Part shown: positions 1 to 64,000 of the stretch, piece by piece | Layout of the letters: each line of letters opens with the position of its first letter | Position numbering within the stretch: the first letter of the stretch is position 1 | Assembly: GCA_003131585.1 (NCBI GenBank) | Contig: PKVW01000024.1 | Span: 41,073-105,072, forward strand | Direction of reading: 5' to 3' | DNA from: Acidobacteriaceae bacterium | GTDB lineage: Bacteria; Acidobacteriota; Terriglobia; Terriglobales; Acidobacteriaceae | Length of the DNA: 64,000 bases | Notes under the pieces: model-generated | Seen by the model: the letters and a program-made list of their open reading frames with translations, nothing else | Database searches by the model: none | What the model was told of the DNA's origin: nothing | Program-made: the position numbers and the translations under genes

Positions 1-142
1 CACGGCGCAAGCCGTGGGTAGAAAGTGGGGAAGGAACAAGCCCCAGCGGGGCGAAAGAGTAGTTATGACACAGACTCCGTAGGGATCTTCACCTTCCGCA
101 AATTACCCGATTGCTCATCCGTCAAGTTACAAAACCTCCTCC

Positions 143-1132
143 ATGAATGGCGTCATCATCGTCGATAAGCCCGCCGGGTTCACCTCTCACGACGTGGTCA
201 ACCGCATGCGCCATGTTCTGCAGCAGCGCTCCGTCGGCCATCTCGGCACGCTGGATCCTCTCGCCACCGGCGTGCTCCCGCTCGTCACCGGAGGTCTCAC
301 GCGCCTGGCGCAGTTCTACACCGCCTCGGAGAAAACCTACGAAGGCGTGATCCGCTTCGGCTTCGCCACCAATACGTATGACGCCGACGGCGAGCCGGTG
401 GGCGAGGCTGTCCCGGTCACTCTCAACCTCGATCCCATCCGGAAACTCGCTGCCGGATTTCTCGGCCTCATCGACCAGGTGCCGCCCCCGTTCTCCGCCA
501 AGAAAATCCACGGTGTCCCAGCCTACAAACTGGCGCGAAAACAACAGGAGGTAGTCCTCAAGCCGGTTCAAGTCGAGATCAAAGAATTCGTGATCCTCGC
601 AGTCGAGGGCGACCGCGCCCGCTTCCGGGCTCGCGTCGCTTCGGGAACCTACATGCGGGCGGTCGCGCACGAAATGGGCCAGCGTCTCGGTGCCGGAGCG
701 CATCTCGAATCTCTGCGCCGCACCGCCGTGGCCGAGTTCGAAATCAGCCACGCCCACACCCTCGAAGAAATCGAAGGTCAGATAAATAATTGTCATCCCC
801 ACCCCACAACAAATTGTCATCCCGACCGGAGCTTTCCGCTCCCGCAGGGAGCGGGAAGCGAAGTGGAGGGACCTGCTGTTTCCTTCCCGCCGCCCCGACC
901 GGTGCTTGAATCGCTCTTCGTGCATCCCCGCGAACTCTTGCCGCAGTTTCCTTCCGTCACCGCGGACGAGGCCACCGCCGCCCGCATCCGCAGCGGCCGC
1001 CCCGTCAACCTTCCCGAGCTCTCCCGCGCCCACCAGGTCAAAGTCTTCTACGGCCAAAGGGAACTGATCGCCATCGCCACCCGCGTAGCCGGAACCCTCT
1101 TCCATCCCAAAATCGTCTTCCTCAGCGAATAA
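143..1132 (+). CDS. truB: tRNA pseudouridine(55) synthase TruB, with an in-frame repeat-derived insertion
   Basis: MNGVIIVDKPAGFTSHDVVNRMRHVL and GHLGTLDPLATGVLPLVTG are canonical TruB motifs; full-length ORF. Confidence 0.95.
   Translation: MNGVIIVDKPAGFTSHDVVNRMRHVLQQRSVGHLGTLDPLATGVLPLVTGGLTRLAQFYTASEKTYEGVIRFGFATNTYDADGEPVGEAVPVTLNLDPIRKLAAGFLGLIDQVPPPFSAKKIHGVPAYKLARKQQEVVLKPVQVEIKEFVILAVEGDRARFRARVASGTYMRAVAHEMGQRLGAGAHLESLRRTAVAEFEISHAHTLEEIEGQINNCHPHPTTNCHPDRSFPLPQGAGSEVEGPAVSFPPPRPVLESLFVHPRELLPQFPSVTADEATAARIRSGRPVNLPELSRAHQVKVFYGQRELIAIATRVAGTLFHPKIVFLSE
787..885. repeat. Palindromic intergenic-type repeat element located inside the truB reading frame
   Basis: Two aattgtcatccc copies, then hairpin GCTTTCCGCTCCC-gca-GGGAGCGGGAAGC (831-859; one wobble mismatch) and aagtggagggacctgc tail. 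Confidence 0.75.
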
Positions 1133-1229
1133 TCTTCTGTGCTCATGTGGGGACAGCCGCCCGAGACTGTAAATACGACGGGGCCAAATAACTTAGACGC
1201 TCCAAGACGACACCGATCACTACAGGCTT

Positions 1230-1835
1230 CTAGCCAACGTCAGACCGCCATAGGGGCCCGCACCGCCGGGTATTTCGGAAAGGGCCGGAAAGGCTTCGAC
1301 CGTTTCTACCTGGCCGTTCCATCTCACGCCGGCCATGGCGCCGAAGTTTGGATCTATACGGTACAGGATTGGCCACCAGAGAGTTGGTCGTCGCATCGAT
1401 CACCGCATCCGCGTTTCCATGTTCGTCGGATACGAAGACTCGCTTCGCACCGGGAGAGTAGGCGATGCCGTCCGGATATTTGATTGGTCCAGTCTTGGCG
1501 ATGATCTTCAGGGTTTGCATATCGACGACGGTTACTTTGTGTTCCCCTGTGGCCGATGCGTAAACCCTGCCTAGCTCCGGAACCGCCCAAACACCGTGCA
1601 CATTGGGAAAGCCGTCGAGGGTCGCCACAACCTCACGCTTCTTCGTGTCGAAAACGACGAGCTGATCGGCGTTCATGTGAGCAATGTAAAGGCGGTCATG
1701 AGAGGCATCGAGACTCTGATAATCGAAGCGGACTGCAGGGCCCGGCAGAGGCACGTCCGCAACTTGCTTCGGTGGCGCCGCCGCTGGCTTGTCGGGGGGA
1801 GTCGCGGTTGCGCTGTAAACAAATATCGAAATCAA
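1230..1835 (-). pseudogene. YncE-like beta-propeller protein, C-terminus degenerate or frameshifted
   Basis: RFDYQSLDASHDRLYIAHMNADQLVVFDTKKREVVATLDGFPNVHGVWAVPELGRVYASATGEHKVTVVD is propeller-like; the sequence becomes Arg-rich and out of register after NSLVANPV. Confidence 0.6.
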
Positions 1836-2045
1836 TATTGCTAACGCCCCAATAGGAGCGAATCAGCGCCAAAGTTTAGGCATGACAAGCCTCCCAGTCA
1901 ATCCGCATTCACCTGGTCTTCAGGTAGAAACAGTATATTGTTTCGATGCCATGGCGCATGAGTGCCCAGGCCAGACAACCCAACTGTGGTGTAGCCTTCT
2001 CTTGAAACCTTTAGAGTGGCTTAGAAGCGAGGAGGCATCGGAACT

Positions 2046-3263
2046 GTGAATTACGGAGCTCTCTTTCGATCCGCGTTGATAGCGCTGCTCAGAAACAAGA
2101 TGCGAAGCGTTCTGACAGTTCTGGGGATCACTATCGGGATTGCCGCAGTGATTTGTGTCGTGGCTATCGGCAATGCTGGTCAGGCGCGAGTCCAGCAACA
2201 ACTGAACAACCTCGGAGACAACTTCGTCTGGATTGAAGCGGGCGGCCGGGCGGTCAACGGCGTCCGCACCGGCACACATGACACGAAAACTTTGGTTATG
2301 GCCGATGCCGTCGCGATCAAGAACCAGATTTCTCTCATCAAGGGCGTTTCGCCGAATGTGGATGATCCAGTCCAGGTCGTCTACGGTAATCAGAATTGGC
2401 ACACTTCCTACCGCGGCGTTTCGCCCGAATATTTCGAGATAAAGCGCTGGTACGTGGATCAGGGGGCCCTATTCTCACAGGATGATACGGATCGAGCAGC
2501 CGATGTTTGCGTGATTGGGCGAACCGTTCGGGAGCAACTCTTCGGCGTCGAAAATCCAGTTGGTAAAGTCATCCGAGTGAGTGGCCTTCCGTGCAAGGTG
2601 GTGGCTACGCTTCATCCCAAGGGACTCTCCCTTTCCGGGCAAGACCAGGATGACACGATCATCCTGCCCTACACTACGGCTCAGAAGAAGATCAAGGGCA
2701 TTACGTGGTTGGACGACATTCTGTGTTCAGCGGTATCACCGGACGTAGTTAAGATGGCCGGACAGGAGGCAACCGCTGTGCTCCGCGATCGACACCACCT
2801 GCGTCCTGAAGAAGAGGACGACTTTAATATTCGCAATCCTGAGGACATCATTCAGGCCCAGCTTGACGCCAGCAAGACCCTGACAATCCTGCTGATTGCA
2901 ATCGCCTCCGTTTCCCTGATCGTGGGGGGAATAGGGATCATGAACGTAATGCTTGTTTCCGTAACCGAGCGTACGCGAGAAATCGGAGTCCGAGTGGCCG
3001 TCGGAGCTACCGAAGCGGCCATTCAGCTTCAGTTCTTGGGAGAATCGATCATGCTCAGCCTCGTGGGAGGTGCCGCGGGAGTGCTCTTTGGAGTCTTCGG
3101 GTCCTATTTGGTCGGACAGACGCTGGGTTGGCCTATGGAGATGTCTATTGAAGCCATCGTGGTGGCCGCATTGTTCTCGGTCGCCGTCGGAGTGTTCTTC
3201 GGATACTACCCGGCGCGTAAAGCTTCTCGACTCGATCCGATCGAAGCGCTGCGATACGAGTAA
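2046..3263 (+). CDS. MacB-type ABC transporter permease (FtsX-like)
   Basis: ALLRNKMRSVLTVLGITIGIAAVI N-terminus; GGIGIMNVMLVSVTERTREIGVRVAVGA; PARKASRLDPIEALRYE C-terminus. Confidence 0.92.
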   Translation: MNYGALFRSALIALLRNKMRSVLTVLGITIGIAAVICVVAIGNAGQARVQQQLNNLGDNFVWIEAGGRAVNGVRTGTHDTKTLVMADAVAIKNQISLIKGVSPNVDDPVQVVYGNQNWHTSYRGVSPEYFEIKRWYVDQGALFSQDDTDRAADVCVIGRTVREQLFGVENPVGKVIRVSGLPCKVVATLHPKGLSLSGQDQDDTIILPYTTAQKKIKGITWLDDILCSAVSPDVVKMAGQEATAVLRDRHHLRPEEEDDFNIRNPEDIIQAQLDASKTLTILLIAIASVSLIVGGIGIMNVMLVSVTERTREIGVRVAVGATEAAIQLQFLGESIMLSLVGGAAGVLFGVFGSYLVGQTLGWPMEMSIEAIVVAALFSVAVGVFFGYYPARKASRLDPIEALRYE

Positions 3264-3293
3264 AGGGTTGTTGACTATCGGGACCGGAGATAA

Positions 3294-4619
3294 ATGACAA
3301 AACGCAAGTGGCTCATCTTAGCGGTCGTTGTGGTCGTGGCTGGATTGTTCGTCGCTTTGGGGCTGAACCGTGACACTCAAGCCCAGCATTTTACCGCAAA
3401 GGTGGAACGAGGTGACATCCATGACGTTGTGGAAGCCACTGGAACCATTAACTCGGTAATCACCGTCCAAGTGGGATCGCAGGTGTCCGGGTCCATCGCA
3501 AAACTTAATGCCGACTTCAATTCCCGCGTGCATAAGGGGGACATCGTCGCGCTGATTGATCCTGCATTGTTCAAGGGCGCCCTGCTGCAGGCAACCGCTG
3601 ATTTGAAAAATTCAGAGGCCAACTTGGAAGCGGCCCGAGCCAACCTCAAAAAAGCGAAAGCCGCTTTGGTACAGACTAAGGCTGACTATGATCGTACCGT
3701 CGGCCTGGCCAAAGATGGCGTCATGAGCAAGCAGCAACTGGACCTTGCCAAGTCGAACTATGACGCAGCCACCGCATCCGTGGACGCCGCAGCAGCCAAC
3801 ATCACGCAAGCCGAGGCCCAAATCAGTCAGAAAGATGCCGCGGTCGCAGTCGCCCAAACCAATCTCGATTACACCGTGATTCGCTCTCCGATCGATGGCA
3901 CTGTGGTGGCGCGAAATGTGGATGTGGGGCAAACCGTGGCCGCGTCATTGCAGGCGCCAACCATTTTTACAATCGCGCAGGATCTCACGAAGATGTGGGT
4001 GTATGCCAAGACTGACGAGTCGGACGTAGACAACATTAAAGTCGGCAAGGTGGTCACATTCAAAGTGGATGCCCTCCCCAAGCAGACGTTTCAGGGAGTT
4101 GTCAGCCAGATCCGGATGAACCCGACGACGGTGCAAAGCGTCGTCACGTACGACACCATCATCGAATTTGCGAACCCTGAGTTAAAACTGTTCCCCGGCA
4201 TGACGGCATACGTGACCATTCCCGTGGCTACGGCGCAGAACGCATTGAAACTGCCAAACACTGCCCTTCGGTACAAACCTCCGATGGCACCCGAGGAGAT
4301 TTTAACCTTGTACAAGCGCTATGGGATCGAGGCAGTCCAGGGCGAACAAGGCGCCGATCACTCTGCCGCGGGGGAGGGTGGGATGCCTGCTAGCACTGGC
4401 GCGCAGAATCTGCCCTGCGCACCCAAAGCGGAGACTGCCGTCGTTTGGAAGCTTCATCCAGATAAAACGATGGAACCGGTGAAGGTTTCTCTTGGAATCA
4501 CAGACCATGCGTACACGGAGGTTAGTTCAGTTCTCAAAGGTGAACTGAAGGAAGGAGACGACATGATCATTCGATCAATAGCTCCTAAAACCCAAGCTCT
4601 AGGAGGTTTACGGCGCTAG
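3294..4619 (+). CDS. HlyD/MacA-like periplasmic adaptor subunit
   Basis: Single N-terminal TM; VEATGTINSVITVQVGSQVSGSIAKL; coiled-coil hairpin; NLDYTVIRSPIDGTVVARNVDVGQTVAAS. Confidence 0.92.
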   Translation: MTKRKWLILAVVVVVAGLFVALGLNRDTQAQHFTAKVERGDIHDVVEATGTINSVITVQVGSQVSGSIAKLNADFNSRVHKGDIVALIDPALFKGALLQATADLKNSEANLEAARANLKKAKAALVQTKADYDRTVGLAKDGVMSKQQLDLAKSNYDAATASVDAAAANITQAEAQISQKDAAVAVAQTNLDYTVIRSPIDGTVVARNVDVGQTVAASLQAPTIFTIAQDLTKMWVYAKTDESDVDNIKVGKVVTFKVDALPKQTFQGVVSQIRMNPTTVQSVVTYDTIIEFANPELKLFPGMTAYVTIPVATAQNALKLPNTALRYKPPMAPEEILTLYKRYGIEAVQGEQGADHSAAGEGGMPASTGAQNLPCAPKAETAVVWKLHPDKTMEPVKVSLGITDHAYTEVSSVLKGELKEGDDMIIRSIAPKTQALGGLRR

Positions 4620-4640
4620 GACCGGAGGTCGGACCACCCA

Positions 4641-5429
4641 ATGGAAACGATACCCGCTGTCAACCAACTCGAAAGCACGGCAGCCGTCTCTGCTAGCGCC
4701 GTCATTCGTGTCGAAGATGCGCACAAGTATTACGAACTGGGAGAGACTCGGGTCCACGCCCTCCGTGGAGTGAACATGGAAATTCACCGGGGTGAATTCG
4801 TAGCGATCATGGGGGCGAGCGGCAGCGGCAAATCAACCTTCATGAACATTCTTGGCTGTCTCGACCGCCTCAGCTCCGGACGATACTTGCTTGAAGAGAT
4901 CGATGTTTCCGAGCACAACAAGAAGGCCCTGGCACTCATTCGGAACGAAAAAATTGGTTTTGTTTTCCAGGGCTTCAATCTCCTGGCTCGGACGACGGCG
5001 CTTGAAAATACGGAGCTACCGACGCTATACGCGAAAATCGATAAAACAGAGCGCCGAAAACGTGCCGCCGATGCCTTGACAATGGTTGGTCTTGTCGACC
5101 GGGCACGGCATTTTCCGTCGCAGATGTCCGGAGGACAGCAACAACGGGTCGCCATAGCACGAGCGCTGGTGAATCGTCCTTCCATCCTGTTGGCAGACGA
5201 GCCCACCGGCAATCTCGACAGCCGTACTTCAGTCGAGATCATGGATATCTTCCAGAACCTAAACGACAAGGGATTAACTATCGTACTGGTCACTCACGAG
5301 CACGACATCGCACAGTTTGCCAGGCGTGTGCTGGTCTTCCGGGATGGGAAAATTCGCAAGGACGATCCGGTTCTCGGTCGACCCCGAGCCAGTGAGGTGC
5401 TGAAGACCTTGCCGACGCTCGAAGACTGA
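4641..5429 (+). CDS. MacB/LolD-type ABC transporter ATP-binding protein
   Basis: Walker A GASGSGKST, signature SGGQQQRVAIARAL, Walker B ILLADEPTGNLD. Confidence 0.95.
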   Translation: METIPAVNQLESTAAVSASAVIRVEDAHKYYELGETRVHALRGVNMEIHRGEFVAIMGASGSGKSTFMNILGCLDRLSSGRYLLEEIDVSEHNKKALALIRNEKIGFVFQGFNLLARTTALENTELPTLYAKIDKTERRKRAADALTMVGLVDRARHFPSQMSGGQQQRVAIARALVNRPSILLADEPTGNLDSRTSVEIMDIFQNLNDKGLTIVLVTHEHDIAQFARRVLVFRDGKIRKDDPVLGRPRASEVLKTLPTLED

Positions 5430-5812
5430 ACAAATTCGATTTCGTGCCCAATTGCTTCAATTTCCCCCGAGCTATTCCTGCCAGGAATCCTGCGATCCTG
5501 AAGAGCGGACCAAAGCGGCAGCTTGGCCAGACATCCATTTGCGGGAAGCGGGCGCGAGCCCGGTCCACGAAGTATGAGTTAGGGTTGACCGGCCGAACCT
5601 CGATACAGACGGTAAGGAGCATCGGGGAGTCGAGAAAATAGGGGGACACGGGAACGCTCCCCAGTTTTTCCGTCGGGATTGCAAGGTCCGATAAGAAGTA
5701 TTATGTTAAGTGATCGCCGCCCCTCCCTGAGCGCTTCCTCGGACCATCTCAGCGGGAGGAACCTTGCGGCTGCTGCCTAAGCTCCGCTTGACACGGCTGT
5801 TAGAAGCGCTGG

Positions 5813-7276
5813 ATGCCAGCTCGCATCCATGCCTTTTCCCGTCGCATTCTCACCCGGTTAGTCGCTGCCGAAGCCCAAGAAATCGATCCGTGGTTTCGCG
5901 ACGATCTGCGAATCGCGCGACTGACGGTAGCTTATGCCGCGCGTGGAGATGCCGTCCTCTGCTCGCCGGACGTGCTCGCGAGCTACATGGTTCTCGGCCT
6001 TCACCCGGAAAAAGTTTGGCCCGCGATTCTGGCGCGTCGCAAGACGCTGCTAGGGCCAGTAGAAGTTTTAGGCGTGCCCAAAAAGCCGCCGCAAGCAGTC
6101 AAGCTCTGGTCTGAAAAAACGATTGGCGCGAGAGCGGTAAACTCTCGCGCCAGTGAAATGGTCCTCCGCGGACCTCGATCACTGCCTATGGCGACAGCAT
6201 CGATAGCTGCACTATACCCCAACTCGGGCGCTCCTTCTAGCGCAAAAAAAAGCTCTTACACGTACCAGGAAATGCTCGCCATTGTTAAGTTCTCGGGCGC
6301 GCCCCACTCTGTCCGTCACGCCACCCTGAATGCACTCAGCGCGCGCGGGCGGTGGCCAAACGAAGATGGCCCGGCGAATGGAATTATCTGCGTCTCTCTC
6401 GATGGCATGATGCTGGGCAACGAAGACGGAGCGGGAAACTGCGTGCGGAGCACGGCGCGCTGGCGGGCGCGTCAGGCCGTCAAGCACCGCTACTGGCGGC
6501 AATTGCGAAAGGCAAACTCCTGGTCGAATTGTCGCAAGTGCGGCGCGGATCGCCAGACTGGGAAATGCGAGAAGTGCGGCTATGTGGGCCGATCTAAGAC
6601 TCCGGGGGGTAAGGCGAACTTCGACGAGTTCTGCCGCCCCTACATGTACGAAATCGACATCGAGAAGTTCCGGACGGCGGAGCGCGCCAAAGGAATCCGG
6701 CACTTCGATGCGCGCACTTACGCCGAACACAAAGAAGCGGCGAAGCGAGGCGAACACCCGAACGTCACCGAGATGCCCGCGCGCAAACCCGCGCCGCCCG
6801 AACCCTCTCCGCTTCCCCCAGCTCCGGCCGCGCCGCTTCCCGTGCGAGAAAAGCCAGCGGCCGAGTACGCGCACCGCAACCCCGTCCGCGCGAATTCCGT
6901 AGTGGGAGGGACCGCCATCTCCGATCACGCCACGAAAGCGGCCCAGTTGCTGATGGAGATGTGCGGACTGGCGGACATTGGGGCGCTCCCGCAGATCGCG
7001 ATCTCGATCACGGCGGAAGCCAAGTACCGCGGAGTCGAAATCGAGGAAGCGGCGAAGTCCATCGCCGAGCGCGCCGTGCGGGATCAGAAAAAAGGCATCG
7101 CGCTGACGCGGTTTTATTTCCGCGACATGAAATGGAGGTCGAACGATGGAGGACAGCAAGCTAGTGCCGCGCAGCAACGGTTTGAGCAGAATCGCCGAGC
7201 GATCGGTGAAGGCATCCTCTCAAACTATCGCGATGCAGATGGTGCTGACGGCGGCGAATTCAAAGGCGACAGTTGA
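5813..7276 (+). CDS. Phage early protein with zinc-ribbon-like segment; possible replication/DNA-binding protein
   Basis: NCRKCGADRQTGKCEKCGYVG Cys cluster; long ORF at start of dense same-strand early gene cluster. Confidence 0.5.
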   Translation: MPARIHAFSRRILTRLVAAEAQEIDPWFRDDLRIARLTVAYAARGDAVLCSPDVLASYMVLGLHPEKVWPAILARRKTLLGPVEVLGVPKKPPQAVKLWSEKTIGARAVNSRASEMVLRGPRSLPMATASIAALYPNSGAPSSAKKSSYTYQEMLAIVKFSGAPHSVRHATLNALSARGRWPNEDGPANGIICVSLDGMMLGNEDGAGNCVRSTARWRARQAVKHRYWRQLRKANSWSNCRKCGADRQTGKCEKCGYVGRSKTPGGKANFDEFCRPYMYEIDIEKFRTAERAKGIRHFDARTYAEHKEAAKRGEHPNVTEMPARKPAPPEPSPLPPAPAAPLPVREKPAAEYAHRNPVRANSVVGGTAISDHATKAAQLLMEMCGLADIGALPQIAISITAEAKYRGVEIEEAAKSIAERAVRDQKKGIALTRFYFRDMKWRSNDGGQQASAAQQRFEQNRRAIGEGILSNYRDADGADGGEFKGDS

Positions 7277-7655
7277 TTCACTGCTGGCGGCTGAGTTTGA
7301 TCGCGTCTTTTCGGACGAGCCTGCGCAAGCGATTGAATGGGCCTTCCGAAAGTGGCGCGAGCAGTGCAACTTCTTTCCGACGATTTATGACATCCGCGTT
7401 CAGATCGAGCGCTGGCAGCGCAACCAACGCGAAAAGGCGGACACTGACTCTGCGCGCCGGGAGCGGGAAGCCATCGAACAAGCCCGCAAGGAAGGCAAGC
7501 TGCTGGAGTTCGGGTACATCGTAAAGCAGATGCGCGAAATTCTGAATTCGCAGCCGGAGCCGGAGCATGTGAAACGAGAGCGTGAATTCAGACTGCGGAT
7601 GCAGCGGAGCAATACCGAGCACGCCCCGGAGAACGGCGAGGAGCGAGGGACATGA
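7146..7655 (+). CDS. Hypothetical phage early protein
   Basis: ORF overlapping the preceding gene; charged alpha-helical C-terminus. Confidence 0.55.
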   Translation: MEDSKLVPRSNGLSRIAERSVKASSQTIAMQMVLTAANSKATVDSLLAAEFDRVFSDEPAQAIEWAFRKWREQCNFFPTIYDIRVQIERWQRNQREKADTDSARREREAIEQARKEGKLLEFGYIVKQMREILNSQPEPEHVKREREFRLRMQRSNTEHAPENGEERGT

Positions 7656-7690
7656 GCGAAGGTAGTCTGGAATTTTAGAAGGGAGCAAAC

Positions 7691-8365
7691 GTGATGGCAA
7701 AAAAGGAAGAAGACACAATTCGTATGAGCGAGCAGTCTCCGCTGAAGTGGGCGGACGGACAGGAACGCACGCTGATTGACCGCCGCAAACCAAAAAACGG
7801 CTGGAAGAAAACTTTCCGGCAGTACACCGAGCGGCTGACGAAACAGTTGCAGATTCTCGGGATGGCGGAGGCAACGATCTCCTTCAACCAATCGCCGATG
7901 GACCGCCAGGACCCCGGCGTCGCGCTCTATTTCTCGGCTCCGCAGACGGAAGACTATTCCTGGCAGGCCGCGCTCGGCATCGACAGCCCCATGCCCACAG
8001 AAGCCGAGATTGATAAGGCTTTCAAAGCGAAGGCCATGAAACATCACCCCGACATGGTCAAACAGAGCGGCGGGGACGTAAAACTTTGGTACATCTACGA
8101 CGCGCACCGGAAAAAAGCGCTGGCCTGGGTGAAAGGAACCTATAAGACCGATCAGGAATACGTGATCGCCTGCGACCGCTGCACCGAGCCGCGCTGGAAT
8201 CTGGAAGCGATCCGCAGGATTCTCATGGCGGTCGCCGTGATGGACGAATACGGCAATCCCGGAACGCTCGAGCGCACCTTCCGCGGGTTCCGCGTCGCGC
8301 TGCCGGCGCACACCAGTTCGGAGGAAAAGCGTTCGGAGGAAAAACATGGCGCAACGGTTGCTTGA
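7691..8365 (+). CDS. J-domain-like (DnaJ-type) phage protein
   Basis: SWQAALGIDSPMPTEAEIDKAFKAKAMKHHPDMVKQSGGDVKLWYIYDAHRKKAL: helix II basic patch, HPD tripeptide, helix III pattern. Confidence 0.75.
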   Translation: MMAKKEEDTIRMSEQSPLKWADGQERTLIDRRKPKNGWKKTFRQYTERLTKQLQILGMAEATISFNQSPMDRQDPGVALYFSAPQTEDYSWQAALGIDSPMPTEAEIDKAFKAKAMKHHPDMVKQSGGDVKLWYIYDAHRKKALAWVKGTYKTDQEYVIACDRCTEPRWNLEAIRRILMAVAVMDEYGNPGTLERTFRGFRVALPAHTSSEEKRSEEKHGATVA

Positions 8366-8876
8366 GGGCGAATACGAAAACGTCATCGACGTGAGCGAGA
8401 AGGCGAGCGCCGAAGAACTGCGCCAGTTGCGGCAGGAGAACCGGAAGCTCGATGAAACCCTGAGAGGGGTTCGCAATGAACTCGGGCAGGCGCTCGCGGA
8501 TAAAAAAAATATCGAGCGCTCGATCCGCGCGTTGCGGACGCAACTGGCTCCGCTACACAGATATCTGCGCGCGCTCTTCGGAGAGATCGAGCTGGCCGTG
8601 GGTGAAGAAGACGCGGTTCCCGCCCCATCAGCAACGGGAGCCGCAACCGCCGCCGCCTCGAACGGAAACGATCCGCGCTGGGAATCGTACAAAAACGGCT
8701 TCCCCGGTGTGGCCGCGAAAATCATTGACGCGCTCTTGGCTCACGACGAAATGAACTACGTGCAACTGAGCGCACTGCTGAAGCACAGCTACGACACGAT
8801 CAAGGGCGCGGCCGCAAAACTTCTGAAAGCGGGCGCTCTCTCGAAAAATGGAAAAGCCGTTCGTCTGAATCGCTGA
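8346..8876 (+). CDS. Coiled-coil plus C-terminal winged-helix-like hypothetical protein
   Basis: N-terminal coiled coil; C-terminal YVQLSALLKHSYDTIKGAAAKLLKAGALSKNGKAVRL resembles wHTH. Confidence 0.5.
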   Translation: MAQRLLEGEYENVIDVSEKASAEELRQLRQENRKLDETLRGVRNELGQALADKKNIERSIRALRTQLAPLHRYLRALFGEIELAVGEEDAVPAPSATGAATAAASNGNDPRWESYKNGFPGVAAKIIDALLAHDEMNYVQLSALLKHSYDTIKGAAAKLLKAGALSKNGKAVRLNR

Positions 8877-8897
8877 CAAGGTTTGAAGGAGAACACC

Positions 8898-9116
8898 ATG
8901 GCTTCAACCGCAACCACGCGCGGTAACTACAACGACTCGTACGCTCCCACACTCTCGCTCGAAGTGCGGCAGGAGCGCAGTCCCTGCCGGAAGATTCCAA
9001 TTCCGAAGCTGCAACTGGCGCGGGCCATCCTCGATTTGTACCGGATGGGACTTATCGAGGAAGTGGTGGACGAGAAAGGCGTGCCTCGATTCCGGCCTAC
9101 GGAGAAACTTCTGTGA
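8898..9116 (+). CDS. Hypothetical small phage protein
   Basis: ATG with upstream GAAGGAG; compact operon. Confidence 0.5.
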   Translation: MASTATTRGNYNDSYAPTLSLEVRQERSPCRKIPIPKLQLARAILDLYRMGLIEEVVDEKGVPRFRPTEKLL

Positions 9117-9364
9117 CCTTGCTGCCTGAGAATCCCGCACCGATCTCCTCAGTCGGCATGGAGGGAGAGGGAGGCGGCGACGTTGAGCACACCGTCGCCG
9201 TCCTCGATCCCTGGGTGCAGGAGATGCGCTACTGCGAACGTTGCGGCGGCTGGGAGATTTGCATCTTCGCGTGGGAGTGCGCCGAAGGAAGAATCGGCTG
9301 TTGTCTGGGATGTGGAAGGCCAAGGGCGGAAGCCTTCACGCGGATGAACTCGGAGGCGGCCTGA
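9113..9364 (+). CDS. Hypothetical protein with Cys pairs
   Basis: RYCERCGGWEICIF...CCLGCGRP; overlaps flanking genes. Confidence 0.5.
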   Translation: MTLLPENPAPISSVGMEGEGGGDVEHTVAVLDPWVQEMRYCERCGGWEICIFAWECAEGRIGCCLGCGRPRAEAFTRMNSEAA

Positions 9365-9972
9365 TGCGACGTCGACCACAAGGCGAGATCCTCTGGTGCC
9401 CGAACGATAAGAACGTCGAGAAGCGTGCGGGCTGGTCCTTCCCTCCCGTCGTTGAAGCGAAAATGCGCGATATCTGTGGCGCGGGCAGCGTGGTGCATCT
9501 TTTCGGCGGCCGCGCCACATTCGGAACCCGGCTTGACGTGGATATTGCGACGGATCCGCACGTAATCGGCGACGCCTGGCTGCCGCCGTTTGCGATGGCC
9601 AGCTTCGACACGGTGATCGTGGACCCGCCGTACTTCACGATGGACCGGGAGATGCTTGGGCAACTTGCGGCGGCCGCAGCTTATGTCGCGCGTTTTCAGG
9701 TTCTCTGGCTGCATCAGCTTTGGGCGCCCTCGCAATTCGGGCTGAGGCTTCAGTATTACTGGATGATCCGCGTCGGAGATAACCATTACGTGCGCGTGCT
9801 TCAGCAATTCCTCCGCACGAGCCGTGTCGTCACGCCGCTGAAACACTTCACGCGAGGTCCGGCCATGAAATACAACCGCTGGCTCGCGGGAGAAATGCCG
9901 CTTCCCTTTCCGAAGTGGCCATCGCAAACCGAACCGATCGCGCAAACGGATATCGCGGAAAGGAGCGCCTGA
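9364..9972 (+). CDS. DNA methyltransferase-like protein (DPPY motif)
   Basis: VVHLFGGRATFGTRLDVDIATDPHVIGDAWLPPFAMASFDTVIVDPPYFTM: acidic SAM-region residues followed by DPPY/F motif IV. Confidence 0.7.
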   Translation: MRRRPQGEILWCPNDKNVEKRAGWSFPPVVEAKMRDICGAGSVVHLFGGRATFGTRLDVDIATDPHVIGDAWLPPFAMASFDTVIVDPPYFTMDREMLGQLAAAAAYVARFQVLWLHQLWAPSQFGLRLQYYWMIRVGDNHYVRVLQQFLRTSRVVTPLKHFTRGPAMKYNRWLAGEMPLPFPKWPSQTEPIAQTDIAERSA

Positions 9973-10085
9973 GATGCACTCCGAACTCTTCAACCTCTGG
10001 CGCTTCGTCCTGGCAATCGCCAAAGTTCTGCTGATGACCGGGCTGGGGCCGGGAATTGTGCTCGTGTTTTCTTTGGAGGTAATTT

Positions 10086-10379
10086 ATGCCGCAAATTTTG
10101 CTTCACAAACAGCCGCTAACCGCAGAACAGATCGCGAAGCTCGACGCTCAAGGCGTGATCGCCATTCACACGCAGAGGCCGGAGGATTTTCAGTTTTTGG
10201 ATTTGCGCGTCCCGCAGATAGAAATAAACGACATGGTTTGGGCGCTGCTGGATGCGGCCAACACGGAAAACACTTATTCGACCGAAGTGCGGCGCAAGTT
10301 TGTGGCGAATCTCGCTACACTGGCGGAAGAGAAGCGGGCGAAGAATTCAGAAATACCAGTTCCGGGGGCGGGCAGTTAG
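10086..10379 (+). CDS. Hypothetical phage protein
   Basis: ORF in operon with upstream GGAGG. Confidence 0.5.
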   Translation: MPQILLHKQPLTAEQIAKLDAQGVIAIHTQRPEDFQFLDLRVPQIEINDMVWALLDAANTENTYSTEVRRKFVANLATLAEEKRAKNSEIPVPGAGS

Positions 10380-10425
10380 CCCCTGTACTCGAATTTGATT
10401 CCAGTGAAGTCAGATTCGGGGCAAC

Positions 10426-10442
10426 AAGCCCGCCCCGGAAAG
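10426..10442 (+). repeat. 17-nt leader repeat copy 1 (AAGCCCGCCCCGGAAAG)
   Basis: Exact match to 11070-11086, one mismatch to 10702-10718; precedes a small ORF. Confidence 0.75.
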
Positions 10443-10461
10443 AACAAACGTGGAGGACAGC

Positions 10462-10698
10462 ATGAAAGCACGAGACATAAAGGGTACGAAGTCAGAGAAG
10501 ATCGTCAGGGTGCGGGGGAATCTTTTACCGAAGCGGGTGTTCGTTAAGTGGGACTTTGGGAACAATGAAGACCCGTGGCTCACTTCGGCGGAAGGCGTGG
10601 AGGAGCTGGCGGAGAAGGGCGAAACTGTCTACATCGGCGAATATCGACTGGTGCAAGTCCGCAAGGTCGAACTGGAATTGAAGCTGCGGGACGTGTAG
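10462..10698 (+). CDS. Small hypothetical phage protein
   Basis: ATG preceded by ggaggacagc. Confidence 0.5.
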   Translation: MKARDIKGTKSEKIVRVRGNLLPKRVFVKWDFGNNEDPWLTSAEGVEELAEKGETVYIGEYRLVQVRKVELELKLRDV

Positions 10699-10701
10699 GG
10701 G

Positions 10702-10718
10702 AAGCCCGGCCCGGAAAG
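10702..10718 (+). repeat. 17-nt leader repeat copy 2 (AAGCCCGGCCCGGAAAG)
   Basis: 16/17 match to the other copies; precedes a small ORF. Confidence 0.75.
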
Positions 10719-10737
10719 TCAGGCAAAGGAGGACAGC

Positions 10738-11070
10738 ATGAGCAAGAGAATTGAACTGGAGACGGATACAGGCAATACGCAGACCGTCGAAGATGATCGA
10801 CCGATTCGCGTTTGGCAGATCGGCCCGGACGGAACCGAGTACTACGCCGCGCATTCCGAAGAGGAGATGAAGCGGTACTACCGCAATGTGTTGGGACCGC
10901 GTGACCGAGAGACCGCCGAAGACGATTTGATTCATCACTTCGAGGAGGTCGAAAACCTCGACGAAGAATTCGAGTTCGACGATGACGGCGAAAAGGCGAC
11001 GACCACATGGCGGAAATTAGCGGAATCCGGAGCGGCTCTGCCATGCCAAATTTCTACGGGGTACAACTGA
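10738..11070 (+). CDS. Small acidic hypothetical phage protein
   Basis: ATG preceded by aaaggaggacagc. Confidence 0.55.
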   Translation: MSKRIELETDTGNTQTVEDDRPIRVWQIGPDGTEYYAAHSEEEMKRYYRNVLGPRDRETAEDDLIHHFEEVENLDEEFEFDDDGEKATTTWRKLAESGAALPCQISTGYN

Positions 11071-11086
11071 AGCCCGCCCCGGAAAG
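11070..11086 (+). repeat. 17-nt leader repeat copy 3 (AAGCCCGCCCCGGAAAG)
   Basis: Exact match to 10426-10442; overlaps the preceding stop and precedes a GTG-start ORF. Confidence 0.75.
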
Positions 11087-11096
11087 TGAGGAGAGC

Positions 11097-11357
11097 GTGA
11101 GCCGGTTGAATTGGACGCCGATTAAGCAAAGGGCGGTCAAGGCTGCTGAGTCGCTCGGCCATAAACTCGGCCCCTTTGAGCGCGGTTATCTCAGCTACAC
11201 CGGGCAACTCAAAATGGCGTCATGTGAGCGTTGTTTCGGTTGCTGCTGGGTTGCCATCTCTCAGAGGGGATTCGTCGCGGGCGGGCGTCTCCTGAAGTTT
11301 CGCTGCGGAACTCCTGAAGCTGCCGGACTAATTGGCGACGACGTGAGGGCTGCATGA
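11097..11357 (+). CDS. Hypothetical Cys-containing phage protein
   Basis: GTG start with upstream GAGGAG; SCERCFGCCWVAI. Confidence 0.45.
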   Translation: MSRLNWTPIKQRAVKAAESLGHKLGPFERGYLSYTGQLKMASCERCFGCCWVAISQRGFVAGGRLLKFRCGTPEAAGLIGDDVRAA

Positions 11358-11542
11358 CCGAGCACTTCACCCGCAACACGATATCCGCAACCTTCTACTG
11401 CAACAAGTGCGGGAAGCCGACGCCGCACCGCATCGACGACCGCCGCAAAGGGCCGTGTCTGGAGTGCATCGCTAGACTGGAGCGGCAGCACGGCGAATTG
11501 GTGAAACCGGAAGTGGAGCGGCAGTGGAGTTTGTTCGCATGA
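11354..11542 (+). CDS. Zinc-ribbon-like small protein
   Basis: FYCNKCGKPTPHRIDDRRKGPCLECIARLE (CxxC...CxxC). Confidence 0.55.
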   Translation: MTEHFTRNTISATFYCNKCGKPTPHRIDDRRKGPCLECIARLERQHGELVKPEVERQWSLFA

Positions 11543-11897
11543 GCGCCGACTTCGCACTCGATTTTTCCGGCGATCCAGTTCCCTGCGACTTCCCCGGTTG
11601 CGTCCTCGATTTGTTCCATGACGGCGATCACGTTATCGGTGTCGAAGTTGTCGAGAAACATTTCCGCGAAGCTGGAATTTCCACGAAGCGCAAGAACGGC
11701 GACCTCTACGTCCGGTGCACTGATGCGACGTTTGCATATCTGACCGGGCCGCGTCCGCAGATTCTAGCTCCCGTCGCTTGCACCTGCGCCCAACGTCCTT
11801 ACCCGCACGAGTTGAGCGTGCATAACGCCATCCGATTTGAAAGCCGCGCTATGCGCTGGCCGTGGAGCCTGCGCTTCGCGCCGAACATGGAGGCACC

Positions 11898-12128
11898 ATG
11901 ACAGAGTTTCTGATCGCACAGAACGACGACCCGGAATTGCTGGAATGGCTTGCGGCAGCGGATGAGTATGGCGGCGGCTTCGTGAGAGCGATTGCCCGCG
12001 CCGGGTTAGTCGCAGACTTGGAGAACTACCCGCTGATCCGTCCACTGCTGATCCAGATGCGTGCGAAGTATCTAGTCTACGAGCCGAGCGACGAAGTGAA
12101 GCGCGAAATTCGGGAGAGAGAGCGATGA
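11898..12128 (+). CDS. Hypothetical small phage protein
   Basis: MTEFLIAQNDDPELLEWLAAADEYGGGF; ATGA overlap with next gene. Confidence 0.45.
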   Translation: MTEFLIAQNDDPELLEWLAAADEYGGGFVRAIARAGLVADLENYPLIRPLLIQMRAKYLVYEPSDEVKREIRERER

Positions 12129-12502
12129 ACTCCCGCGACTTGATCTCCGATCTCCCGCTCGGCCCCGGCGACCGCCGCGCAGCCTTGTTGCAAGCCCGGC
12201 TCATCTTCCGCTATCTGGCCGACCACGTCGAGGAAGCGCGCCTCGGCGAGAGACAGCGGCTCTGCGACGCCACCGATTTCAAAGCCTGGCTGCGGGAACT
12301 GGCCGAGGAAGTGCGCAAGATCGGCAACTTGTCTCAAGATGTCACAACCGGACTGAAGGTGTTCCCGCCCGCCCCACAGAAACGCTACGGCGAAGCGGAC
12401 TGGTGCCCCGACTGCGGCCACATTCATGCCGACGACGAGGAGTGCGGCTTCCCGATCGGCGGGGGACGGAAGTGCCGGTGCGAAAGGGCGGTGGTGGCGT
12501 GA
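12125..12502 (+). CDS. Hypothetical zinc-finger-like phage protein
   Basis: WCPDCGHIHADDEECGFPIGGGRKCRCE. Confidence 0.5.
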   Translation: MNSRDLISDLPLGPGDRRAALLQARLIFRYLADHVEEARLGERQRLCDATDFKAWLRELAEEVRKIGNLSQDVTTGLKVFPPAPQKRYGEADWCPDCGHIHADDEECGFPIGGGRKCRCERAVVA

Positions 12503-12795
12503 ACCCGGAACAGTTGATTAAATCGTGGGCCGATGATTCCGCTTACCATGCGATTGTCTGGGCGCATGATTGGAACCCGTTTTCGCGTGGAGTGCGATGC
12601 CAGTGTGAAGCGTGTGGCAGAGCATGTTCCGTCTGGCCTGTCGTCGCCAATAAGAGGGCTGCGAATCCCCGGTTGCACATTCTGTGCCGCGCGAAGTGCA
12701 TGGCGATCTCGCTTAAAGTTAACGGGCCAATACCTTTCGGTGGCCCGATCAAAAACAACGTGCTGCCCGAGAAGCTCGAAAAGTTTGGAGGCTGA
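12499..12795 (+). CDS. Hypothetical Cys-rich phage protein
   Basis: GTGA overlap with previous stop; CQCEACGRACSVW. Confidence 0.45.
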   Translation: MNPEQLIKSWADDSAYHAIVWAHDWNPFSRGVRCQCEACGRACSVWPVVANKRAANPRLHILCRAKCMAISLKVNGPIPFGGPIKNNVLPEKLEKFGG

Positions 12796-12996
12796 GTGAG
12801 CTACCGCGAAGAGAACGGGCAGGTGGTACTGACCATGAGCCGGCAAGATTACGAAATGATCTTGATGGCTCTCGGTTCCTTTACCGCGATGATCTGGAAA
12901 AACGGCGGCGAACACGTGAAAGTTGTTTCGCTACTGAACCGTCTCAACGAGGGCAACCCGAACTACACTCCGTACCAGGTAGAGCAGAAGAAGTGA
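12796..12996 (+). CDS. Hypothetical small phage protein
   Basis: GTG start directly after previous stop; MSYREENGQVVLTMSRQDYEMILMALGSF. Confidence 0.45.
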   Translation: MSYREENGQVVLTMSRQDYEMILMALGSFTAMIWKNGGEHVKVVSLLNRLNEGNPNYTPYQVEQKK

Positions 12997-13212
12997 AAGG
13001 CGTCGATTCAATGAAGGCAAGTTTCATGGAAGCCGAAAAGGATTTCCTCGATTTCCGAAAGACGCGGGAATGGAGTCCCGAGAAGGAGCGCTTGTTCTCC
13101 TGTGTCATCGGCGCGGCGATAGCTTGGGGATGCGAAATCGGCCTGAGTGTTTACCGAGAAAATGCGTCCCGCGATATTCTTCGTCAGGCAGCGGCGCTCG
13201 GAAAAATCCCGC

Positions 13213-13560
13213 CTAGCCCTTCGCTGAATTGCACACCCAGTGCGCCGCCCTGTTCCAATCCTGACCGTCCTTAACGATCCGGTCGTCCCGCCACGCTGCT
13301 CCCATGCCTCTACGTCGCTGATGTTCAAAGGTGGCATGGTTTAGGGCCAATTTCTTCCCGCAGAGGCTGCAGTGGCCTCCCTGACGCTCTAGCATCACCT
13401 TTACGCGGCGTTTGTATTCCCTCCATCCCGCTAGAGAATCCACGCAGACTTCCCTTCCGTCCGGGTAGACACGCACGGACCCGGCGAGGATGGCGGTGTA
13501 GCGCAGGGAGGATTCGGGATAGTCATGGGAGCGCGGGATGGGCCTTCGTCGAAAGGTCAC
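13213..13560 (-). CDS. HNH endonuclease-like protein
   Basis: GHCSLCGKKLALNHATFEHQRRRG...WNRAAHWVCNSAKG; GTG start at 13560 overlaps previous stop. Confidence 0.65.
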   Translation of the reverse strand: MTFRRRPIPRSHDYPESSLRYTAILAGSVRVYPDGREVCVDSLAGWREYKRRVKVMLERQGGHCSLCGKKLALNHATFEHQRRRGMGAAWRDDRIVKDGQDWNRAAHWVCNSAKG

Positions 13561-13934
13561 GGTTTGATTCTTCCCTCGACGCGGATGTAGACGTAGGGCT
13601 TGTCTCGGAATTCTTTCAGGAAGCGGTCTACATCGCCGTCCTGCATCAACAGTTCGTCGATCTCCCCGATTGCCCCTTTCGCTTTCATCTCTGAGGCGAT
13701 GTGCCGGACCGTCGCAATGGCAAAACTGCGAGTGCAGGACGCCTTCACGCCATAACTGCTTTTCTCGTCTGCGGAATCGAACACCTTGTCGTCTTTGTGG
13801 TAGCGGAAGCGGTAATTGATCTGGTACTTTTTCTCCGGCTCGGTTTCGCTCACCCCGCACATCCAATCGCAATCGTCGGTGAGAGCGAGGAACCAGATGC
13901 CGACCGTCTTTTCGTCAATATTCAGCAGTGCCAT
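13557..13934 (-). CDS. Hypothetical phage protein
   Basis: MALLNIDEKTVGIWFLALTDDCDWMCGVSETEPEKKYQINYRFRYHKDDK; operon overlap with HNH gene. Confidence 0.55.
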   Translation of the reverse strand: MALLNIDEKTVGIWFLALTDDCDWMCGVSETEPEKKYQINYRFRYHKDDKVFDSADEKSSYGVKASCTRSFAIATVRHIASEMKAKGAIGEIDELLMQDGDVDRFLKEFRDKPYVYIRVEGRIKP

Positions 13935-13976
13935 GACTCCTCCTTCCTCGGGAGCGCGGGATGGGGCGGCGGCGGA

Positions 13977-14273
13977 TCAAAATTGAATCTCGACACCGTT
14001 TTTCTTCAGAACTTCCTCGATCTTTTCGGCCATCTCCTTCGCTAGGTCGGTGGCGGCGTTCCCGTGCTGGTAGCTCTTGATGCAGTGTCGCGCCGCTTCG
14101 AGAACCTTCAGTAGGTCGCCGTTAGCCTGACACGCGCGTTCGATTTTTTCGGTGCGATGCTTCAATCCGTCCAGAGCGGGCCGTCGAGCGAGAACTTCGT
14201 CGATTGTCTGGAGTTCCATATTCGCTAAGTCCAATTTCAGCGCCAAGTCCTGCAAAAGTTCGTTCTGCTCCAT
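13977..14273 (-). CDS. Hypothetical helical phage protein
   Basis: MEQNELLQDLALKLDLANMELQTIDEVLARRPALDGLKHR. Confidence 0.5.
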   Translation of the reverse strand: MEQNELLQDLALKLDLANMELQTIDEVLARRPALDGLKHRTEKIERACQANGDLLKVLEAARHCIKSYQHGNAATDLAKEMAEKIEEVLKKNGVEIQF

Positions 14274-14429
14274 GTTGGTCTCCTCAGTGCCGAGCCTCAC
14301 TCGGCAGACCGGATATAAGGAAATTGTTATACCCGGTTTCGACCTGATTTTCGATGGCCCTTTCCTCCCTCGGGCCTTCGGGTTTGTTCTCGGTGTCGCA
14401 AGCAGACGGAGGGCCGAGAAGATGAAAGG

Positions 14430-15650
14430 CTAGAACGGCAACTCCCACTCCTCCGATTCGCCCCGGTCGTACTCGGCGATGCAGTCGTGCATCTGGATCA
14501 GCACCGTGTCTTTTGAGGTCATGTCGTGGACCGCGATTTTCTCGTAGGCGTGCAGGATGCGGAGGCCGCGCTCCAGTTGTTCGACGGGCAGCGCGTCTGC
14601 GGCTTCCTTCGACTTCACTCCGAAGATCAGTTCCGAGATGGCGATCCGCACTTGCTTGTCCTCTTTGCCCTGTCCGGCGAAGTGAAGATCGAGACAGCCT
14701 TTGATCTCGGCCGACATCACTTCCCGGCGCTGGCGCTTGGCGTAGAACTCGCCGTTGCCCTCGTTGTCGATCATGGCTTCCGAGTTTGCGGTGGTGTCGA
14801 GCGTGGTGAATCCCATCGTCTCCTGGACGGCGGCGAAGTGTCCGCGAAGGCTCTGCCAGACTTGCGCGTAGCCGCCCGGTTTGTAGCCTGCTTTGTCGGA
14901 CCAGCGGAACTCTTTTCCGTTCAAGGCCCAAGTCCGATCCTTGAGCACATAGGCGACGTGGTTCATACGGCCTTCGCCATCGGTGATCTTCCCGTCCTTG
15001 CGGCGCGGCTTGATTTCGAGCTTCATCCGCAAGACCAAGTGGGGCTCGTACCCGAAGTTATTGGACCCGCCGGCCTTCATCTTTTCGCCCGTCTTGACTT
15101 TCGTGATCGCGCCTTTTTCGTCGATCAGATCATCGGTCACGTCCCCAACGCGGCCCAAGCCGATGCAGTGCAGTTTCGAGTTAAGGAAGTGGGCCACGTA
15201 GTCGGTCCACATGGCGTTCAGTTCGTTGCCCCAATTGTTCGGCGATTTCTTGCGGACGGTTTTCAGCAGCTCGATCCAGATTTTCTGCAACTCGACCATC
15301 CAGACACAAGCCCCGGCGCGTTCGGCGTCCCGCAGATCGGTCATCATCCCTTGAAACGTGGGCACGGTGCGAATCTGGAAGTCGATCTTCTCCGGCGCGA
15401 AGATGGTGCGCCTGGGGAACTGCATCCCCAGCTCAGGATCGGTGCCCCAGACCGGAGCGCCGCCGTAGAACTCTTTCGAGATTGCCGCGGCGTAGAGGCA
15501 GGCGGTCGCGGTTTTCCCCACTCCCTGTTCGCCGAAGATGGCGAGTTTGGTAGGGATGATCTGGATGGGCTTCTTCTCTAGGTTGTGAATCAAGTGCGGT
15601 TGAACACTAGGCTGCGTTGGATTGGTGATCGGTTGTGCTTGCGCTGACAT
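14430..15650 (-). CDS. RecA-like/Sak4-like (AAA_24-type) ATPase, probable recombination/annealing function
   Basis: Walker A AIFGEQGVGKTATACLYAA; Sak4-like layout; polar C-terminal region. Confidence 0.65.
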   Translation of the reverse strand: MSAQAQPITNPTQPSVQPHLIHNLEKKPIQIIPTKLAIFGEQGVGKTATACLYAAAISKEFYGGAPVWGTDPELGMQFPRRTIFAPEKIDFQIRTVPTFQGMMTDLRDAERAGACVWMVELQKIWIELLKTVRKKSPNNWGNELNAMWTDYVAHFLNSKLHCIGLGRVGDVTDDLIDEKGAITKVKTGEKMKAGGSNNFGYEPHLVLRMKLEIKPRRKDGKITDGEGRMNHVAYVLKDRTWALNGKEFRWSDKAGYKPGGYAQVWQSLRGHFAAVQETMGFTTLDTTANSEAMIDNEGNGEFYAKRQRREVMSAEIKGCLDLHFAGQGKEDKQVRIAISELIFGVKSKEAADALPVEQLERGLRILHAYEKIAVHDMTSKDTVLIQMHDCIAEYDRGESEEWELPF

Positions 15651-15870
15651 GTTGATTCTCCTTTTTCTGAGTTTGGGATTTGTGGAATGCGGTGATGCGT
15701 TCGTCGGCCTCGCGGTACATCGTGAGGGCTTCGAGTAAAGTTCGGACGGCGGACGGGACTTCTTTCAGGTTGAGGAAGGCCAGAGCGACAGTTGCCGCGC
15801 CGACCACTCCATAGGCGGCATGGTCACGGTCGCGGCAGAGGAGAGAGAATTCGGAGGGAGTGTTTCTCAT
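15607..15870 (-). CDS. Hypothetical phage protein
   Basis: MRNTPSEFSLLCRDRDHAAYGVVGAATVALAFLNLKEVPSAVRTLLEAL. Confidence 0.45.
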   Translation of the reverse strand: MRNTPSEFSLLCRDRDHAAYGVVGAATVALAFLNLKEVPSAVRTLLEALTMYREADERITAFHKSQTQKKENQHVSASTTDHQSNAA

Positions 15871-16154
15871 TTCACTTCCCCCGGCTCCGTGATCAGGACG
15901 TTGCCCACAACTTCGTCGCCCGGAATGCCTCCCGCTTCGACTAGCAGCTTCGTCGCTTTCTCGTTGACGATGAGAAGTCCGCCTTGCAGCTTGCCTTCCT
16001 CGTCCATCCACATCGTGCGTCCATCGGCGAGAGCGATCGCCTGTACCGTTTTGCAGCCGATGATGGCGTAAAGTTCGCTGAGACTGAATCCTCGCTGAGG
16101 AATTCGCGGTTGCACTGTGGACTGGTCTCCGTTTGCATGAATGAGTTCAGCCAC
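15867..16154 (-). CDS. DUF3846-like phage protein
   Basis: LSELYAIIGCKTVQAIALADGRTMWMDEEGKLQGGLLIVNEKATKLL...DEVVGNVLITE. Confidence 0.6.
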   Translation of the reverse strand: MAELIHANGDQSTVQPRIPQRGFSLSELYAIIGCKTVQAIALADGRTMWMDEEGKLQGGLLIVNEKATKLLVEAGGIPGDEVVGNVLITEPGEVK

Positions 16155-16368
16155 GGCTCACCTCCCGCCAGTGCCGGGCGCAGTAGTCCATTTCGCGGGC
16201 TACGTCATGCACGCGGGCGATTTCTAGGCAGGGCTGGCCGTCGCACGCGCCCCAGACGGATTCCGGGGACTCGTAGCAGCAGAGAGAAAGAGTTTGTTCG
16301 GGAACCACCTGTGGAAATTGCGGGTGGGGGAGAACTGGTAGAGTGCTGTGAGCCATGCGGCCTCCCAT
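16147..16368 (-). CDS. Hypothetical phage protein
   Basis: First ORF of the minus-strand cluster. Confidence 0.4.
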   Translation of the reverse strand: MGGRMAHSTLPVLPHPQFPQVVPEQTLSLCCYESPESVWGACDGQPCLEIARVHDVAREMDYCARHWREVSRG

Positions 16369-16439
16369 TTAGGTCGTTTCGGTTAGGGCGGATCGGGTGC
16401 TACTAACACTCGGTCTGCCCGTTTACACCATGTATTCTC

Positions 16440-16516
16440 TCACCTTGCTTGCAAGCTGTCAAGCACTAAAATAGAAAGTTCTTGTGTTCTTGCCTGCAAG
16501 GTGGTACCTTGCCTAC
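16440..16516. promoter_or_regulatory. Candidate operator/promoter region between divergent units
   Basis: Palindromes GCTTGCAAGC (16447-16456), CTTGCCTGCAAG (16489-16500), AAGGTGGTACCTT (16498-16510) in a comparatively AT-rich gap. Confidence 0.5.
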
Positions 16517-16663
16517 ATGGAAGTCAGCGAAATGGCTCGGCTCGGTGGATTGGCCCGTGCAGAGGGTCTTACGGCGAAGCGGCGACAAGAAATCGCAAAG
16601 AAAGCTGCAAAGGCCGCTGCTGCCGCCCGCACGAAACGGGCCAAACAGAAGAAGGTGAAATAA
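16517..16663 (+). CDS. 48-aa Lys/Ala-rich small basic protein
   Basis: MEVSEMARLGGLARAEGLTAKRRQEIAKKAAKAAAAARTKRAKQKKVK; not in the ORF track. Confidence 0.55.
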   Translation: MEVSEMARLGGLARAEGLTAKRRQEIAKKAAKAAAAARTKRAKQKKVK

Positions 16664-17140
16664 GTGGCTAGCGATTCGCCGGCTTCGGCGGGTGCCGAAT
16701 TCGGCTTCGGGGCGGCGATGGCGATGATGCGGCGTGAGTACCTACTTATGAGAAAAGCGCAACGCGTTACCCTCATTCTCTATTTCTTTATGCTCGCGTA
16801 CTGCTGTGCCTGGATTCCTTGGAAGGGGACAAACGATCTTGGTGGTCAGCGCATGGGTTATGGTTGGGTTTGGGCTGGGCCTCGGTACCCTAAACCGCCT
16901 GCCCCACTTGCCGTTCCTACTACAACGCCAGAGAAAGCCGATCAACCTGTGGCTTCATACGAATCTTGGGAGGTGGAGGAAGGTGATCCTGTGGGAGACC
17001 AGCACCGCGAATGGGATTCCATGTCGCGATTTGCCATTCCAGACCTGACGTTGTTTTCGTTCCGTATTATCGCCGCCAGCGCTCTGGCCGGAGCCGCTTT
17101 TATCGCAAGCCTCCCCAAGCCCGCCGCTGGTCCAAGGTGA
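16664..17140 (+). CDS. Hypothetical membrane protein
   Basis: VTLILYFFMLAYCCAWIPW and C-terminal FSFRIIAASALAGAAFIASLP hydrophobic segments. Confidence 0.45.
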   Translation: MASDSPASAGAEFGFGAAMAMMRREYLLMRKAQRVTLILYFFMLAYCCAWIPWKGTNDLGGQRMGYGWVWAGPRYPKPPAPLAVPTTTPEKADQPVASYESWEVEEGDPVGDQHREWDSMSRFAIPDLTLFSFRIIAASALAGAAFIASLPKPAAGPR

Positions 17141-17153
17141 AGAAGGTGAAGAC

Positions 17154-17609
17154 ATGAAACGGCTGCTCTGCCTATTGCTGGCAATCTTGGGGATGGTGGG
17201 GATGGGTTGGGGACAGGATGCGATAGGCTTTGTCCCGCGCTGTCCACAAGATAATGTATGTCTCTGGCAAGACCCCGAAGGCCGCTGGCACCTTGAAGAT
17301 AACGCGGGCGACTTTCTCGTTGACCTAAAGAAGTTGCTCGCACCGTCCGAGCCGATAGACGTACCGGCAATCAAGGGGGAGCCTTCCGACCTTAAGATTA
17401 TCGCCGCCGACCACGCGCAGTGTCCTGCGGGATATGAGGCCGATTGGAACTACAACCGGGACGCGTGCCTGTACTCCCCTGACCAGAGCTTGTGTTACGC
17501 AGAACTGATGTGCTACCCGTTAAAACAACGATGGACTTGCACCGACAAATCCCGCATCCTACTCACCGCCGAGGACGGGAAGCACTGGTGCCACAAACCG
17601 CAGAACTAG
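17154..17609 (+). CDS. Exported Cys-rich hypothetical protein
   Basis: Signal peptide MKRLLCLLLAILGMVGMGWGQDA; eight Cys in the mature part. Confidence 0.6.
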   Translation: MKRLLCLLLAILGMVGMGWGQDAIGFVPRCPQDNVCLWQDPEGRWHLEDNAGDFLVDLKKLLAPSEPIDVPAIKGEPSDLKIIAADHAQCPAGYEADWNYNRDACLYSPDQSLCYAELMCYPLKQRWTCTDKSRILLTAEDGKHWCHKPQN

Positions 17610-17698
17610 CCTCCTGTTTACTTCCCTGATTCCCCCGCCCTTGCTCCCTCCCTCCCCTAGATGTATCTGTGAGGGAGAACCACTAGGAGGCCACACTC

Positions 17699-17911
17699 AT
17701 GTTCGACGTTAACCTGAAAGTCCCACTCTCAACCGTCACCACCACCCTCTCCCGCTATGCCAAACGCGCGACCACGGCGACGGAAAAGAAGTACCTCTAC
17801 GAGATCGCCGAGGCCTTGGGGACGGCCATTCCCAATGGGTCACCCGGCTTCCATGAAGAATTCTTGAAGGAGTGTGGGATCAGCCCAAGCTGGGCGAACG
17901 TCGCCGCCTAG
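17699..17911 (+). CDS. Hypothetical small phage protein
   Basis: ATG after taggaggccac; MFDVNLKVPLSTVTTTLSRYAKRATTATEKKYLYEIAEALG. Confidence 0.5.
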   Translation: MFDVNLKVPLSTVTTTLSRYAKRATTATEKKYLYEIAEALGTAIPNGSPGFHEEFLKECGISPSWANVAA

Positions 17912-18563
17912 AAAGCGGGCGTCAGACACGCGCGTGCTAGTAGCGGAAGGCCCGCTCAACCGGGGCGGGCCTTCCGACTCATCGCGGCCACCCAAGCGGC
18001 CATTCAAGACCCACCCTCTTCCCTGTTTCAAAAATGTTCAAAAGTGCACAGATTCCAGTGCACCAGAAGGCGCATTCTTTCTTTAACCTCGGGGGAGGTG
18101 TAGCGTGGCCGCTTTTAACGACTGGAAGCAACGTCTTCTCGATTCCGCCGGGTCGGTCGCCGCCGCCGCGCCCGTGCGTCGCCTCGGGGACTTCGTACTC
18201 GAACTCTTCTGGAAAGACGGCTGCGAACCGACCATGAGCGGTCTGCTCGAATATGCCGAGGCCGGATTGTGCCGCCGCTACAACATCGTCGCCTCCGCAA
18301 CGCGCCCGTCGTTTCTGTCTCCGTCTCCGTCTCCGCCTTCCCCCTCGGAACCTGCCTCCGCCTCCGAGCGCTCAGCCTCAGAATTCTAACGATACGGCCC
18401 ATCGGTAACTTCGCTTCCCTGCCCGTTTGCCCTACAGTGGTTCCGGATACGAACCCCATGCTCTTTCCCCAAGAGCGCGGCAACTGCATACCCGGTCGAT
18501 GCCCGGCGCTTTTCAAAGATCCTTCCTTAGCGGGGACAAGTGCGCCCCAAATCCTTCCCATCA

Positions 18564-18952
18564 TGGCTGCAACTGATCTAGTTCCCTGCTTCTACACAGG
18601 GCAGGATTTTCGCTGGGAGCGTCCGACTGAATTCCGCCCGCGCGCCGAACTCCACCGGCTCAAAACATTGAAACTCGGCAGGTTCGACCAGCACGGGAAA
18701 ATCTTCCTGTTTTTCAAAGCGATTACACAGAAGATGCAGCGGTTCTTCGACGGGCCCCTCGGGACGGGCAACGTGCTTCCCTTCGCCAAAGTCCACAACT
18801 ACGGGGACAAACTCCACTACCAGATCCCCATGGCGGGCGATAAAACGGCATTTGCCCGGAGCCGATCGCGCAACATCCAAGTTTCCTCCCGCGTCCTGTT
18901 TTCCCAGCCCGGGATGCAGTGGCGGAATTACATCCGACCCGCCATCGCCTGA
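18564..18952 (+). CDS. Hypothetical phage protein
   Basis: MAATDLVPCFYTGQDFRWERPTEFRPRAELHRLKTLKLGRFDQHGKIFLFF. Confidence 0.4.
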
Positions 18953-18992
18953 TGTGCACTTCATCAAGCCTTTAATCTCACGCATCGACTCC

Positions 18993-19280
18993 ATGCACAA
19001 CGCCATAGACCACGCCAAAGCCGTCGGCACCTACAACGCGATGGACCGGTCCCGGCAGTATGAATCGGTCGACAACTCCGAACTGGTGCGTGCGGTCAAC
19101 GAGAGTTGGACCCGGATCCGGCGCCACGAGCGGGCCATGGGCTTGAAAGATAAAGAAATCGACAGCTTGACGAAGGCCGTCAGTCGGTACCGCATCGCCA
19201 ACATCGCCCTCACCTCGATCCTGACCGGCCTGGCCTGGGAAGGCGCAAAGGCTCTGGTTACCTACCTGGCGTACCGATGA
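18993..19280 (+). CDS. Hypothetical protein with C-terminal TM segment
   Basis: KEIDSLTKAVSRYRIANIALTSILTGLAWEGAKALVTYLAYR. Confidence 0.5.
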   Translation: MHNAIDHAKAVGTYNAMDRSRQYESVDNSELVRAVNESWTRIRRHERAMGLKDKEIDSLTKAVSRYRIANIALTSILTGLAWEGAKALVTYLAYR

Positions 19281-19292
19281 AAGACGGATGGG

Positions 19293-19469
19293 ATGGCTAA
19301 AGCCTTAGTGGCGCTGAATCCCGAGGAAGTGTATGTGATCGGCGCGGCCGGGTTCTGGCTGAAGCAGGCGCAACGAGCGGCCAGCGAGCGAAGAATCTTC
19401 GCCGCCTTGGAGCGCAAGTTCAGGGAGTGGACCGAGAGCGACGGGGACGTGAATAGCCTGGCGAGCTAG
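19293..19469 (+). CDS. Small hypothetical protein
   Basis: MAKALVALNPEEVYVIGAAGFWLKQAQRAASERRIFAALERKFREWTES; not in ORF track. Confidence 0.35.
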   Translation: MAKALVALNPEEVYVIGAAGFWLKQAQRAASERRIFAALERKFREWTESDGDVNSLAS

Positions 19470-19533
19470 GCTGCGCGTGCAACTCTACTAAAAACCTTTT
19501 GCCTTGGAAATATATCTCCGACGAGGCGGCAGC

Positions 19534-20175
19534 ATGAACGTCGCCCTCTATGCCCGCGTTTCCACCGACAAATGTGAGATCTGCGGCAAGAATCCCTCCT
19601 CGCACCACGAAGCCGGCGGACACCAGTTCCGCGGCCAGGATCCAGAAGTGCAGTTGCTGGAGCTGCGAGCCTGGTGCGTAGCCCAGAAGCACACCATCAT
19701 CCGCGAGTACGTGGACCGCGGCGTTTCCGGCACCAAAGCCTCCCGTCCCCAGCTCGATGAATTGATGGCGGATGCGACCAAGGGCTTGCGCGATATCCAG
19801 GCGGTCGCCGTCCTGCGCCTCGATCGTTTCGGTCGCAGCGTGCAGCACCTGCACAAGACCGTCGGCGACCTGCTCTCGGCCAAGGTGGATTTCGTTAGCG
19901 TCAAAGACAACTTCGATCTCACCACTCCCATGGGAAAGCTTTTGTTCGGCATCCTGGCGGTGTTCGCCGAGTTCGAGCGCAACGTCATCGCCGAGCGCAC
20001 CAAGGATGGCCTGAAGAAAGCCCGCACCGAGGGCCATATCCCGGGCCGCAAGATCGATCCGGTGAAAGGTCCTTCGAAGACGACGCTGTGGCGCCAGCAT
20101 GTCGGCGCCCGAGCCCTGGCGGCGGTCCTGGCCTGCGCCGTGATCATCGTGAGGCTCGGAAAGCTGCTCGGATGA
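19534..20175 (+). CDS. Serine recombinase (resolvase/invertase family) with Cys/His-rich insertion
   Basis: MNVALYARVSTDK...GQDPEVQLLELR; RLDRFGRS; FGILAVFAEFERNVIAERTKDGLKKAR. Confidence 0.88.
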   Translation: MNVALYARVSTDKCEICGKNPSSHHEAGGHQFRGQDPEVQLLELRAWCVAQKHTIIREYVDRGVSGTKASRPQLDELMADATKGLRDIQAVAVLRLDRFGRSVQHLHKTVGDLLSAKVDFVSVKDNFDLTTPMGKLLFGILAVFAEFERNVIAERTKDGLKKARTEGHIPGRKIDPVKGPSKTTLWRQHVGARALAAVLACAVIIVRLGKLLG

Positions 20176-20333
20176 GGTTCCCAACCCATACCTTTGGAAA
20201 CCCGCATCGCTCTGGCCGTTTCCATTCGGTCGTAAGGAAACATCAACGACTTACGAGGCATTGGAAACACCGTAAAGTCTTGAAAACACACGCCGAGTCA
20301 GCGCAAGTCGTTGGTTTCATAAGGGGTTAAGCG

Positions 20334-20657
20334 ATGAGGGAACGAATCTTAATCTGGCTTGCATGGCGGATGCCGAGGGGGCTGGTCTACTGGTGCGCCA
20401 TCCGCCTCATGGCTCATGCGACGGTGGGACGCTATTCCAACCAAGTAGTTCCGGAACTGACGGCGCTCGAAGCACTGAAGCGTTGGGACGACAACGATCC
20501 CGTCATGTGGAACCCCTACAACAAATGCGTTCAAGATCACCGCGACGGCACGATCCACCAAGAGCGCACCAACGCAGAACGCGAGTTGCGCGGCCTGCCG
20601 ACGCCATGGAGTCCCGCTCTTGCGGATGGCGAGATGCGACAACCGCCGCAATTCTGA
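20334..20657 (+). CDS. Hypothetical phage protein
   Basis: WLAWRMPRGLVYWCAIRLMAHATVGRYSNQVVPELTALEALKRW resembles a recurrent phage hypothetical family. Confidence 0.55.
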   Translation: MRERILIWLAWRMPRGLVYWCAIRLMAHATVGRYSNQVVPELTALEALKRWDDNDPVMWNPYNKCVQDHRDGTIHQERTNAERELRGLPTPWSPALADGEMRQPPQF

Positions 20658-20752
20658 TGACCCGCTTCTTCGACAACCGTCCCGCCTGGGGGCCTCTCTT
20701 GTTCGCCGCCCTTCTCCTCGCCGCCTCCATTCTGACCGCGAGGAACGGATGA
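20657..20752 (+). CDS. 31-aa single-TM microprotein
   Basis: MTRFFDNRPAWGPLLFAALLLAASILTARNG; ATG/TGA overlaps on both sides. Confidence 0.4.
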   Translation: MTRFFDNRPAWGPLLFAALLLAASILTARNG

Positions 20753-20982
20753 ACCCAGAAAGCCTCAACCCGGAGCATATCGAACTGCGCCGCAAGCTCT
20801 ACCACAACCACGGCGCACCCATCGTGTCGCGGCTGGCCCGCGCGCTTCCTCTCGCTACGCGCCGCGAACGGCGGAAACTGCTGCGACAAATTCAGAAACA
20901 AACGCCGCAAGCCGCGCCCGTGGCGGCTTCCACGCCAGTTGCATCATCCACTGAGCAAAATGCTGCGCAAATTCCCGCATAA
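20749..20982 (+). CDS. Hypothetical protein
   Basis: MNPESLNPEHIELRRKLYHNHGAPIVSRLARALPLATRRERRKLLRQIQ. Confidence 0.4.
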   Translation: MNPESLNPEHIELRRKLYHNHGAPIVSRLARALPLATRRERRKLLRQIQKQTPQAAPVAASTPVASSTEQNAAQIPA

Positions 20983-22750
20983 CTTCCGCTTGGCGGTTTT
21001 GGCCCTCTGCGGGCTTCTAACCCCGCAAATCTGCGCTCAGGTCGTCCCCGGTCCCGGATCCTCAGCCGGCCCTTCGAGTGTCATCTTGGGGCAGGTGCAG
21101 ACGGCGACCGGCGGCCCGGTCAACTACGGCGCGTTAACTTTCAGTCTCAGCCAGCCCGCCATCATCGCGGGAACCGCGACCATCGCCACCGAGCAAAGCG
21201 CCTGCTACACCAGCGCCCAGGGCAACGTGGTGGGGGTTCCTGACGCCCTTGCGAGTCCCGTCCTTTCCCTCGGCTACAGCAGCGCCGGGACGCTTGCGGC
21301 CGGCACCTACTACGTCGTTCTCTACTACATCGGAGCCGGCGGAGTGGGCGCGGTCTCGCCGGAGGCCAAGATCAACCTCAGCGGCATGGGCACGGTCTAC
21401 GTCAATGCGCCCGGGGTGCAGCCGAATTCCGCCACGGGTTACGGAGTGGCCATCAGCACCACCTCGGGCGGGGAAACCATCCAAGGCACGGTGACCGGCT
21501 GGACGCAGTACGCGCAAAGCGTGCCGCTCGTGACCGGAGCGACGCCGCAAGCCCTCAATACTAGCTTCTGCTCGGTTTATCTCAGCGACCAGCTCGTACC
21601 CACCGGAACTTATTACACCGTTAACTTGGTCAACAAGAACGGCAGCCAAATCTCCGGCTTCCCGCAGACTTGGTGTATGTATGGCGGGGCTGCGGCCACG
21701 ATCAACATCTCAAACGGTGCGCCCACCGGGAACTGTTCGACCAGTGGCGTCTTCTACCCGACTCCGATTTTCACCAACCCCCCGAACACTTTGGTGCAGT
21801 CGATCGCAAGCGGGCTGAATATCGGCGGGACACTGAATGTGCAGGGCAACGCCACCTTCAACGGCAACGCCAACTTCCTCGGGGGCACCGGCTTTTTCCT
21901 TTTCATTAATTCTGGTTCCATTGTCTCTACCGCCGCGAACCCAGCCGCCAGCGGCTTCCTGCGGCTGGCGCAAACCGATCAACTCAACTGGCGGAACGTC
22001 GCCCACAGCGCGGATGAAGGCTTCAGCGTGGATTTCTCCGACCGGCTGAATATCTCCCATGCCGGGGGCGTGGTGTTGACGGGAGCGAGTCCCAATCTTT
22101 TGTTCGGCGGCGTCACTAGCGGTTATACCGGTTTGTTTGGTTCCGGAACTCAGTTAAACCTCAAACTGGCCGACCAGAGCGCGCCTGCAACCTTGGGACT
22201 TGGAGCACTGTCTTTCACGGAAACCTCGGCTCCCCCTCCTTTCGTCGCGACCGATATCATCTACGGATCGCCCAATGATTTCATGTTGCATCAAGGGCTG
22301 CACGCGTTCTCGGGGGTGCAGCAGATCCCGGTCACGATTGCCGTCAGTCCCACTTACACGAACGCGACCACATCGTTCTCAAACATTCCTCCGGTGTTCT
22401 TTTACGCTGCCGCCTCGAACACCTACACGCTGACGTGTCAAATCACGTGGCAGGCATCTGCAGCAACGGCTGGCCCTCAGTTCAAGGTGCTAGTGCCCGC
22501 GGGCGCGACCGTCAGTCTCAACATGACCAGCGCAGTCACGGCGACCACAGGAACCTGGAAGTCCAGCGTCGGGACTGGTTCTCAGTCGGTCGCTAACACG
22601 GGCACGGTTACCGCCGCGACCGACTTTCCAGCCATTGTCACTGCCGGTGTGACGACGTCCACTACCGCTGGCAGCGTAGTGCTGCAAGCCGCCGCGAATG
22701 GTGCGGGCACTCTCACCGCCGAGCGCAACAGTTTTTGCGTCTATCAGTGA
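20960..22750 (+). CDS. Fiber/adhesin-like protein with N-terminal signal peptide
   Basis: MLRKFPHNFRLAVLALCGLLTPQICAQ signal; Gly/Thr/Ser-rich beta-type repeats. Confidence 0.6.
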   Translation: MLRKFPHNFRLAVLALCGLLTPQICAQVVPGPGSSAGPSSVILGQVQTATGGPVNYGALTFSLSQPAIIAGTATIATEQSACYTSAQGNVVGVPDALASPVLSLGYSSAGTLAAGTYYVVLYYIGAGGVGAVSPEAKINLSGMGTVYVNAPGVQPNSATGYGVAISTTSGGETIQGTVTGWTQYAQSVPLVTGATPQALNTSFCSVYLSDQLVPTGTYYTVNLVNKNGSQISGFPQTWCMYGGAAATINISNGAPTGNCSTSGVFYPTPIFTNPPNTLVQSIASGLNIGGTLNVQGNATFNGNANFLGGTGFFLFINSGSIVSTAANPAASGFLRLAQTDQLNWRNVAHSADEGFSVDFSDRLNISHAGGVVLTGASPNLLFGGVTSGYTGLFGSGTQLNLKLADQSAPATLGLGALSFTETSAPPPFVATDIIYGSPNDFMLHQGLHAFSGVQQIPVTIAVSPTYTNATTSFSNIPPVFFYAAASNTYTLTCQITWQASAATAGPQFKVLVPAGATVSLNMTSAVTATTGTWKSSVGTGSQSVANTGTVTAATDFPAIVTAGVTTSTTAGSVVLQAAANGAGTLTAERNSFCVYQ

Positions 22751-22862
22751 TGGTCAAATCAGCGACGATCAGGGTCCAATGGATTTCCGTCGCGTTTCTT
22801 CCGTTCGCACTGTGCAACTAGATTCCGGAATTCATTACTTCCAACTCAGGAGCAAACACCCA

Positions 22863-24521
22863 ATGAAACCACGTCGGATCGTAACCTCACTGCTGGCGCT
22901 CGTCATCGTACTCTCGACGGCTCTGGCATTCTCGCAAAGCGGCGGCGGCTACAACGCGAACTCGAGCGCCGGAAACTACGGGCTAAGCGCGTGGGCCATC
23001 GACAACCAGCGCGTCGCCAGCCAGTTCAACTACAACATCCCTTCCACCTTCAATTCGGGAATGGGCGGGACTTACACCTTCCCGGCGGAAGCCTGCTTCG
23101 AGGCGGTCCATGCCGGAGTGCGCGGCGTCCAGCCGTTCAACGCCAATGCCAGCGTCAACATCATCGATGCAGTTTCGGCGAACACGGAAACCGTGACTGA
23201 GACGGCGCCGACCCTCACCAGCTCAACCTGCACCATCAACATGAGCCCGGCGAACTCGCACTACAGCTTCAATCTGCGTTCCGGCACGTGCGGACTGCGC
23301 GAGGCGTTGAACGATCTCGGCGGAAAAGCGGGCACGGTGATCGTTGACCAAAAGTTCTATGACGATGGCTGCACCGCTGCGACCATCACGACGGCGGCCA
23401 CTGTGGGCGGCACGCTGCAAGCCAACCAGCTCATTAACGATATTTCAGGGACTGGCCCAGCGTGGTATAACCTGCAGCCCTCGACGCTCACGGCTTTGGC
23501 CGTACCGACGGCCAGCGCGAACCTGACTTGCGCCGCGACCGCAGGCTTGGTTTGTCAGTCGGCCACCACCGGCGGCACCTGGCCGAACAGCGCGGAGGTT
23601 GCAGGCGACATCTACATCGACGCGCTCGGCGGTTGGAGTGTGGCTTCCGTTACTCACACCCTGACTCCCAGCGCTTCCGGCACCAACGTGCTGCAGTACA
23701 ACTCGCCAGCAGCTTCGACCGGCGCCTATGGGTGGCTCCCTTGGGGAGGGTTGACCTACAACAGCGCCGCCTATGTCCTGCCAGTAACGGCTTCAAACTG
23801 CACGCTCTCGACCACCTTCACCGCCTATCCGGTTTGCGCGATTGGATCCGCGGCCACCATGTTGGGCCCGGTGACTACGACCTCGCTGATCCCCCAATCT
23901 GGCGGAATCGCGGCGGCCTACAATCCCAACCCGCAAAGCCACACCACCTTTGCCTATCGACCGAGCCAGCGGCCAGGCTATGGGTTTCAGTTGAACTACG
24001 GGCCGTTTACGGCGACTCCCGCCTTGACTGCTGGGCAGCTTGGCGTAGTAGGAACCGTGCAGTTGCCCACTGGCTTCCTGCAGAACCTGGGAATCGGCGG
24101 CACCGTCCGCTTCTCCTTCGACGTGACGGCCACACCTTCGACGGGCGGCACCGCTACCGGCATCGACGTGGAAATCGGCGACATCACCGACTTCTCTACC
24201 GGAACGCCTTTGATCATCTGCAAACTTGCCGGCGACATCACCGCCACTGGCACGGCTGCGATCAAGTACCACGAGGAATGCGACTGGACCGTAAACGCCA
24301 TTGGCACAACCGGCACCATCATGCCGGGCGGCTTTGGCATTGAGCAGGTGAGCGCTCAGGGGACCATCGGCAACCCCTACATCGAAGGCTCGACCGCAGC
24401 CATCACCGCGGACGTGCTCGATCAGGACGCTGTGTTCTTCGTATTCCTGCAGACCAGCGGCGCTGAAAGCACGACCCCACCGCAAATGCAGGATCTGAAA
24501 ATCGAAGTGCTCAACAACTAG
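22863..24521 (+). CDS. Fiber/adhesin-like protein with signal peptide
   Basis: MKPRRIVTSLLALVIVLSTALAFSQ signal; beta-rich Gly/Thr composition. Confidence 0.6.
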   Translation: MKPRRIVTSLLALVIVLSTALAFSQSGGGYNANSSAGNYGLSAWAIDNQRVASQFNYNIPSTFNSGMGGTYTFPAEACFEAVHAGVRGVQPFNANASVNIIDAVSANTETVTETAPTLTSSTCTINMSPANSHYSFNLRSGTCGLREALNDLGGKAGTVIVDQKFYDDGCTAATITTAATVGGTLQANQLINDISGTGPAWYNLQPSTLTALAVPTASANLTCAATAGLVCQSATTGGTWPNSAEVAGDIYIDALGGWSVASVTHTLTPSASGTNVLQYNSPAASTGAYGWLPWGGLTYNSAAYVLPVTASNCTLSTTFTAYPVCAIGSAATMLGPVTTTSLIPQSGGIAAAYNPNPQSHTTFAYRPSQRPGYGFQLNYGPFTATPALTAGQLGVVGTVQLPTGFLQNLGIGGTVRFSFDVTATPSTGGTATGIDVEIGDITDFSTGTPLIICKLAGDITATGTAAIKYHEECDWTVNAIGTTGTIMPGGFGIEQVSAQGTIGNPYIEGSTAAITADVLDQDAVFFVFLQTSGAESTTPPQMQDLKIEVLNN

Positions 24522-24675
24522 CTTCAATCACTAACAAGCAGGCTTTCCTTTGGGCCACGGGAAGAGCTGGAGTGCGGGGCCGGCTCCAGCCAGTTTGCCT
24601 TTAGCGCCGATTTCCGCGACCCCTTTCGGCGTGAGATGGCGCTGTGGTCCAAAGCGGCCCCACTCCCTTTCCTTC

Positions 24676-25059
24676 ATGTCAAAAGAAGTTCACGCCGTCG
24701 ATCTGGACTGCACTCTGGCCCACTACCAAACGGGTGACCTGGAGAAGTATGGCCCGCAGAAGATCGGCTCTGCCGTCGAGGAGATGGTCAAGAAAGTGAA
24801 AGCCTGGCGCGCGGCGGGCGAGGAAGTCTTCATCTTTACGGCGCGGGTCAATCCGGGCGATGACACTTTCAAGGAAGGGATGAACGCCACGCTGTCCTAT
24901 CTCGCGATCGCGGCCTGGTGTAAGGCGCATTTGGGGGAAATCCTCCCCATCACCCACGAGAAGAGTAAACGCTTCAGCGTCATCCACGACGACCGCGCCG
25001 ACCAAGTGATTCCGAACACCGGAGTGTCGGTGACTGAACTGATGGGAGCCACGAAATGA
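24676..25059 (+). CDS. HAD-superfamily phosphatase-like protein
   Basis: HAVDLDCTLAHY (DxDxT motif I); EVFIFTARVN (motif II); FSVIHDDRADQVI (late acidic motif). Confidence 0.7.
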   Translation: MSKEVHAVDLDCTLAHYQTGDLEKYGPQKIGSAVEEMVKKVKAWRAAGEEVFIFTARVNPGDDTFKEGMNATLSYLAIAAWCKAHLGEILPITHEKSKRFSVIHDDRADQVIPNTGVSVTELMGATK

Positions 25060-25247
25060 GCCCAATCGGAAAGTATTTCAAAGGCAAGGGCCGCGAGGTC
25101 ATGCAAAAGATGCAGGACCACTACGGCGAGAAAAAAGGCGAATCCGTGTTCCACGCCACCGCCAACAAGAATCCCGACATGTTGCCCACGGGCGAAGCGC
25201 CGCCGAAGCGGAAGTCGATTGGCCAGCGCATCGCGGAGAGGGGGTAG
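25056..25247 (+). CDS. Hypothetical small phage protein
   Basis: GKYFKGKGREVMQKMQDHYGEKKGESVFHATANKNPD. Confidence 0.5.
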   Translation: MSPIGKYFKGKGREVMQKMQDHYGEKKGESVFHATANKNPDMLPTGEAPPKRKSIGQRIAERG

Positions 25248-25252
25248 GGGAA

Positions 25253-25606
25253 ATGGCGCAACGCGAACGTTTGATCGCGCTCAACGGCAATGCTGGAGCG
25301 TTTGTCACCATCGCAGCCACCGGGCCGACTCGAGGCATAGAGTTCATGGAAGACGAAGGCACCGCGCCCCAAGGCATCCAGTTTTCGAGCTTTGTGGACA
25401 ACTTCGTCGCTTTGAACACAGTGTCGTTTGGCTCGGAGCCGATTCAGATCCCGAACTTCCACAGGGTAGGGGATCGCGGGCCGCTGCTCGGAATGAATGC
25501 CCAGAATACGGTGGGCACGCCCAACTACCGGGCGGCCGACAACCTGATCAAAGCCCGCTCGAACACCGCCACCGCAACCACGTTGCGCTTCATCGAGTAC
25601 GACTAA
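25253..25606 (+). CDS. Hypothetical structural-type protein
   Basis: MAQRERLIALNGNAGAFVTIAATGPTRGIEFMEDEG... Confidence 0.45.
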   Translation: MAQRERLIALNGNAGAFVTIAATGPTRGIEFMEDEGTAPQGIQFSSFVDNFVALNTVSFGSEPIQIPNFHRVGDRGPLLGMNAQNTVGTPNYRAADNLIKARSNTATATTLRFIEYD

Positions 25607-25608
25607 AT

Positions 25609-26943
25609 ATGAGACCCAGGCTCCTTATTGCCGTCTTCCTGTTGCTCACGCTGGCTGCCTTCAGCCAGTCCAGTAATGGCTCCCGCGGCTCGATTACCGT
25701 ACAAAACAACGGCAGCGCCGTAGGCACAGCCAGCGGCGGAGTGACGCTCAATCTGGTCTCGGGATGCACCGCCACGCAGAGTGGCAGTATTTTCGCCCTC
25801 ACCTGTACCGGCGCGGGTTCTGGTAGCAACGTGACCGTAGCCGGAGGCAGCAATCTGGCGACGGCGAATTTCAACGCCGCTACTCCGGCCGCGCAATCGA
25901 ACTTTCTGAATTGCACTTTCCAGACCTCGACCACGAATGTCAGTCTGGAATGCCCCAGTGGGACCAGCAGCTCGACGTTCGCTCTGGGCAATGTCCTTGC
26001 GAATTTAAGCAGCGATTGCACGGCGACGTCCGCGGGCGTCATCACCTGCACCAAGATCGGGGGCACGACTCCGGGCGGGACGTGTACGAATCAGGCCGTG
26101 ACCGCAGTGAGCGCTTCGGCGGTTCCCACCTGCACGACAATCACCTCGGCGTATGTGGATTCGTCGATTGCGCCCGTGGCTTCGCCTGGACTGACTGGCA
26201 CCCCGACCGCGCCGACCGCGGCGGCGAACACTAACACGACGCAAGTCGCAACCACGGCATTTGTTCTCGGGCAAACATTACCGCAGAATCTCTACGCCGC
26301 CGATACCGGGGCGGTCAACGCCTACGTCGTTACCTTAGCGCCGCCCATGACCGGCCCAGCCACCGGGAGCTATGGCTGCTTCAAGGCTTCCGCTGCAAGC
26401 ACGACCACAAACCCCACCGTGAACTTTAGCGGGTTGGGTGCGAAAACGATTGTTCGGTTCGCTGGCGGCCTTATCGCTCCGGGAGACATCGGGACCAACG
26501 AACCCGCCTGCATGATTTATGACGGGGCGAATTTCGACCTACTGAATCCGCAGGCCATTACCGGCACCGGAAGAATCCCCTTGCAAACCGCCCCGACATT
26601 CCTAACCTCAATCACAACTCCGGCGCTCTTAACGACTACAAATTGTTCCAGCAGCGCCTCTCCCGCCGTGTGTGCGGCGGCGGCAGCAGGTAGCGTGGCC
26701 CTGCCAACCGGAACCAATCCGACATTGGTAGTCAACACGACCGCAGTCACGGCCAACAGTCAGATCCTGTTAAGCGTGGATGAGAGTCTAGGAACGAAAT
26801 TAAGCGTCACCTGTAACACCACACTTTCCACGCTCCTGAATCCAGTGGTCACGGCGCGAACCGGGGGGACGTCTTTCACCTTCACCATCGGCGCGGTCAT
26901 TGCGAGCAATCCGGCCTGCGTGAGCTACTTCATCGTCAACTAA
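25609..26943 (+). CDS. Fiber/adhesin-like protein with signal peptide
   Basis: MRPRLLIAVFLLLTLAAFSQ signal; Thr/Ala/Gly-rich beta repeats. Confidence 0.6.
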   Translation: MRPRLLIAVFLLLTLAAFSQSSNGSRGSITVQNNGSAVGTASGGVTLNLVSGCTATQSGSIFALTCTGAGSGSNVTVAGGSNLATANFNAATPAAQSNFLNCTFQTSTTNVSLECPSGTSSSTFALGNVLANLSSDCTATSAGVITCTKIGGTTPGGTCTNQAVTAVSASAVPTCTTITSAYVDSSIAPVASPGLTGTPTAPTAAANTNTTQVATTAFVLGQTLPQNLYAADTGAVNAYVVTLAPPMTGPATGSYGCFKASAASTTTNPTVNFSGLGAKTIVRFAGGLIAPGDIGTNEPACMIYDGANFDLLNPQAITGTGRIPLQTAPTFLTSITTPALLTTTNCSSSASPAVCAAAAAGSVALPTGTNPTLVVNTTAVTANSQILLSVDESLGTKLSVTCNTTLSTLLNPVVTARTGGTSFTFTIGAVIASNPACVSYFIVN

Positions 26944-27291
26944 CTTCGCAAAACTCCATGGACTTGCGTCTCATGTTTCGCTCCGACCACGAAGAGATGG
27001 TGGCGGAGCTGCGCGAGCAGATCGTGGAGTTGAAAACGCGGCTTCATCCGCCGGCGCCACCAGAAGCGCAACCACAACCCGAAAGACCTGTGCCTTCCCT
27101 CGATGAGTTCGAAGCCGCAAGGGCCGCAACCAAAGCCAGATTGCGCTCAGTCATGCGTACTCGTCCCTCCTTACTGGGACGGGAAATGCAGCGGGTGAAA
27201 GTCGAAGACGAGATGGAGAAGCGGAGACGGGCGCACGGCACCCACCCGGCGCAGGTGATGTTTGAGGCGGCGAAGCAAGGGGTTTCCTAGA

Positions 27292-27609
27292 TTGAAGTTT
27301 CGTAAAAAGCCCGTCGTCGTCGAGGCCGTTCAATTGACTTGGGCGACATGGAATGAGATTTGCGATTTCGTTCCGAAGCCGTGGTTCGTGCGAGGCGTGT
27401 GGCTGGATGGGGACGGCCTCCCGCTGCCAGAAAACAAGACGAACATGATCGCGGGAGGTAACTCCGGACTCGGGCTGCTCATGCACACGCTAGAGAGTGA
27501 AGAGTTTCTCGCGCGAGGAGACGACTGGATCATCAAGGGTGTGAACGGCGAATTCTATCCCTGCAAGCCGGACATCTTCGCGGCGACTTACGAAGCGGTA
27601 ACGACTTAA
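27292..27609 (+). CDS. Phage hypothetical (KFRKKPVVVEA family-like)
   Basis: Probable TTG start; LKFRKKPVVVEAVQLTW...GVNGEFYPCKPDIFAATYEAV. Confidence 0.55.
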   Translation: MKFRKKPVVVEAVQLTWATWNEICDFVPKPWFVRGVWLDGDGLPLPENKTNMIAGGNSGLGLLMHTLESEEFLARGDDWIIKGVNGEFYPCKPDIFAATYEAVTT

Positions 27610-27613
27610 CTTC

Positions 27614-30046
27614 ATGGCCACCGCTCCCACCCAACACCTCGGGCAAGCCCCCGCTGTAGGCCAGGCCCCGCCGATTCCTGGCCAGGACTCCACGCTCTCT
27701 GCCGTGGTCACGCCGCCGAAGACTCCACCCTCGGAAGAACCGAATCCACAGTCTCCCGCCGAGCCAGATGACGAAATGGAAGCCTTGCTGCAAAAGTGGG
27801 GCAAGCGGCTGATCGATGTGGTCACCGAGAAGCGAACGCAATGGGAATGGAAGCGCCGTCCGAAAATCCTGACCATCCTCAAAAACAAGGAGATGCTGAA
27901 GGGCAACCACAACATCGGGGTGCTGCCCGGCACCTATCAAACTTTCGACGCCTTCGAGGAATACTGGAACTACATGGGGGCGTCGGACGACCGCAATGCC
28001 GATCAGACCATGGACAAGCGGCCGCACAACTTCTACCAGATGCTCGAAAAGGCTTTTGTAGCGGCCTTGAGCGCGCAGATTCCGAAATCGCGGTGGCTGC
28101 CCGTGAATCCGAACGTCGAAGAGGACCGGGCCACGGCGTTGGTTGCGAGCCGGGTCGAAACCATCATCGAGCGGGCGAACGACCCCGACATTCTGCTGCT
28201 CATCGAGTTGATGGAGCTTTTCACCTCTGGGTGTTATTTCAAATTCACCCGCTACGTGGTGGACAAAGACCGCACCGGAACCCACAAGCAGACCGTCCTC
28301 CGACTGCTGAAGACCGACATTCTGCCCGCGCGCTATACCTGCTTTCACTGCGGAGCAACTACGCCAGAGGACGCACTGGCCGGCCAAACCAGTTTCGCTT
28401 GCCCCAATTGCGGCAGTCCGTTCGGGCCGCAGAACTTCTTTGAGCCCCACACCGAAACCGTCCCGGTTGCCGACGAGCGTGCCGATGTGCCGAACGGTAT
28501 GGTGCTGCAAACCGTCTACGGGCCGATGCACGTCGACGTCGATCCCGATGCGCCCGATCTACTGAATACCTGCCTGCTGAATGTGGCTGAGGAAGTATCG
28601 CTCGGTTGGTTGCGCCGGACCTTCAACGAGAAGTGGGAGCAATTACAGTCTGGGGAATCCGGCGGATCGAGCGCGACTACGCTCGAACGGCAGTGGCGGG
28701 ACATGTTAACGGCGGCTCCGCAGGGCTCGGCGTATTTTGCCTTCTCGAACCAGTCGAAGCCCACCTACAACCGCACCTGGATTCAGCCGATGCTCTTTGC
28801 AGAGGCAGATGGCATCACGAAAGCGGAGTGCGACGAACTGAGTAAAGCCTTCCCCGATGGCTGTATGTTGGCCTGGGTCAACGAGCTCCCGTTGCAGATT
28901 CGCGCTTGTAAGCTCACCGACGAGTGGACCTGGAACGGCACGGAAGTGGCGGGATTTGGCCTGATGCCAGAACCCGCGGGGAATCCTGCCGTGCCGGTGC
29001 AGGAGCGGTTGAATGACTGCATCTCGAAGATCGACGAATATATGGACCGGCTGGCCTGTGGGCTGCTGTTGATCAATGCGGAGTATCTCGACGCCCAGGC
29101 GATGAACAACAAGCCCATCCTGCCGGGCATCCTAAACGAGATCCACCTGCGCAAAGGCGCGCCGCTCTCGAACATTCAGGAACTCGTTTTTCAGGTGCGG
29201 GCCGAGATCGACGCCATGATCTTCCAGTACGCCGCGAGCCTCAAGTCGGACATGGAACTGCTGGTGGGAACGCCGCCGCAGGTTTTTGGCGCCGGAACCC
29301 AGGAAGGCATCGAAACCGCCTCCGGACAGGCGCAACAGTTGAACACCGGCATGGTGAAGCTCGGGCTGCACTGGCTGACGATCCGCAAAGAGCACGCGAG
29401 GGCCGCCGAGAACGCCATCAAATGCGCCGCCAAAAATATGACCGAAGACTGGCAGTTGACGGTCGCCGACGAGGCCAAAGAGTTCTACGCGGAATACGTC
29501 CATCTCGACCAGATGAAAGGCAGCGTGCACGCGGAGCCAGAGACCGATCAAGGCTTCCCTATGACCTACGCCGACATCAAGGGGTGGTATCAGCAGCTTT
29601 TCCAGAGCGCCAACACCGAAATGGTGCAGTGGCTGATGGCGGAGCCGGAGAACATGGACAACGCCATCCGCTACATCGGCGTGCCAGGGCTGGTGGCGCC
29701 CGGCGCTTCTATGCGCGAGAAGATGTTGCAGGTGATCAACATCCTGGTCAAATCGCCCGCGACCGAGCAGCCCGACCCCATGAAGCCGGGCGAGACGGTG
29801 ATGATCCCGGCCGTGCAGCCGAACAAATATCTCGACGATCTCGCAGCCTCGCAGAAGATTTTGGAATCCTGGACGCAGGCGCACTGGGACAAAGTGAAAG
29901 ACAACCAGCCCGCGCTCGACTCGCTCGTCGCTTACTACAAACTCTGTGTGGTGTACCAGAAGGAACTCGCAGCGGAACGGCAGTTGACGGGTGGAGCGCC
30001 AGCGGGACCGGGAGCGCAACCCCAGGCAGCGGGAGCGTCGGCGTGA
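27614..30046 (+). CDS. Portal protein (podovirus-like) with zinc-ribbon-like insertion
   Basis: 810 aa at first position of the late module; CFHCGATT...FACPNCG; QVFGAGTQEGIETASGQAQQLNTGMVKLGL typical of large portal proteins. Confidence 0.7.
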   Translation: MATAPTQHLGQAPAVGQAPPIPGQDSTLSAVVTPPKTPPSEEPNPQSPAEPDDEMEALLQKWGKRLIDVVTEKRTQWEWKRRPKILTILKNKEMLKGNHNIGVLPGTYQTFDAFEEYWNYMGASDDRNADQTMDKRPHNFYQMLEKAFVAALSAQIPKSRWLPVNPNVEEDRATALVASRVETIIERANDPDILLLIELMELFTSGCYFKFTRYVVDKDRTGTHKQTVLRLLKTDILPARYTCFHCGATTPEDALAGQTSFACPNCGSPFGPQNFFEPHTETVPVADERADVPNGMVLQTVYGPMHVDVDPDAPDLLNTCLLNVAEEVSLGWLRRTFNEKWEQLQSGESGGSSATTLERQWRDMLTAAPQGSAYFAFSNQSKPTYNRTWIQPMLFAEADGITKAECDELSKAFPDGCMLAWVNELPLQIRACKLTDEWTWNGTEVAGFGLMPEPAGNPAVPVQERLNDCISKIDEYMDRLACGLLLINAEYLDAQAMNNKPILPGILNEIHLRKGAPLSNIQELVFQVRAEIDAMIFQYAASLKSDMELLVGTPPQVFGAGTQEGIETASGQAQQLNTGMVKLGLHWLTIRKEHARAAENAIKCAAKNMTEDWQLTVADEAKEFYAEYVHLDQMKGSVHAEPETDQGFPMTYADIKGWYQQLFQSANTEMVQWLMAEPENMDNAIRYIGVPGLVAPGASMREKMLQVINILVKSPATEQPDPMKPGETVMIPAVQPNKYLDDLAASQKILESWTQAHWDKVKDNQPALDSLVAYYKLCVVYQKELAAERQLTGGAPAGPGAQPQAAGASA

Positions 30047-30178
30047 GCGGAGTGAAGGAGTTGCGTGCCTTTCTTTTTATTCTATTGCTCTGGATCGCCG
30101 TCGAAGTGTTCGCCGCGCCGGGAAAACCTTCAGAGCCTCTTTGAATTCCATGCACCGATCTTACTTCAGGAGAACCCC

Positions 30179-30778
30179 ATGAACGTCAACGAAGTCGTAG
30201 TCTACCTCGATGCCAAAGGCGTGCCCCACAACGCACTGGTGAAATCGCTCAACCAATTGCACGACGGCTTCGTCTCCGTCTCCTATCAGGACGCCGAGGG
30301 GCGCACCATCGACGTGTACGACGTGCCCCACATGGACCACGAATCGCGGCAGGAACCGAACCCCGATCTTCCCACCTTCCACATCAACTGCTGGAAGTAC
30401 CCGGACGAAGATCACAACGTCGCGCCGAAAGATCATCCCATGTTCGATCATCGGTTCGCGCCGCCGACGAAAGACAACGACGGGCGAATCGTGCCCAAGC
30501 CGCGGCCTCTGCTGGACGCTGTAGTCGCGGAGCATCTGGACGCGGGAGCCAGGAAGCCCGTCGAGACGAAACTGCCCGGCGCTGGGACGAGTGGACTGAG
30601 AATCGAGACTAAGCGGTACACCGACGGATCAAACGCGACTGGCCCTGCGCCGCTGCCCGATCAATCGCCCGCACAACAAGACACCGCGAAAGCCGCGCCA
30701 GAGCCGGATGTGACAACCCTGCTCGACCAAGCTCCGGCCGCGCCCCAAGCCGCATCCGAGCCGGAACCAGCCGAGTAA
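30179..30778 (+). CDS. Hypothetical late protein
   Basis: Between portal and scaffold; MNVNEVVVYLDAKGVPHNALVKSLNQLHDGFVSVSYQDAEG. Confidence 0.5.
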   Translation: MNVNEVVVYLDAKGVPHNALVKSLNQLHDGFVSVSYQDAEGRTIDVYDVPHMDHESRQEPNPDLPTFHINCWKYPDEDHNVAPKDHPMFDHRFAPPTKDNDGRIVPKPRPLLDAVVAEHLDAGARKPVETKLPGAGTSGLRIETKRYTDGSNATGPAPLPDQSPAQQDTAKAAPEPDVTTLLDQAPAAPQAASEPEPAE

Positions 30779-30850
30779 ACACGCGATCACGAGGGAAGCC
30801 CCTAACCGGGCTTCTCTCATATTTCCTGAGCTCACTCAAGAGGAGATTCC

Positions 30851-32572
30851 ATGCCAGCCGAACTAGCAGCCCCGGCCTCAGCGCCGGCACCCGCAGCCCC
30901 TAGCGCACCCGCACCAGCGGCAACGCCCGCTCCTGCGACGGCGCCCGCACCGTCGTCATCGCCAGCGCCATCGTCTTCGCCTGCTCCCGCTTCTGGAACA
31001 CCCGGAGCTGCTCCAGATTCCGGCCTCGCGCCTGCCGCTCCCAAAGAACCAACCACATTACGCGAGAAGATCGAACAAGGCTGGAAAGAAGTCGTTTCCA
31101 AAACGCCGGAGGAACTGGAAGCGGAAGCCGCGGAAGCTGCTGGAGCGGGAGCGCCGAAACCCGGAGACGCGCCTGCGGAAGTTCCCGCTGCGGCCGTCGA
31201 CGAGGCAAAACCCGGAGAAGCCAAGCCCGGGGACGCAAAGCCTGCCGACGCTGTGCCCGCCGAAGCTGTACAGGAACTCGATCTGGGTGGCGGCCCTGTC
31301 TTCGGTCCCAAGGAATTCAACGACGCCATCACCAAAGACGCGGCGGCGAAAGCCTACTACGACACACACCCCGAAGAGAAGCACGCCATCTCGGCGGCTC
31401 TCCGTCGAAGCGGAGACGCGCTAAAGATCGCCGAGCACGGCATCTACCCTGACAACGCCCCCACCATCGCGAAAGCCGCAGCGACGTTCCAGTCCATCGA
31501 CAATCACTTCCTCTCCGCGGCGAACGATGACGGCACTCCGAACCCCGACGGCGCGAGAGCCTTCCTGGGTTCCTGGGTGAAAGAAGCGATGATGGTCGGC
31601 GACGACGGCAAGCCGCTGATGGACGCGAACGGAAAGTACCAACTCCATCCCGCGATCTACTCCATCTTCGACACCATCTACGGCAACAAGCAGGACGTGT
31701 ATTTGCAGCAGATGACGCAGGGCGGAAAACTGCCCGCGCCCCTGCAGAAAACCCTTTCCAGTATTCTCGATTTCTTTACCACCACCGCGAAAGCCCAAGG
31801 TGAAGACGGCGAGCGGCTCTTAGCTGGCGTGAACATTCTCCGAGAGGTAAGTGCGCTGTCCTCTCCAGCGTCAGGAGAAATACCCGACCAGTTGAAGCCC
31901 CTTGCGGATTCTCTCAAGGCGAGAGAGACGGCAGCGAACGATCGCGACGCCGCGGCTGCCCGCCAGCAGCAGGAATCCACACGCACCGCCCACCTGCAGT
32001 CAATCGAGCGGGCCGAGTCCAAAGCAGCGGACAACGCCCAAGCCCAATTGAAACCCGCATTCGACAAGGCCGGACTCAGCGAGTTCGAGGCCACCGCCGC
32101 GATGTCGCGGATCGGCGACCTGATCGATCAGAAACTCGGAGTTAAGAACGAAGATGGAACTTGGACTCAAGCCACGGATTCCCGTGCGCCCCTGTTCCAG
32201 TCGGTTTACGACAGCATTCTTCGTCAAGCTCCGAGCGAGAAGAGAGAGCAGGCGCTGACCAAACACATCCTGACCTACACCAACGAAATCCTCGGCCCGG
32301 TCGCCGGGGAAGTGTTGCGTATGGCCAAGGGCGGGGCGCTCGAACGCCAGAACTCCCGGCAAGCCACCGTGGACGCGCAGACCCGCGCCAGCCGCACCGA
32401 GCCGCATGGAACCTCCGTCAACCCCAGTGGGCCGCAGACCAAATCTGTAAGCCAGCAACGGGAAGACATTCAGGCGGAGTACGCCAAGACCCACGACGGG
32501 CGGAAGATGCCCCTCACCGAGCTTTTGGCGGAACAGTTCAAGCGCGCGAACGCGCCGCCCGAGCGTATCTGA
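30851..32572 (+). CDS. Putative scaffold protein with Pro/Ala-rich N-terminus
   Basis: Low-complexity AP-rich N-terminus, charged helical body, directly upstream of capsid candidate. Confidence 0.55.
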   Translation: MPAELAAPASAPAPAAPSAPAPAATPAPATAPAPSSSPAPSSSPAPASGTPGAAPDSGLAPAAPKEPTTLREKIEQGWKEVVSKTPEELEAEAAEAAGAGAPKPGDAPAEVPAAAVDEAKPGEAKPGDAKPADAVPAEAVQELDLGGGPVFGPKEFNDAITKDAAAKAYYDTHPEEKHAISAALRRSGDALKIAEHGIYPDNAPTIAKAAATFQSIDNHFLSAANDDGTPNPDGARAFLGSWVKEAMMVGDDGKPLMDANGKYQLHPAIYSIFDTIYGNKQDVYLQQMTQGGKLPAPLQKTLSSILDFFTTTAKAQGEDGERLLAGVNILREVSALSSPASGEIPDQLKPLADSLKARETAANDRDAAAARQQQESTRTAHLQSIERAESKAADNAQAQLKPAFDKAGLSEFEATAAMSRIGDLIDQKLGVKNEDGTWTQATDSRAPLFQSVYDSILRQAPSEKREQALTKHILTYTNEILGPVAGEVLRMAKGGALERQNSRQATVDAQTRASRTEPHGTSVNPSGPQTKSVSQQREDIQAEYAKTHDGRKMPLTELLAEQFKRANAPPERI

Positions 32573-32613
32573 TTTTGTTAAGCGGCGTTCACGGCACCTC
32601 ATAGGAGAGGATC

Positions 32614-33900
32614 ATGCCCGCAGGTACAGCATTATCGAATCTGCCCCTCCAGCTCGAAACCTTTGCCCCCACAATCGCCGACGCGGTTGAGAGTGAAGGG
32701 ATTTTCGCCAAGGAGATCGGCAGTGGCTCAGACGGAGGGGCGGTGCGCGCGTCGTTGCGCAGCTTCCGCGCCCAACTGCTCTACGCCTACGCCAGCGCAC
32801 CGACCTTCATCGGTCTCGACACCGGGACCATGCCGTCGGGCGTTGCCAACCAGTACAACCAGTTCCTGCTTTCTCCAGTCTCCTGGTGCCTGCCCGTGCA
32901 GTACAGCCAGTTGATGCAGCTCACCGGCGAAGGCAAGGACATTTCCGTCACCAATCCGGTGACCCAGACCCTCGCCAAGATCGTCACCGAGTGTACCCGC
33001 ACCCGCGACATCTTCCTGCAAACCCCCGGCGACGGTTCGCTCGGGTCTATTGATTCGTTTACGGGCGCTAACTTCATCAACCTCCGTTCGGCCACGACCG
33101 CGGTCATCGACGGCCGCGCCGCCCACCTGATGCAGGAACAGCAACCCGTGCAAGTCATGTCCCCCGGCTACGTGCTCCGGGGAACCTGCAACATCGTCAA
33201 CGTCTACAAGAGTCTCGGCATCACCCAGCAGATCCAAGTAGACCAGGTTCCTCCCGGCTCGGTCGCCGGAGACTTGGTGATCGCCGCGGGTTTGCCCGCT
33301 GGCGCCCCCCAGGGAATCAACGGCATTCCGGTGTTCGTGAACACCCAGACTCTCGGCAACCTCTACGGCTTAGCCCGCAGCTTGCCCTACGTGTTCGCGA
33401 ACGGCGTGAATCTGTCGAACACCGCCCAGGTCACGAAGCCCGTCTTTGTGATCGCGGAAAACCAAATCATGCAGCGCCTGGGAATGCAGGCGTTGAATGA
33501 CGACTACTTCTGGCACACCCACCTGGCGCAGGTGCAGTCGCTCGACGAACTCGCGTTCAACGATCAACTGCTGCCTCTGGCCGGCGGAAGCGTGGCGAAG
33601 TACGACCCGTTCATCAAGACCAAGTCGATCAACGGCCGGCGCATCATGATCAATCCCCATGCCGACTACACCCGCTGGGACTTCCTCAGGAAGAAGTCCT
33701 GGAACCACATCAAGTGGGGTCCGGGGATGTTCTGGTTCAAGAACCGGGGCGGGCAGATGGTGTTTCAGATGACCGACCCGACCACCGGCACGCCCACCGC
33801 GATGGAGTTGATGTACTTCGTGGTGGCGGAGCAGACCTGGATCGACAACCCAATCTGCCAGGGCGGAGCCACGCAAGCAAAAGTTCCCCAAGGGAATTGA
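32614..33900 (+). CDS. Putative major capsid protein
   Basis: 428 aa downstream of scaffold candidate; N-terminal and mid-region layout consistent with HK97-fold capsid proteins. Confidence 0.6.
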   Translation: MPAGTALSNLPLQLETFAPTIADAVESEGIFAKEIGSGSDGGAVRASLRSFRAQLLYAYASAPTFIGLDTGTMPSGVANQYNQFLLSPVSWCLPVQYSQLMQLTGEGKDISVTNPVTQTLAKIVTECTRTRDIFLQTPGDGSLGSIDSFTGANFINLRSATTAVIDGRAAHLMQEQQPVQVMSPGYVLRGTCNIVNVYKSLGITQQIQVDQVPPGSVAGDLVIAAGLPAGAPQGINGIPVFVNTQTLGNLYGLARSLPYVFANGVNLSNTAQVTKPVFVIAENQIMQRLGMQALNDDYFWHTHLAQVQSLDELAFNDQLLPLAGGSVAKYDPFIKTKSINGRRIMINPHADYTRWDFLRKKSWNHIKWGPGMFWFKNRGGQMVFQMTDPTTGTPTAMELMYFVVAEQTWIDNPICQGGATQAKVPQGN

Positions 33901-33976
33901 GCCTGTGAGTTAAACTGAAGATGGGGCTGGCCCTCAGCGGCTGGCCCACATCGTTTTTCAGAAAGCGAAACCGACT

Positions 33977-34195
33977 ATGAATTCTCCCGACCCAGCCCTG
34001 ATCATGGGCATCGCCAAGAAACTCGACAAAGAGATTGCCGAGTTGCCGCTGAACTCGCAGGTGATGCTGGCGAACATCCTCTTGCAGTGCGTGCAGTACC
34101 GCACCACGCAGGAAGTGGAGAACGCGCAGAAAGAGCAGGAGCGCATGGCAGCGGAAAGTAAATTCAGTCCACACAAGATCGAGAGACCGTCATGA
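33977..34195 (+). CDS. Hypothetical small protein
   Basis: MNSPDPALIMGIAKKLDKEIAELPLNSQVMLANILLQCVQYRTTQEVENAQKEQE; ATGA overlap with the next gene. Confidence 0.5.
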   Translation: MNSPDPALIMGIAKKLDKEIAELPLNSQVMLANILLQCVQYRTTQEVENAQKEQERMAAESKFSPHKIERPS

Positions 34196-34755
34196 ACGAA
34201 ACCGCAGAACGCACCAAGACATCCGTCGAGCTGGCGCTGGAGAAAACCTCCGACCTTCCAGCCGCCGAGCAACCGTTGGCGAAAAACCTTGCCTTCCCGC
34301 ACGCTTTCGAGCGCAAGCGCGTCACTGAAGAAGAAGCCCTCGCCATCACCCGCGAAATCTTCGAGCCGGGGACCAACGCCCTGCGCGAAGGCACCACGTT
34401 CATTGCCATCGGAGACCGTTTGCTGGTCCGCCGAGTTCCCGAGGCCGAATACTCGAAGCATGGAATCTTCCTGCGCGAGACCGACCGCGACCAGCCGAAC
34501 GCCGGAGTCGTCCTCAGTTGCGGACAGGGGCGGATTACCGAAGAAGGCCGCTTGATTCCCTTGCGCATCCCCGTCGGGTGCGTCGTCCTGTTCGGCAAGT
34601 ATGCCGGCTCCGAAGCTCCGCTGGGCGCGATCAACGACGAGCCACAACTGATTCTGCACGAAGATGAAGTGTTGGGGATCGTCGCCACGAAAGAACAAGC
34701 GGCCATTATAGAGGCGAACGCGAAGCCGCCGGTTACCGCGGCGCAGGTGGGGTGA
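34192..34755 (+). CDS. GroES-like co-chaperonin with N-terminal extension
   Basis: IGDRLLVRRVPEAEYSKHGIFLRETDRDQPNAGVVLSCGQGRITEEGRLIPLRIPVGCVVLFGKYAGSEAPL...QLILHEDEVLGIV matches the GroES layout. Confidence 0.88.
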   Translation: MNETAERTKTSVELALEKTSDLPAAEQPLAKNLAFPHAFERKRVTEEEALAITREIFEPGTNALREGTTFIAIGDRLLVRRVPEAEYSKHGIFLRETDRDQPNAGVVLSCGQGRITEEGRLIPLRIPVGCVVLFGKYAGSEAPLGAINDEPQLILHEDEVLGIVATKEQAAIIEANAKPPVTAAQVG

Positions 34756-34967
34756 GCCACGTAGCTGCATCTCGAATGGTGGTCTGTGATTGCTGCTGCG
34801 ACTATTCGTACCGTACCGGCGACGATCCGGGAACTTGTTCGGTGTGTCAAGACACAGACGTACCTCACGACGGAAAGATGCGGTGGGCAACTCCAGAAGA
34901 ACAGTGCAATGCCTGCTGTAATCCCCATCTGAATGGAATCCCGCATACTTGCGGCAAGCTGGGATGA
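34752..34967 (+). CDS. Cys-rich small hypothetical protein
   Basis: VCDCCCDYSYRTGDDPGTCSVCQDTD...EQCNACCNPHLNGIPHTCG. Confidence 0.4.
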   Translation: MSHVAASRMVVCDCCCDYSYRTGDDPGTCSVCQDTDVPHDGKMRWATPEEQCNACCNPHLNGIPHTCGKLG

Positions 34968-35306
34968 GCTGGTTTCGTGAGCTTCGCTGCTGGTTTTTGT
35001 TTCGTCACTCCATGGAACCGCTGGGAGCACTCACCGCCGGAACGGGCGACAAGGCCGTGATGTTTCAGTGCTGCATCTGCGCCAAAACAATTTCCGTCAG
35101 CCAGAAAGATATGCGCTGGTTCTAAGGTGCCGCATGAGCAACCTCGCCGCAATCCCGCTTCCCATGCTCGTGCAGCGCAGTGCTCACTGCCACCCAGAAT
35201 TCTCGGACGAAGGGCGGGAGTATGGCAGCGGGCTGGTGGATTATTTTCTTTCGCACTTTCGGCCGGGCTACGCCGAGCGAACGATTCGTATTCCCGAGTT
35301 TACCCG

Positions 35307-36065
35307 ATGAGATTCCGCCGCACCGGCCTCCGCGCGGGAATGCCCTTCGTTCCGCGCTCGCTCAAATCGCATCTGCTGCGCACCGGCGGTGTCAATCCGT
35401 TCGGCGAACCCTTGTTCCGCGTCGCGCGCGCTGACTTCAGAACTATCCGCTGTGCCGGAGAGTGGGCCATCTGGGCGGAGAATCTAACGACTGACGAACG
35501 CGGCAGCTTGGGAATCTCCGCCGCGATGAAGATGGCCACGAAAGGCCGCCCCGTACCGGAGATTATGGAGTATCTGGGCGGAGTGATGAAGGTTTCCCCA
35601 GAGCACATGATTCGAGGCTTCATCGACCGACCGAAGTACGGGCTCACGGGCTGGATCGTCGAGAAGTGGCAACCGGCAGCTACTTGGGGATCGCCCGCCG
35701 ACTGGAATATGTACCACTGGGAAGGCAAATCCGCGCTCGGGCCTTACCCGCGCTACGGAGATTATGAAATCGTCGCCGGACCGAGCCCCTACTTGCCCTC
35801 GATCTCGGACGTGAAGCAGGCGATTCAAACGAACTTCCGTGACATCGACCGGCGACCGATGTCTGCCGCCGTCAGGTTGCAGCAGATGATCGACGCGGAA
35901 GCGAACGTCGCCGCCGAGAAACAACGGGCTTTAGTCGCGCGTCTCGATGCGCAGGTGCAGGACAGCCCGGTCACCGTCTGCGGAAACAGGTTGTCGCTCG
36001 GGGCGCGGCGGGTGATGAACCAGTTGCAGGAGAAGATCGGAATTCGCAGTCAGTATCACGCCTAG
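35307..36065 (+). CDS. Hypothetical late protein
   Basis: MRFRRTGLRAGMPFVPRSLKSHLLRTGG...; convergent with minus-strand gene at 36062. Confidence 0.5.
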   Translation: MRFRRTGLRAGMPFVPRSLKSHLLRTGGVNPFGEPLFRVARADFRTIRCAGEWAIWAENLTTDERGSLGISAAMKMATKGRPVPEIMEYLGGVMKVSPEHMIRGFIDRPKYGLTGWIVEKWQPAATWGSPADWNMYHWEGKSALGPYPRYGDYEIVAGPSPYLPSISDVKQAIQTNFRDIDRRPMSAAVRLQQMIDAEANVAAEKQRALVARLDAQVQDSPVTVCGNRLSLGARRVMNQLQEKIGIRSQYHA

Positions 36066-36418
36066 AGATCGGTGAGGACGATGTCTCCGGCTTTCATGCC
36101 TGCCTGCGCGGGTTCGTTGAGCTCGATGAGCTTCGAGAATCCAGAGACGAAAGGGTGGCGCGAGAGTCCCATGAATGACCCGGTGGGATCGTAAAAGCTA
36201 GAGTCGTGGAGTTTGGCGAAGCCGCTCTCGGGGTCGTATTCCCAGATCCAGTTGGTTAGGTTTCCATTCTTGTCGTAGTCGGCAAACAAGGTTTGACCGC
36301 CAAAGTCGGGATATTTGATCTCCTTCGGAAAGCTGAACGCTCGGAACGGACACTCCCGCACCGCAGCGGCAGCCGCAACGCCACCGATCAGAGCCGATAG
36401 GAATTTGCGACGGTCCAT
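36062..36418 (-). CDS. Tat-signal-bearing exported protein (opposite-strand cargo gene)
   Basis: MDRRKFLSALIGGVAAAAAVRECPFRAFS twin-arginine signal. Confidence 0.65.
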   Translation of the reverse strand: MDRRKFLSALIGGVAAAAAVRECPFRAFSFPKEIKYPDFGGQTLFADYDKNGNLTNWIWEYDPESGFAKLHDSSFYDPTGSFMGLSRHPFVSGFSKLIELNEPAQAGMKAGDIVLTDL

Positions 36419-36437
36419 CACAGCCTCGTTGAGAAGG

Positions 36438-36722
36438 TTAGATTTTCAATCGATTATTAACGAAGTCGTCCAATATGGCAATGACGGTTTTTCGGGTTGC
36501 AGCTTTGAGTTCATCTTTGATCGAGCCTCGCACTTCGCCGGAAATAGCATCAGCAACGTGATTGCAGGCGTTGGCTAATATCCGTAGGACGGCATCCTGA
36601 ATCGGAGTTTTGTTCGCAGAAGCGGTGGCATCGTTCATTGCCGTCGTTAGTTTTTCGGCAGCCGTTTTCACGATGGACTCAATCTCGACCCACGGTATTT
36701 CTAGTTCCGCCTTCGCCATCAC
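36438..36722 (-). CDS. Hypothetical protein adjacent to the Tat-signal gene
   Basis: MAKAELEIPWVEIESIVKTAAEKLTTAMNDATASANKTPIQDAVLRILANACNHVADAI. Confidence 0.5.
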   Translation of the reverse strand: MMAKAELEIPWVEIESIVKTAAEKLTTAMNDATASANKTPIQDAVLRILANACNHVADAISGEVRGSIKDELKAATRKTVIAILDDFVNNRLKI

Positions 36723-36765
36723 ACGATTTTAACAGCACCCAGTCAACGAGTCCCCGGCCTAAGCG

Positions 36766-36775
36766 CCCCCCCCCC
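36766..36775. repeat. C10 homopolymer tract in divergent intergenic gap
   Basis: gcgCCCCCCCCCCaaag between minus-strand 36722 and plus-strand start 36783. Confidence 0.9.
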
Positions 36776-36782
36776 AAAGAAT

Positions 36783-36950
36783 ATGAACTTCGATCTCTGT
36801 AAAGTGTGCCGCCAAGAGCGCGAATGCGTGGTCAGTGTGAACGGCGAGTACGAACCGTTCTGCTACCCGCACGCCAAAGCTGAATTGAAGCGGCAAGGGG
36901 CCGATCTAAGTGGCCCACCGTGGAACTACATCCCTGACGTTGCGGCCTAA
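36783..36950 (+). CDS. 55-aa Cys-containing small protein
   Basis: MNFDLCKVCRQERECVVSVNGEYEPFCYPHAKAELKRQGADLSGPPWNYIPDVAA; not in ORF track. Confidence 0.5.
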   Translation: MNFDLCKVCRQERECVVSVNGEYEPFCYPHAKAELKRQGADLSGPPWNYIPDVAA

Positions 36951-37020
36951 GCGCCGAACCAACTCACAACCTCAACTTACGAACCCGCCGCCTCAGCGCG
37001 GCCAGGAGAACAAACCAGCC

Positions 37021-38070
37021 ATGCCCGCCAACACACCCGTCGTTCCCTATCAAGGACCGCCCGCGAGTCCGAACACCTTCGCGCAAGCTTTCCCTGAAAT
37101 TGCGACCGCCATCGAAGGCAAAGCCAAGCGCAGGGTTACCTATCTTGATCCCCTCTCGCTCAAGCGGCTCGACGATCTGCGCCGCCAGATGATGTCTTCC
37201 CCGCCGCCCCACGCGACTGTCATTAATCTGCTGCCTTGGGAGCTTTCCTTTACCAGTGGAATGCCTCTGTTGCGCGGCTTGCAGGTTCCCGCCTGCCATC
37301 CCGGAATGCCCTACGCCTACTACCACGTCCGCTCCTGGCGCACCGAGCGCACGCTGATGTCGGACGACGAAGGCTCGTGGAGTTTCTCCGCCATCACGCC
37401 CATCATGCAGGCCGGGCAATTCGTCCGCGAGTTCCTGAACAAAGACAACATGGGCTGCGGCGTCATCATCTACGAAGGCGGCCAGCATCCCGACAAAATC
37501 AAGGAAGTGGAAACCTACGACGCCCAGGGCAACCCCACCGTCACCGAAAAACATGGCGTGATGTACGACGAAGAACAGCGGGAAATTCCCTCGGTGATTC
37601 AGACGCCGGTCCGGGCCGACCTGCACAAGATGATCAAGCAGCACCGCGAGCGCCGCAACGATATTTTCTTCAAGCGCGTGGAAGAAGCCGAAGGCTGGTA
37701 TCGGGTCGAGAAGTACCGCCACCAGGTCACCAACAACCATCACCTGATGGCCGACGTACTGGTGTCGGAAGGCATCATCCCCGTCACCCCGTTCGGAGTG
37801 GTGAGTTCGCGCATCAAGCAGGGCCTCTCGGAAGACAACTGCTCAGCCTGCGGACAAATCGTAAAGGCCAACGCCTATCACTGCGAGCACTGCGGCAACA
37901 TCATCGACCCCTTCAAGGCCTACATGGATTCCTTCATCAAGATCGACCACGCCAAGATGGAGAAGCTCACCGCTGAACAGTGGGGAGAAGTTGGAACCGA
38001 AGAAACGCGGCGCAAAAAGGTGAGGGCGGCCCGCGCCAAGGCACTGAAAGAAGCGAAGGAAGAGGAATAA
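37021..38070 (+). CDS. Hypothetical late protein with zinc-ribbon
   Basis: NCSACGQIVKANAYHCEHCGNII. Confidence 0.5.
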   Translation: MPANTPVVPYQGPPASPNTFAQAFPEIATAIEGKAKRRVTYLDPLSLKRLDDLRRQMMSSPPPHATVINLLPWELSFTSGMPLLRGLQVPACHPGMPYAYYHVRSWRTERTLMSDDEGSWSFSAITPIMQAGQFVREFLNKDNMGCGVIIYEGGQHPDKIKEVETYDAQGNPTVTEKHGVMYDEEQREIPSVIQTPVRADLHKMIKQHRERRNDIFFKRVEEAEGWYRVEKYRHQVTNNHHLMADVLVSEGIIPVTPFGVVSSRIKQGLSEDNCSACGQIVKANAYHCEHCGNIIDPFKAYMDSFIKIDHAKMEKLTAEQWGEVGTEETRRKKVRAARAKALKEAKEEE

Positions 38071-38074
38071 CTCT

Positions 38075-38776
38075 CTGCAACTCTCTGACATCACCAAGCG
38101 CGTCCAGGCGAAGCACGATGACCCCGACGGGACTTACGTCACCCCGGAGTACGTGACCGGCTTCGCCCAGGACACCTATGAATGGCTTTTCGGCAAGCTC
38201 CGTCTGGTGGGCTGGGATAACACGGAAGAGATTCTTGTGCTTCCCGCCGTCCCCGCCGGACTGCCGAACCTCGATCAATATCAGGCTAACGGCCAGCCGC
38301 TTGCGATGATCGTTGCACCCCGCATGATCCGCTGGAAACTCCCAGGGCAAGACCCAACCTACTGGCAAGAGGCGGCTTTTCTCGACGTGCCGAACACGAT
38401 TCCCGATGGAGCCGACTATCTCGATTCCTGGGCCTGGCTGCGCTACTCAATCAAGCTGGCGAATTATTCCGCCGCGCTCGATCTGGAAGTCACGGGAGAA
38501 TTTCTTTTCGACCCGCTCACCTCGCAGGAAAGCCAGATACAAATTTCGCTTGCCGCCAACCGCTGCCTGGCCTCGAAGATCGCCTGCGAAGCCGCCAAGG
38601 CCCGGAGAATCCCGGACTGGGTGACCCAATACGGCAACGATGCCGACGAAGCCTACGACGATTTAGCCATCGCCATGACCAAAGCCAATCAGGGCAAGTC
38701 GCGGCGGCTGGGGCGTATGAGTCGCCGATCCTCTTGCGGGAGCGGCGGCACGATTCCAACTTTTTCAGGAAGTTAA
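38075..38776 (+). CDS. Hypothetical late/tail protein, possible tail-tubular-A position
   Basis: ORF reported from GTG 38153, but in-frame coding-like sequence LQLSDITKRVQAKHDDPDGTYVTPEYVTGF extends upstream; position in T7-like order. Confidence 0.4.
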   Translation: MQLSDITKRVQAKHDDPDGTYVTPEYVTGFAQDTYEWLFGKLRLVGWDNTEEILVLPAVPAGLPNLDQYQANGQPLAMIVAPRMIRWKLPGQDPTYWQEAAFLDVPNTIPDGADYLDSWAWLRYSIKLANYSAALDLEVTGEFLFDPLTSQESQIQISLAANRCLASKIACEAAKARRIPDWVTQYGNDADEAYDDLAIAMTKANQGKSRRLGRMSRRSSCGSGGTIPTFSGS

Positions 38777-38789
38777 GGAGCTATTACTT

Positions 38790-39158
38790 ATGCCAAACCA
38801 ACTCACCATCGTCCAGGCGGCCAACGTCTGGAAGCAAAAGAAGGTGCGCTACAACGTGGATCTGAGCGGGAACTACGGGCAGGCCGCCGGCGTAGCGCCC
38901 GAAGTCTTAAACCTCAACGGGGCGACCGGCAATTACGATCCCGATCAGTACTGGGGCTACCAAGGGCCGAAGTTCGTGTCCATCACGAATCTACCCGCCG
39001 GTTACAACTGCCAGATCGTGCCCGGAGCCGACGCCTTGCATCCCATCCTTAAAGTTTTCAGTTCCGAGGGGGTGGAGTTGGCTGCGGGAGCGTATCCAGC
39101 GGCGCTGGCCGCCGAACTGAACTTCTTCATCGAAGCCTGGGGCGCGGACTTCAAATAG
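38790..39158 (+). CDS. Hypothetical late protein
   Basis: MPNQLTIVQAANVWKQKKVRYNVDLSGNYGQAAGVAPEVLNL. Confidence 0.5.
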   Translation: MPNQLTIVQAANVWKQKKVRYNVDLSGNYGQAAGVAPEVLNLNGATGNYDPDQYWGYQGPKFVSITNLPAGYNCQIVPGADALHPILKVFSSEGVELAAGAYPAALAAELNFFIEAWGADFK

Positions 39159-39227
39159 TCAGCCGTTGCTTCGCTCGCGGAGTCGAACCTGGCTCCGCGA
39201 GTCCTCTCCTCTTTTCCTTTCCCTGTC

Positions 39228-41942
39228 ATGTATCTCGCCGGCCTGCCTCACGAAATCACGCGCTGGAGTTCATTGGTTGAGCAGGATGACCCGACCAATC
39301 TTCCTCTCGGCGTTCTTGCCGTGGCGAAGAACTCGCGCTTTCATTTGACCAGCGTGCGCACCCGCGACGGCATCCAAAGTCAGTTCGGCTTCGTTCTGCC
39401 GGATGGCGGCGCCGTGACCGGATTGGTTAGCTCCAAATTGAGCGGGAACCCCGACGTGCAGATCCCGGTGGCCTTTAGTGGTTTGGGGCATCTGTATCAG
39501 GAACAACCCGTGGGCTCGGGCGTCCTGAAGCTGATCTCCAGCCCGCAGGTGCCGCCGGCCGCCGGGGCCAGTATGCAGGTCGCCTCCGCCTACCAGAAGG
39601 ATTATCTGGCCTTCGGCAACCTCGTGAACTCTTTGGCTGCACCCGCCGTCTTCAACCTCCAGACTGGTTTCCTTGATCCGCTCTCCATGAAGCCCGTGGG
39701 GATGGGTTGGCTCGCCGCCACTCCATACAACGTCGGGGAAGTAGTGACGCCGGCGGCGCCTGTGGGAGGCAACGGGCACACCTACATCTGCACGGTGGCG
39801 GGAATCAGTGGAGCGAACCAGCCGGTATTTCCCCTCACCGCCGGTGGCACGGTCGCAGATGGCGGAGTGACTTGGAAGGAGCAGACTGCGATCATGGCGC
39901 AGGCTCTGCCCGAGCCCGCGATCCCAACCGTGGCCCGCAACTCCGGCGCTGGAACATTCGCTGCCAACCGCGACGTGTACCTGATGGTCACGCTGGTGAA
40001 TGGAGTCGGCGAAACCGACGCGCAACTGATTCTCGCCTACAAATACACCAACACCACACTCAACGATCAGTTCACGGTCACCGCGCCCGTGCTTCCGGCC
40101 TGGGTGCAGGCGCTGGCCGCTCCCTATAAGCCCATCGGCTACAACGTTTACGAGGCGGACGTGACCACTGGCAATCCGGCGCCGGCGCTTTCGAGTTACG
40201 CCCTGGTGAACCTCGCGCCGGCAGGGCTCGCCGCCCCGACTAACGTCAACACCACGGGAACCGGGGCCGCGCCTCCGGTGTCGAATGGGGCGTTGGTTGC
40301 GCCCGCGGGAAATATTTGTGCCGGGCTGCGCTACATGGTCGTGCTGTTCTTGAACCGGAATGGCTACATCTCCGGCATGACGCAGGCCTCGGTCATCGTC
40401 TACAACTCGCCGACCAACGGCTATCAGCTCTATGTCGCGAATCTTCCCATCGGGCCTTCGAATACGCAGGCGCGGATCTGCGCCTTCACTCCCGCCGGGC
40501 AGTTGAGCCAGACCGCAGGCTACGGCATCTCGAATGCGGGGCCGTACTTCTGGATCGAGCCGAACATTCCGACCGCCGCCTTCAATCTCAACAACCCCAA
40601 CATCTTCAGTTTGATTCCCGGCGGCGTGACCATCGCGGACGTGGTGAACGGCGTCGAAGAGACTTCGACGCTGATCAACGACAACACCACCACCAGCGCC
40701 TTCTTCAACTTCGACGACACCTACCTGAAAGCCACGCTGAACGACGTGAGTGGCAATTTCCAGAATATCCAGGTGCCTCCGGTGTCCGACGTGTATTACT
40801 CACCCACCTTGGACCGCATGATCTACGCCCCGGATTCGTTGCCGAGCGGTTGGTATGTGTCGGAGCAGGGCGATCCCGAGACTGTCTACGGAGACAGTGG
40901 CTTGGTCCAGGTCGCGCAAAATAACGGTGAGCGTCGAGTCGCGGTGCGGGAGTATCAGGGCATCGTCTATCTGATGAAAGAACGCTCCGGCTATCAACTC
41001 GCTCCCTCGGCGACGGAACCGAACACCTGGGACGCAGCGCCGCAATGGAACGGCTCCGGCCCCTGCGGACCGCGGGCGGTCGATGTCTGCACCCGCTTCA
41101 TGGCCTATGTGCATCGTTCCGGGCTTTATATTTTTCAAGGCACGCTTCCCGTCCGTATCTCGAAAGAAGTTCCGATCACTTGGGGCCAGATCAACTGGGC
41201 GGCGGCGCAGACGATCTGGGTGATGATCGACGACGAGACCCAGGAGATTCGCATCGGCGTGCCGCTCGGCCAGAGCACGGTCCCCAACAAAGTGCTCAAG
41301 GTGAACTACGAGGAGTCGCCCGACTTCGCGCCGCCCATCCACTTCTCGCCCTACATCGGAAAAGAGATTGCGACCGGGGAATGCTACAAGTGGTCGGTCG
41401 ATGACATCGCCGCGAACCTGGCGATCCGCGCCTATCGTCCGCTGGTGAATCCGCCGGCGACAATGGACCCCGGCACCACGCAGTCGCAGATTCTTTACGC
41501 TTCCTCGAACCCGGACGGAGAGGTCAACGCGGTCATTCCTTACGTCTTCGACGACAACGGGGAAGGCATCGACTGGGTGGTCGAAAGCGTCTGCCCCAAC
41601 GACAGCCCGCAGGACAACCTGCTGAAGCCGAGCCAACTCGGAGGAGTGCAGGTCAATCTGAACGGCAACGGGCAACTGGGCTGCGAGGTTTTAGCGTTAC
41701 GAGGAAAAGACCCCAAGGATGGTGGGCCGCCGCTGGCCGGAACCGCCAAAGCGAATGTCGGGATGGTGAAGCGGCTGCCGAAGCCGATCATCGCCGGCGT
41801 GCCTTACTCCTGCGCGGCCCGGATGCAGAACGAGAAATTCCGCATCCGCATCACCAACGACAAGAAGCCGGGACAGTGGGGCGATCTGTTCTGGGCGTGC
41901 ATTTATGCGACGCCACTATCGAGCGCGAGGCCGGGCCGGTGA
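39228..41942 (+). CDS. Large tail protein, possible tail-tubular-B position
   Basis: 904 aa beta-rich ORF; position between capsid and internal virion genes. Confidence 0.5.
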   Translation: MYLAGLPHEITRWSSLVEQDDPTNLPLGVLAVAKNSRFHLTSVRTRDGIQSQFGFVLPDGGAVTGLVSSKLSGNPDVQIPVAFSGLGHLYQEQPVGSGVLKLISSPQVPPAAGASMQVASAYQKDYLAFGNLVNSLAAPAVFNLQTGFLDPLSMKPVGMGWLAATPYNVGEVVTPAAPVGGNGHTYICTVAGISGANQPVFPLTAGGTVADGGVTWKEQTAIMAQALPEPAIPTVARNSGAGTFAANRDVYLMVTLVNGVGETDAQLILAYKYTNTTLNDQFTVTAPVLPAWVQALAAPYKPIGYNVYEADVTTGNPAPALSSYALVNLAPAGLAAPTNVNTTGTGAAPPVSNGALVAPAGNICAGLRYMVVLFLNRNGYISGMTQASVIVYNSPTNGYQLYVANLPIGPSNTQARICAFTPAGQLSQTAGYGISNAGPYFWIEPNIPTAAFNLNNPNIFSLIPGGVTIADVVNGVEETSTLINDNTTTSAFFNFDDTYLKATLNDVSGNFQNIQVPPVSDVYYSPTLDRMIYAPDSLPSGWYVSEQGDPETVYGDSGLVQVAQNNGERRVAVREYQGIVYLMKERSGYQLAPSATEPNTWDAAPQWNGSGPCGPRAVDVCTRFMAYVHRSGLYIFQGTLPVRISKEVPITWGQINWAAAQTIWVMIDDETQEIRIGVPLGQSTVPNKVLKVNYEESPDFAPPIHFSPYIGKEIATGECYKWSVDDIAANLAIRAYRPLVNPPATMDPGTTQSQILYASSNPDGEVNAVIPYVFDDNGEGIDWVVESVCPNDSPQDNLLKPSQLGGVQVNLNGNGQLGCEVLALRGKDPKDGGPPLAGTAKANVGMVKRLPKPIIAGVPYSCAARMQNEKFRIRITNDKKPGQWGDLFWACIYATPLSSARPGR

Positions 41943-41964
41943 AGGCTGCTCTGACGATGACACG

Positions 41965-43215
41965 ATGAGCACCGCTTTGGCGCGTTACGCCGGGGGCTTC
42001 AAGAGTGGCGACCCGCAGCAGATGTTCCAAGGCTGGAATGCGTTAGTCGCGGAGATCAACGCATTGCAGGCGGCGGCCGGAACGAGTGATCTTGCGCCCG
42101 CAGGCAATCCCTCGACCGTCGCGCCTCCGCAGACGGCGCAGTTCACCGTGGTCGGCATCGACGGGAAGTTCGTCGTCTTCGTCACCAACCCGCAGAGCGT
42201 TGTGCCGGTGAGCGTCTCGATCTTGCGGGCCCGGATTCAAGCCGGATCGAACAGCACCCACACGCCGATTCTCCATCATCTCCAGTCGGCCACGACGCTC
42301 AACTTCGACCAGAGTTCCAACCTGAAAGATTACGGCATCAGTTCGCAACTGGTGTGGACCGATCAAGACCCGAACATCACCCGCTTCTTCCGGCTGCAAA
42401 GCTCCTATGACGGAGAGACCTGGAACGACTGGCAGTTTTTCTCGAGTCCCGAGCAGTGTGGCCCGGTGGGAGTCTGGTCCGGGCTGCTCAGAACGGCTGC
42501 ACTGACCCAGGTAAACGCCGCCTATACTCCGACCACGCAGCCACTCACAGCCTCGACCGGGGCGGGGGTGAATCAAGCCACCATCAACGTGGCCTCTTTC
42601 CAGGTGCAATACCCCAGCTCGATTTCGCCCGCCACTCTTGGGCTGGTGAACTATAACAGCGGCGCCATCACGCCGTTGCTCGATTCGACGGTTTACTACG
42701 TCTACTGCCTCGATGCGAGGTATGCGGGCGGCGCACAAACTTACTTCGCCACCACCGCCAACCCGCAAGTAACTGGAAACGAAGCCACAGTATTCCTAGG
42801 GACAATTACGACGCCGGCCTATGGCGGAGGCGGGACAGGCGGGGGCGGAGGCGGAAATGGGCCATGCTTCAGCGGGAACACTCGCGTCATCACGCGGGAC
42901 GGAATCAAAAAGATTTCCGACGTGATCGGCGGCCACGATGAAGTCCTGACCCAGCGCGGCTGGCGACAAGTGCGGCGATTGATTGAGCACGATTACGACG
43001 GCCCGATGCGGGACATGGGCAACGAGGAGCAAGTGACGCCACCGCATCGTTTCTGGGCGCAACGCGATTGGGTACAGGCGTTGCATATTTTTCTCACGAT
43101 CATCTCGCGCTTGGTCGGTTCCGTCTTCAACCTCGAAATTGACGGAGACGGCTCCGATGAGGAGCAGTGCTACACCCTGGCGAACGGCTGGATTGCGCAC
43201 AACTTGCGCAAATAA
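41965..43215 (+). CDS. Late virion-type protein with C-terminal Hint (intein/BIL-like) domain
   Basis: GGGGTGGGGGGNGP linker then CFSGNTRVITRDGIKKISDV...EEQVTPPHRFWAQRDWVQALHI...VFNLEIDG...CYTLANGWIAHN-LRK. Confidence 0.85.
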   Translation: MSTALARYAGGFKSGDPQQMFQGWNALVAEINALQAAAGTSDLAPAGNPSTVAPPQTAQFTVVGIDGKFVVFVTNPQSVVPVSVSILRARIQAGSNSTHTPILHHLQSATTLNFDQSSNLKDYGISSQLVWTDQDPNITRFFRLQSSYDGETWNDWQFFSSPEQCGPVGVWSGLLRTAALTQVNAAYTPTTQPLTASTGAGVNQATINVASFQVQYPSSISPATLGLVNYNSGAITPLLDSTVYYVYCLDARYAGGAQTYFATTANPQVTGNEATVFLGTITTPAYGGGGTGGGGGGNGPCFSGNTRVITRDGIKKISDVIGGHDEVLTQRGWRQVRRLIEHDYDGPMRDMGNEEQVTPPHRFWAQRDWVQALHIFLTIISRLVGSVFNLEIDGDGSDEEQCYTLANGWIAHNLRK

Positions 43216-43217
43216 CC

Positions 43218-43475
43218 ATGGCCCACTTATCGGCGATCGTGAATGTGTCGGAGCCGGCGGACGGCATTCTCGCGGTGACCGTGCGCTGCTGCGGGGATGA
43301 GAAAACCGATTCCGTAGTGACGATCCACGAACTGCATCGCTCCCCGGAAGAACTGGACCGGGAGGTGAAAGCCCACCAGTCAAGAGTGGAGACGCTGCAT
43401 GCTCAGAAGCAAGCGGCGAAGGGCCATATTCTGCGGCTGGCGGGATTGAAAGATCGAGGCTGCGGCTGTAAATGA
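43218..43475 (+). CDS. Hypothetical late protein
   Basis: MAHLSAIVNVSEPADGILAVTVRCCGDEKTDSVVTIHELHRSPEEL. Confidence 0.5.
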   Translation: MAHLSAIVNVSEPADGILAVTVRCCGDEKTDSVVTIHELHRSPEELDREVKAHQSRVETLHAQKQAAKGHILRLAGLKDRGCGCK

Positions 43476-43861
43476 AGTGGCGCGCGGCGACCGCGGAAGA
43501 CTATCCCGGCATTCAACAATGCCATCACTCACTCGAAGCGGAACTCGGGCTGGAGTTGGACCTGCCAGCCTTCGACGCGCCTGCCATCCTGAGTTGGCTG
43601 GTCGCGGACCGGGCGGGCGAGATCGTGCAGTTTGCGGCACTGGAGCGGCTGGTCGAATTCCGCATGGCAGGTTGCGACCGCGAGGCTCTGAAAGAACTGA
43701 TGACACTGGCTCCGGAGATCATGCGCAACACCAAGGCCGCCGGGGTTCGCTTCATTCATGTCTGCGTCCCGCCGGAAGTCGAAAAGCGCATCGCCCGCAA
43801 GTTGAAGAAGGTCGGGATTCACCGCAGCACAAGCGTTCTCTACGCCGCCGATCTGCGTTAA
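43472..43861 (+). CDS. GNAT-like acetyltransferase
   Basis: MKWRAATAEDYPGIQQCHHSLEAELGL...; ATGA overlap with preceding gene. Confidence 0.5.
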   Translation: MKWRAATAEDYPGIQQCHHSLEAELGLELDLPAFDAPAILSWLVADRAGEIVQFAALERLVEFRMAGCDREALKELMTLAPEIMRNTKAAGVRFIHVCVPPEVEKRIARKLKKVGIHRSTSVLYAADLR

Positions 43862-43896
43862 GAAAAGCGTAAAAGCGTAATCGAGTAACCCTCCTC

Positions 43897-44589
43897 ATGC
43901 GCATCAAGACACGTATCGAAGGTATCTGGATTGACGGAAAGCCAGTCGTGCTGCGCGAGGAAGGCTTCGACTACTCCGGGCCACTCGCGCTCTGTGACCG
44001 TTCCACCAGCGGCAAGATTGCCAATCAAAGCATCGCCAACTCGCAACAAGACCAGGCGAACGCCACCACCGCGTTGTCGGGCACAAACTCGGCGCTCTCG
44101 AAGTATTCCACCAACCTCGACAACTTCATGAAATTCGGCCGCTCGACCTATGGGGCGAACGGCGAGTTCATGAAAGACCAGAACACGCTCGCCAACACCA
44201 CGGCGGCGGCGGGAGAGACCAACCTTAAAGGCAACCTTGCGCTGAATGCCCTGAAGACGGGAGCGAACACCGCAGGCTACGCCGACACGGCGGCGGAGTC
44301 CGAACGCCAAGGCGAAGAGGCGGTCACCAGCCAGTTGGCGGGCGCGGACGCCTCGCGTCTGGCGCAACTGACGGCGGTGAACCAGTACGGCGTGCAAGCC
44401 TCGGCGCTGCCGGCCGAAGTGCAGGCGGGCTTGTATGGAACCAGCGTAGGCGCATCGAATTCGGCCCTTGGGGTCGCAAGTTCCGCGTCGGCGGCCGACC
44501 CGAGTTTTGCGGACACATTGCCGGGCGATCTGACCGCAGCCATCGGGGCGGCTGGGCAAGTGGCCAAGGGCTTTACTCCGCACGGTTGA
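43897..44589 (+). CDS. Internal virion/ejection protein candidate (T7 gp14 position)
   Basis: Ala/Gln/Asn-rich helical protein preceding larger internal-virion-type ORFs. Confidence 0.45.
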   Translation: MRIKTRIEGIWIDGKPVVLREEGFDYSGPLALCDRSTSGKIANQSIANSQQDQANATTALSGTNSALSKYSTNLDNFMKFGRSTYGANGEFMKDQNTLANTTAAAGETNLKGNLALNALKTGANTAGYADTAAESERQGEEAVTSQLAGADASRLAQLTAVNQYGVQASALPAEVQAGLYGTSVGASNSALGVASSASAADPSFADTLPGDLTAAIGAAGQVAKGFTPHG

Positions 44590-44969
44590 TGGCTGACAGT
44601 GAAGCTGCTGCTGTAGATGCAGAAGGCGGTGAATCAGTGATAGACCGGAAACACAATTCACTACCCCCGATGACTGGTTTTGGGCCCGGTTGCATGTTGA
44701 AGCGGATTCAATTGCGACTTGGAGTGCCGTCTGCCATCGACCACTTACTAGACAATGCGACTCTACCCGAGGAGCGCTTCGCTATAGTAGCGGCGTTGCT
44801 TTCGGATGCCGACGACCATCTTTTGCTGTACGGACCCGTTCCTTTTGGCCCCGCCGACAATTCTGCCCTTTACGCTGCTCACTCAATTATCGAATGGGCG
44901 CGGGGTATGGCTATAAAGCAACTTCGTTTGATGCGCGACAACGGCGGACAGGTAACGGCTGAAAGATAA
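44589..44969 (+). CDS. Hypothetical late protein
   Basis: LKRIQLRLGVPSAIDHLLDNATLPEERFAIVAALLSDADDHLLLYG. Confidence 0.45.
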   Translation: MADSEAAAVDAEGGESVIDRKHNSLPPMTGFGPGCMLKRIQLRLGVPSAIDHLLDNATLPEERFAIVAALLSDADDHLLLYGPVPFGPADNSALYAAHSIIEWARGMAIKQLRLMRDNGGQVTAER

Positions 44970-44971
44970 CC

Positions 44972-46351
44972 ATGCCAGACCAAGAAGACGACGAGCAAGT
45001 CCCACAACCCGAAGACGAGAACCTGCTACAGCAGGCGCTCGCGGGTGCGGCGCAGTTCGATACGGGAGCGGCGGCGAATCCGGCGATGTCGCCTAGTGCG
45101 GCCACACCTGCTCCTGTTCCCTCCGCTCCATCGGTAGGAGCGCAGCCGCTTGGACGCCGCATGGCTCCCCCTGTGCCCGTTGCCCAGTCGCCAGCAACAG
45201 ATTCGAATGCTCCCCCTGATGTCAAGATTCCCTTCGACGCGAGCAAGATGCCGCCCGGTTTACTTGCTCTTGCACCCACGACCCCGAATTCCATCCCTGC
45301 ACCGCCGACCGGATCGAATAATCCCAAACTCGCAGATCTGGCGAGAGAGCAGGCCATGTATGGTAAGCCCCTCGACCCTTCAGCGGTTGACCCGGCGACC
45401 GGGAAGCCCACCTACAAGATGGGAACTAAAGGTAAAATCCTCGGCAGCCTCGTCAACTTCGCCAGCGGCTTCGGACGCAACCCCGGCAACCCCATCTACG
45501 TCGGCCCCGGAGCCACCAACGCCCGCTATTCCCGCGACGAATCCATGCGGGAAGGAAACCTAGCGAACGTCAACACGCAGATCGGCACCCAAAAAACTCT
45601 CGACACCGAAAACGAAAAGCAGTACGAAGACGCCACCAGACAGGCGTATGAAGGGCAACTGGGAGAGGCGCGCACGAAGACGGCAGAAGCGGCGGAATCC
45701 CGGGCGGCGACGGCGGGCGAACTCGCGGATACGAAGTCGCAACTGGTGAAGTCGCAACAGGATTTGAACGAGGCGCGCGCCAACCGAGCCAACCAGGACA
45801 AAACTCCGACCAGCGAATTCTCCGGCTGGTATTCGTCCTTCAAACAAGAGAATAAGCGCAACCCCACGGCGAAAGAAATCCAGCAGTACGAATTGGACAA
45901 GGCCCGCGCCGGGAAAGACACCACGGCGGCGGACACTCAGAGAGCGATTCAGGTTTCCGAATACAAAAGGCGGCAACTGGAAGCCATCGACCGCCAGAAG
46001 GAAGCCGAGCGCACCAAGCGCTACGCGGAAATCGACAAGGATGTCACCACGAAATATGACCCAGAGAAACTGGGCGCAGCCAAGAAGCAAGTAGACGACG
46101 CTCTTGAATCGAAGTACGCGCCCAAAGTGCAGCAGATGTCGGACGAAGCCGACAAAATGCTGGGCCTCACGAAGGCGGGAGCGAAGTTGCAGGCCTCTTC
46201 TTCACCCTCGAAACCGAACACAACTCCGAATGCCGCTCCGAAAGCCCCGCCGAAAGCCGGGGACACAATCATGGTCGCAGGTAAGCCGCGCAAAGTTTTA
46301 GGATTCAACGCGACCACAAAGAAGCCAATCGTCGCACCCGCAGGGCAGTAA
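44972..46351 (+). CDS. Internal virion/ejection protein candidate (T7 gp15 position)
   Basis: Long coiled-coil with Pro-rich N-terminus, upstream of the giant ORF. Confidence 0.45.
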   Translation: MPDQEDDEQVPQPEDENLLQQALAGAAQFDTGAAANPAMSPSAATPAPVPSAPSVGAQPLGRRMAPPVPVAQSPATDSNAPPDVKIPFDASKMPPGLLALAPTTPNSIPAPPTGSNNPKLADLAREQAMYGKPLDPSAVDPATGKPTYKMGTKGKILGSLVNFASGFGRNPGNPIYVGPGATNARYSRDESMREGNLANVNTQIGTQKTLDTENEKQYEDATRQAYEGQLGEARTKTAEAAESRAATAGELADTKSQLVKSQQDLNEARANRANQDKTPTSEFSGWYSSFKQENKRNPTAKEIQQYELDKARAGKDTTAADTQRAIQVSEYKRRQLEAIDRQKEAERTKRYAEIDKDVTTKYDPEKLGAAKKQVDDALESKYAPKVQQMSDEADKMLGLTKAGAKLQASSSPSKPNTTPNAAPKAPPKAGDTIMVAGKPRKVLGFNATTKKPIVAPAGQ

Positions 46352-46357
46352 CAGTTC

Positions 46358-49300
46358 ATGTCGTCCTACGCACTCAGCGAAGTCGAAGAAGCCCCGAGTT
46401 ACTCGGCGGACCAGGTAGAGGAAGCGCCCACGACGCAGCAATCTTCGGCTGCGCTCGATCAGGTGGCGCGTCCGCAGTCCCCTGCCCCGGTAGCGCCTGT
46501 GTCTCCGCGTCTTTCTCTCGGCCCGACTCCGCCCGCACCGCGTCCGGTCGCTGAAGGTTTAATCACCGAGCAAGAAGAACGCCGCGCAAGAATGCCGCTC
46601 ACGATCCAGCCCACGAGTGGAAGTCTAGAGAATCCGCATCCCGAACAAGTAGTCGCCACGCCGCGGCCGAATCGAACGTTGGCCGCGCCCGCGCAGCCGA
46701 ACGTCAACGTAGAGGAGCCGGGGGCCGTTCCCGTGCCTGTGGGTCCAAAATTCACAAACCCAGGCAAGGCTACGCCGCAAGAAGCCGCCTACGATCTTAG
46801 TTTCAGTGATCCCCTTCTGCGCCCTTATCGCGGTGCCGCTGAACTCTACCACGGAGTGAAGGACCTTCCGCCCGATCCCAGGAAACCTGGAACCTACCAG
46901 GAGCAAGCAGAACGAGGCACAACGGAGATTCTGAGAGGAGCGACGGATGTCGCAACCCCGGTGATGATCGCGGGGGCGGTCGCACAGCCGGAACTCGCCC
47001 TCCTCGCGGGTGCTGGCGCTGAGGCAGGAAGTTACGGCGCGGGAAAGCTGGCCGACGCGGTAAAAGCCTCACCCGACACCAAGGCACTGCTGCAAGAGGT
47101 CGGTGGCATCGCCGGAGGGTTTGCTGGCGGTTTTGCTCACGGCGGGTTGCGATCTGCGGCCAGTCCCGAAGACGCGCTCACCGATCTGCTGTGGAAGCGC
47201 GGCTACATCCGGGACGCCCAGCGCAACCCGGTCTCGTTCGCATCCGAAGCCGAGGCCCGGTATGCGGCACGAGAGATACTCCGCCAGAATCCACCAGGGA
47301 TAATCGACTCCCTACGTCAGAAAGGTGCTTACAAAAGAGCAGGCGCGGAACTGCCGCAGGTTTCTCCCGCAGAAGCCGCCAGACGAGCCTCCGCAACTGC
47401 CGAGTTCAACGCCCGCGCCCGAGCAGCAACCAGCCATGCCGACGATGTAGTGGCGGACATATCGAAGCTGACTCGCCCCCAACTCGCCGAATACATGGCG
47501 AAGTCGGCATCCCCGGACAAGCCTCTCGGCGATCCCGACGTAGCCAAAGCGATGTATGTAGCCGACCGCGAAGCCGCGCAGACACCGGCGCCCGCGCCGC
47601 CAGAAGCCCCCGTAGAAGCTCCCCGACCTTCACCCGCTCCAGCAGTCGCCCAGCCTCCCGGAGTCTCGCCTCAGGCCTTCACCTACGAGAATGCAAAAGC
47701 GGCCGTCGAAGACTTCTTAGACCAGCATGGGCGTGTGTCGCCGACCGTCCTCCAGCGCAACCTGAAACTGGGCTACGAGAATGCAAAGGCCGTTCTGAAT
47801 CGCATGGTTGGCGAGGGGGTGCTTCAGACCGATAGCAAGGGGATTGTCTTCACACGGCCCACAGAAACGCAAGCAGCAGCTATTCCTGAGTTCCGAGCGG
47901 ACGAAGTGGAAGAAGCCGCGCCTGCGGTAGAATCGAGGGGTGAAACTGCCCCAGCAGTATCGAACGCTCCCGCCGCGGCACTGGCCGCTGCCCGACCGAC
48001 AGGCCCAAGCGGAGGCACTGAATCAGTTGCTCGACCAAGCCCCGCCCCAACTCCTCAATCAGTTGCTCCAGCAAGTGCTCCGGAGGGTGAAAAAGAGTCT
48101 TCGTTCCAAAAAGGTGACTCCGTAACCCTTCCCGACGGCCGCTCGGGAGAAGTGAAGTACGTTTCTCCCCAAGGAAAATCTCCCGTGGTCACGGTCACGG
48201 TAGATGGCAAGACGGAAAGGTTTGTGGGTGCGAAGGAAGTTCAAGGGCTGAAGGCGGTAGAATCAGCCAATGCAGGCGCAGATAACGCTCCATCTGAACC
48301 GGAATCTGTCGCGGCGCAGACGAACCAGGCTCCGGCGTCTCCTGCTGCAAATGGTGAGCGCGTTACTGAAACAACTCCCGCCGAGAAGTACAAGTTCGGT
48401 TCCACCCAAGCCAATATCCCCGACGAATCTCCCGCCGCGAAAGCCCTCTCGACTGCCCGTGCGCGGATCTCGAAAGAAGACCTCGCCGGAGACGGCATCG
48501 ACGTAGGCGGCAACCACGTCACCGTCCGCTACGGGATCAAGGGTGAAGACGTTGAAGGAGTAAAGAAGTATCTCGCATCGCTCGCTCCGTTTGAAGCCTC
48601 TCTTGGACCAACGGAAACTTTCCCGCCCAGCGAACACTCCGACGGCGCCGCCGTGATCCACGCCCCCATCGTTGCCCCGGAGTTGCACCAGATCAACGCG
48701 GAACTGGAAAAGCACGGCGACTTCAGCGAGCCGAACTTCGACTACAAGCCGCACGCAACTGTCGCCTACGTGAAGCCGGAGAAAGCCAGCCGTTATGTGG
48801 GGATGAGTGTGACGTCCGGGCAGAAGTTCCCGGTGTCGGAAATTGCCATCACGGATAGACAAGGCAATCAGCAGGTGGTGAAGCTCGAAGGGAAAGGTGA
48901 GACGACCGCTGCGGCTCCGGCATTGCCACGCGACCTTGCAGGAGCAAAACCGCGTTACGGCTATCAGGACAAATTATTCCAGTTGCAGTTTGAAGACCCG
49001 CGCGATCTAGCCCTCTATACCGTGGCCCAGAGTACGCCGAACAAAGCGCACGGTCGCTACATGGAATGGCTGCGTGGACAATTCCCGAAACTCAGCGACG
49101 AAGACATTGTTCGTGGCGGTCGTTCCATCCGGGAACAAATCAAGCCTCTCGCTCGTGAAGGCAACCCAGCGGCCGGCCCACTCGTAATTCCGTCGCGGCA
49201 GGGGGAACCGGCATCGAAACCGGCCAGCGAGACACAAGCGCCACAAGCTGAGACGATTGCGGCCAAAGGTGAGACGAAGCCTGTCCGTGAATTTGCCGCA

Positions 49301-52300
49301 CATGAAGTCGAGGAAGCGCCAGCCGCAAAGAAGTCTCTCGCCCCCGAGCCAACGAAGCCCGAGCGCGAACGCCAGACCTTAGGGCTTCCGCCCGAACCGG
49401 GCCGCGTGGGAGAGATGAACATCCGCGACCTGAAAGTCGCGCCGAACAAATTCCAGTACAAACTCTCGACCGATGCCGAAGGCGTAGGCACGTTGCTCAA
49501 GGAAACGAAGGTCTGGAATCCCGATCTGGCCGGGATGGTCTCGGTGTGGCGCGATCTCTCCGACGGCAAGACCTACGTGGTGAATGGGCATCACCGCTAC
49601 GAACTGGCGAAGCGTTTGGGAGTGAAGACTCTGGTCGTCCGGCATATCGTTGCTCCGACCGCCAACGCCGCCCGCGCCATCGGAGCGGAACAAAACATTG
49701 CAGACGGGCGCGGCACGGCTCTCGACGCGGCGAAGTTCTTCCGCGATTCCGCCATTACCCCCGCTGACTTGAAAGAGAAGGGCATCTCGCTCGGCGAAGC
49801 CACGGTCGCCAAGGGAGTCGCACTGGCAAATCTCAGCGAACCCATCTTCAACCAGGTGGTGCAGGGTGATCTCACGCAAGGCCGCGCCGTCGTCATCGGA
49901 GAAGCAACCAGCGACCCGGCAGAACAAAAAGCGGTTCTCGATTTAGTCGAACGCAAAGAGCGTTCAGGAAAGAAAGTCTCCGACGACACACTCTCGGAAT
50001 TGATTCGCCTGGTGAAAGGCTCCGGGCAAACGACCGAGACCACCGCTGATCTTTTCGGAACCCAGCAGATCAACCGCTCGCTCGCCTTAGAGAAGGCGGA
50101 GATCTCCGCCCACATCAAACAGCAATTGGCGAAAGATAAGAAACTCTTCGGCTTCGTCTCGAAGGGCGACCGGGCCTCGGAACTGGAACGCGGCGGCAAC
50201 AAGATTGACGTGGAGAAATCGAAACAACTTTCAACTGGCGCAGCGCAAGCGGAAGAAGTCTATAATCGCCTGAGCGCGCGCGGAGGGCCAATTGCAAACA
50301 TCCTCGATGAATCCGCCCGGCAACTCGCCGACGGCGACAACGCCGCAAGCGTCAAATCCGAAGCCTACAGCCGCATCCGCGCCGAAGTATCCAAAACTCT
50401 CGGCGGCGGAGAAGGAAGCGGTACTGAACGACATGAAGGAACACCAGAGCCTCCAGAAGGCGTTACACACTCCCCCAAGCCCGACGATTCAGTAGACCTC
50501 TTCTCCGGTGCCCAGCCCGTCTTCCACGAACCGCTTCCACTGTCTGCGCGCACCGCCAAAGACATCAACTTTGACCTGATCGAGACCAGGGCTGGGATCG
50601 CGCCATATTTGCGCGTGAATGACGCTGCGGCAAAAGCCATCAGCCACTCGCTGGGACACGCTTTTCTCGGTGTAAACATCGACAAGGCCAGTGTCGGGCG
50701 GGCGTCCGCGGCGCTGCGAAGCGCTGCCTCATCGGCGGAGGCGAATAAGGTTGACGCAAAAGCAATCCGTCAGCTAAGAGGGCTGGCGGATGCGCTCGAT
50801 GAGGCACTCGACCGCGACCCGAACGCGGGCGTCAATCTGGTACGCCAAGGCCCTAGAGAAATTGGGACGGCTCACGAAGAACTCATCCACTCCGCGCAAC
50901 GCCGCGCCGGAAAAGGAAATATCGGGTTCGGCGTACCGTGGCAAGAGAGTCTAAAAATGCCCGCGTTTGCCGAACTCGGGGCCAATTCCATCGTTCCGCA
51001 GTTGCGCGCCGCTGGGCTTCCGGCCCCCGCGTCCACAATCGTGGCTGAGGGCATCGTGGACATCATGCGCGGTGAGGCAGCGCTTGAGGGCGTCAGCATC
51101 ACTGACGCCTTGGAAGCCGCCAAGGTATATTTTGAATCCGCGTTGGCACACTATGGCATCGAACACCTGAACGAACTACAGGCGATTCAGGATTATGCTA
51201 ACGACACCGAGAGAGAAACCAATGTCACCCATCACCCAGAAGTTCTGGCCATCCGGCGAGCCGGGGAAGCGGCTCTCGCCCGAACAATTGCTCGAGGGAC
51301 TGGAAAAGCATTGGGACGAACTGGAGCAACAGTACAAAGCGAAGCCCAGCTCGGAACTGAAGAACGAAATCGTGCACCTGGTGCAAAGGATAGCGGCCCA
51401 CCGGACGACACAGGGAAAGCCGATAAAGGACCTTCTTCCACGACTAAAGGCCCTGCCTACTCCACCCAGCCCATCGGCCTCACCGACGAAGAGTTAGAGG
51501 ACTGGTCGAAATCGAGAGGCTTCCGCGTCGAACCGGCGGGAGAACAACTCGACATCTTCGGCGGCAATCAATCCGTGATGCGCGTCTTCCGCGCCGGACG
51601 CGGCGGCAAAGAGCAAAAGGGCCTCGTCTATCAGAGTCAGCTCGATCAACTGAGTCAACCCAAGCCCGAACCGACAGAACCGTTCGCGCTCACCGGCGGC
51701 GAAACTCGCGAGCAGCAGCCCACGCTCTTTGGCGCGGGCGACCTCGGAGAGATCGTCGGCAATCCCAAAGCAGAGCGCGGCATTCAACTTCCTTCGCAGC
51801 AGCGTGACCGAGGGACTTCGCTATTTAAGCCGGAACACCGGAAGGAAGACCGCGAGTCTCTTCTCACCGGCGAATCCGGCACCCTCACCCCTTCCCTCTC
51901 CGCCGCCAAAGCCGTCTACGCGAAATTCATCAACCGCATCATCGACCGGAACCTCGACCTGGGCGACAAATACAAGCGAGTCGCCGAGCACGACCCCGCC
52001 ATCGCAACGATGCTGAAAGAGAAAGACAACGCCCCGCGCTACTTCCACGCCAAAGCGGAATCGAACGTGGAGCAGGTGGCCAAGGGACTGAATGAGTCGC
52101 AAGTCCGGCTCGCCGCGATGATGGCCGACTCCGACTCCCGAGAATTCTTAGAGGAGAATCACCCGGAGCAGTTCCAGGAAGCGCAGGACGATCCGGCTGT
52201 GATGGACGCCGTGAAGCAGTTCAAGCAGTACCAGGACGAGTTGGCGGCGATCCGCATCTCGCTCGGCTGGCACGTTCGCCGCGACCTCTCGACGCTTGAA

Positions 52301-54418
52301 GATGAAAACGGAGACTGGTCGGTGGTGGACCGCGACGGCAACGAAGTGGAGACCTTCGGCAAATCGCAAAAAGACGCACAGGAATACGCCGAAGAAGTGG
52401 GCGAAGTGCTCGACCATCTGAAGCGCACCTACCCCGAGCACAAGCGCGAACCGCTGATGGGACGCACCGACGAAGGCCCCTCGCTGGGCGCATCTTACGG
52501 TGGAATCAAAGCCCCCCGCCCCGACAAGAAACAGCGCATCGCCACCGCACAATACTTCTACGAGCACGGCGCGAAGGACTTCTCCGGCTACGTCAAGAGC
52601 TTCACCCAGGCCTACCACGCCGCGCTGAACCAGAAGATTTACGACTCGCTCACCGACGAAGCAACGAAGTGGAAGGAAGGCACCGCCCAGCCGCCGCAGA
52701 TCGAGTACCGGGGCCAGACCTACTACTCTCCCGACGTCGCCAAGTCGATGAAGCTGGCGAAGCCGGAGAACCGCCCCAAGAAGATTCTCGAATACCGCGC
52801 TTACGACCCCGCCAAAGACGACAAGGTGATGATCCGGGATTTCGAGAACGGCTGGAGCACGACGACCACCGGCAGGCCGGGGATCAGCGCCCTGGACCGC
52901 TACCTCGCGCCAAAAGACGTGGTGGACGCTTTAGAGCACTACGACATGACGCGGGGAGCGGAAGAGGGCAACTCCATCCGGCGCTTCTTCCAGGATCAGA
53001 TCGTGGGCTTGTTTGGCCCCAACATCCACGTCTTGAACATCATGCGGCGATTGGCTACGACGGTGGGAGCCGGAGCCTGGGACCCGCGCGTATGGCCCTA
53101 CTACCAGAGGCTTTTCTTCTCGAAGGAACTGCGGGAGCGCATGGCCGAAGGGCTGGCCGACGACGCCATCGACACGCTCTCGAAGTGGGGCACCTACACC
53201 AACACCAAAGATATTGGCAGCCTGCACGACTACGTTCTCGGCAATATGGACCCGAGGAATTGGGCGCGCTGGACCATCGGCAAGTTCTCGAAAGGCGTTT
53301 TGTTCGATCCGAAGTTCCTCAGAGGCTTCGGCGGGCTCGACCAAAAAGCCCGTGTGCTGGCCTACGACTTCCTGCATGCCCGCGCCGGGATGAACGAAGA
53401 GGAAGCCGCCAAGAACGTCGAGGACGGCTTCGGCAACTACAACAAAGCCAACTGGACCGAGCGCATGAAACGTTGGGGGCGGGCACTTCTCTTCCCCGGC
53501 TGGGACTTCTCCAGCTTGAAATGGTTCCTGCGTCACCCCATCAAGACGGCGCTCCCTGCGCTGGTTGTTATGGGCGCAAACCTCGCGCTCAACAAAGCGG
53601 GCAAGAACCGCGACTCCGACAAATACGACTACAGCTATCTGCACTACGGCGACCGCAAGTACCGCACGGGGTTAATCACCGAGCCGATGGCGCTGCATCT
53701 GGTCGAACCTATCCTTGCGGCCGGACGAGCCGCACTCGAAGGCGGCGACACGCGAGACATTGCAGGTGCGGCAGGACAAGGCATGCTGCGCGGCGGCGGC
53801 GGACTGGCGGGCGATCTGCGTCCGGATATCGGCGTTGCTACTGAACTACTCTCAAACCGTCAGTACTTAGGCGGAGAAAAAGAAATCTGGCGACCGGAAG
53901 ATGCGAACATTCCCGGTACGGTGCTGCCTACGCGTAAGCTAGAAAAGATGCTGGCCTTCTCCGTGGTCAAAGCCCTGCCCGCCGTGAGCCGCTTCCTTGA
54001 TACGAGTTTCGAGAGCCTAGACCGGGCCACTGTCGCGGGCAGCGTCATCGGCGTCACGAATTACAAATCCGGCGCGGAAGAAAGATTAAAAGCGAACGAA
54101 GCGAAGGCGATGGGATATTCACAGACCTTGAGTACGCTGGCGGAGCGCGAACCGGACGCGGCTGAGAGATTCGTCCAGGAACCGGCGAAGGCTCCGTATC
54201 TGATGTTCAACAAGGACCTTGCGGAGCTCGGGAAAGACCTCAAGAGTATCGACACCGAAATGGAGCGGGTGAAGATCGCCGAGATCCCGTATGCTGACCG
54301 GAAGCGGGCGCTCGAAGACCTCAGAACCTCACGCTCGCAACTCTTGCAATCGGCGGACGCGCTCGATGAGGAACTCACGACCGCGAAGCTGCAGATGAAG
54401 AAGGCGGCGGGTCAGTGA
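46358..54418 (+). CDS. Giant polyvalent ejection-type protein (2686 aa)
   Basis: Gly-rich hydrophobic segment near N-terminus; FtsK-gamma-like wHTH, SH3-like, 2H-like and ParB-like segments; T7 gp16 position. Confidence 0.8.
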   Translation: MSSYALSEVEEAPSYSADQVEEAPTTQQSSAALDQVARPQSPAPVAPVSPRLSLGPTPPAPRPVAEGLITEQEERRARMPLTIQPTSGSLENPHPEQVVATPRPNRTLAAPAQPNVNVEEPGAVPVPVGPKFTNPGKATPQEAAYDLSFSDPLLRPYRGAAELYHGVKDLPPDPRKPGTYQEQAERGTTEILRGATDVATPVMIAGAVAQPELALLAGAGAEAGSYGAGKLADAVKASPDTKALLQEVGGIAGGFAGGFAHGGLRSAASPEDALTDLLWKRGYIRDAQRNPVSFASEAEARYAAREILRQNPPGIIDSLRQKGAYKRAGAELPQVSPAEAARRASATAEFNARARAATSHADDVVADISKLTRPQLAEYMAKSASPDKPLGDPDVAKAMYVADREAAQTPAPAPPEAPVEAPRPSPAPAVAQPPGVSPQAFTYENAKAAVEDFLDQHGRVSPTVLQRNLKLGYENAKAVLNRMVGEGVLQTDSKGIVFTRPTETQAAAIPEFRADEVEEAAPAVESRGETAPAVSNAPAAALAAARPTGPSGGTESVARPSPAPTPQSVAPASAPEGEKESSFQKGDSVTLPDGRSGEVKYVSPQGKSPVVTVTVDGKTERFVGAKEVQGLKAVESANAGADNAPSEPESVAAQTNQAPASPAANGERVTETTPAEKYKFGSTQANIPDESPAAKALSTARARISKEDLAGDGIDVGGNHVTVRYGIKGEDVEGVKKYLASLAPFEASLGPTETFPPSEHSDGAAVIHAPIVAPELHQINAELEKHGDFSEPNFDYKPHATVAYVKPEKASRYVGMSVTSGQKFPVSEIAITDRQGNQQVVKLEGKGETTAAAPALPRDLAGAKPRYGYQDKLFQLQFEDPRDLALYTVAQSTPNKAHGRYMEWLRGQFPKLSDEDIVRGGRSIREQIKPLAREGNPAAGPLVIPSRQGEPASKPASETQAPQAETIAAKGETKPVREFAAHEVEEAPAAKKSLAPEPTKPERERQTLGLPPEPGRVGEMNIRDLKVAPNKFQYKLSTDAEGVGTLLKETKVWNPDLAGMVSVWRDLSDGKTYVVNGHHRYELAKRLGVKTLVVRHIVAPTANAARAIGAEQNIADGRGTALDAAKFFRDSAITPADLKEKGISLGEATVAKGVALANLSEPIFNQVVQGDLTQGRAVVIGEATSDPAEQKAVLDLVERKERSGKKVSDDTLSELIRLVKGSGQTTETTADLFGTQQINRSLALEKAEISAHIKQQLAKDKKLFGFVSKGDRASELERGGNKIDVEKSKQLSTGAAQAEEVYNRLSARGGPIANILDESARQLADGDNAASVKSEAYSRIRAEVSKTLGGGEGSGTERHEGTPEPPEGVTHSPKPDDSVDLFSGAQPVFHEPLPLSARTAKDINFDLIETRAGIAPYLRVNDAAAKAISHSLGHAFLGVNIDKASVGRASAALRSAASSAEANKVDAKAIRQLRGLADALDEALDRDPNAGVNLVRQGPREIGTAHEELIHSAQRRAGKGNIGFGVPWQESLKMPAFAELGANSIVPQLRAAGLPAPASTIVAEGIVDIMRGEAALEGVSITDALEAAKVYFESALAHYGIEHLNELQAIQDYANDTERETNVTHHPEVLAIRRAGEAALARTIARGTGKALGRTGATVQSEAQLGTEERNRAPGAKDSGPPDDTGKADKGPSSTTKGPAYSTQPIGLTDEELEDWSKSRGFRVEPAGEQLDIFGGNQSVMRVFRAGRGGKEQKGLVYQSQLDQLSQPKPEPTEPFALTGGETREQQPTLFGAGDLGEIVGNPKAERGIQLPSQQRDRGTSLFKPEHRKEDRESLLTGESGTLTPSLSAAKAVYAKFINRIIDRNLDLGDKYKRVAEHDPAIATMLKEKDNAPRYFHAKAESNVEQVAKGLNESQVRLAAMMADSDSREFLEENHPEQFQEAQDDPAVMDAVKQFKQYQDELAAIRISLGWHVRRDLSTLEDENGDWSVVDRDGNEVETFGKSQKDAQEYAEEVGEVLDHLKRTYPEHKREPLMGRTDEGPSLGASYGGIKAPRPDKKQRIATAQYFYEHGAKDFSGYVKSFTQAYHAALNQKIYDSLTDEATKWKEGTAQPPQIEYRGQTYYSPDVAKSMKLAKPENRPKKILEYRAYDPAKDDKVMIRDFENGWSTTTTGRPGISALDRYLAPKDVVDALEHYDMTRGAEEGNSIRRFFQDQIVGLFGPNIHVLNIMRRLATTVGAGAWDPRVWPYYQRLFFSKELRERMAEGLADDAIDTLSKWGTYTNTKDIGSLHDYVLGNMDPRNWARWTIGKFSKGVLFDPKFLRGFGGLDQKARVLAYDFLHARAGMNEEEAAKNVEDGFGNYNKANWTERMKRWGRALLFPGWDFSSLKWFLRHPIKTALPALVVMGANLALNKAGKNRDSDKYDYSYLHYGDRKYRTGLITEPMALHLVEPILAAGRAALEGGDTRDIAGAAGQGMLRGGGGLAGDLRPDIGVATELLSNRQYLGGEKEIWRPEDANIPGTVLPTRKLEKMLAFSVVKALPAVSRFLDTSFESLDRATVAGSVIGVTNYKSGAEERLKANEAKAMGYSQTLSTLAEREPDAAERFVQEPAKAPYLMFNKDLAELGKDLKSIDTEMERVKIAEIPYADRKRALEDLRTSRSQLLQSADALDEELTTAKLQMKKAAGQ
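51222..51497 (+). CDS. Candidate overprinted ORF (91 aa) in +1 frame of the giant gene
   Basis: MSPITQKFWPSGEPGKRLSPEQLLEGLEKHWDELEQQYKAKPSSELKNEIVHLVQRIAAHRTTQGKPIKDLLPRLKAL; main frame is linker-like here. Confidence 0.4.
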   Translation: MSPITQKFWPSGEPGKRLSPEQLLEGLEKHWDELEQQYKAKPSSELKNEIVHLVQRIAAHRTTQGKPIKDLLPRLKALPTPPSPSASPTKS

Positions 54419-54780
54419 GCGCTTGGCGCGGGGCAGGGATAGGCGGCAGTAAATGCAGCACGGATACCCCGGACCTTCGATTCGTGCAGAATGGTCGGAT
54501 GCTCATCAAAGTACCTGATGACGACCTGTTTCAGCTCTCCCGCGCGAAAGCCGTCAGGCAGGCAAAAGGCTTGCCCATCGAGCGCATCTGCTACCCCTAC
54601 CACATAGCCGAGACTGGTGCTTGCATCGACGGCTCCTTGAGCGCGGGCGGCTACCGAATCGTTTGAAGATTGACTATCGTATGCGGTGAGATGGATTTTG
54701 AACTGGTAGCAATCGTCGTTGATGAAGGATTGCCCAAAGAGCGGAAGCGTGAGTAACGAGACCAGCAACCAGCGTTTCAT
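54412..54780 (-). CDS. Rap1a/Tai-like exported protein (T6SS amidase immunity family-like)
   Basis: Signal MKRWLLVSLLTLPLFGQ; C...LGYVVGVADALDGQAFCLPDGFRAGELKQVVIRYFDEHPTILHESKVRGIRAAFTAAYPC; GGGGGAG upstream. Confidence 0.75.
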   Translation of the reverse strand: MKRWLLVSLLTLPLFGQSFINDDCYQFKIHLTAYDSQSSNDSVAARAQGAVDASTSLGYVVGVADALDGQAFCLPDGFRAGELKQVVIRYFDEHPTILHESKVRGIRAAFTAAYPCPAPSAH

Positions 54781-54870
54781 GGAACTCCCCCTTTTCCCGC
54801 CCAACAGGATGCTCTGCCTGACTACTTTTACGCAAGTGGACGGTGGACCAGGAGCAAAAACACCCTAGCT

Positions 54871-56250
54871 ATGAGCGCTTTTCCTCAACTCGATCCCTTC
54901 GCGCAAGCCCACGAAGACGGAAAGAAGGCCGTGGCCACCTTTCTGCCGAGCCTTGTCACGCCGAAGATGCCCCCGCAAGCACCGCCGAAAGCCTTGCCCC
55001 ACAGCGATCTTCGCGATGCCGTCCGAGCCATGAGTTTAGCGAATCACGTCGAGCAGATGTCGAGCCGCGTCGCCAACGGATTGCCGCCCAGCCCGCCCCA
55101 GCCCACGCCGGAAGAAACGTTCGGCAACCAGCTCGACGCCGTGCATACCCGCGCCATCGCCAGCGCCATTGCCGCGCATCCAGAAACCCAGAGAGCGCGC
55201 TTGATTTCCGAAGCCCACGACTCGGCCTCGAAGTGGATCATGTCGCACAACGGCAAGGTGATCGTTCACGGCAAGGTGGAGCTTGCCCACGATCCCAAAT
55301 CGGCGCAGACTCTAGCAGCCAAGATCGTCAACGGCACAGTGGAAGACCATGACGCAAGAGAAGAAGCGAAAGCAGAGTCGCTCGATAATCCTCGGGGCAC
55401 CCAAGGGGATGATCGTCAATCCGTTGGCAATGCCGGGGGGAACCGTACAGAAAGTCGGCAGCCGATACCTCCTGCTGCCACGGCACAAGAGCGTTCACCA
55501 ACCGCTGTTCGTCCCGGCGCTTCAGTCGGAACGTCTGATCCGCAAAGCGGCCGCGTCGTCACCCACTCCTCCGCTGATCTGGCACGGGCTCAAGCGACAG
55601 CTACCGCCCAAGCCCCGAAATTCCGCCGTCTGCTCGAAGCCGGAACCACAGGGGTAAAGGGGGCGAGAGTCGCCGGAGTCCGTTCGAAGAAAGAAGCCAG
55701 CCGCGCGCGGCAAAAAGCGCAGACCGAAGGCAAAGCCCCGAACACCCAGACCGATCTCCTCGCCGGGCGCATCGCCGTCGATTCCCCGGAAGCGAAAGAT
55801 CAAGTCGTTCAAAACCTGAAAGACCAGGCTCCGGTGATTGACGAATCCGACCGTTTCCAAAACGGCGATCCCGACTACGGATTCCGCTCTCACACCCTGC
55901 AGACACAAGTCTCTCCCGAGACCAGCGCGGAAGTGCAGGTCATTCCCCAAGACATCGACGACGTGGACGACACGACGCACCAGACCTATGAGCAGGGCCG
56001 CGAAGCGGAAGCGACGGGAAACGACGAGACCGCAGAGCAAGCGATGGCCGACAACAAATCGGCGCACGACGATGCGATGGACAAGTTCAACGCGCGCAAC
56101 GAATCCCGCAACCAACCGGGCAAGCAGGGCCGTTCCCAGAAGATCAAAGACATTCTCGCCGCCGCCGGAGTGAAGGGCGCGGGTGAGCCGATCAAACTCG
56201 GAGGACACTTCTTCCTCCCCATTCAGGACGATGCCGAAGAAGCCAGCTAA
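54871..56250 (+). CDS. Late protein with RelA/SpoT-like nucleotidyltransferase domain
   Basis: RSKKEASRARQKAQTEG...DLLAGRIAVDSPEAKDQVVQNL...GDPDYGFRSHTLQTQV...AEVQVIPQDI...THQTYEQGRE. Confidence 0.7.
   Translation: MSAFPQLDPFAQAHEDGKKAVATFLPSLVTPKMPPQAPPKALPHSDLRDAVRAMSLANHVEQMSSRVANGLPPSPPQPTPEETFGNQLDAVHTRAIASAIAAHPETQRARLISEAHDSASKWIMSHNGKVIVHGKVELAHDPKSAQTLAAKIVNGTVEDHDAREEAKAESLDNPRGTQGDDRQSVGNAGGNRTESRQPIPPAATAQERSPTAVRPGASVGTSDPQSGRVVTHSSADLARAQATATAQAPKFRRLLEAGTTGVKGARVAGVRSKKEASRARQKAQTEGKAPNTQTDLLAGRIAVDSPEAKDQVVQNLKDQAPVIDESDRFQNGDPDYGFRSHTLQTQVSPETSAEVQVIPQDIDDVDDTTHQTYEQGREAEATGNDETAEQAMADNKSAHDDAMDKFNARNESRNQPGKQGRSQKIKDILAAAGVKGAGEPIKLGGHFFLPIQDDAEEAS
55349..55657 (+). CDS. 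Candidate overprinted ORF (102 aa) in +1 frame
   Basis: MTQEKKRKQSRSIILGAPKGMIVNPLAMPGGTVQKVGSRYLLLPRHKSVHQPLFVPAL; main frame is low-complexity linker. Confidence 0.35.
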   Translation: MTQEKKRKQSRSIILGAPKGMIVNPLAMPGGTVQKVGSRYLLLPRHKSVHQPLFVPALQSERLIRKAAASSPTPPLIWHGLKRQLPPKPRNSAVCSKPEPQG

Positions 56251-56785
56251 GAAGTCTCAGCCGAAGAAGGCAGGCCCCAAGAAAAAGACTGGCCCCAAGG
56301 GTCCGCGCAAACAGCCGACCTGGACGCCGAAGGAACTGGCCTTCGTTGAGGCGTTCAAAGGCAATCAAAGCAAAGCCGCCAAAATCGCCTACCCGAAATC
56401 GAACAACCCTTCCGTGCTGGGCTCGGAGTTGATGGCGAAGCCGCACATCCGCGAAGCCTGCGAGAAGAAGCTGGCCGCGATGATCGACGAATCGGGCAAA
56501 CGCCTGGCGCGGGTGGTGGATATTGGGAGAAACGAAATCATCATGTTGAACGCCGACATCGCCCGAAAGGGCGACAGCGACTCAGCTCGCGTGGCGGCCT
56601 TGCGGGAACTGAAGGATATTTTCGGCCTCAGCGCCAAAAATGATCGAGACACAGACATGTTCGCCGGTTGGAGCGAAGAGGAACTTCGGGAGTTCGCCGA
56701 CACGGGATTTGTTCCGAAGTCAGTTGCAGCCCGAGTTTTATCGGGCCACGGCGCGCCTCCGGCTCAGCCAGATTCAGCGAAGTAA
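56231..56785 (+). CDS. Terminase small subunit with basic N-terminal tail
   Basis: MPKKPAKKSQPKKAGPKKKTGPKGPRKQPTWTPKELAFVEAFKGNQSKAAKIAYPKSNNPSVLGSELMAKPHIREACEKKL. Confidence 0.8.
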   Translation: MPKKPAKKSQPKKAGPKKKTGPKGPRKQPTWTPKELAFVEAFKGNQSKAAKIAYPKSNNPSVLGSELMAKPHIREACEKKLAAMIDESGKRLARVVDIGRNEIIMLNADIARKGDSDSARVAALRELKDIFGLSAKNDRDTDMFAGWSEEELREFADTGFVPKSVAARVLSGHGAPPAQPDSAK

Positions 56786-57440
56786 GCCTTCGCAAGAACT
56801 GGCGGAACGCGCTAGGGAAGCCACGCGTGACGCCTACGCTTGGGTCACTCAATACACCAAGACTTACAACGAGCAGTGGGTCAAACAAGGCAGATCGAGT
56901 CCTTACGAATCCTTCCCCTCGGCGGCGGAGCGCCCCGATTTTCCGGCCATCTTCGAACTGCTGGCTTCGAGCGAGCCGGTTTTATGGTTCGAGAAATCCC
57001 GCACTATGATGGAGTCCTGGGCCATCGTCGCCTATCTCACGATCAATGCGATGACCGTCGCCATGCGCGGCGTGGTGCTGCAGTGCCAGAAGGAAGAGAA
57101 AGCCCGTCAGCTCATCAAGTACGTCAAATGTTTGTATTCGCAGCAGCCGCAGTGGCTGCAGGGTGCTTACCCGTTATCGAAGCCGCTGCACTCGCAATCC
57201 GATCTCTCTTGCCAGTGGGCGGCTGGAGGCTATGTCGTCGGCATTCCCGGCGGAGCCGACCAGATGCGCTCCTATCACCCCTGGGCAGTGATGAGCGACG
57301 AGAGTTCGTTCCAGCCGGATGCGGGCGAGTGCTACAACGAATATCTTGCGGCGGGCCCCGAGAAAATCATTTTCAACTCCTCGGCCGGTCCCGGCTGGTT
57401 TGCCGACGCGCGTCACGACATCGTGGTGAATTGTGAGTAG
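56640..57440 (+). CDS. Terminase large subunit, ATPase half (true start probably further downstream)
   Basis: LWFEKSRTMMESWAIVAYL deviant Walker A; WAVMSDESSF Walker B; IIFNSSAGPGWF motif III. Confidence 0.7.
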   Translation: MIETQTCSPVGAKRNFGSSPTRDLFRSQLQPEFYRATARLRLSQIQRSKPSQELAERAREATRDAYAWVTQYTKTYNEQWVKQGRSSPYESFPSAAERPDFPAIFELLASSEPVLWFEKSRTMMESWAIVAYLTINAMTVAMRGVVLQCQKEEKARQLIKYVKCLYSQQPQWLQGAYPLSKPLHSQSDLSCQWAAGGYVVGIPGGADQMRSYHPWAVMSDESSFQPDAGECYNEYLAAGPEKIIFNSSAGPGWFADARHDIVVNCE

Positions 57441-58509
57441 CAAAGTCGCCGCAGCTCTGGAGCGGACCAAGAAGATGCCGCCGCAGACGCAGGTGGAGAT
57501 TGTGCGCGGGATTACGTTGCGCCGCACCAAGGGCGGCATCCCGGTGATTCGTCATCACTACTCCGCCGATCCCGCGCGCGATCCGGACATTAACCCGGAG
57601 TGGAAGCTGCAGGAGCGGCGCAAATATACCTCGCAGGCGTCATGGGATCGCGAGCAGGAAATTATAGACAACGCGGGCGGCGGCGAGCTGGTGTTGGCCG
57701 ACACCCTGGTCACGCACTGGAAGAAAATCGTCATCGAAGACCCGCGCTGGCAGCCCGATCCGAAGTGGAGAGTGGAAGCAGGGTTTGACCACGGACGCGC
57801 GAATCCCACGTCGATGGAACGGGTCTACTGCGACTACGAAGGCAACTTGTTTTTCTGCGGCGAATATTACCAGCCGGGGCGGGAAATCTGGGAGCACGCC
57901 ATTACGCTGAAACAGATGGCCGACATCCGCCGCATCTCGGTTTGTTATGCCGACCCATCGATCTTCCCGTTGAACGCCCAAGCCAACGTACCCACGCGAA
58001 AAGACGAGCGGGCGAAATCGCTGAACGAGATTTACGTAGAGAACGGCATCGAGATTTTTTCTCCCTTTCACGGCGACCACTCCGACATCAGCTTCGGAGA
58101 ACGTGTGTTGATGCACTGGCGCGACCTCGAACACCGGCAGCCGACATTGAAAATCGTGTGTCGCAACTTCTCCGAGAGTCCGCAGCCCGGCCTGCACAAC
58201 TGGGATTGCCCGAACCTGCTGTGGGAGATGATGCGGATGCGGCGGGTGAAGCTGACGGCACAGCAACTCCTGAGCCGGAACACCTCCGAAGCCATTGTCC
58301 AGAAAGACAACCACGCACTCGATGCCGGTAAGTATCTAGTCATGTCGCACCCCGAGCCAGCCTACAAGAGCGCCAAAGAGACGGCCGCCGAAGCCGTCGC
58401 GCCACTGGTGGAACAAGGCGATTTGACCTCGGCCAACATTCGCTACGCCCAGACGCTTTCCCGTCTCGACCAATCAAAACGCAAGCCGATCAGGATCGGC
58501 CGCCACTAA
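57433..58509 (+). CDS. Terminase large subunit, nuclease half
   Basis: WRVEAGFDHGRANPTSMERVYCDYEGNLFFCGEYY...DNHALDAGKYLVMS RNase-H-like nuclease layout; GTG start overlaps previous stop. Confidence 0.75.
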   Translation: MSSKVAAALERTKKMPPQTQVEIVRGITLRRTKGGIPVIRHHYSADPARDPDINPEWKLQERRKYTSQASWDREQEIIDNAGGGELVLADTLVTHWKKIVIEDPRWQPDPKWRVEAGFDHGRANPTSMERVYCDYEGNLFFCGEYYQPGREIWEHAITLKQMADIRRISVCYADPSIFPLNAQANVPTRKDERAKSLNEIYVENGIEIFSPFHGDHSDISFGERVLMHWRDLEHRQPTLKIVCRNFSESPQPGLHNWDCPNLLWEMMRMRRVKLTAQQLLSRNTSEAIVQKDNHALDAGKYLVMSHPEPAYKSAKETAAEAVAPLVEQGDLTSANIRYAQTLSRLDQSKRKPIRIGRH

Positions 58510-58539
58510 CTCAACCCACAAACTTAAACAGTGAATCCC

Positions 58540-61500
58540 ATGAAACGCATTCTCTTGCTCGTGGCGCTGGCGCTCGCGTGGTCCTCTCCTCTCGTGGCGC
58601 AGGTGCAATCTTTTCAGGGCGTGGCCGAACTCAACCCAGGAGGGGGGCTGCTGCACGTCGTCCCGTTCGCCCCGGTGGTCTTTTGCAACGCCCCCGCCAC
58701 GGGCGGAACGCCTTGCACTAATCTCGCCACCACCTACAACTCGATGACCGGTAGCCAGGCGTGCGCTCCAGGCCAGGGCACGATTCCGACGACGAACATT
58801 TGCTCCTCAGTTGCCGACGTGAACGGCAACTTCGGGGTCTACGCGGCCCCGGGGAATTACACCTACTACTTTCAGGCCAATGGCGTGTGGCGCGGCCCCT
58901 ACAACGCCTCGTTGGGCGGCAGCGGCGCCGGCAACCCTAACCTGACCTTCTCGGGAACGAATTCCACCTTCTCCGGCCCAGTCAACCTGAACGGCGGCCC
59001 CCTGACGGTCTACGAGCCTACCACGTCCGTAATCGGCTTCGACCCCGACCCCTTCTGCGCTTACGTGTTTCCCGAAGGCTTTGGCCTTGACCAGATGTGC
59101 GATCTCAACGGGACGCTGTTCTGGAATCCCTTTGGCCTTACCGGGCAGGGGCAGGCGGTGCTTACGGCACGCTACCAGCCAGCGAACCCCGCGAATGGGC
59201 AGTTCTACGTGTGGAACAATGGAATCGGCCACGTCGATCTGGAACTCCCGCCGAACACCCTCATCGACCCCATTACGGGAGCGCTTCAGGCTACGTTCGT
59301 CGGCCCGACCGCCAACAACAACCCGGCCTGCAATGTGAATGGGGTCACCTACTCGACTCTGGCGGGCTGCGTCGGATATTTCGCAACCAACAATAGCGGC
59401 GGGCGCATCGACCACAACCTCGGGGCTGAAGACATTACCGTGAACCCGTTTCAGCTCGGGATGGGCGCGGAAGTCAAACTGGGCAAGGGAATTCACAGTG
59501 GAGGGGCGAACCATCCCTGTGGCACGGCGAACTTGAATTGTTATGTGGCGGAAGTGCCCCTGATTCTCCCCAACGGAACGCGGGTACGAGGATCCGGCTT
59601 GGTGCAGCAAGAACACGACCCTTCCGAAGGCACGATGATCACCTACGGGACCAGCTTTCCCTCCCCGCTCGGGTCACCTGTGGTGCCCACGCCCACGCAA
59701 AGCGCCTCGGGGGGAAGTTTATCGGACGGCACGGTGTATTTCGTCACCAGCGAAGTCAACAACCTGCAAACCAACTCCTCCTATACGGCCGCTCAAGGCA
59801 CACCCGGAGTCGGGCTGCACAGTTCGGAGTTCTCAATCACCCTCAATGGCGGAGGTTCGTCGGAATCCATTACCGTTCCCGCGCCCACAGTGCTTGGCAG
59901 CGGCAGCTTTGTGGCTTCGGAATACTACGTCTACGCCACTTCCGGATTTACCGGGACGGTGACCACTTCGGCGGGAGTGCTTGGAGCCTGTCCCGCTAAC
60001 TGTGTGCAGGTCACCGCGGGGAGCAACTTCTCCCAAAACGAAGATGTCAGCCTGATTGCGGGGACTCCGATTGTCATCAATTCCGTCACTTATTACTTAT
60101 TACAGATTTATAGCCCCACGATTGCCAGCCTGATGAGTTCCCCGGGCACGCAATCCGGCGTGACCTACACCAGTTCGCTTGCGGCCTGGCAGCAAGTGTT
60201 GATTGGAACGAACGGCACCTGCGCTTCCAGCCGCATCGGGCTGATGGACCCCACCGGCTGCCTGCTGACGGCGGCAACCACGGTGACAACGCTTGCGGGG
60301 ACGGGCGAGCCGCCGCTGCCGGTCGATGTCAGCAATCCGCTGATCGTTATCGGCGACCAGAACGGAACCAAACTTGAATTCTCCGTTTCGCTCGAGGACG
60401 TTTCGCTCAACCTGACCAACGGAAGCTCGGCGACCACGGCGGTGCCCACGGCGAACGCCCCGGCGACGGTGATTTATGTGAACTCGGCGCAAGAAGGCAG
60501 CTACATGAAGACGGTGGATATCACCGGAGCCAGCCAGCAATCTTATGCCGTATTTTCCAACGATGCCCCTAATTTCGCCTTTACCGACTCGATCACCGGC
60601 GGCGGACCCAATGGCTATTCCGGGACGCTGAACTGCACCTCGGCGACGCCAGCGGTCTGCACGGTTGCGAGCGGCAATCCGGTCGGCAACTGGTGGGGCG
60701 CAACTATCAAGATTACGGGGTCTTCCTGCGCCTCTAGTATTTGCCAGGTGCAAAGCGTGAACAGCGCGACTTCGATCACTCTGACCACGGCCACAGGATC
60801 TCTGACCGGAGCGGCCTATTGCATGGGGACCACCGGAGCGTGCTCCGCCTCAACCACCGGAGGCAATTTCATCGACTATGTGATTGACGGCACCTTGAAT
60901 CCGAGCGCGATCGCAAACGGAACCCTGCGAGAATTCCGCAACGTGTCGGTGTCTTCCAAAGGTGGAGTGGGGGTGTTCAGCGAGGCGCTGGTGCGAGGAC
61001 AGAAGGCGGCGCCGGTATTTACCGACAGCCACTTTGAGCAGAACGCATCGAGCGGCAACGATTGCGTCACCACCACGGCCAAGGCCAGCGCCATCCTGAT
61101 CGGAGACAAACACCAGTGCTATACCGCGGTACTGCACATGACGGCGACGGCTTCGGCCACGAGCGGGGCAGTTTTGAACGCGGAAAACATCGGCACCGGA
61201 TTCCTCACCGAAAACGACAACATCGCCGCCGGGACGGGCAACTGCCTGGGCACGAATTCCGATTGCAACAATCCCGGCGCGAACGTGTTTGGAACGACGA
61301 TCAATGGGGCACACATGGGCGGATCGACCTCAATCTCCGGGGCCGTGACGCTCGGCACAGCCCCGGTGGGTTGCACGCCCCTGACCAGCACGCTATGCGG
61401 CGTGGGCAGCATCGGTAGTGGAGTCTCGACCAATACCGACCTCAACGGCGAACTTACGATGTCGGGCGGAACAAAATCGTACACCTTCCTGAATACCAAC

Positions 61501-61644
61501 TACGCGGTGCACCCGACCTGCGTGGGGTCGGATGAAACTGCCATTGCCGCGGTCGAAGTCACCTACACCGCTGGAACCAGCGTCACCTTCACCACCAGCG
61601 GAGCAACCGATGTGGTGAGCTATTCCTGCGACATTCGAAAATGA
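58540..61644 (+). CDS. Large fiber/adhesin-like protein with signal peptide
   Basis: MKRILLLVALALAWSSPLVAQ signal; beta-rich repeats. Confidence 0.6.
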   Translation: MKRILLLVALALAWSSPLVAQVQSFQGVAELNPGGGLLHVVPFAPVVFCNAPATGGTPCTNLATTYNSMTGSQACAPGQGTIPTTNICSSVADVNGNFGVYAAPGNYTYYFQANGVWRGPYNASLGGSGAGNPNLTFSGTNSTFSGPVNLNGGPLTVYEPTTSVIGFDPDPFCAYVFPEGFGLDQMCDLNGTLFWNPFGLTGQGQAVLTARYQPANPANGQFYVWNNGIGHVDLELPPNTLIDPITGALQATFVGPTANNNPACNVNGVTYSTLAGCVGYFATNNSGGRIDHNLGAEDITVNPFQLGMGAEVKLGKGIHSGGANHPCGTANLNCYVAEVPLILPNGTRVRGSGLVQQEHDPSEGTMITYGTSFPSPLGSPVVPTPTQSASGGSLSDGTVYFVTSEVNNLQTNSSYTAAQGTPGVGLHSSEFSITLNGGGSSESITVPAPTVLGSGSFVASEYYVYATSGFTGTVTTSAGVLGACPANCVQVTAGSNFSQNEDVSLIAGTPIVINSVTYYLLQIYSPTIASLMSSPGTQSGVTYTSSLAAWQQVLIGTNGTCASSRIGLMDPTGCLLTAATTVTTLAGTGEPPLPVDVSNPLIVIGDQNGTKLEFSVSLEDVSLNLTNGSSATTAVPTANAPATVIYVNSAQEGSYMKTVDITGASQQSYAVFSNDAPNFAFTDSITGGGPNGYSGTLNCTSATPAVCTVASGNPVGNWWGATIKITGSSCASSICQVQSVNSATSITLTTATGSLTGAAYCMGTTGACSASTTGGNFIDYVIDGTLNPSAIANGTLREFRNVSVSSKGGVGVFSEALVRGQKAAPVFTDSHFEQNASSGNDCVTTTAKASAILIGDKHQCYTAVLHMTATASATSGAVLNAENIGTGFLTENDNIAAGTGNCLGTNSDCNNPGANVFGTTINGAHMGGSTSISGAVTLGTAPVGCTPLTSTLCGVGSIGSGVSTNTDLNGELTMSGGTKSYTFLNTNYAVHPTCVGSDETAIAAVEVTYTAGTSVTFTTSGATDVVSYSCDIRK

Positions 61645-63281
61645 AGCGAGTCTTCCTATTCGCGTTGCTGGCGTCGTCGCTGCCCCTGCCCGCATGGGCC
61701 GCCGGCGGAAGTTGTAACGCCATCCCGGTTCCCACGGGAATCACAAGCTGCTTTTACGTCTCGACCTCGGGCGCGGACACGAACGCCGGCACTTCGGAGG
61801 CTGCGGCCTTCGCCCATATTCCGGGACAGAGCGGGTGCGCGAGCACTTGCGCCTCCACTACTCCAACCGCAGGTGAGGCGTTCGTACTAAAGGGCGGCGA
61901 CTCCTGGACGCTTTCCGCGAAAATTGCATTCGCGTTCAGCGGCACCAGCTCGAATACTATCGGGCTTGGCGCTTACGACTCCACCTGGGGGTCAGGCCGC
62001 GCCATTCTTACGGGCGGCGGAACTTTCCCCGGCGCAACCAACCCGGCAGAGTTTCTAGATCTCGTAACCGGGACGCAGAACTATATCGACGTGGGCTTTG
62101 TCGAATTTACCGGCCTGAATTGGAGCGCGGCGCTCACAAACCAGGTGTCCTATATCGCGTTCGGCAATGCCAGTGGGATCGTCATCCACGACAACTACTG
62201 CCACGGCTGGACGCATTCGGCGGCGATTGCCGAGAATAATAATGCCGCTTGCTTCGCAGGTTCGGGCACGGCAAGTACGGCCTCGAACCTGTTCTACAAC
62301 AACGTCTGCGACGGCGCCGATACCGATGAGCAAAGCATGATGTGCATCGGCGGCGGAGGTTTTGGCGACGTCTACCAGAACTACATTGCGAACCTCGAAT
62401 ACGCGCTGAATGGCAGCATCCGGCTATTCCACGACAACACTTTGGTGAACGTTGGCGCGGTGGTATACACCGGCGGCGTTTCCCACACCGGAGAGATGAT
62501 CTCAAACATCGACGCCACGGACACGTCGATTCTCTATAACAACGTGGCCTCGCTGAACGGCAATGGCGGGGTGACCTTCTGGCAGACGCCGAACCTAACG
62601 AAGACCGCCTACGCCTTCAACAACGTGCTGATCAATAGCGGCACTGGAGTGGCCACGCCGATGCTGATGTGCGGCGAGTATTTCAACGCTAGTTCGCTCG
62701 GCGGCGGAACTTGTAACTGGTTCAATAACACGGAAGAATGCGGCCCGGACTCCGGCCCCACCAACCAATGCAACAAGATCGGCACCGGACAGCCCGGAGT
62801 GCTGATTGCCGGAGTCACCGAAACCAACTTTCACACCATCTACAACAGCGGCGGCGGACTCAACTACGTCTCGCCGGAATGCGCGAGCGCCTGCCCGGTC
62901 ACGACCGCGAACATCGTGAATCAAACCCTGGCTACGGCGAACGCCCAAGGATACACGCTGGGTGAAACCTATTCTTTTTCTCCGCAATTTCTCGGCAATG
63001 CGACCGTGGGCGTTGGGGCAAACCAAGCCAGCGTTTGCACCGCAATCACCGCGCTCAATGCGGCGGCCGGCGCAGCTTGCGGAAAAGATACGACGTATGG
63101 GGTCACCTACAACGCCACACCACACACCGTCTCTTATCCGGCTCGGGTTGCGGTAGCTCGCCCGGTCGTCGGGGCTTGGGATGTAGGGGCGTACCAGGTG
63201 ACTCCCGTGGCGGCGGGCGGTGGAGCGGGCGTGGTGATGTCGCCTGGACTCACACTTCCCAGGGGCTTGGTGATTCCATGA
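61641..63281 (+). CDS. Beta-helix (pectate-lyase-like) adhesin with signal peptide
   Basis: MKRVFLFALLASSLPLPAWA signal; IVIHDNYCHGW, NLFYNNVCDGAD, SIRLFHDNTLVNVG, TSILYNNVASLNGNG repeats. Confidence 0.7.
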   Translation: MKRVFLFALLASSLPLPAWAAGGSCNAIPVPTGITSCFYVSTSGADTNAGTSEAAAFAHIPGQSGCASTCASTTPTAGEAFVLKGGDSWTLSAKIAFAFSGTSSNTIGLGAYDSTWGSGRAILTGGGTFPGATNPAEFLDLVTGTQNYIDVGFVEFTGLNWSAALTNQVSYIAFGNASGIVIHDNYCHGWTHSAAIAENNNAACFAGSGTASTASNLFYNNVCDGADTDEQSMMCIGGGGFGDVYQNYIANLEYALNGSIRLFHDNTLVNVGAVVYTGGVSHTGEMISNIDATDTSILYNNVASLNGNGGVTFWQTPNLTKTAYAFNNVLINSGTGVATPMLMCGEYFNASSLGGGTCNWFNNTEECGPDSGPTNQCNKIGTGQPGVLIAGVTETNFHTIYNSGGGLNYVSPECASACPVTTANIVNQTLATANAQGYTLGETYSFSPQFLGNATVGVGANQASVCTAITALNAAAGAACGKDTTYGVTYNATPHTVSYPARVAVARPVVGAWDVGAYQVTPVAAGGGAGVVMSPGLTLPRGLVIP

Positions 63282-64000
63282 AAAAAGCATTCCTACTTTC
63301 CCTCGCAGTTTTCGCGCTCTCGACAAGCGCCTTGGGCCAGTCGCTCCCCGCCGTCAGCTTCGGCGGACCTGCGACCCCGACCACCGGGATTTTCGTCAAT
63401 TCGGCGACCAGTCCGCCAGGGCTTACCGTGCAATTTATCGCGCAGGCTGTCTTGGGCGGGCCGCTGGCAAACCCCATCACCAATCAGTGCGTGTGGGCCA
63501 GTTCAAATACTGGCGTGGCTACGATCAACGCGAACGGCCTGGCGACGGCGGTGAGTGCTGGTTCCGCGAATATCACTTGCAGTTCCGGCGGGCTGGTCGG
63601 GACCGGCGCATTCGTAGTGGGCCCTGGGGGGGGGATTGCCATCACCGCCCCGAACTGCGGCACCCCGCCTTGCCCTCTGGCGGTCGGGACCAATGGCATT
63701 GCGTACTCCTATACCCTTACAGCCCTGGGCGGAGTTTTGCCTTACACTTGGACGGTTTCGACCGGATCATTACCGGGCTGGGCGTCGCTGAATGCCGGGA
63801 CCGGGGCCATTACCGGCACGGCGGCGACCGGAACCACGAATTTCTCGGTCACCGTGACCGACTCAACCCCCGTCACGCCCCTGACGGCGACCCTGGCGGT
63901 CACTTTGACGGTGGGTTCGAGCGGCCCCACCTGCGGACCACCGACCTATAGCTGCACTCCGACCATTTCTACGCAGCCGGGAGCCTTTGCGCCCGTCGTG
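63278..64000 (+). CDS. Ig-like repeat surface/fiber protein with signal peptide (truncated by window end)
   Basis: MKKAFLLSLAVFALSTSALGQ signal; Big2-like CVWASSNTGVATINANGLATAVSAGSANITC; He_PIG-like GVLPYTWTVSTGSLPGWASLNAGTGAITGTA. Confidence 0.7.
   Translation, partial: MKKAFLLSLAVFALSTSALGQSLPAVSFGGPATPTTGIFVNSATSPPGLTVQFIAQAVLGGPLANPITNQCVWASSNTGVATINANGLATAVSAGSANITCSSGGLVGTGAFVVGPGGGIAITAPNCGTPPCPLAVGTNGIAYSYTLTALGGVLPYTWTVSTGSLPGWASLNAGTGAITGTAATGTTNFSVTVTDSTPVTPLTATLAVTLTVGSSGPTCGPPTYSCTPTISTQPGAFAPVV

Follow-up and report, generated by a model that had tools for sequence, protein, structure and literature searches.

Hint domains, whose length a review gives as 140-160 residues (PMC5874633), are described in several settings. 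A-type bacterial intein-like domains (BILs), marked by a non-nucleophilic +1 residue, mainly cleave (PMC7664689; PMC5874633). They lie in variable regions and have Cys1, a TxxH motif and a terminal His-Asn (PMC7765530, PMC5874633), as in the Clostridium thermocellum domain 2lwy. Vint domains (PF14623; 8r2c) end proteins of VWA-Vwaint-Vint architecture, and in these proteins it is mainly motifs A and B that are conserved (PMC2362128). In the openly accessible literature searched, the only phage proteins described with Hints or inteins were terminase, helicase and ribonucleotide reductase. The domain described here, at the C-terminus of a putative tail-fibre-type protein of a prophage, would by its sequence work like an A-type BIL, and its structure model is closest to Vint; it is not a Hog domain, nor is it an intein of the conventional kind.

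The Hint-bearing protein is encoded in a stretch of 64,000 nucleotides of an Acidobacteriaceae contig, hereafter the window (Table 1; loci found in other genomes are designated by L and a number). Its start codon is probably the ATG at 41965, giving 416 aa, which is preferred over 41905 because positions 41905-41942 overlap the upstream 904-aa gene. An earlier sequence-only reading of this DNA had placed the Hint domain at 42865-43215, after a linker and followed by Leu-Arg-Lys, and its coordinates are right: the linker lies at 42823-42864, Cys1 at 42865-42867, and Asn113 ends at 43203. The catalytic set comprises Cys1, Thr58-x-x-His61 and His112-Asn113, and the TAA stop occupies 43213-43215. 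At the corresponding linker junction locus L090 has GGGGTGGGGFGP directly followed by Cys. Relatives of the gene adjoin tail fibre and virion genes. In L023, a syntenic prophage of a related bacterium, the gene order is unchanged and a Gly-rich, Hint-less gene takes the position of the Hint-bearing one. Gene neighbourhood and relatives thus support the description of the protein as virion-type in the sequence-only reading, and a tail-fibre-type phage virion component is the best reading of it.

Table 1. Features of the Hint-bearing locus in window coordinates.
Feature	Position	Strand	Remark
904-aa virion-type protein, upstream	39228..41942	+	PHROG head-decoration-like stretch 1.6e-8; weak virion structural match 0.007; ortholog 85%
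Hint-bearing protein ORF	41905..43215	+	ortholog L003:5062-6354
Carrier domain (SGSITGL..T.YYVY.DDP.Y.GGAVTY.ATT...ITTP)	42637..42837	+	common to ~70 distinct viral proteins; module slot after it
Gly-rich linker GGGGTGGGGGGNGP, 14 residues	42823..42864	+	predicted scissile Pro-Cys bond at linker end
Hint domain, 113 residues, Cys1 to Asn113	42865..43203	+	alignments, structure model, dN/dS
Leu-Arg-Lys after terminal Asn, the whole 'C-extein'	43204..43212	+	Ala-Arg-Lys in L003
Small downstream gene, 85 aa, VTVRCCGDEKTDSV	43218..43475	+	same-type gene after most complete Hint carriers and some Hint-less ones

We are nearly certain that the Hint domain is real and conserved and that its fold is secure. 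Family profiles match its N-terminal half below their curated cut-offs (Pfam Vint, E=3e-4, 21.0 bits against a cut-off of 27; NCBIfam intein_Nterm, E=3.5e-3), and L093, a relative with 44% identity, exceeds the one for Vint (27.6 versus 27 bits). The AlphaFold2 model, for which the domain was aligned to 10 further phage Hints (pLDDT 92.7, pTM 0.84), has the Hint fold, whose absence from a structure prediction the sequence-only reading had named as evidence against itself. The 50 PDB matches listed are to inteins, BIL and Vint domains only; among them the Tetrahymena Vint domain 8r2c has the best TM-score (0.80, rmsd 2.1 Å) and the gp41-1 intein (6qaz) the best Foldseek E-value. Cys1, Thr58, His61, His112 and Asn113 are invariant in an alignment of 11 phage Hints, and all five are kept in L090, L093, L183, L184 and L205; block A Cys1 and block B TxxH are invariant in a 4-sequence alignment as well as in that of 11. 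The block F His is replaced by Gln.

One IMG/VR contig (L002) is identical to the window in the Hint region over the 12.4 kb compared. An IMG/VR ortholog (L003), 73% identical in the Hint and 69% in the carrier, keeps all five catalytic residues. Between it and the window dN/dS is ~0.13 for both Hint (0.227/1.70) and carrier (0.239/1.83) by the Nei-Gojobori method, values that are only approximate because dS is near saturation; the two are under equal purifying selection, which indicates that the Hint is maintained like the remainder of the protein. From Cys1 to Asn the domain measures 113 residues in the window, L003, L093 and L205, 110 in L090, and 119 and 120 in L183 and L184, and most of the stretch that separates blocks B and F in phage J-protein Hints (130 residues) is missing. 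The window Hint is shorter than the 140-160 residues usual for such domains (PMC5874633). To our knowledge, it is also shorter than any characterised mini-intein.

The sequence-only reading had proposed a complete C-terminal Hint with no real C-extein, of BIL or hedgehog type. Cys1, TxxH and His-Asn are indeed all present with three residues after them, and of the two types the BIL holds, given the terminal His-Asn, non-nucleophilic +1 residue and variable host region. The hedgehog type does not: a Hog domain has a sterol-recognition region and no terminal His-Asn, whereas the window protein has no such region and ends three residues past its His-Asn. Judged by sequence the window Hint has the features of an A-type BIL; its model has a TM-score of 0.72 to 2lwy, and its site is variable, the same slot holding a Hint, a bare Gly tail or other modules. 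It differs from 2lwy in length (113 versus 138 residues), in having three residues after the Asn and in belonging to a phage tail protein. Vint is the closest structure among the matches listed, the best Pfam match and likewise a C-terminal Hint that ends its protein; however, the window protein has neither VWA nor Vwaint domains, so that the Vint architecture is lacking, and it keeps the terminal His-Asn. Mini-inteins such as gp41-1 (6qaz) share the fold and blocks A, B and G, but the window Hint is shorter, lies outside any conserved site of a conserved protein and has only Leu-Arg-Lys where an intein has a host C-extein starting with Cys, Ser or Thr. In polymorphic toxins a toxin domain follows the PT-HINT domain, whereas nothing follows the window Hint, which has no PT-HINT match.

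A query made of carrier end and Hint retrieved 27 viral loci, and the carrier domain alone 80; removal of duplicates and one open frame left 72 distinct carrier proteins. Their C-terminal slots hold a Hint-type module in 19 cases, a bare Gly-rich tail in 39, a longer unrelated domain (discoidin-like by eye) in 8 and other ends in 6, counts that are not population frequencies because the loci were chosen by similarity. All 19 modules have His-Asn 3-8 residues before the stop. Seven Hints are complete, with Cys1, TxxH and His-Asn (window, L003, L093, which equals L155, L090, L183, L184 and L205), and the terminal His-Asn is present in every one. The residue after it is non-nucleophilic in six of the seven, Leu in the window and Ala, Pro, Ile, Met or Tyr in five relatives, the exception being Thr in L093. 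L205, from a bacterium of the same family, bears its complete Hint on a different carrier, a 1233-codon frame that is tail-hub-like by eye; Hint-like variants were also seen in L156 and L176. In the isolated-phage and plasmid collections neither the window protein nor the L090 end had a close relative, the only matches being weak (E>0.1). A first search of the phylum with a two-sequence profile returned, besides the window itself, only ribonucleotide reductase inteins, and a first scan of genome contigs gave no match. The Hint fold itself is already known, but a short phage-tail Hint family in a modular slot that keeps its His-Asn with no real C-extein appears to be undescribed in the openly accessible literature searched; the sequence-only reading did not foresee this wider modular family.

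A second, divergent type of Hint occupies the same slot (L094, L096, L097, L100, L103, L104, L108, L114, L117 and others). It keeps Cys1 and His-Asn and has SxxT in place of TxxH. Intein, Hedgehog and BIL entries in the PDB are matched both by its profile (best four, E 8e-4 to 5e-3) and by its model (pLDDT 91.6). Direct comparison of the complete and divergent profiles gave no match (probability 0.2), so their relation rests on these separate profile and fold matches. Jumbo Xanthomonas phages also have divergent Hints, in genes of the tail region, and none of the members tested falls into a specific family of Pfam, NCBIfam or PHROG. Divergent-type proteins (L094, L100, L118-L120 and others, many of them in prophages) end in HN-xx-KP or similar, mostly with an xxKP tail. 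L118:3-1652 (KU682439.2), a divergent-Hint frame of at least 550 codons that opens the record of Stenotrophomonas phage DLP_6, has no annotated gene.

From its sequence and modelled fold, we think it fairly probable that the window Hint is a short, A-type-BIL-like module of Vint fold that cleaves itself from a tail-fibre-type protein, of which it would be a removable C-terminal part. After folding, Cys1 would attack the preceding Pro-Cys bond in an N-S acyl shift aided by Thr58 and His61. Next the thioester would open, with water or a small thiol as the likeliest attacking group; this would release the Hint and give the remaining protein a Gly-rich C-terminus (...GGGGGGNGP). Cyclisation of Asn113 would remove the Leu-Arg-Lys tail. 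That cleavage occurs, the order of its steps and the trimming of the fibre end as its purpose are all three what we infer. As far as can be read from their sequences, the complete members hold every residue needed for the N-S acyl shift and Asn cyclisation. The Gly-rich C-terminus predicted from cleavage between Pro and Cys is how the 39 Hint-less relatives end by translation alone, and these ends are, at the level of sequence comparison, the strongest argument for trimming. Since related phages carry, swap or lack Hints at exactly the same place, self-cleavage may serve phages in completing their tail fibres.

Counting against self-cleavage, as read from the sequence, are the Pro at -1, the absent block F His and the short domain. 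Pro at this position is often unfavourable to N-terminal cleavage. Many ribonucleotide reductase inteins, however, also have Pro before Cys1 (TNP/C); for this reason it need not block the reaction, and we rejected the argument that the Pro makes the domain inactive. If N-cleavage alone mattered, one would hardly expect a His-Asn that nothing follows to be conserved, and the function of the slot may not need N-cleavage, because the divergent Hints have lost the block-B His. An uncleaved cap, in which the Hint fold serves as fibre tip or folding aid and its catalytic residues are mostly structural, would fit divergent Hints that keep the fold in the same slot with no block-B His, as well as the Pro at -1 and the missing block F His. 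Retention of the whole catalytic set in all complete members, and of Cys1 and His-Asn even in the divergent type, speaks against such a cap, which we hold to be quite improbable. Rather improbable, too, is splicing close to the terminus, in which the Hint would be excised and the tail of 3-6 residues joined to the Gly-rich end, as in A-type BIL splicing with no nucleophile, restoring an end that resembles the Hint-less relatives. Some A-type BILs can splice (PMC5874633), and such a reaction would account for a His-Asn conserved beside a tiny C-flank. A terminal Pro is found after 10 of 19 Hints and on 19 of 39 bare Gly-rich ends, against 39 of 411 background ORFs, although the sequences are related and the p-values of this enrichment overstate their independence. 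Divergent Hints end in HN-xx-KP or HN-KLLP and bare ends in ...LLP or ...IP; yet the +1 residue is mostly non-nucleophilic, and the tails LRK (window) and ARK (ortholog) are unlike the bare ends. To read the terminal-Pro pattern as a sign of splicing that restores a conserved end is speculative.

Hint chemistry would also allow a nucleophile on a second molecule, of the virion or of the host surface, to capture the Cys1 thioester, attaching the fibre end covalently in a hedgehog-like manner, and the +1 residue is not a nucleophile. In most genomes with a complete Hint a small gene with a conserved Cys pair (RCCGD), in the window that at 43218-43475, is co-located. The small gene of L090 has no such pair, however, and the pair is present beside the Hint-less carriers L171, L172, L174 and L185; as it is not exclusive to Hint carriers, we rejected this gene as a Hint-specific partner. 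Acyl transfer would moreover not require the conserved His-Asn, and no recognition domain is attached to the window Hint. We regard it as unlikely; ligation or attachment is possible but without support. Next to many Hint-less carriers the place of the small gene is taken by another one (VKRVLIGNDHDD...), with a 4-base overlap. A decaying relic of a homing intein, suggested by intein-like motifs with no endonuclease domain, was already disfavoured and is very improbable given the location in a variable Gly-rich end, the dN/dS of ~0.13 and the recurrence of the Hint on several carriers.

Besides self-cleavage of the window Hint we tentatively entertain a wider reading, doubtful as it is: an exchangeable C-terminal slot on tailed-phage fibre proteins for self-processing Hints that would trim or re-ligate the Gly-rich end, with His-Asn and the short tail taking part in a near-terminal excision, as a general and previously undescribed autocatalytic fibre maturation. 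If true, a recurrent, exchangeable Hint at the tip of a tail protein puts self-cleavage into virion maturation or host contact. The five members of 110-113 residues offer unusually short natural Hint domains for protein engineering, and the reason why every type conserves a C-terminal His-Asn with few residues behind it is a sharp, testable question.

Hints were also seen elsewhere in phage tail proteins. Lambda-J-type tail tip proteins (L029, Pfam-confirmed as J, L036, L041, L043, L044, L048, L052 and L058) carry a 130-residue Hint with Gly-rich sequence on both sides, apparently two in tandem in L043. As in the window, a Gly-rich flank precedes Cys1 in a phage tail protein, and His-Asn is followed there by Ala; unlike the window Hint, these domains lie at the N-terminus and are followed by Gly-rich sequence and the entire J protein. 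A 569-residue phage protein (L031, L038, L046) has a C-terminal Hint after GGGGG, with ~23 residues past His-Asn and a weak PT-HINT match. Further along the window, positions 46358-54418 encode a giant protein of polyvalent type (2686 aa), in which a 2'-5' RNA ligase domain was recognised (PF13563, E 2.7e-9). Three genes downstream of the Hint-bearing one lies a gene (43897-44589) whose ortholog, L003:7018-7968, has a CFI-box-CTERM domain at its end (NF041770, E 5e-6, below cut-off). This domain comes after GQGP/C, the same Gly-Pro-Cys junction as that of the Hint, and a second CFI-box copy lies ~1.7 kb further on, in a duplication; the window copy of the gene has no such domain.

Follow-up and report, generated by a model that had tools for sequence, protein, structure and literature searches.

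A prophage of an Acidobacteriaceae bacterium carries, in a variable slot of its late region, a small antisense gene whose product matches the Rap1a/Tai family in both sequence and fold, and its host lacks the T6SS and Tae4 partners associated with that family. The reading we prefer, tentatively, is that this product is a periplasmic plug on wall-cutting enzymes that reach the cell from outside, most likely from competing phages. The gene, referred to here as the cargo gene, lies at 54412-54780 on the minus strand of the window, by which we mean the whole 64,000-nucleotide stretch of DNA that was analyzed.

ORF calling and reading of the sequence agree on a 122-aa ORF with an ATG start. A GGGGGAG leader resembling a ribosome-binding site lies 4 nt 5' of the ATG (54785-54791, minus strand), as the sequence-only reading had proposed, and every motif quoted in that reading is present letter for letter. 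The translated protein begins MKRWLLVSLLTLPLFGQS, and these approximately 18 residues (54727-54780, minus strand) form a predicted Sec signal peptide, recognized by inspection and flagged by a simple hydrophobicity test; the signal peptide claimed earlier is thus supported at the level of prediction, and the protein is probably exported to the periplasm. All called neighbors of the cargo gene are on the plus strand and it alone is on the minus strand, overlapping by 7 nt (54412-54418) the stop of a 2686-aa gene (46358-54418, plus strand). Both its orientation relative to the late genes and this overlap had been described correctly. Third-codon GC is 0.60 in the cargo gene versus roughly 0.65-0.83 in most phage genes measured, a difference that would fit later arrival and is no proof of it.

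Membership in the Rap1a family is far beyond chance. The Pfam model Rap1a (PF18602) scores the cargo protein at 61.3 bits (cutoff 27.7; E 1.3e-16), and PHROG 3870, a family of unknown function, matches at 3e-9. Searched as a single sequence against the sequences of the PDB, the protein finds Rap1a (4.5e-4) and the Tai4 protein of Agrobacterium tumefaciens, AtTai4 (5.6e-3). A profile built from 25 members (the cargo protein and its relatives, all of them individual matches to PF18602) recovers AtTai4 (4e-11) and Rap1a (8e-10), the type of comparison that had been suggested as a check on the fold. An AlphaFold model (m3dd94d680a67) has a mean pLDDT of 79.5; the value exceeds 90 for most of residues 61-120, and the N-terminal part is weak. 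When this model was compared with the PDB by Foldseek, seven chains of AtTai4 and Rap1a were recovered with probability 1.0; the next match reached 0.09, and nothing besides these two proteins exceeded 0.25 among the matches listed. Together, these results bear out the proposed Rap1a/Tai family and fold.

The family match also refutes the idea that the cargo gene is a chance ORF or an annotation artefact, which we consider almost inconceivable. Two observations would fit such an artefact: a scan for promoters and terminators at the gene, covering consensus types and not other promoter types, returned no match, and the sole identical viral contig does not count as an independent copy. Against it stand the family score and the fold match, together with the signal peptide and a ribosome-binding site.

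Within the family, the cysteines place the protein. Cys73 (codon 54562-54564, minus strand) and Cys116 (codon 54433-54435, minus strand) align with Cys78 and Cys122 of Rap1a and with Cys80 and Cys124 of AtTai4, the residues that form disulfides in those two structures (PMC3852654, PMC6277958). Since only this Rap1a-type pair fits the cargo protein, its sequence assigns it to the exported five-helix fold named Tai4a in PMC3852654 and not to the other Tai4/Rap2a fold. The motif layout given by the sequence-only reading stands, except that the first cysteine it listed is probably Cys24, which is not among the cysteines conserved in the family; those are Cys73 and Cys116.

Rap1a of Serratia marcescens (PDB 3zfi, 4bi8) is the immunity protein of the T6SS endopeptidase Ssp1. 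The cargo protein resembles it in Pfam family, in fold (TM 0.72-0.74 by target), in having a predicted signal peptide and in having the same cysteine pair at a spacing of 43-44 residues. Unlike Rap1a, it is encoded by a prophage, with no cognate effector nearby and in a host without a T6SS, and it differs at Ssp1-contact positions (Gln84 to Arg79, Glu90 to Gln85, Glu94 to Arg89, and Arg119 to Ala113). In the alignment the cargo protein shares not one of the 12 residues with which Rap1a contacts Ssp1; the three N-terminal positions were compared by ungapped extension. AtTai4 (6ije, 6ijf) is the best match by both fold (E 3.5e-4, probability 1.0) and profile (4e-11); it shares the cysteine pair and likewise has no equivalent of Gln84. 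Because AtTai4 also lacks Rap1a's Ssp1 contacts, at the positions that can be compared, their loss is not decisive. In contrast to the cargo protein, AtTai4 is paired with a Tae4. In a tree of 41 proteins Rap1a and AtTai4 form a well-supported pair that excludes the cargo protein, the phage proteins cluster with moderate support, and the cargo protein sits on a long branch, without a supported neighbor. It falls in no supported clade and therefore its function is unreadable from a close relative.

The surrounding DNA is a prophage, as the sequence-only reading had it. Host-type genes occupy the window to the left of about 9 kb (for example, an HlyD-type transporter at 3294-4619) and resume past its end, at roughly 68-69 kb when counted from the start of the window. 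Between these flanks lie a resolvase-type recombinase (19504-20175, plus strand; PF00239, E 7.6e-40) and, just past the window end, a glucosaminidase endolysin (L102:5706-6191; PF01832, E 1e-18). An IMG/VR viral contig is 99.99% identical to the prophage over 16 kb; both may derive from one sample, and the contig was not counted as an independent copy. A Chaperonin 10 (GroES, PF00166) domain protein is also encoded amid the phage genes (34192-34755, plus strand).

The cargo gene sits between a giant late gene and the terminase genes. The giant gene (46358-54418), the left wall of the slot by its domain and PHROG matches, contains stretches resembling 2'-5' RNA ligase, FtsK-gamma and ParB, together with a long match to PHROG 21 (labeled portal), and recalls polyvalent phage proteins. 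To the right, a terminase small subunit (56183-56785, plus strand; profile matches) forms the wall of the slot in relatives. It is followed by two overlapping ORFs of 266 and 358 aa (56640-57440 and 57433-58509, plus strand) that we read as the terminase large subunit on the basis of a weak PHROG match to the second; both are conserved in about 40 viral contigs, and the overlapping two-ORF arrangement is kept in relatives. Besides the Rap1a-type gene, the slot of the window holds a 459-aa gene on the plus strand (54871-56250). Its C-terminal part is weakly RelA/SpoT-like (E 9.5e-4 for that part, below the cutoff), and it is possibly a nucleotide-alarmone enzyme or toxin-like domain borne by the phage. 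Homologs of this gene precede the terminase genes in two other loci (L127 and L129).

To compare the slot between phages, related phages were located via the terminase-like protein and inspected at the point where the giant gene meets the gene of the terminase small subunit. Gene calls in these loci came from a simple script and not from a trained gene finder, and homology to the giant gene of the window is established for some, not all, of the large genes upstream. Five loci (L113, L133, L136, L143 and L145) have an empty slot, with flanking genes at most 63 bp apart. In a close relative, L112, whose terminase-like protein is 82% identical to that of the window, the slot is a 299-bp gap holding an antisense 96-aa ORF (1866-2156, minus strand) that has hydrophobic stretches, is unrelated to the cargo gene, and overlaps the giant gene stop with its own stop in the same way as in the window. 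In L161 an antisense ORF of 104 aa (5341-5655, minus strand) that has two hydrophobic segments lies just ahead of the terminase gene, and the slot of L131, where the upstream gene is cut off, holds a probable antisense 138-aa ORF with hydrophobic segments (157-573, minus strand). These ORFs of L112, L161 and probably L131 are of the membrane-protein kind and are candidate envelope cargo. Two further loci were set aside: L127 was dropped as an empty site, as the DNA upstream of the homolog of the gene at 54871 reads like a transposon end and the giant gene aligns in part, and an antisense ORF in L134 was not counted as cargo given its poor codon composition. The Rap1a-type gene itself is absent from all other loci of this phage group that were examined. 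Because the slot is empty or differently filled in related phages, the sequence-only proposal that the cargo gene is a moron, set in its own orientation, is well supported.

The same reading had assigned the protein to immunity against T6SS amidases. No Tae4 (PF14113) and no T6SS sheath gene (VipB/TssC) were found in the host genome, which led us to reject a cognate T6SS for this host. Among 101 relatives, the host included, PF18602 occurs in 19 and Tae4 in a single genome, and none has both. Sheath genes are present in 17 of the 101 and show no association with PF18602 (3/19 versus 14/82, p = 1). The alphaproteobacteria give a similar picture, with PF18602 in 63 and Tae4 in 2 of 246 genomes; in the one genome that has both, the genes are about 800 kb apart. 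Across 40 Rap1a-bearing records (the identical viral contig and 39 others) Tae4 was not detected. Divergent amidases can escape PF14113, and fragments are common among the viral contigs, which makes these counts strong hints rather than proof. The claim of T6SS-amidase immunity is accordingly not supported, in that the family hardly ever co-occurs with Tae4.

A version of that claim in which the gene is an orphan, its Tai4a-type product neutralizing Tae4-family amidases injected into the lysogen by neighboring cells, strikes us as unlikely. In its favor, the cargo protein is closest among solved structures to genuine Tae4 immunity proteins, immunity genes without a partner have been described, one of them resembling Tai4 (PMC7400221), and the sheath genes of the 17 relatives place attackers near the lineage. 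Against this weigh the rarity of Tae4 in both groups of genomes, the lack of association between PF18602 and the sheath, the position of the cargo protein outside the Rap1a/AtTai4 clade and the absence of sheath and Tae4 from the host, although an orphan gene does not need a T6SS in its carrier. Moreover, the only Tae4 gene among the 101 relatives, which encodes an SH3-like plus Tae4 protein (genome G028, L104:8640-9302), adjoins not PF18602 but a gene for an exported 220-aa protein unrelated to Rap1a (L104:9287-9949). This protein, encoded directly after the Tae4 gene, is a candidate for a new family of Tae4 immunity proteins.

The restraint of the phage's own exit enzyme, also raised in the sequence-only reading, fares worse. 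A factor that holds back the phage's own wall enzyme until exit, and so times lysis, would be phage-encoded and periplasmic, as the cargo protein probably is given its signal-peptide-like N-terminus. The endolysin found is a glucosaminidase, however, and the proposal is weakened because Rap1a plugs cysteine peptidases of the NlpC/P60 kind, to which this enzyme does not belong. Those large phage proteins that were scanned gave no matches to NlpC/P60, CHAP or amidase models, and the cargo gene is on the strand opposite to the late genes. We judge a role in lysis timing very improbable.

Relatives of the cargo protein (PHROG 3870) are encoded on some 45 further viral contigs, several of which nearly duplicate each other. 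Like the cargo protein they are putatively exported, phage-encoded members of the Rap1a family, and in most of them the equivalents of Cys73 and Cys116 are the sole cysteine pair. Their genes mostly run in the same direction as the small phage genes around them, in contrast to the antisense late-region cargo of the window. Named carriers are Phage DSL-LC04, two Microcystis phages and Cronobacter phage ENT47670. The last of these has an unannotated copy (L046:3985-4327) antisense between two head genes, with signal peptide and body in different frames of the record; no relative of this gene was found in the E. coli genomes and plasmids searched. The Phage DSL-LC04 protein (OR003939.1, WJZ48091.1) bears the product name 'Tai4 (type VI amidase)', which confuses the inhibitor with the enzyme. 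Literature searches for phage-encoded Rap1a or Tai4 gave no relevant paper.

Bacterial chromosomes are a further reservoir. The host lineages have many chromosomal PF18602 genes outside this phage setting, and many bacterial copies have an additional cysteine pair. Common ancestry with the host's chromosomal copies was considered and rejected: a second PF18602 gene of the host (C24, L003) falls elsewhere in the tree, as do most of the relatives' copies, none of which adjoins genes of this phage.

How, then, might the moron act? The protein would be exported to the periplasm, held by a disulfide between Cys73 and Cys116, and would form a helical bundle of the Rap1a type, probably dimeric like Rap1a and AtTai4 themselves. 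Its action would most likely be that of Rap1a, with a loop-helix surface that covers the active site of some wall-cutting enzyme. The target would most likely come from outside, brought by a competing phage entering the lysogen, and the gene would then shield both the cell and its prophage against superinfection or against lysis from without. Inhibition of an outside wall enzyme is the best-supported mechanism because every characterized protein of the fold that we found acts in this way, and competing phages are a likelier source than T6SS attackers because phages often carry the family and Tae4 is almost never present. A precedent for the proposed role is Sp of phage T4, which modulates lysozyme during superinfection and so keeps peptidoglycan from being degraded (PMC11436027); the likeness is an analogy of proposed function only, in that both would guard the wall of the cell carrying them from an enzyme of an incoming phage. 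Against the plug count the failure to identify a partner enzyme, the loss of all 12 Ssp1-contact residues, the lack of a supported clade, the missing promoter match and the many chromosomal PF18602 genes of the host lineages.

Some other role in the periplasm comes close in likelihood to inhibition of an outside enzyme. The fold may have been reused as a periplasmic domain that inhibits no hydrolase and serves another purpose, such as envelope stress or the binding of a phage or host envelope protein, a possibility we take seriously without favoring it. PF18602 is common in genomes without Tae4 and in several kinds of phage, the Ssp1-contact residues are not kept, and the additional cysteine pair of many bacterial copies is missing from the window protein and most phage proteins. 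Given the many chromosomal copies in the host lineages that lie outside this phage context, the general role of the family may also be a different one. Such reuse is opposed by the record of the fold itself, since all characterized proteins with exactly this fold that came to light inhibit hydrolases (PMC3852654, PMC6277958) and the structural search brings up no further protein. We retain, tentatively, the plug on outside wall enzymes.

The Rap1a/Tai immunity label, given to many bacterial and phage genes, overstates what is known because almost no sampled carrier has the amidase that it implies. Phages often carry the family with no named function, and this prophage provides an example in which it is a swappable cargo. 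A broader proposal, which we put forward as speculative and on balance doubtful, is that Rap1a-fold proteins are widespread, unrecognized periplasmic shields of phages against the wall enzymes of their rivals, that T6SS immunity is one offshoot of a family that chiefly serves some other role, and that in this phage group the Rap1a-type protein is one of several interchangeable envelope cargoes of an antisense slot. The question of whether Rap1a-fold proteins guard the wall of an infected cell against other phages has thereby been made testable.

What the first reader, a model, noticed from the sequence alone, without database searches (positions are those of the whole stretch)
55672..56030. 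RelA/SpoT-like nucleotidyltransferase in a phage late/ejection-type protein
GVRSKKEASRARQK, DLLAGRI, GDPDYGFRSHTL, AEVQV and THQTYEQG appear in the order of the (p)ppGpp synthetase fold (RxKxxxSxxxK, DxxxxR, GYRSxH, ExQ, H/Y region). Placed beside internal virion genes, it may act as an injected alarmone or tRNA-modifying effector, or as toxin/defence or counter-defence.
Basis: partly seen in the sequence, partly recalled or inferred. Interest (0 to 1): 0.75.

Follow-up and report, generated by a model that had tools for sequence, protein, structure and literature searches.

The report
Phage RelA-like enzyme beside terminase genes
A prophage gene next to the DNA-packaging genes really does encode a distant, apparently active relative of the bacterial alarm-signal enzymes RelA/SpoT, probably an effector used against the host cell; phages are already known to carry such enzymes, so this is a new variant rather than a new kind.

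Summary
ORF 54871-56250 (+, 459 aa) carries a RelA/SpoT-type nucleotidyltransferase domain at aa ~245-381 (55603-56013). Pfam RelA_SpoT matches below its cut-off (17.8 vs 27 bits). In 119 genomes of the phylum this was the only match at E<=0.01 below the cut-off. Profile-profile comparison with genuine Rel/SAS proteins gives probability 88-96%; reversed or shuffled controls stay below 1%. The AlphaFold model's best PDB matches are all RelP, RelQ or Rel synthetases. Nine motif residues, including the Mg-binding Asp and the catalytic Glu, are invariant in three phage members; NTase dN/dS is 0.14. The guanine-contacting His and the Arg of EIQIR are not conserved, so GTP is a doubtful acceptor; an adenosine nucleotide or tRNA-CCA is possible. 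The gene overlaps the small-terminase gene by 20 bp and follows a 2686-aa polyvalent-type protein, so late expression and virion delivery are plausible but unproven. RelA/SpoT domains in phage polyvalent and MuF proteins are published (PMC5512222, PMC5576092, PMC12226406). New here: stand-alone architecture, an unclassified N-terminal domain, no MuF domain, an altered acceptor site. No immunity gene was recognised.

The parts
54871..56250 (+). 459-aa ORF: N-terminal conserved domain + variable linker + RelA/SpoT-like NTase + helical/C-terminal tail
   Evidence: ORF list; homologues L006 100%, L007 76% overall, L012 partial
54871..55374 (+). N-terminal domain aa 1-168, 88% identical to L007, unclassified, probably helical
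   Evidence: dN/dS 0.095; AlphaFold pLDDT 45.6, not interpretable
55375..55548 (+). variable low-complexity linker
   Evidence: alignment A1; pN 0.55
55603..56013 (+). RelA/SpoT-like nucleotidyltransferase domain (aa 245-381)
   Evidence: Pfam PF04607; hhalign with controls; AlphaFold + Foldseek
55681..55716 (+). Basic ATP-side motif R271xxKExxRAxxK282 (Rel RxKxxxSxxxK region)
   Evidence: invariant R271, K274, E275, R278, A279, K282 in three members; mapped to Rel by MAFFT alignment
55753..55770 (+). D295-LLAG-R300: Mg-binding Asp and Arg
55876..55896 (+). YGFRSHT (Rel NGY[QR]SLH); His position replaced by T/A/D
55930..55938 (+). E354-V-Q356: catalytic Glu strand (Rel E[IV]QIR), Arg absent
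55978..55989 (+). H370xxY373 (Rel AHWxYK region)
56014..56250 (+). C-terminal helices and conserved tail GEPIKLGGHFFLP
   Evidence: model helices and hairpin
56231..56785 (+). Small terminase subunit; start overlaps end of the NTase gene by 20 bp (also in L007)
   Evidence: Pfam Terminase_2 4.8e-7, phrog_51 3.4e-8; overlap
56640..57440 (+). Probable N-terminal (ATPase) half of a split large terminase
   Evidence: sequence reading (deviant Walker motifs), same position in L007 and L012; no convincing family match of its own
57433..58509 (+). C-terminal half of large terminase
   Evidence: phrog_5653 0.0026
46358..54418 (+). 2686-aa polyvalent-type giant protein (2H phosphoesterase, ParB-like and phrog_21-like regions)

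Best explanation
The gene makes a late phage protein whose C-terminal part is a working member of the RelA/SpoT pyrophosphokinase fold. It most likely transfers pyrophosphate from ATP to the 3'-OH of an adenosine-type acceptor: ADP/ATP giving (p)ppApp, or the CCA end of tRNA. GTP is less likely. The protein is probably packaged with, or delivered beside, the 2686-aa polyvalent protein through its conserved N-terminal domain, and acts as an effector that slows or reprograms the newly infected host. Shown: the fold, the conserved Mg/ATP-side residues, purifying selection, and the location in the packaging/late block. Inferred: activity, acceptor, packaging in the virion and biological role.
For: Pfam sub-cutoff hits in every member with a clean specificity control. 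hhalign 88-96% against <1% in controls. The A3 profile itself pulls out genuine RelA/SpoT proteins (L014, L017) and a ddrB-ParB polyvalent protein (L015) in other genomes. AlphaFold topology; the first 45 PDB matches are RSH, SAS or toxSAS enzymes; BFVD matches include phage RelA/SpoT and DdrB/ART-PolyVal proteins. Nine motif residues invariant in three members, chance about 0.002 given 72/137 invariant columns. NTase dN/dS 0.14. 20-bp overlap with the small-terminase gene in two phages. Missing SxH histidine and EIQIR arginine; PMC12226406 reports that adenosine-specific enzymes differ from RSH at these syn3/syn4 sites. PMC5512222 reports RelA/SpoT domains in virion-type polyvalent proteins.
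Against: Only three distinct members, two of them close, and a modest model (pLDDT 70.8, pTM 0.58). The ATP-side K and S of the canonical motif are not invariant. The A3 profile finds no Rel chain in PDB by sequence. No immunity or antitoxin gene was recognised beside it, though a self-harmful enzyme would often need one. No direct evidence for presence in the virion or for activity. The syn3/syn4 pattern does not match Apk2 (GxN/YH) either, so the acceptor is a guess.
Confidence: 0.5

Rival explanations
1. It is an ordinary (p)ppGpp synthetase: the phage raises ppGpp to shift host transcription and translation during infection or lysogeny.
For: Fold nearest to RelP/RelQ/Rel; FRS, ExQ and H..Y motifs retained; alarmone synthesis is proposed for polyvalent RelA/SpoT domains in PMC5512222.
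Against: Guanine-side His of SxH is T/A/D and the Arg after ExQI is V/I in all members.
Confidence: 0.2
2. It works while the prophage is resident, as a toxin/defence factor against other phages (toxSAS- or CapRel-like), not as an injected effector.
For: The contig carries host-type genes on its left side, so the phage is probably integrated; CapRel structures are among the Foldseek matches, ranks 44-45.
Against: Gene overlaps the small-terminase start, which points to late expression; no antitoxin-like partner recognised; no antitoxin-like domain in Pfam.
Confidence: 0.15
3. The domain is a catalytically dead structural module of a virion or packaging protein that keeps only the fold.
For: Linked to the terminase; ATP-side K and S and the acceptor-side His vary.
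Against: Mg-binding Asp, catalytic Glu, Gln, Arg, His and Tyr all invariant, dN/dS 0.14.
Confidence: 0.12
4. The motif resemblance is chance or convergent.
For: All single-protein scores are below the Pfam cut-off.
Against: Specificity control, profile-profile comparison with controls, fold and hits in all members.
Confidence: 0.03

Closest known systems
RelA/SpoT domains in phage polyvalent proteins (Iyer et al. 2017, PMC5512222); BFVD A0A6J5KIV2, A0A6J5S4E3; L015/L028 here
   Same: Same domain superfamily, phage late/virion context, neighbours with 2H and ParB-like domains
   Different: Here the NTase sits in a separate 459-aa protein with its own conserved N-terminal domain instead of inside the giant protein
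Apk2 MuF polymorphic toxins (PMC12226406)
   Same: Prophage late-module protein with a C-terminal RelA-like domain after a phage-specific N-terminus; altered syn3/syn4 motifs
   Different: No MuF domain; no IapK/Aph1 genes recognised; syn3 is S-H-[TAD], not GxN; syn4 second residue V/I rather than the YH pair
toxSAS tRNA pyrophosphokinases FaRel2, PhRel2, CapRel (PMC11559606)
   Same: RelA/SpoT-family NTase fold
   Different: No antitoxin partner or fused antitoxin recognised; low sequence similarity
Small alarmone synthetases RelP/RelQ
   Same: Best structural matches (6ewz, 6ex0, 6fgj)
   Different: About 15% identity; guanine-contact His not conserved; multidomain

Membership tests
RelA/SpoT-like NTase superfamily (PF04607) | Passes the family's curated score | tested here: not met
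   17.8, 13.6 and 22.8 bits vs 27 in the three members
RelA/SpoT-like NTase superfamily (PF04607) | Shared fold and profile homology | tested here: met
   hhalign 88-96% with controls; Foldseek prob 1.00 to RelP/Rel
RelA/SpoT-like NTase superfamily (PF04607) | Mg-binding Asp, catalytic Glu, core Arg/Gln conserved | tested here: met
   D295, R300, E354, Q356 invariant
(p)ppGpp synthetase (RSH/SAS) | Guanine-side SxH and EIQIR motifs | tested here: not met
   His is T/A/D, Arg is V/I
(p)ppGpp synthetase (RSH/SAS) | Makes pppGpp | not testable with these tools
   needs a biochemical assay
Apk2 MuF toxin | MuF N-terminal domain | tested here: not met
   No PF04233 match in the protein; genome search found only one E 0.4 match on another contig
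Apk2 MuF toxin | Adjacent IapK and Aph1 (HD hydrolase) immunity genes | tested here: inconclusive
   HD_4 (PF13328) matches lie on other contigs only; IapK-type proteins were not searched with a model
Polyvalent protein | Several effector domains in one late phage protein | tested here: inconclusive
   The neighbouring giant shows 2H and ParB-like regions; the NTase protein itself shows one recognised domain
toxSAS TA system | Cognate antitoxin next to or fused with the toxin | tested here: inconclusive
   Upstream Rap1a-type gene is on the opposite strand and absent at that place in L007, where the preceding ORF ends 8 bp before; no antitoxin domain in the NTase protein in Pfam

The most novel reading that the evidence does not exclude
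A previously undescribed family of terminase-linked phage effectors in which a RelA/SpoT-fold enzyme with a rebuilt acceptor site is delivered with the virion and pyrophosphorylates a non-guanosine acceptor (adenine nucleotide, tRNA or an unknown molecule).
Probability: 0.3. Interest if true: 0.65.

Novelty: new variant of a known kind. Interest (0 to 1): 0.42.

Why it matters
Alarmone and tRNA pyrophosphokinases are used on both sides of phage-host conflict. A compact stand-alone version tied to the terminase block, in a poorly studied phage lineage, would give a tractable protein (~140-aa catalytic domain) for asking whether phages inject such enzymes and what they modify.

Tried and rejected
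tblastn against GenBank phages and plasmids found no relatives. Scans of viral contigs with N-terminal, NTase, L015 and motif queries returned only L006/L007/L012 and chance matches. Genome scans gave no true relatives; four DPDYG motif matches lay in spurious frames. The test of a polymorphic-toxin architecture (same N-terminus with other C-termini) failed for lack of homologues. The N-terminal AlphaFold model was too poor to search. NCBIfam gave nothing. Direct PDB sequence searches gave no Rel chain. The overlapping ORF 55349-55657 was dropped because only its first residues are shared with L007. A role of the Rap1a gene as the cognate immunity gene was considered and rejected: opposite strand, absent at the same place in L007, and Rap1a proteins are periplasmic (own knowledge).

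Full report
Observation. The quoted motifs lie in one ORF, 54871-56250 (+), 459 aa. Pfam RelA_SpoT (PF04607) covers aa 274-367 at E 0.0041, 17.8 bits, below the 27-bit cut-off. A whole-genome search with the same model gives the place E 9.6e-4, next to four clear RelA/SpoT proteins on other contigs. Over 119 genomes of the phylum every other match at E<=0.01 was above the cut-off, so a sub-cutoff match of this strength is not background. The same model hits all three related virus records at the matching place (9.7e-8, 1.5e-5, 2.5e-4).

Relatives. IMG/VR holds an identical copy (L006), a 76% identical full-length homologue (L007) and a 54% identical domain (L012). No member was found in GenBank phages, plasmids or the genome collection. 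A profile of the three picks out, in 396 genomes of the phylum, two ordinary RelA/SpoT-containing proteins (L014, L017) and a 2412-aa polyvalent protein with a ddrB-ParB domain (L015/L028), plus weak partial matches. The L015 domain aligns to the three phage proteins at 93% and to Rel/SAS proteins at 83-84% by hhalign, far above shuffled controls.

Fold. hhalign of the three-sequence profile against 36 Rel/SAS domains gives 87.6% (E 3.5e-6), and against the diverged SAS subset 96.0% (E 4.2e-9). The reversed profile gives 0.14% and the best of 30 column shuffles 0.59%. AlphaFold on aa 227-459 (three sequences) gives pLDDT 70.8, pTM 0.58, and the order helices-strand-helix-strand-helix-three strands-helix expected of RelA/SpoT. 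Foldseek against PDB returns RelP, Rel, RelQ, SpoT, Tas1 and CapRel before any other fold; TM-scores are moderate (about 0.34-0.47 by query) because the query contains extra helices and the model is not sharp. In the viral library the top matches are a DdrB-like protein, proteins named RelA/SpoT, and an ART-PolyVal-like protein from uncultured phages.

Catalytic residues. Aligned to Rel/SAS, the core residues R271, D295, R300, G337, R339, E354, Q356, H370 and Y373 are all invariant in the three members. With 72 of 137 columns invariant, nine out of nine has a chance of about 0.002; the nine were picked after seeing the alignment to Rel, so this is a rough figure. Four other canonical positions are not conserved: the K and S of RxKxxxS, the His of SxH (T/A/D) and the Arg of EIQIR (I/V). 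dN/dS between the window and L007 is 0.14 in the NTase and 0.095 in the N-terminal domain, while the linker is freely changing. This looks like an active enzyme with a changed acceptor side. PMC12226406 describes other changes at the same syn3/syn4 sites (GxN, YH) in (p)ppApp-making Apk2, but swapping motifs did not switch specificity there, so the acceptor cannot be predicted firmly here.

Context. Upstream is a 2686-aa protein with 2H phosphoesterase, ParB-like and phrog_21-like regions. Downstream are the small terminase, whose start overlaps the NTase gene by 20 bp here and in L007, and a large terminase in two ORFs. L007 keeps NTase-TerS-TerL although its upstream giant is replaced by other proteins except a shared 2H region and the first residues. 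The block therefore travels with packaging genes. The contig carries host-type genes to the left (TruB-like, MacB-like; my reading of sequences) and a glucosaminidase-type endolysin to the right, so I read it as a prophage. The genome's only resolvase-family gene lies at about window 19540-20037. No host name is available.

Mechanism. Best supported: a late, possibly virion-delivered effector using ATP to pyrophosphorylate an adenosine nucleotide or tRNA. The enzyme fold is near certain; activity is likely; acceptor and delivery are inference. (p)ppGpp synthesis, a resident anti-phage toxin, and a dead structural module are the rivals.

Known or new. Iyer et al. (PMC5512222) describe RelA/SpoT domains in polyvalent and MuF phage proteins and propose that phages deploying them trigger an alarmone-like response. 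Jamet et al. (PMC5576092) report RelA-like MuF toxins and hypothesise delivery with phage DNA. Apk2 has been shown to make (p)ppApp (PMC12226406). The idea is thus known. The present protein differs by its stand-alone form, its unclassified N-terminus, no MuF domain, no recognised immunity genes and its acceptor-side motifs. I file it as a new variant of a known kind.

Noticed in passing
window 54412-54804 (-): Rap1a-type immunity protein gene (Pfam PF18602, E 1.5e-16) on the opposite strand between the giant protein and the NTase gene; absent at that place in L007. A second, weaker Rap1a match lies on another contig of the genome.
   Followed up: partly
window 56640-57440 and 57433-58509; L007 7089-7922/7912-9000; L012 1143-1964/1939-3048: Large terminase split into two overlapping ORFs, always in the +1 frame relation, in all three phages: either two coupled genes or a programmed frameshift.
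   Followed up: partly
window 34192-34755 (+): GroES/Cpn10-like protein (PF00166, E 7.8e-17) within the phage structural gene block, with an N-terminal extension of about 70 aa.
   Followed up: no
window 41905-43215 (+): Weak Hint/Vint-like match (PF14623, E 0.0046) in a structural-region protein.
   Followed up: no
L028 218-7453: 2412-aa polyvalent protein with ddrB-ParB and an embedded RelA-like domain that Pfam does not detect; the same contig encodes a probable tyrosine recombinase (my reading of the sequence).
   Followed up: partly
window ~19540-20037 (+): The only resolvase-family (PF00239) gene of the genome lies in or beside the phage region.
   Followed up: no
L014, L017: 840-848-aa open frames joining a RelA/SpoT domain to repeat-like regions and a C-terminal domain of possible SLOG type, perhaps a conflict system.
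   Followed up: no

Follow-up and report, generated by a model that had tools for sequence, protein, structure and literature searches.

Predicted Sec signal peptides on candidate fibre and spike proteins of a divergent, putatively podovirus-like Acidobacteriota prophage

The window, the 64,000-nt stretch of DNA analysed here (G000:C29:41073-105072, within a genome of 3.93 Mb), contains three consecutive genes near its right end that encode proteins with Sec-type signal peptides (SPs). As judged from sequence comparison, export of these putative fibre/spike proteins is well supported. We favour the view, which we give slightly less than an even chance, that the cluster serves a divergent podovirus-like prophage as its fibre/spike module, the products of which would be exported, fold in the periplasm and join tails around lysis.

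Results

Setting and gene run of the phage region

The phage-like region sits between host-type genes on both sides. On the left we recognised by eye what we take to be a truB-like gene near 143 and ABC-transporter genes up to 5429, and on the right, likewise by eye, presumably a miaB-like gene at 70554-72149. IMG/VR contains an identical sequence with its right end trimmed at 68284 (window numbering). This record (IMGVR_UViG_3300050016_000385) was considered as a free contig proving excision and rejected; because its end is the end of a predicted gene, it was taken as a trimmed copy and not as an independent sequence. Profile matches are absent for most structural genes, which indicates that the phage is very divergent.

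The run starts with the terminase small subunit (TerS), followed by the large subunit (TerL) in two ORFs, three fibre genes, the endolysin and a holin-like ORF of 60 aa (Table 1). With TerS, the TerL pieces and an endolysin present, the label "virion module" that the earlier note had given to the region is sound. From TerL through the endolysin the genes are spaced by 30, -4, -4 and 4 nt, and hence the genes are likely to share one transcript and to be translationally coupled. Genes 1 and 2 as well as genes 2 and 3 of the right cluster overlap by the four nucleotides ATGA, in agreement with the overlaps and coupling originally proposed. The earlier note had also suggested looking beyond 64 kb for further members of the cluster; there, gene 3 extends for another 1.7 kb, is completed at 65701 and is followed by the endolysin after a 4-nt gap. 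Gene 3 is available in full as L002:7350-9773 and has a homologue at L038:16547-19360.

The two TerL ORFs (56640-58509) encode 266 and 358 aa, and the first had no profile match of its own. The split is kept with differing spacing in three relatives (L007, L008 and L011; the gap in L008 is 21 nt). In the distant relative G119, TerL is one ORF of 735-781 aa. The 54-kb contig G119:C45 carries three TerL-like genes (L012, L015 and L016) at 18.5, 22.9 and 50.5 kb.

Table 1. Terminase, endolysin and exported-protein genes of the phage region (window coordinates).
Feature	Position	Strand	Basis
Left-cluster exported protein	20960..22750	+	SP MLRKFPHNFRLAVLALCGLLTPQICA, predicted cleavage before Q; N-terminus conserved in G302, G303, G304
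Left-cluster exported protein	22863..24521	+	SP; family of 8 across related phages, four invariant Cys
Left-cluster exported tail-fibre protein	25609..26943	+	PHROG tail fiber 4.4e-8; SP; 14 Cys
TerS, start of packaging-fibre-lysis run	56183..56785	+	Pfam Terminase_2 4.8e-7; PHROG terminase small subunit 3.4e-8
TerL first ORF, split, putative ATPase half	56640..57440	+	Position; two-ORF layout in L007, L008, L011
TerL second ORF, putative nuclease half	57433..58509	+	Weak PHROG TerL match, 0.0026
Exported fibre 1	58540..61644	+	1034 aa from ATG 58540; SP; conserved ~110-aa N-terminal domain, variable C-terminus
Exported beta-helix-like protein 2	61641..63281	+	546 aa; SP; relatives in other phages also with SP
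Exported Ig-like protein 3 (Big_2 + He_PIG)	63278..65701 (window part to 64000)	+	807 aa; SP
Glucosaminidase endolysin	65706-66191		PF01832 1e-18

The three genes of the right cluster

The Sec-type signal peptides first noticed at 58540, 61641 and 63278 were borne out in all three genes, the N-termini having the textbook form. The ORF of fibre 1 spans 58531-61644 and opens with GTG, ATG 58540 being the better start. Its predicted signal, MKRILLLVALALAWSSPLVA, would be cleaved before Q and leave a mature protein with 28 Cys. For gene 2 the predicted signal is MKRVFLFALLASSLPLPAWA with cleavage before AGG (16 Cys in the mature protein), and for gene 3 it is MKKAFLLSLAVFALSTSALG with cleavage before Q (24 Cys).

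Regarding the repeat types claimed for the cluster, gene 3 alone had Pfam matches, to He_PIG (9e-12) and Big_2 (1e-6). For gene 2, the beta-helix gained no profile support; it was called neither by Pfam, PHROGs or NCBIfam nor by a PDB sequence search, and the assignment is based on visual inspection and on alignment with its phage relatives. The structural model of gene 2 (pLDDT 33) was too poor to call a trimeric right-handed beta-helix, and the model of the left-cluster protein 22863 reached a pLDDT of 56. Fold searches with these two poor models gave lectin-like and unnamed phage matches of low TM-score, which were not used. No PHROG tail fibre or tail spike match was obtained for the three genes, with gene 3 searched in full, and neither Pfam nor NCBIfam detected an anchor domain (PEP-CTERM, LPXTG, T9SS or autotransporter) in their products.

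Signal peptides appear to be used

Signal peptides were called with a home-made rule, not SignalP, that scores a positive n-region, an uncharged hydrophobic core and small residues at positions -3 and -1; its background was 2 of 96 genes upstream of the terminase in relatives. By this rule the fibre proteins have the Sec hallmarks (n-region, hydrophobic core and AxA-like site). Within the phage part of the window it flagged only 20960, 22863, 25609, 58540, 61641 and 63278, together with a 118-aa minus-strand gene at 36062, and none of the head, tail-tube or lysis genes.

Three independent lines indicate that these signals are used. Seven proteins of the QVSINT family average 46% identity in the signal peptide and 85% in the next 150 residues, conservation beginning at the predicted cleavage site. 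Mature SP proteins have a median Cys content of 1.81%, compared to 0.87% in non-SP proteins (p=3e-11), and 37 of 40 have an even number of Cys (p=2e-8) versus 69 of 118 non-SP proteins. Eleven proteins contain an odd number of Cys within the signal peptide, and every one turns even after its removal. Homologues are not independent, and therefore families were also counted, using a hand-curated list from which calls judged false were left out: 21 of 22 had mostly even Cys numbers (p=1e-5). Changes within families go in steps of two (8, 10, 12; 6, 10, 18), and the five proteins found later are all even. The four invariant Cys of the 22863 family persist at 26-77% identity. As read from these sequences, the pattern implies that the signal peptides are cleaved and that the Cys pair in disulfides outside the cytoplasm. 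The host encodes three DsbA-family and two VKOR-family proteins.

Exported genes recur in related phages

Alignment with the second TerL ORF as anchor identified 40 related viral loci in IMG/VR. Terminase relatives were also found in Acidobacteriota genomes, namely Candidatus Sulfotelmatobacter and Acidobacteriaceae MAGs. Where a long co-oriented gene follows TerL, the first such gene is an SP fibre in 10 of 10 loci, the window included (the other nine are L007, L008, L023, L026, L029, L030, L032, L033 and L038). The TerL relatives L025, L027, L035-L048 and others have different downstream modules and were counted neither for nor against. In L008, TerL is followed by three SP genes, the second with Laminin_G_3 and the third with a tailspike/pectate-lyase domain; L008:13458, syntenic with the right cluster, matches PHROG tail spike (5.6e-7) and Pect-lyase_RHGA_epim. 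L038 likewise has three SP genes, followed by small genes and by a gene homologous to the ORF at 66747 (window numbering).

The conserved 904-aa tail protein (39228-41942) was matched in 12 of 13 longer related records, and at least one large SP protein is encoded in 12 of 13 related viral records. Families common to the records are those of the first fibre after TerL (12 members), of 22863 (8) and of 20960 (4). Similarity is concentrated at the N-termini: fibre 1 has only residues ~26-135 in common with its counterpart in L023, and QVSINT proteins agree over ~240 residues and then diverge. The systematic export strategy envisaged in the earlier note thus gains weight, since SP fibres lie on both flanks, the families of both flanks recur with signal peptides in related phages, and Cys parity points to real cleavage and disulfide bonding.

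Gene 2 also has relatives on contigs of other phages. L124 contains a pair of SP genes with an ATGA overlap and, after them, a lysozyme-like gene; the relative in L132 is without a signal peptide. The contigs L127-L130 belong to a different type of phage; there, an ATGA overlap links an SP beta-helix-like gene to the following gene (479 aa), which appears terminase-like by eye. SP spikes may, by these similarities, reach beyond the lineage of the window phage.

Cultured phages with and without exported fibres

Tunturi 1 and 2 are podoviruses isolated on Tunturiibacter that form clear plaques (PMC11924767). Signal peptides were found on their gp12, gp13, gp14 (tail spike/pectin lyase), gp16 and gp17 (virion structural), nearly all of these genes overlapping and lying between the tail protein gene gp11 and the endolysin. 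None of the portal, capsid and tail genes tested carries a signal peptide. The Beta_helix match of gp17 is below its cut-off. The text of the Tunturi paper does not discuss the signal peptides of the gp12-gp17 genes (PMC11924767). No protein-level match was found between Tunturi 1/2 and the window queries tested, and a search of IMG/VR gave no relatives of gp11.

Tunturi 3 and 4, on the same host genus, have no signal peptides on their fibres, and the host therefore does not impose a requirement for them. A universal feature of Acidobacteriota phages, considered at the outset, is rejected on the same ground. T7 gp17, P22 gp9 and KP34 gp49 and gp57 also lack signal peptides. Since the lytic Tunturi 1 and 2 share the arrangement of the window phage, the trait is not specific to lysogens. 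It is widespread, not universal and not tied to lysogeny. Host-surface remodelling, one of two roles considered in the earlier note, is consequently weakened in its lysogen-limited form.

Discussion

Proposed export followed by joining of virions

The SP proteins fit receptor-binding proteins, given their conserved N-termini and variable C-termini, their Ig-like, lectin-like and pectate-lyase domains, and the tail fibre and tail spike matches of 25609 and L008:13458. In the mechanism we propose, glycan-binding fibres and spikes would be made late as Sec precursors, in one run with the terminase and lysis genes. Export and trimming would fall to the host translocon and signal peptidase, with disulfides made in the periplasm by host enzymes of the DsbA/VKOR type. 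Once holin and endolysin open the envelope, finished spikes would meet the released particles and bind to the tail, much as P22 tailspikes can be attached to particles in vitro. Any spikes in surplus may, in addition, loosen surface polysaccharide. Computed directly were the signal peptides and their conservation, the even Cys counts once the signals are removed, the common orientation with the terminase and lysis genes, and the occurrence in lytic isolates; we infer late expression, actual folding in the periplasm and attachment to virions. The annotated spike of Tunturi 1/2 itself bears a signal peptide, and together with the receptor-binding features this leads us to favour joining of virions. 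Against it stand the number of exported proteins, up to six per phage and more than a podovirus tail would obviously need, and the separation of tail assembly from the periplasm until lysis. With greater reserve, we suggest two-compartment virions for a group of mostly podovirus-like Acidobacteriota phages, with heads and tails built in the cytoplasm and Sec-exported, disulfide-locked fibres and spikes added at lysis.

The proteins might instead be exported and never enter the virion, acting as free or surface-held adhesins or by modifying polysaccharide, and so altering the host envelope, blocking superinfection or loosening the matrix for progeny exit. We regard this main rival as a possible, somewhat improbable account. 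Big_2, He_PIG, Laminin_G_3 and beta-helix domains are common among bacterial surface proteins, several exported proteins are made per phage, and the run terminates in lysis genes. Moreover, the Pantoea protein WceF, a bacterial glycan enzyme of tailspike fold, bears an export (Tat) signal (PMC7949094). Against such a purely free role, the lytic Tunturi 1/2 must adsorb and their annotated tail spike has a signal peptide; in addition, the window proteins yielded no surface-anchor domain, and a conserved N-terminus with a variable C-terminus is the virion receptor-binding pattern. Lysogenic conversion as the sole role is weakened by the lytic Tunturi phages.

A dual role, in which the same exported proteins would attach to virions at lysis and, before or after release, also act free, seems improbable to us. 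In known phages, free tailspikes have depolymerase activity, which counts in its favour, and nothing here separates virion from free function. It is very doubtful that the signal peptides do nothing or are hydrophobic N-termini that arose by chance, with folding and assembly of the fibres taking place in the cytoplasm, the known assembly site of tailed phages, as in T7 and P22. The calls come from a simple rule, and the L132 homologue of gene 2 lacks a signal; against this, the signals recur across relatives, have diverged next to conserved mature parts, and leave even Cys counts only once removed. Slightly less probable still is a host adhesin island adjoining or inside the prophage: domain types are common to these and bacterial surface proteins, but the position between terminase and endolysin and the same order in viral contigs (synteny in L008, L023 and L038) exclude an island outside the phage, the case that the earlier note had named as refuting. 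The 1037-aa fibre 1 product was unmatched in 298 other genomes of the order, in phage isolate records and in plasmids.

Relation to known systems

By the usual description, tailed phages assemble wholly in the cytoplasm and their fibres are reduced and poor in cysteine. Consistently exported, disulfide-paired fibres and spikes throughout a lineage would break this rule, would explain how phages use disulfide-rich adhesive proteins, and would hint at a final assembly step linked to lysis. P22 gp9, KP34 gp57 and T7 gp17 resemble the window proteins in being large and beta-rich, with modular variable C-termini and genes near structural or lysis genes. They differ in having no signal peptide and 0.3-1.3% Cys, whereas the window-type proteins have predicted cleavable Sec signals and more Cys (median 1.8%), in even numbers. 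Filamentous phages likewise send structural proteins, their coat proteins, through the host export machinery for use outside the cytoplasm, but they assemble at the membrane without lysis and belong to an unrelated virus class. An overlapping operon of SP spikes and fibres is also present in the lytic Acidobacteriota podoviruses Tunturi 1/2.

Lys44 of fOg44 is a late tailed-phage protein that is Sec-exported with cleavage of its signal peptide; it is a lysis enzyme, neither fibre nor spike (PMC6116005). WceF of Pantoea stewartii is a trimeric beta-helix glycan enzyme of tailspike fold with an export signal, but it is encoded by a bacterial gene, has a Tat and not a Sec signal, and has its role in the bacterium's own exopolysaccharide (PMC7949094). 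Fibres, spikes and the use of Sec by tailed phages for lysis proteins are thus known; systematic export of fibres and spikes, as predicted here, would be new. We know of no tailed phage with demonstrated export of its receptor-binding proteins, and no earlier report of Sec signals on tailed-phage fibres was found in the literature searched, which omits most subscription journals. The cultured lytic Tunturi 1 and 2 make the question immediately testable. In viral annotation, filters that use signal peptides to strip host genes would throw out genuine phage fibres.

Additional features of the phage region

Just before the left SP cluster, a short serine recombinase of 213 aa (19534-20175) matches integrase/invertase PHROGs and might serve in inversion or integration. 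A GroES-like co-chaperonin gene (34192-34755; PHROG 3188, 2.8e-14) adjoins the capsid genes, and L054 and L059 contain ORFs that are GroEL-like by eye. A 416-aa virion-module protein (41965-43215) ends in a C-terminal Hint-like domain (CFSGNTRVITRDGIKKISDV...; weak Pfam Vint match, 0.004), suggesting self-processing of a tail protein. A single ORF at 46358-54418 encodes 2686 aa, of which residues 1011-1325 match PHROG 21, labelled portal protein (7e-63); with further weak RNA-ligase-like and ParB-like matches, its product looks like a giant multidomain protein.
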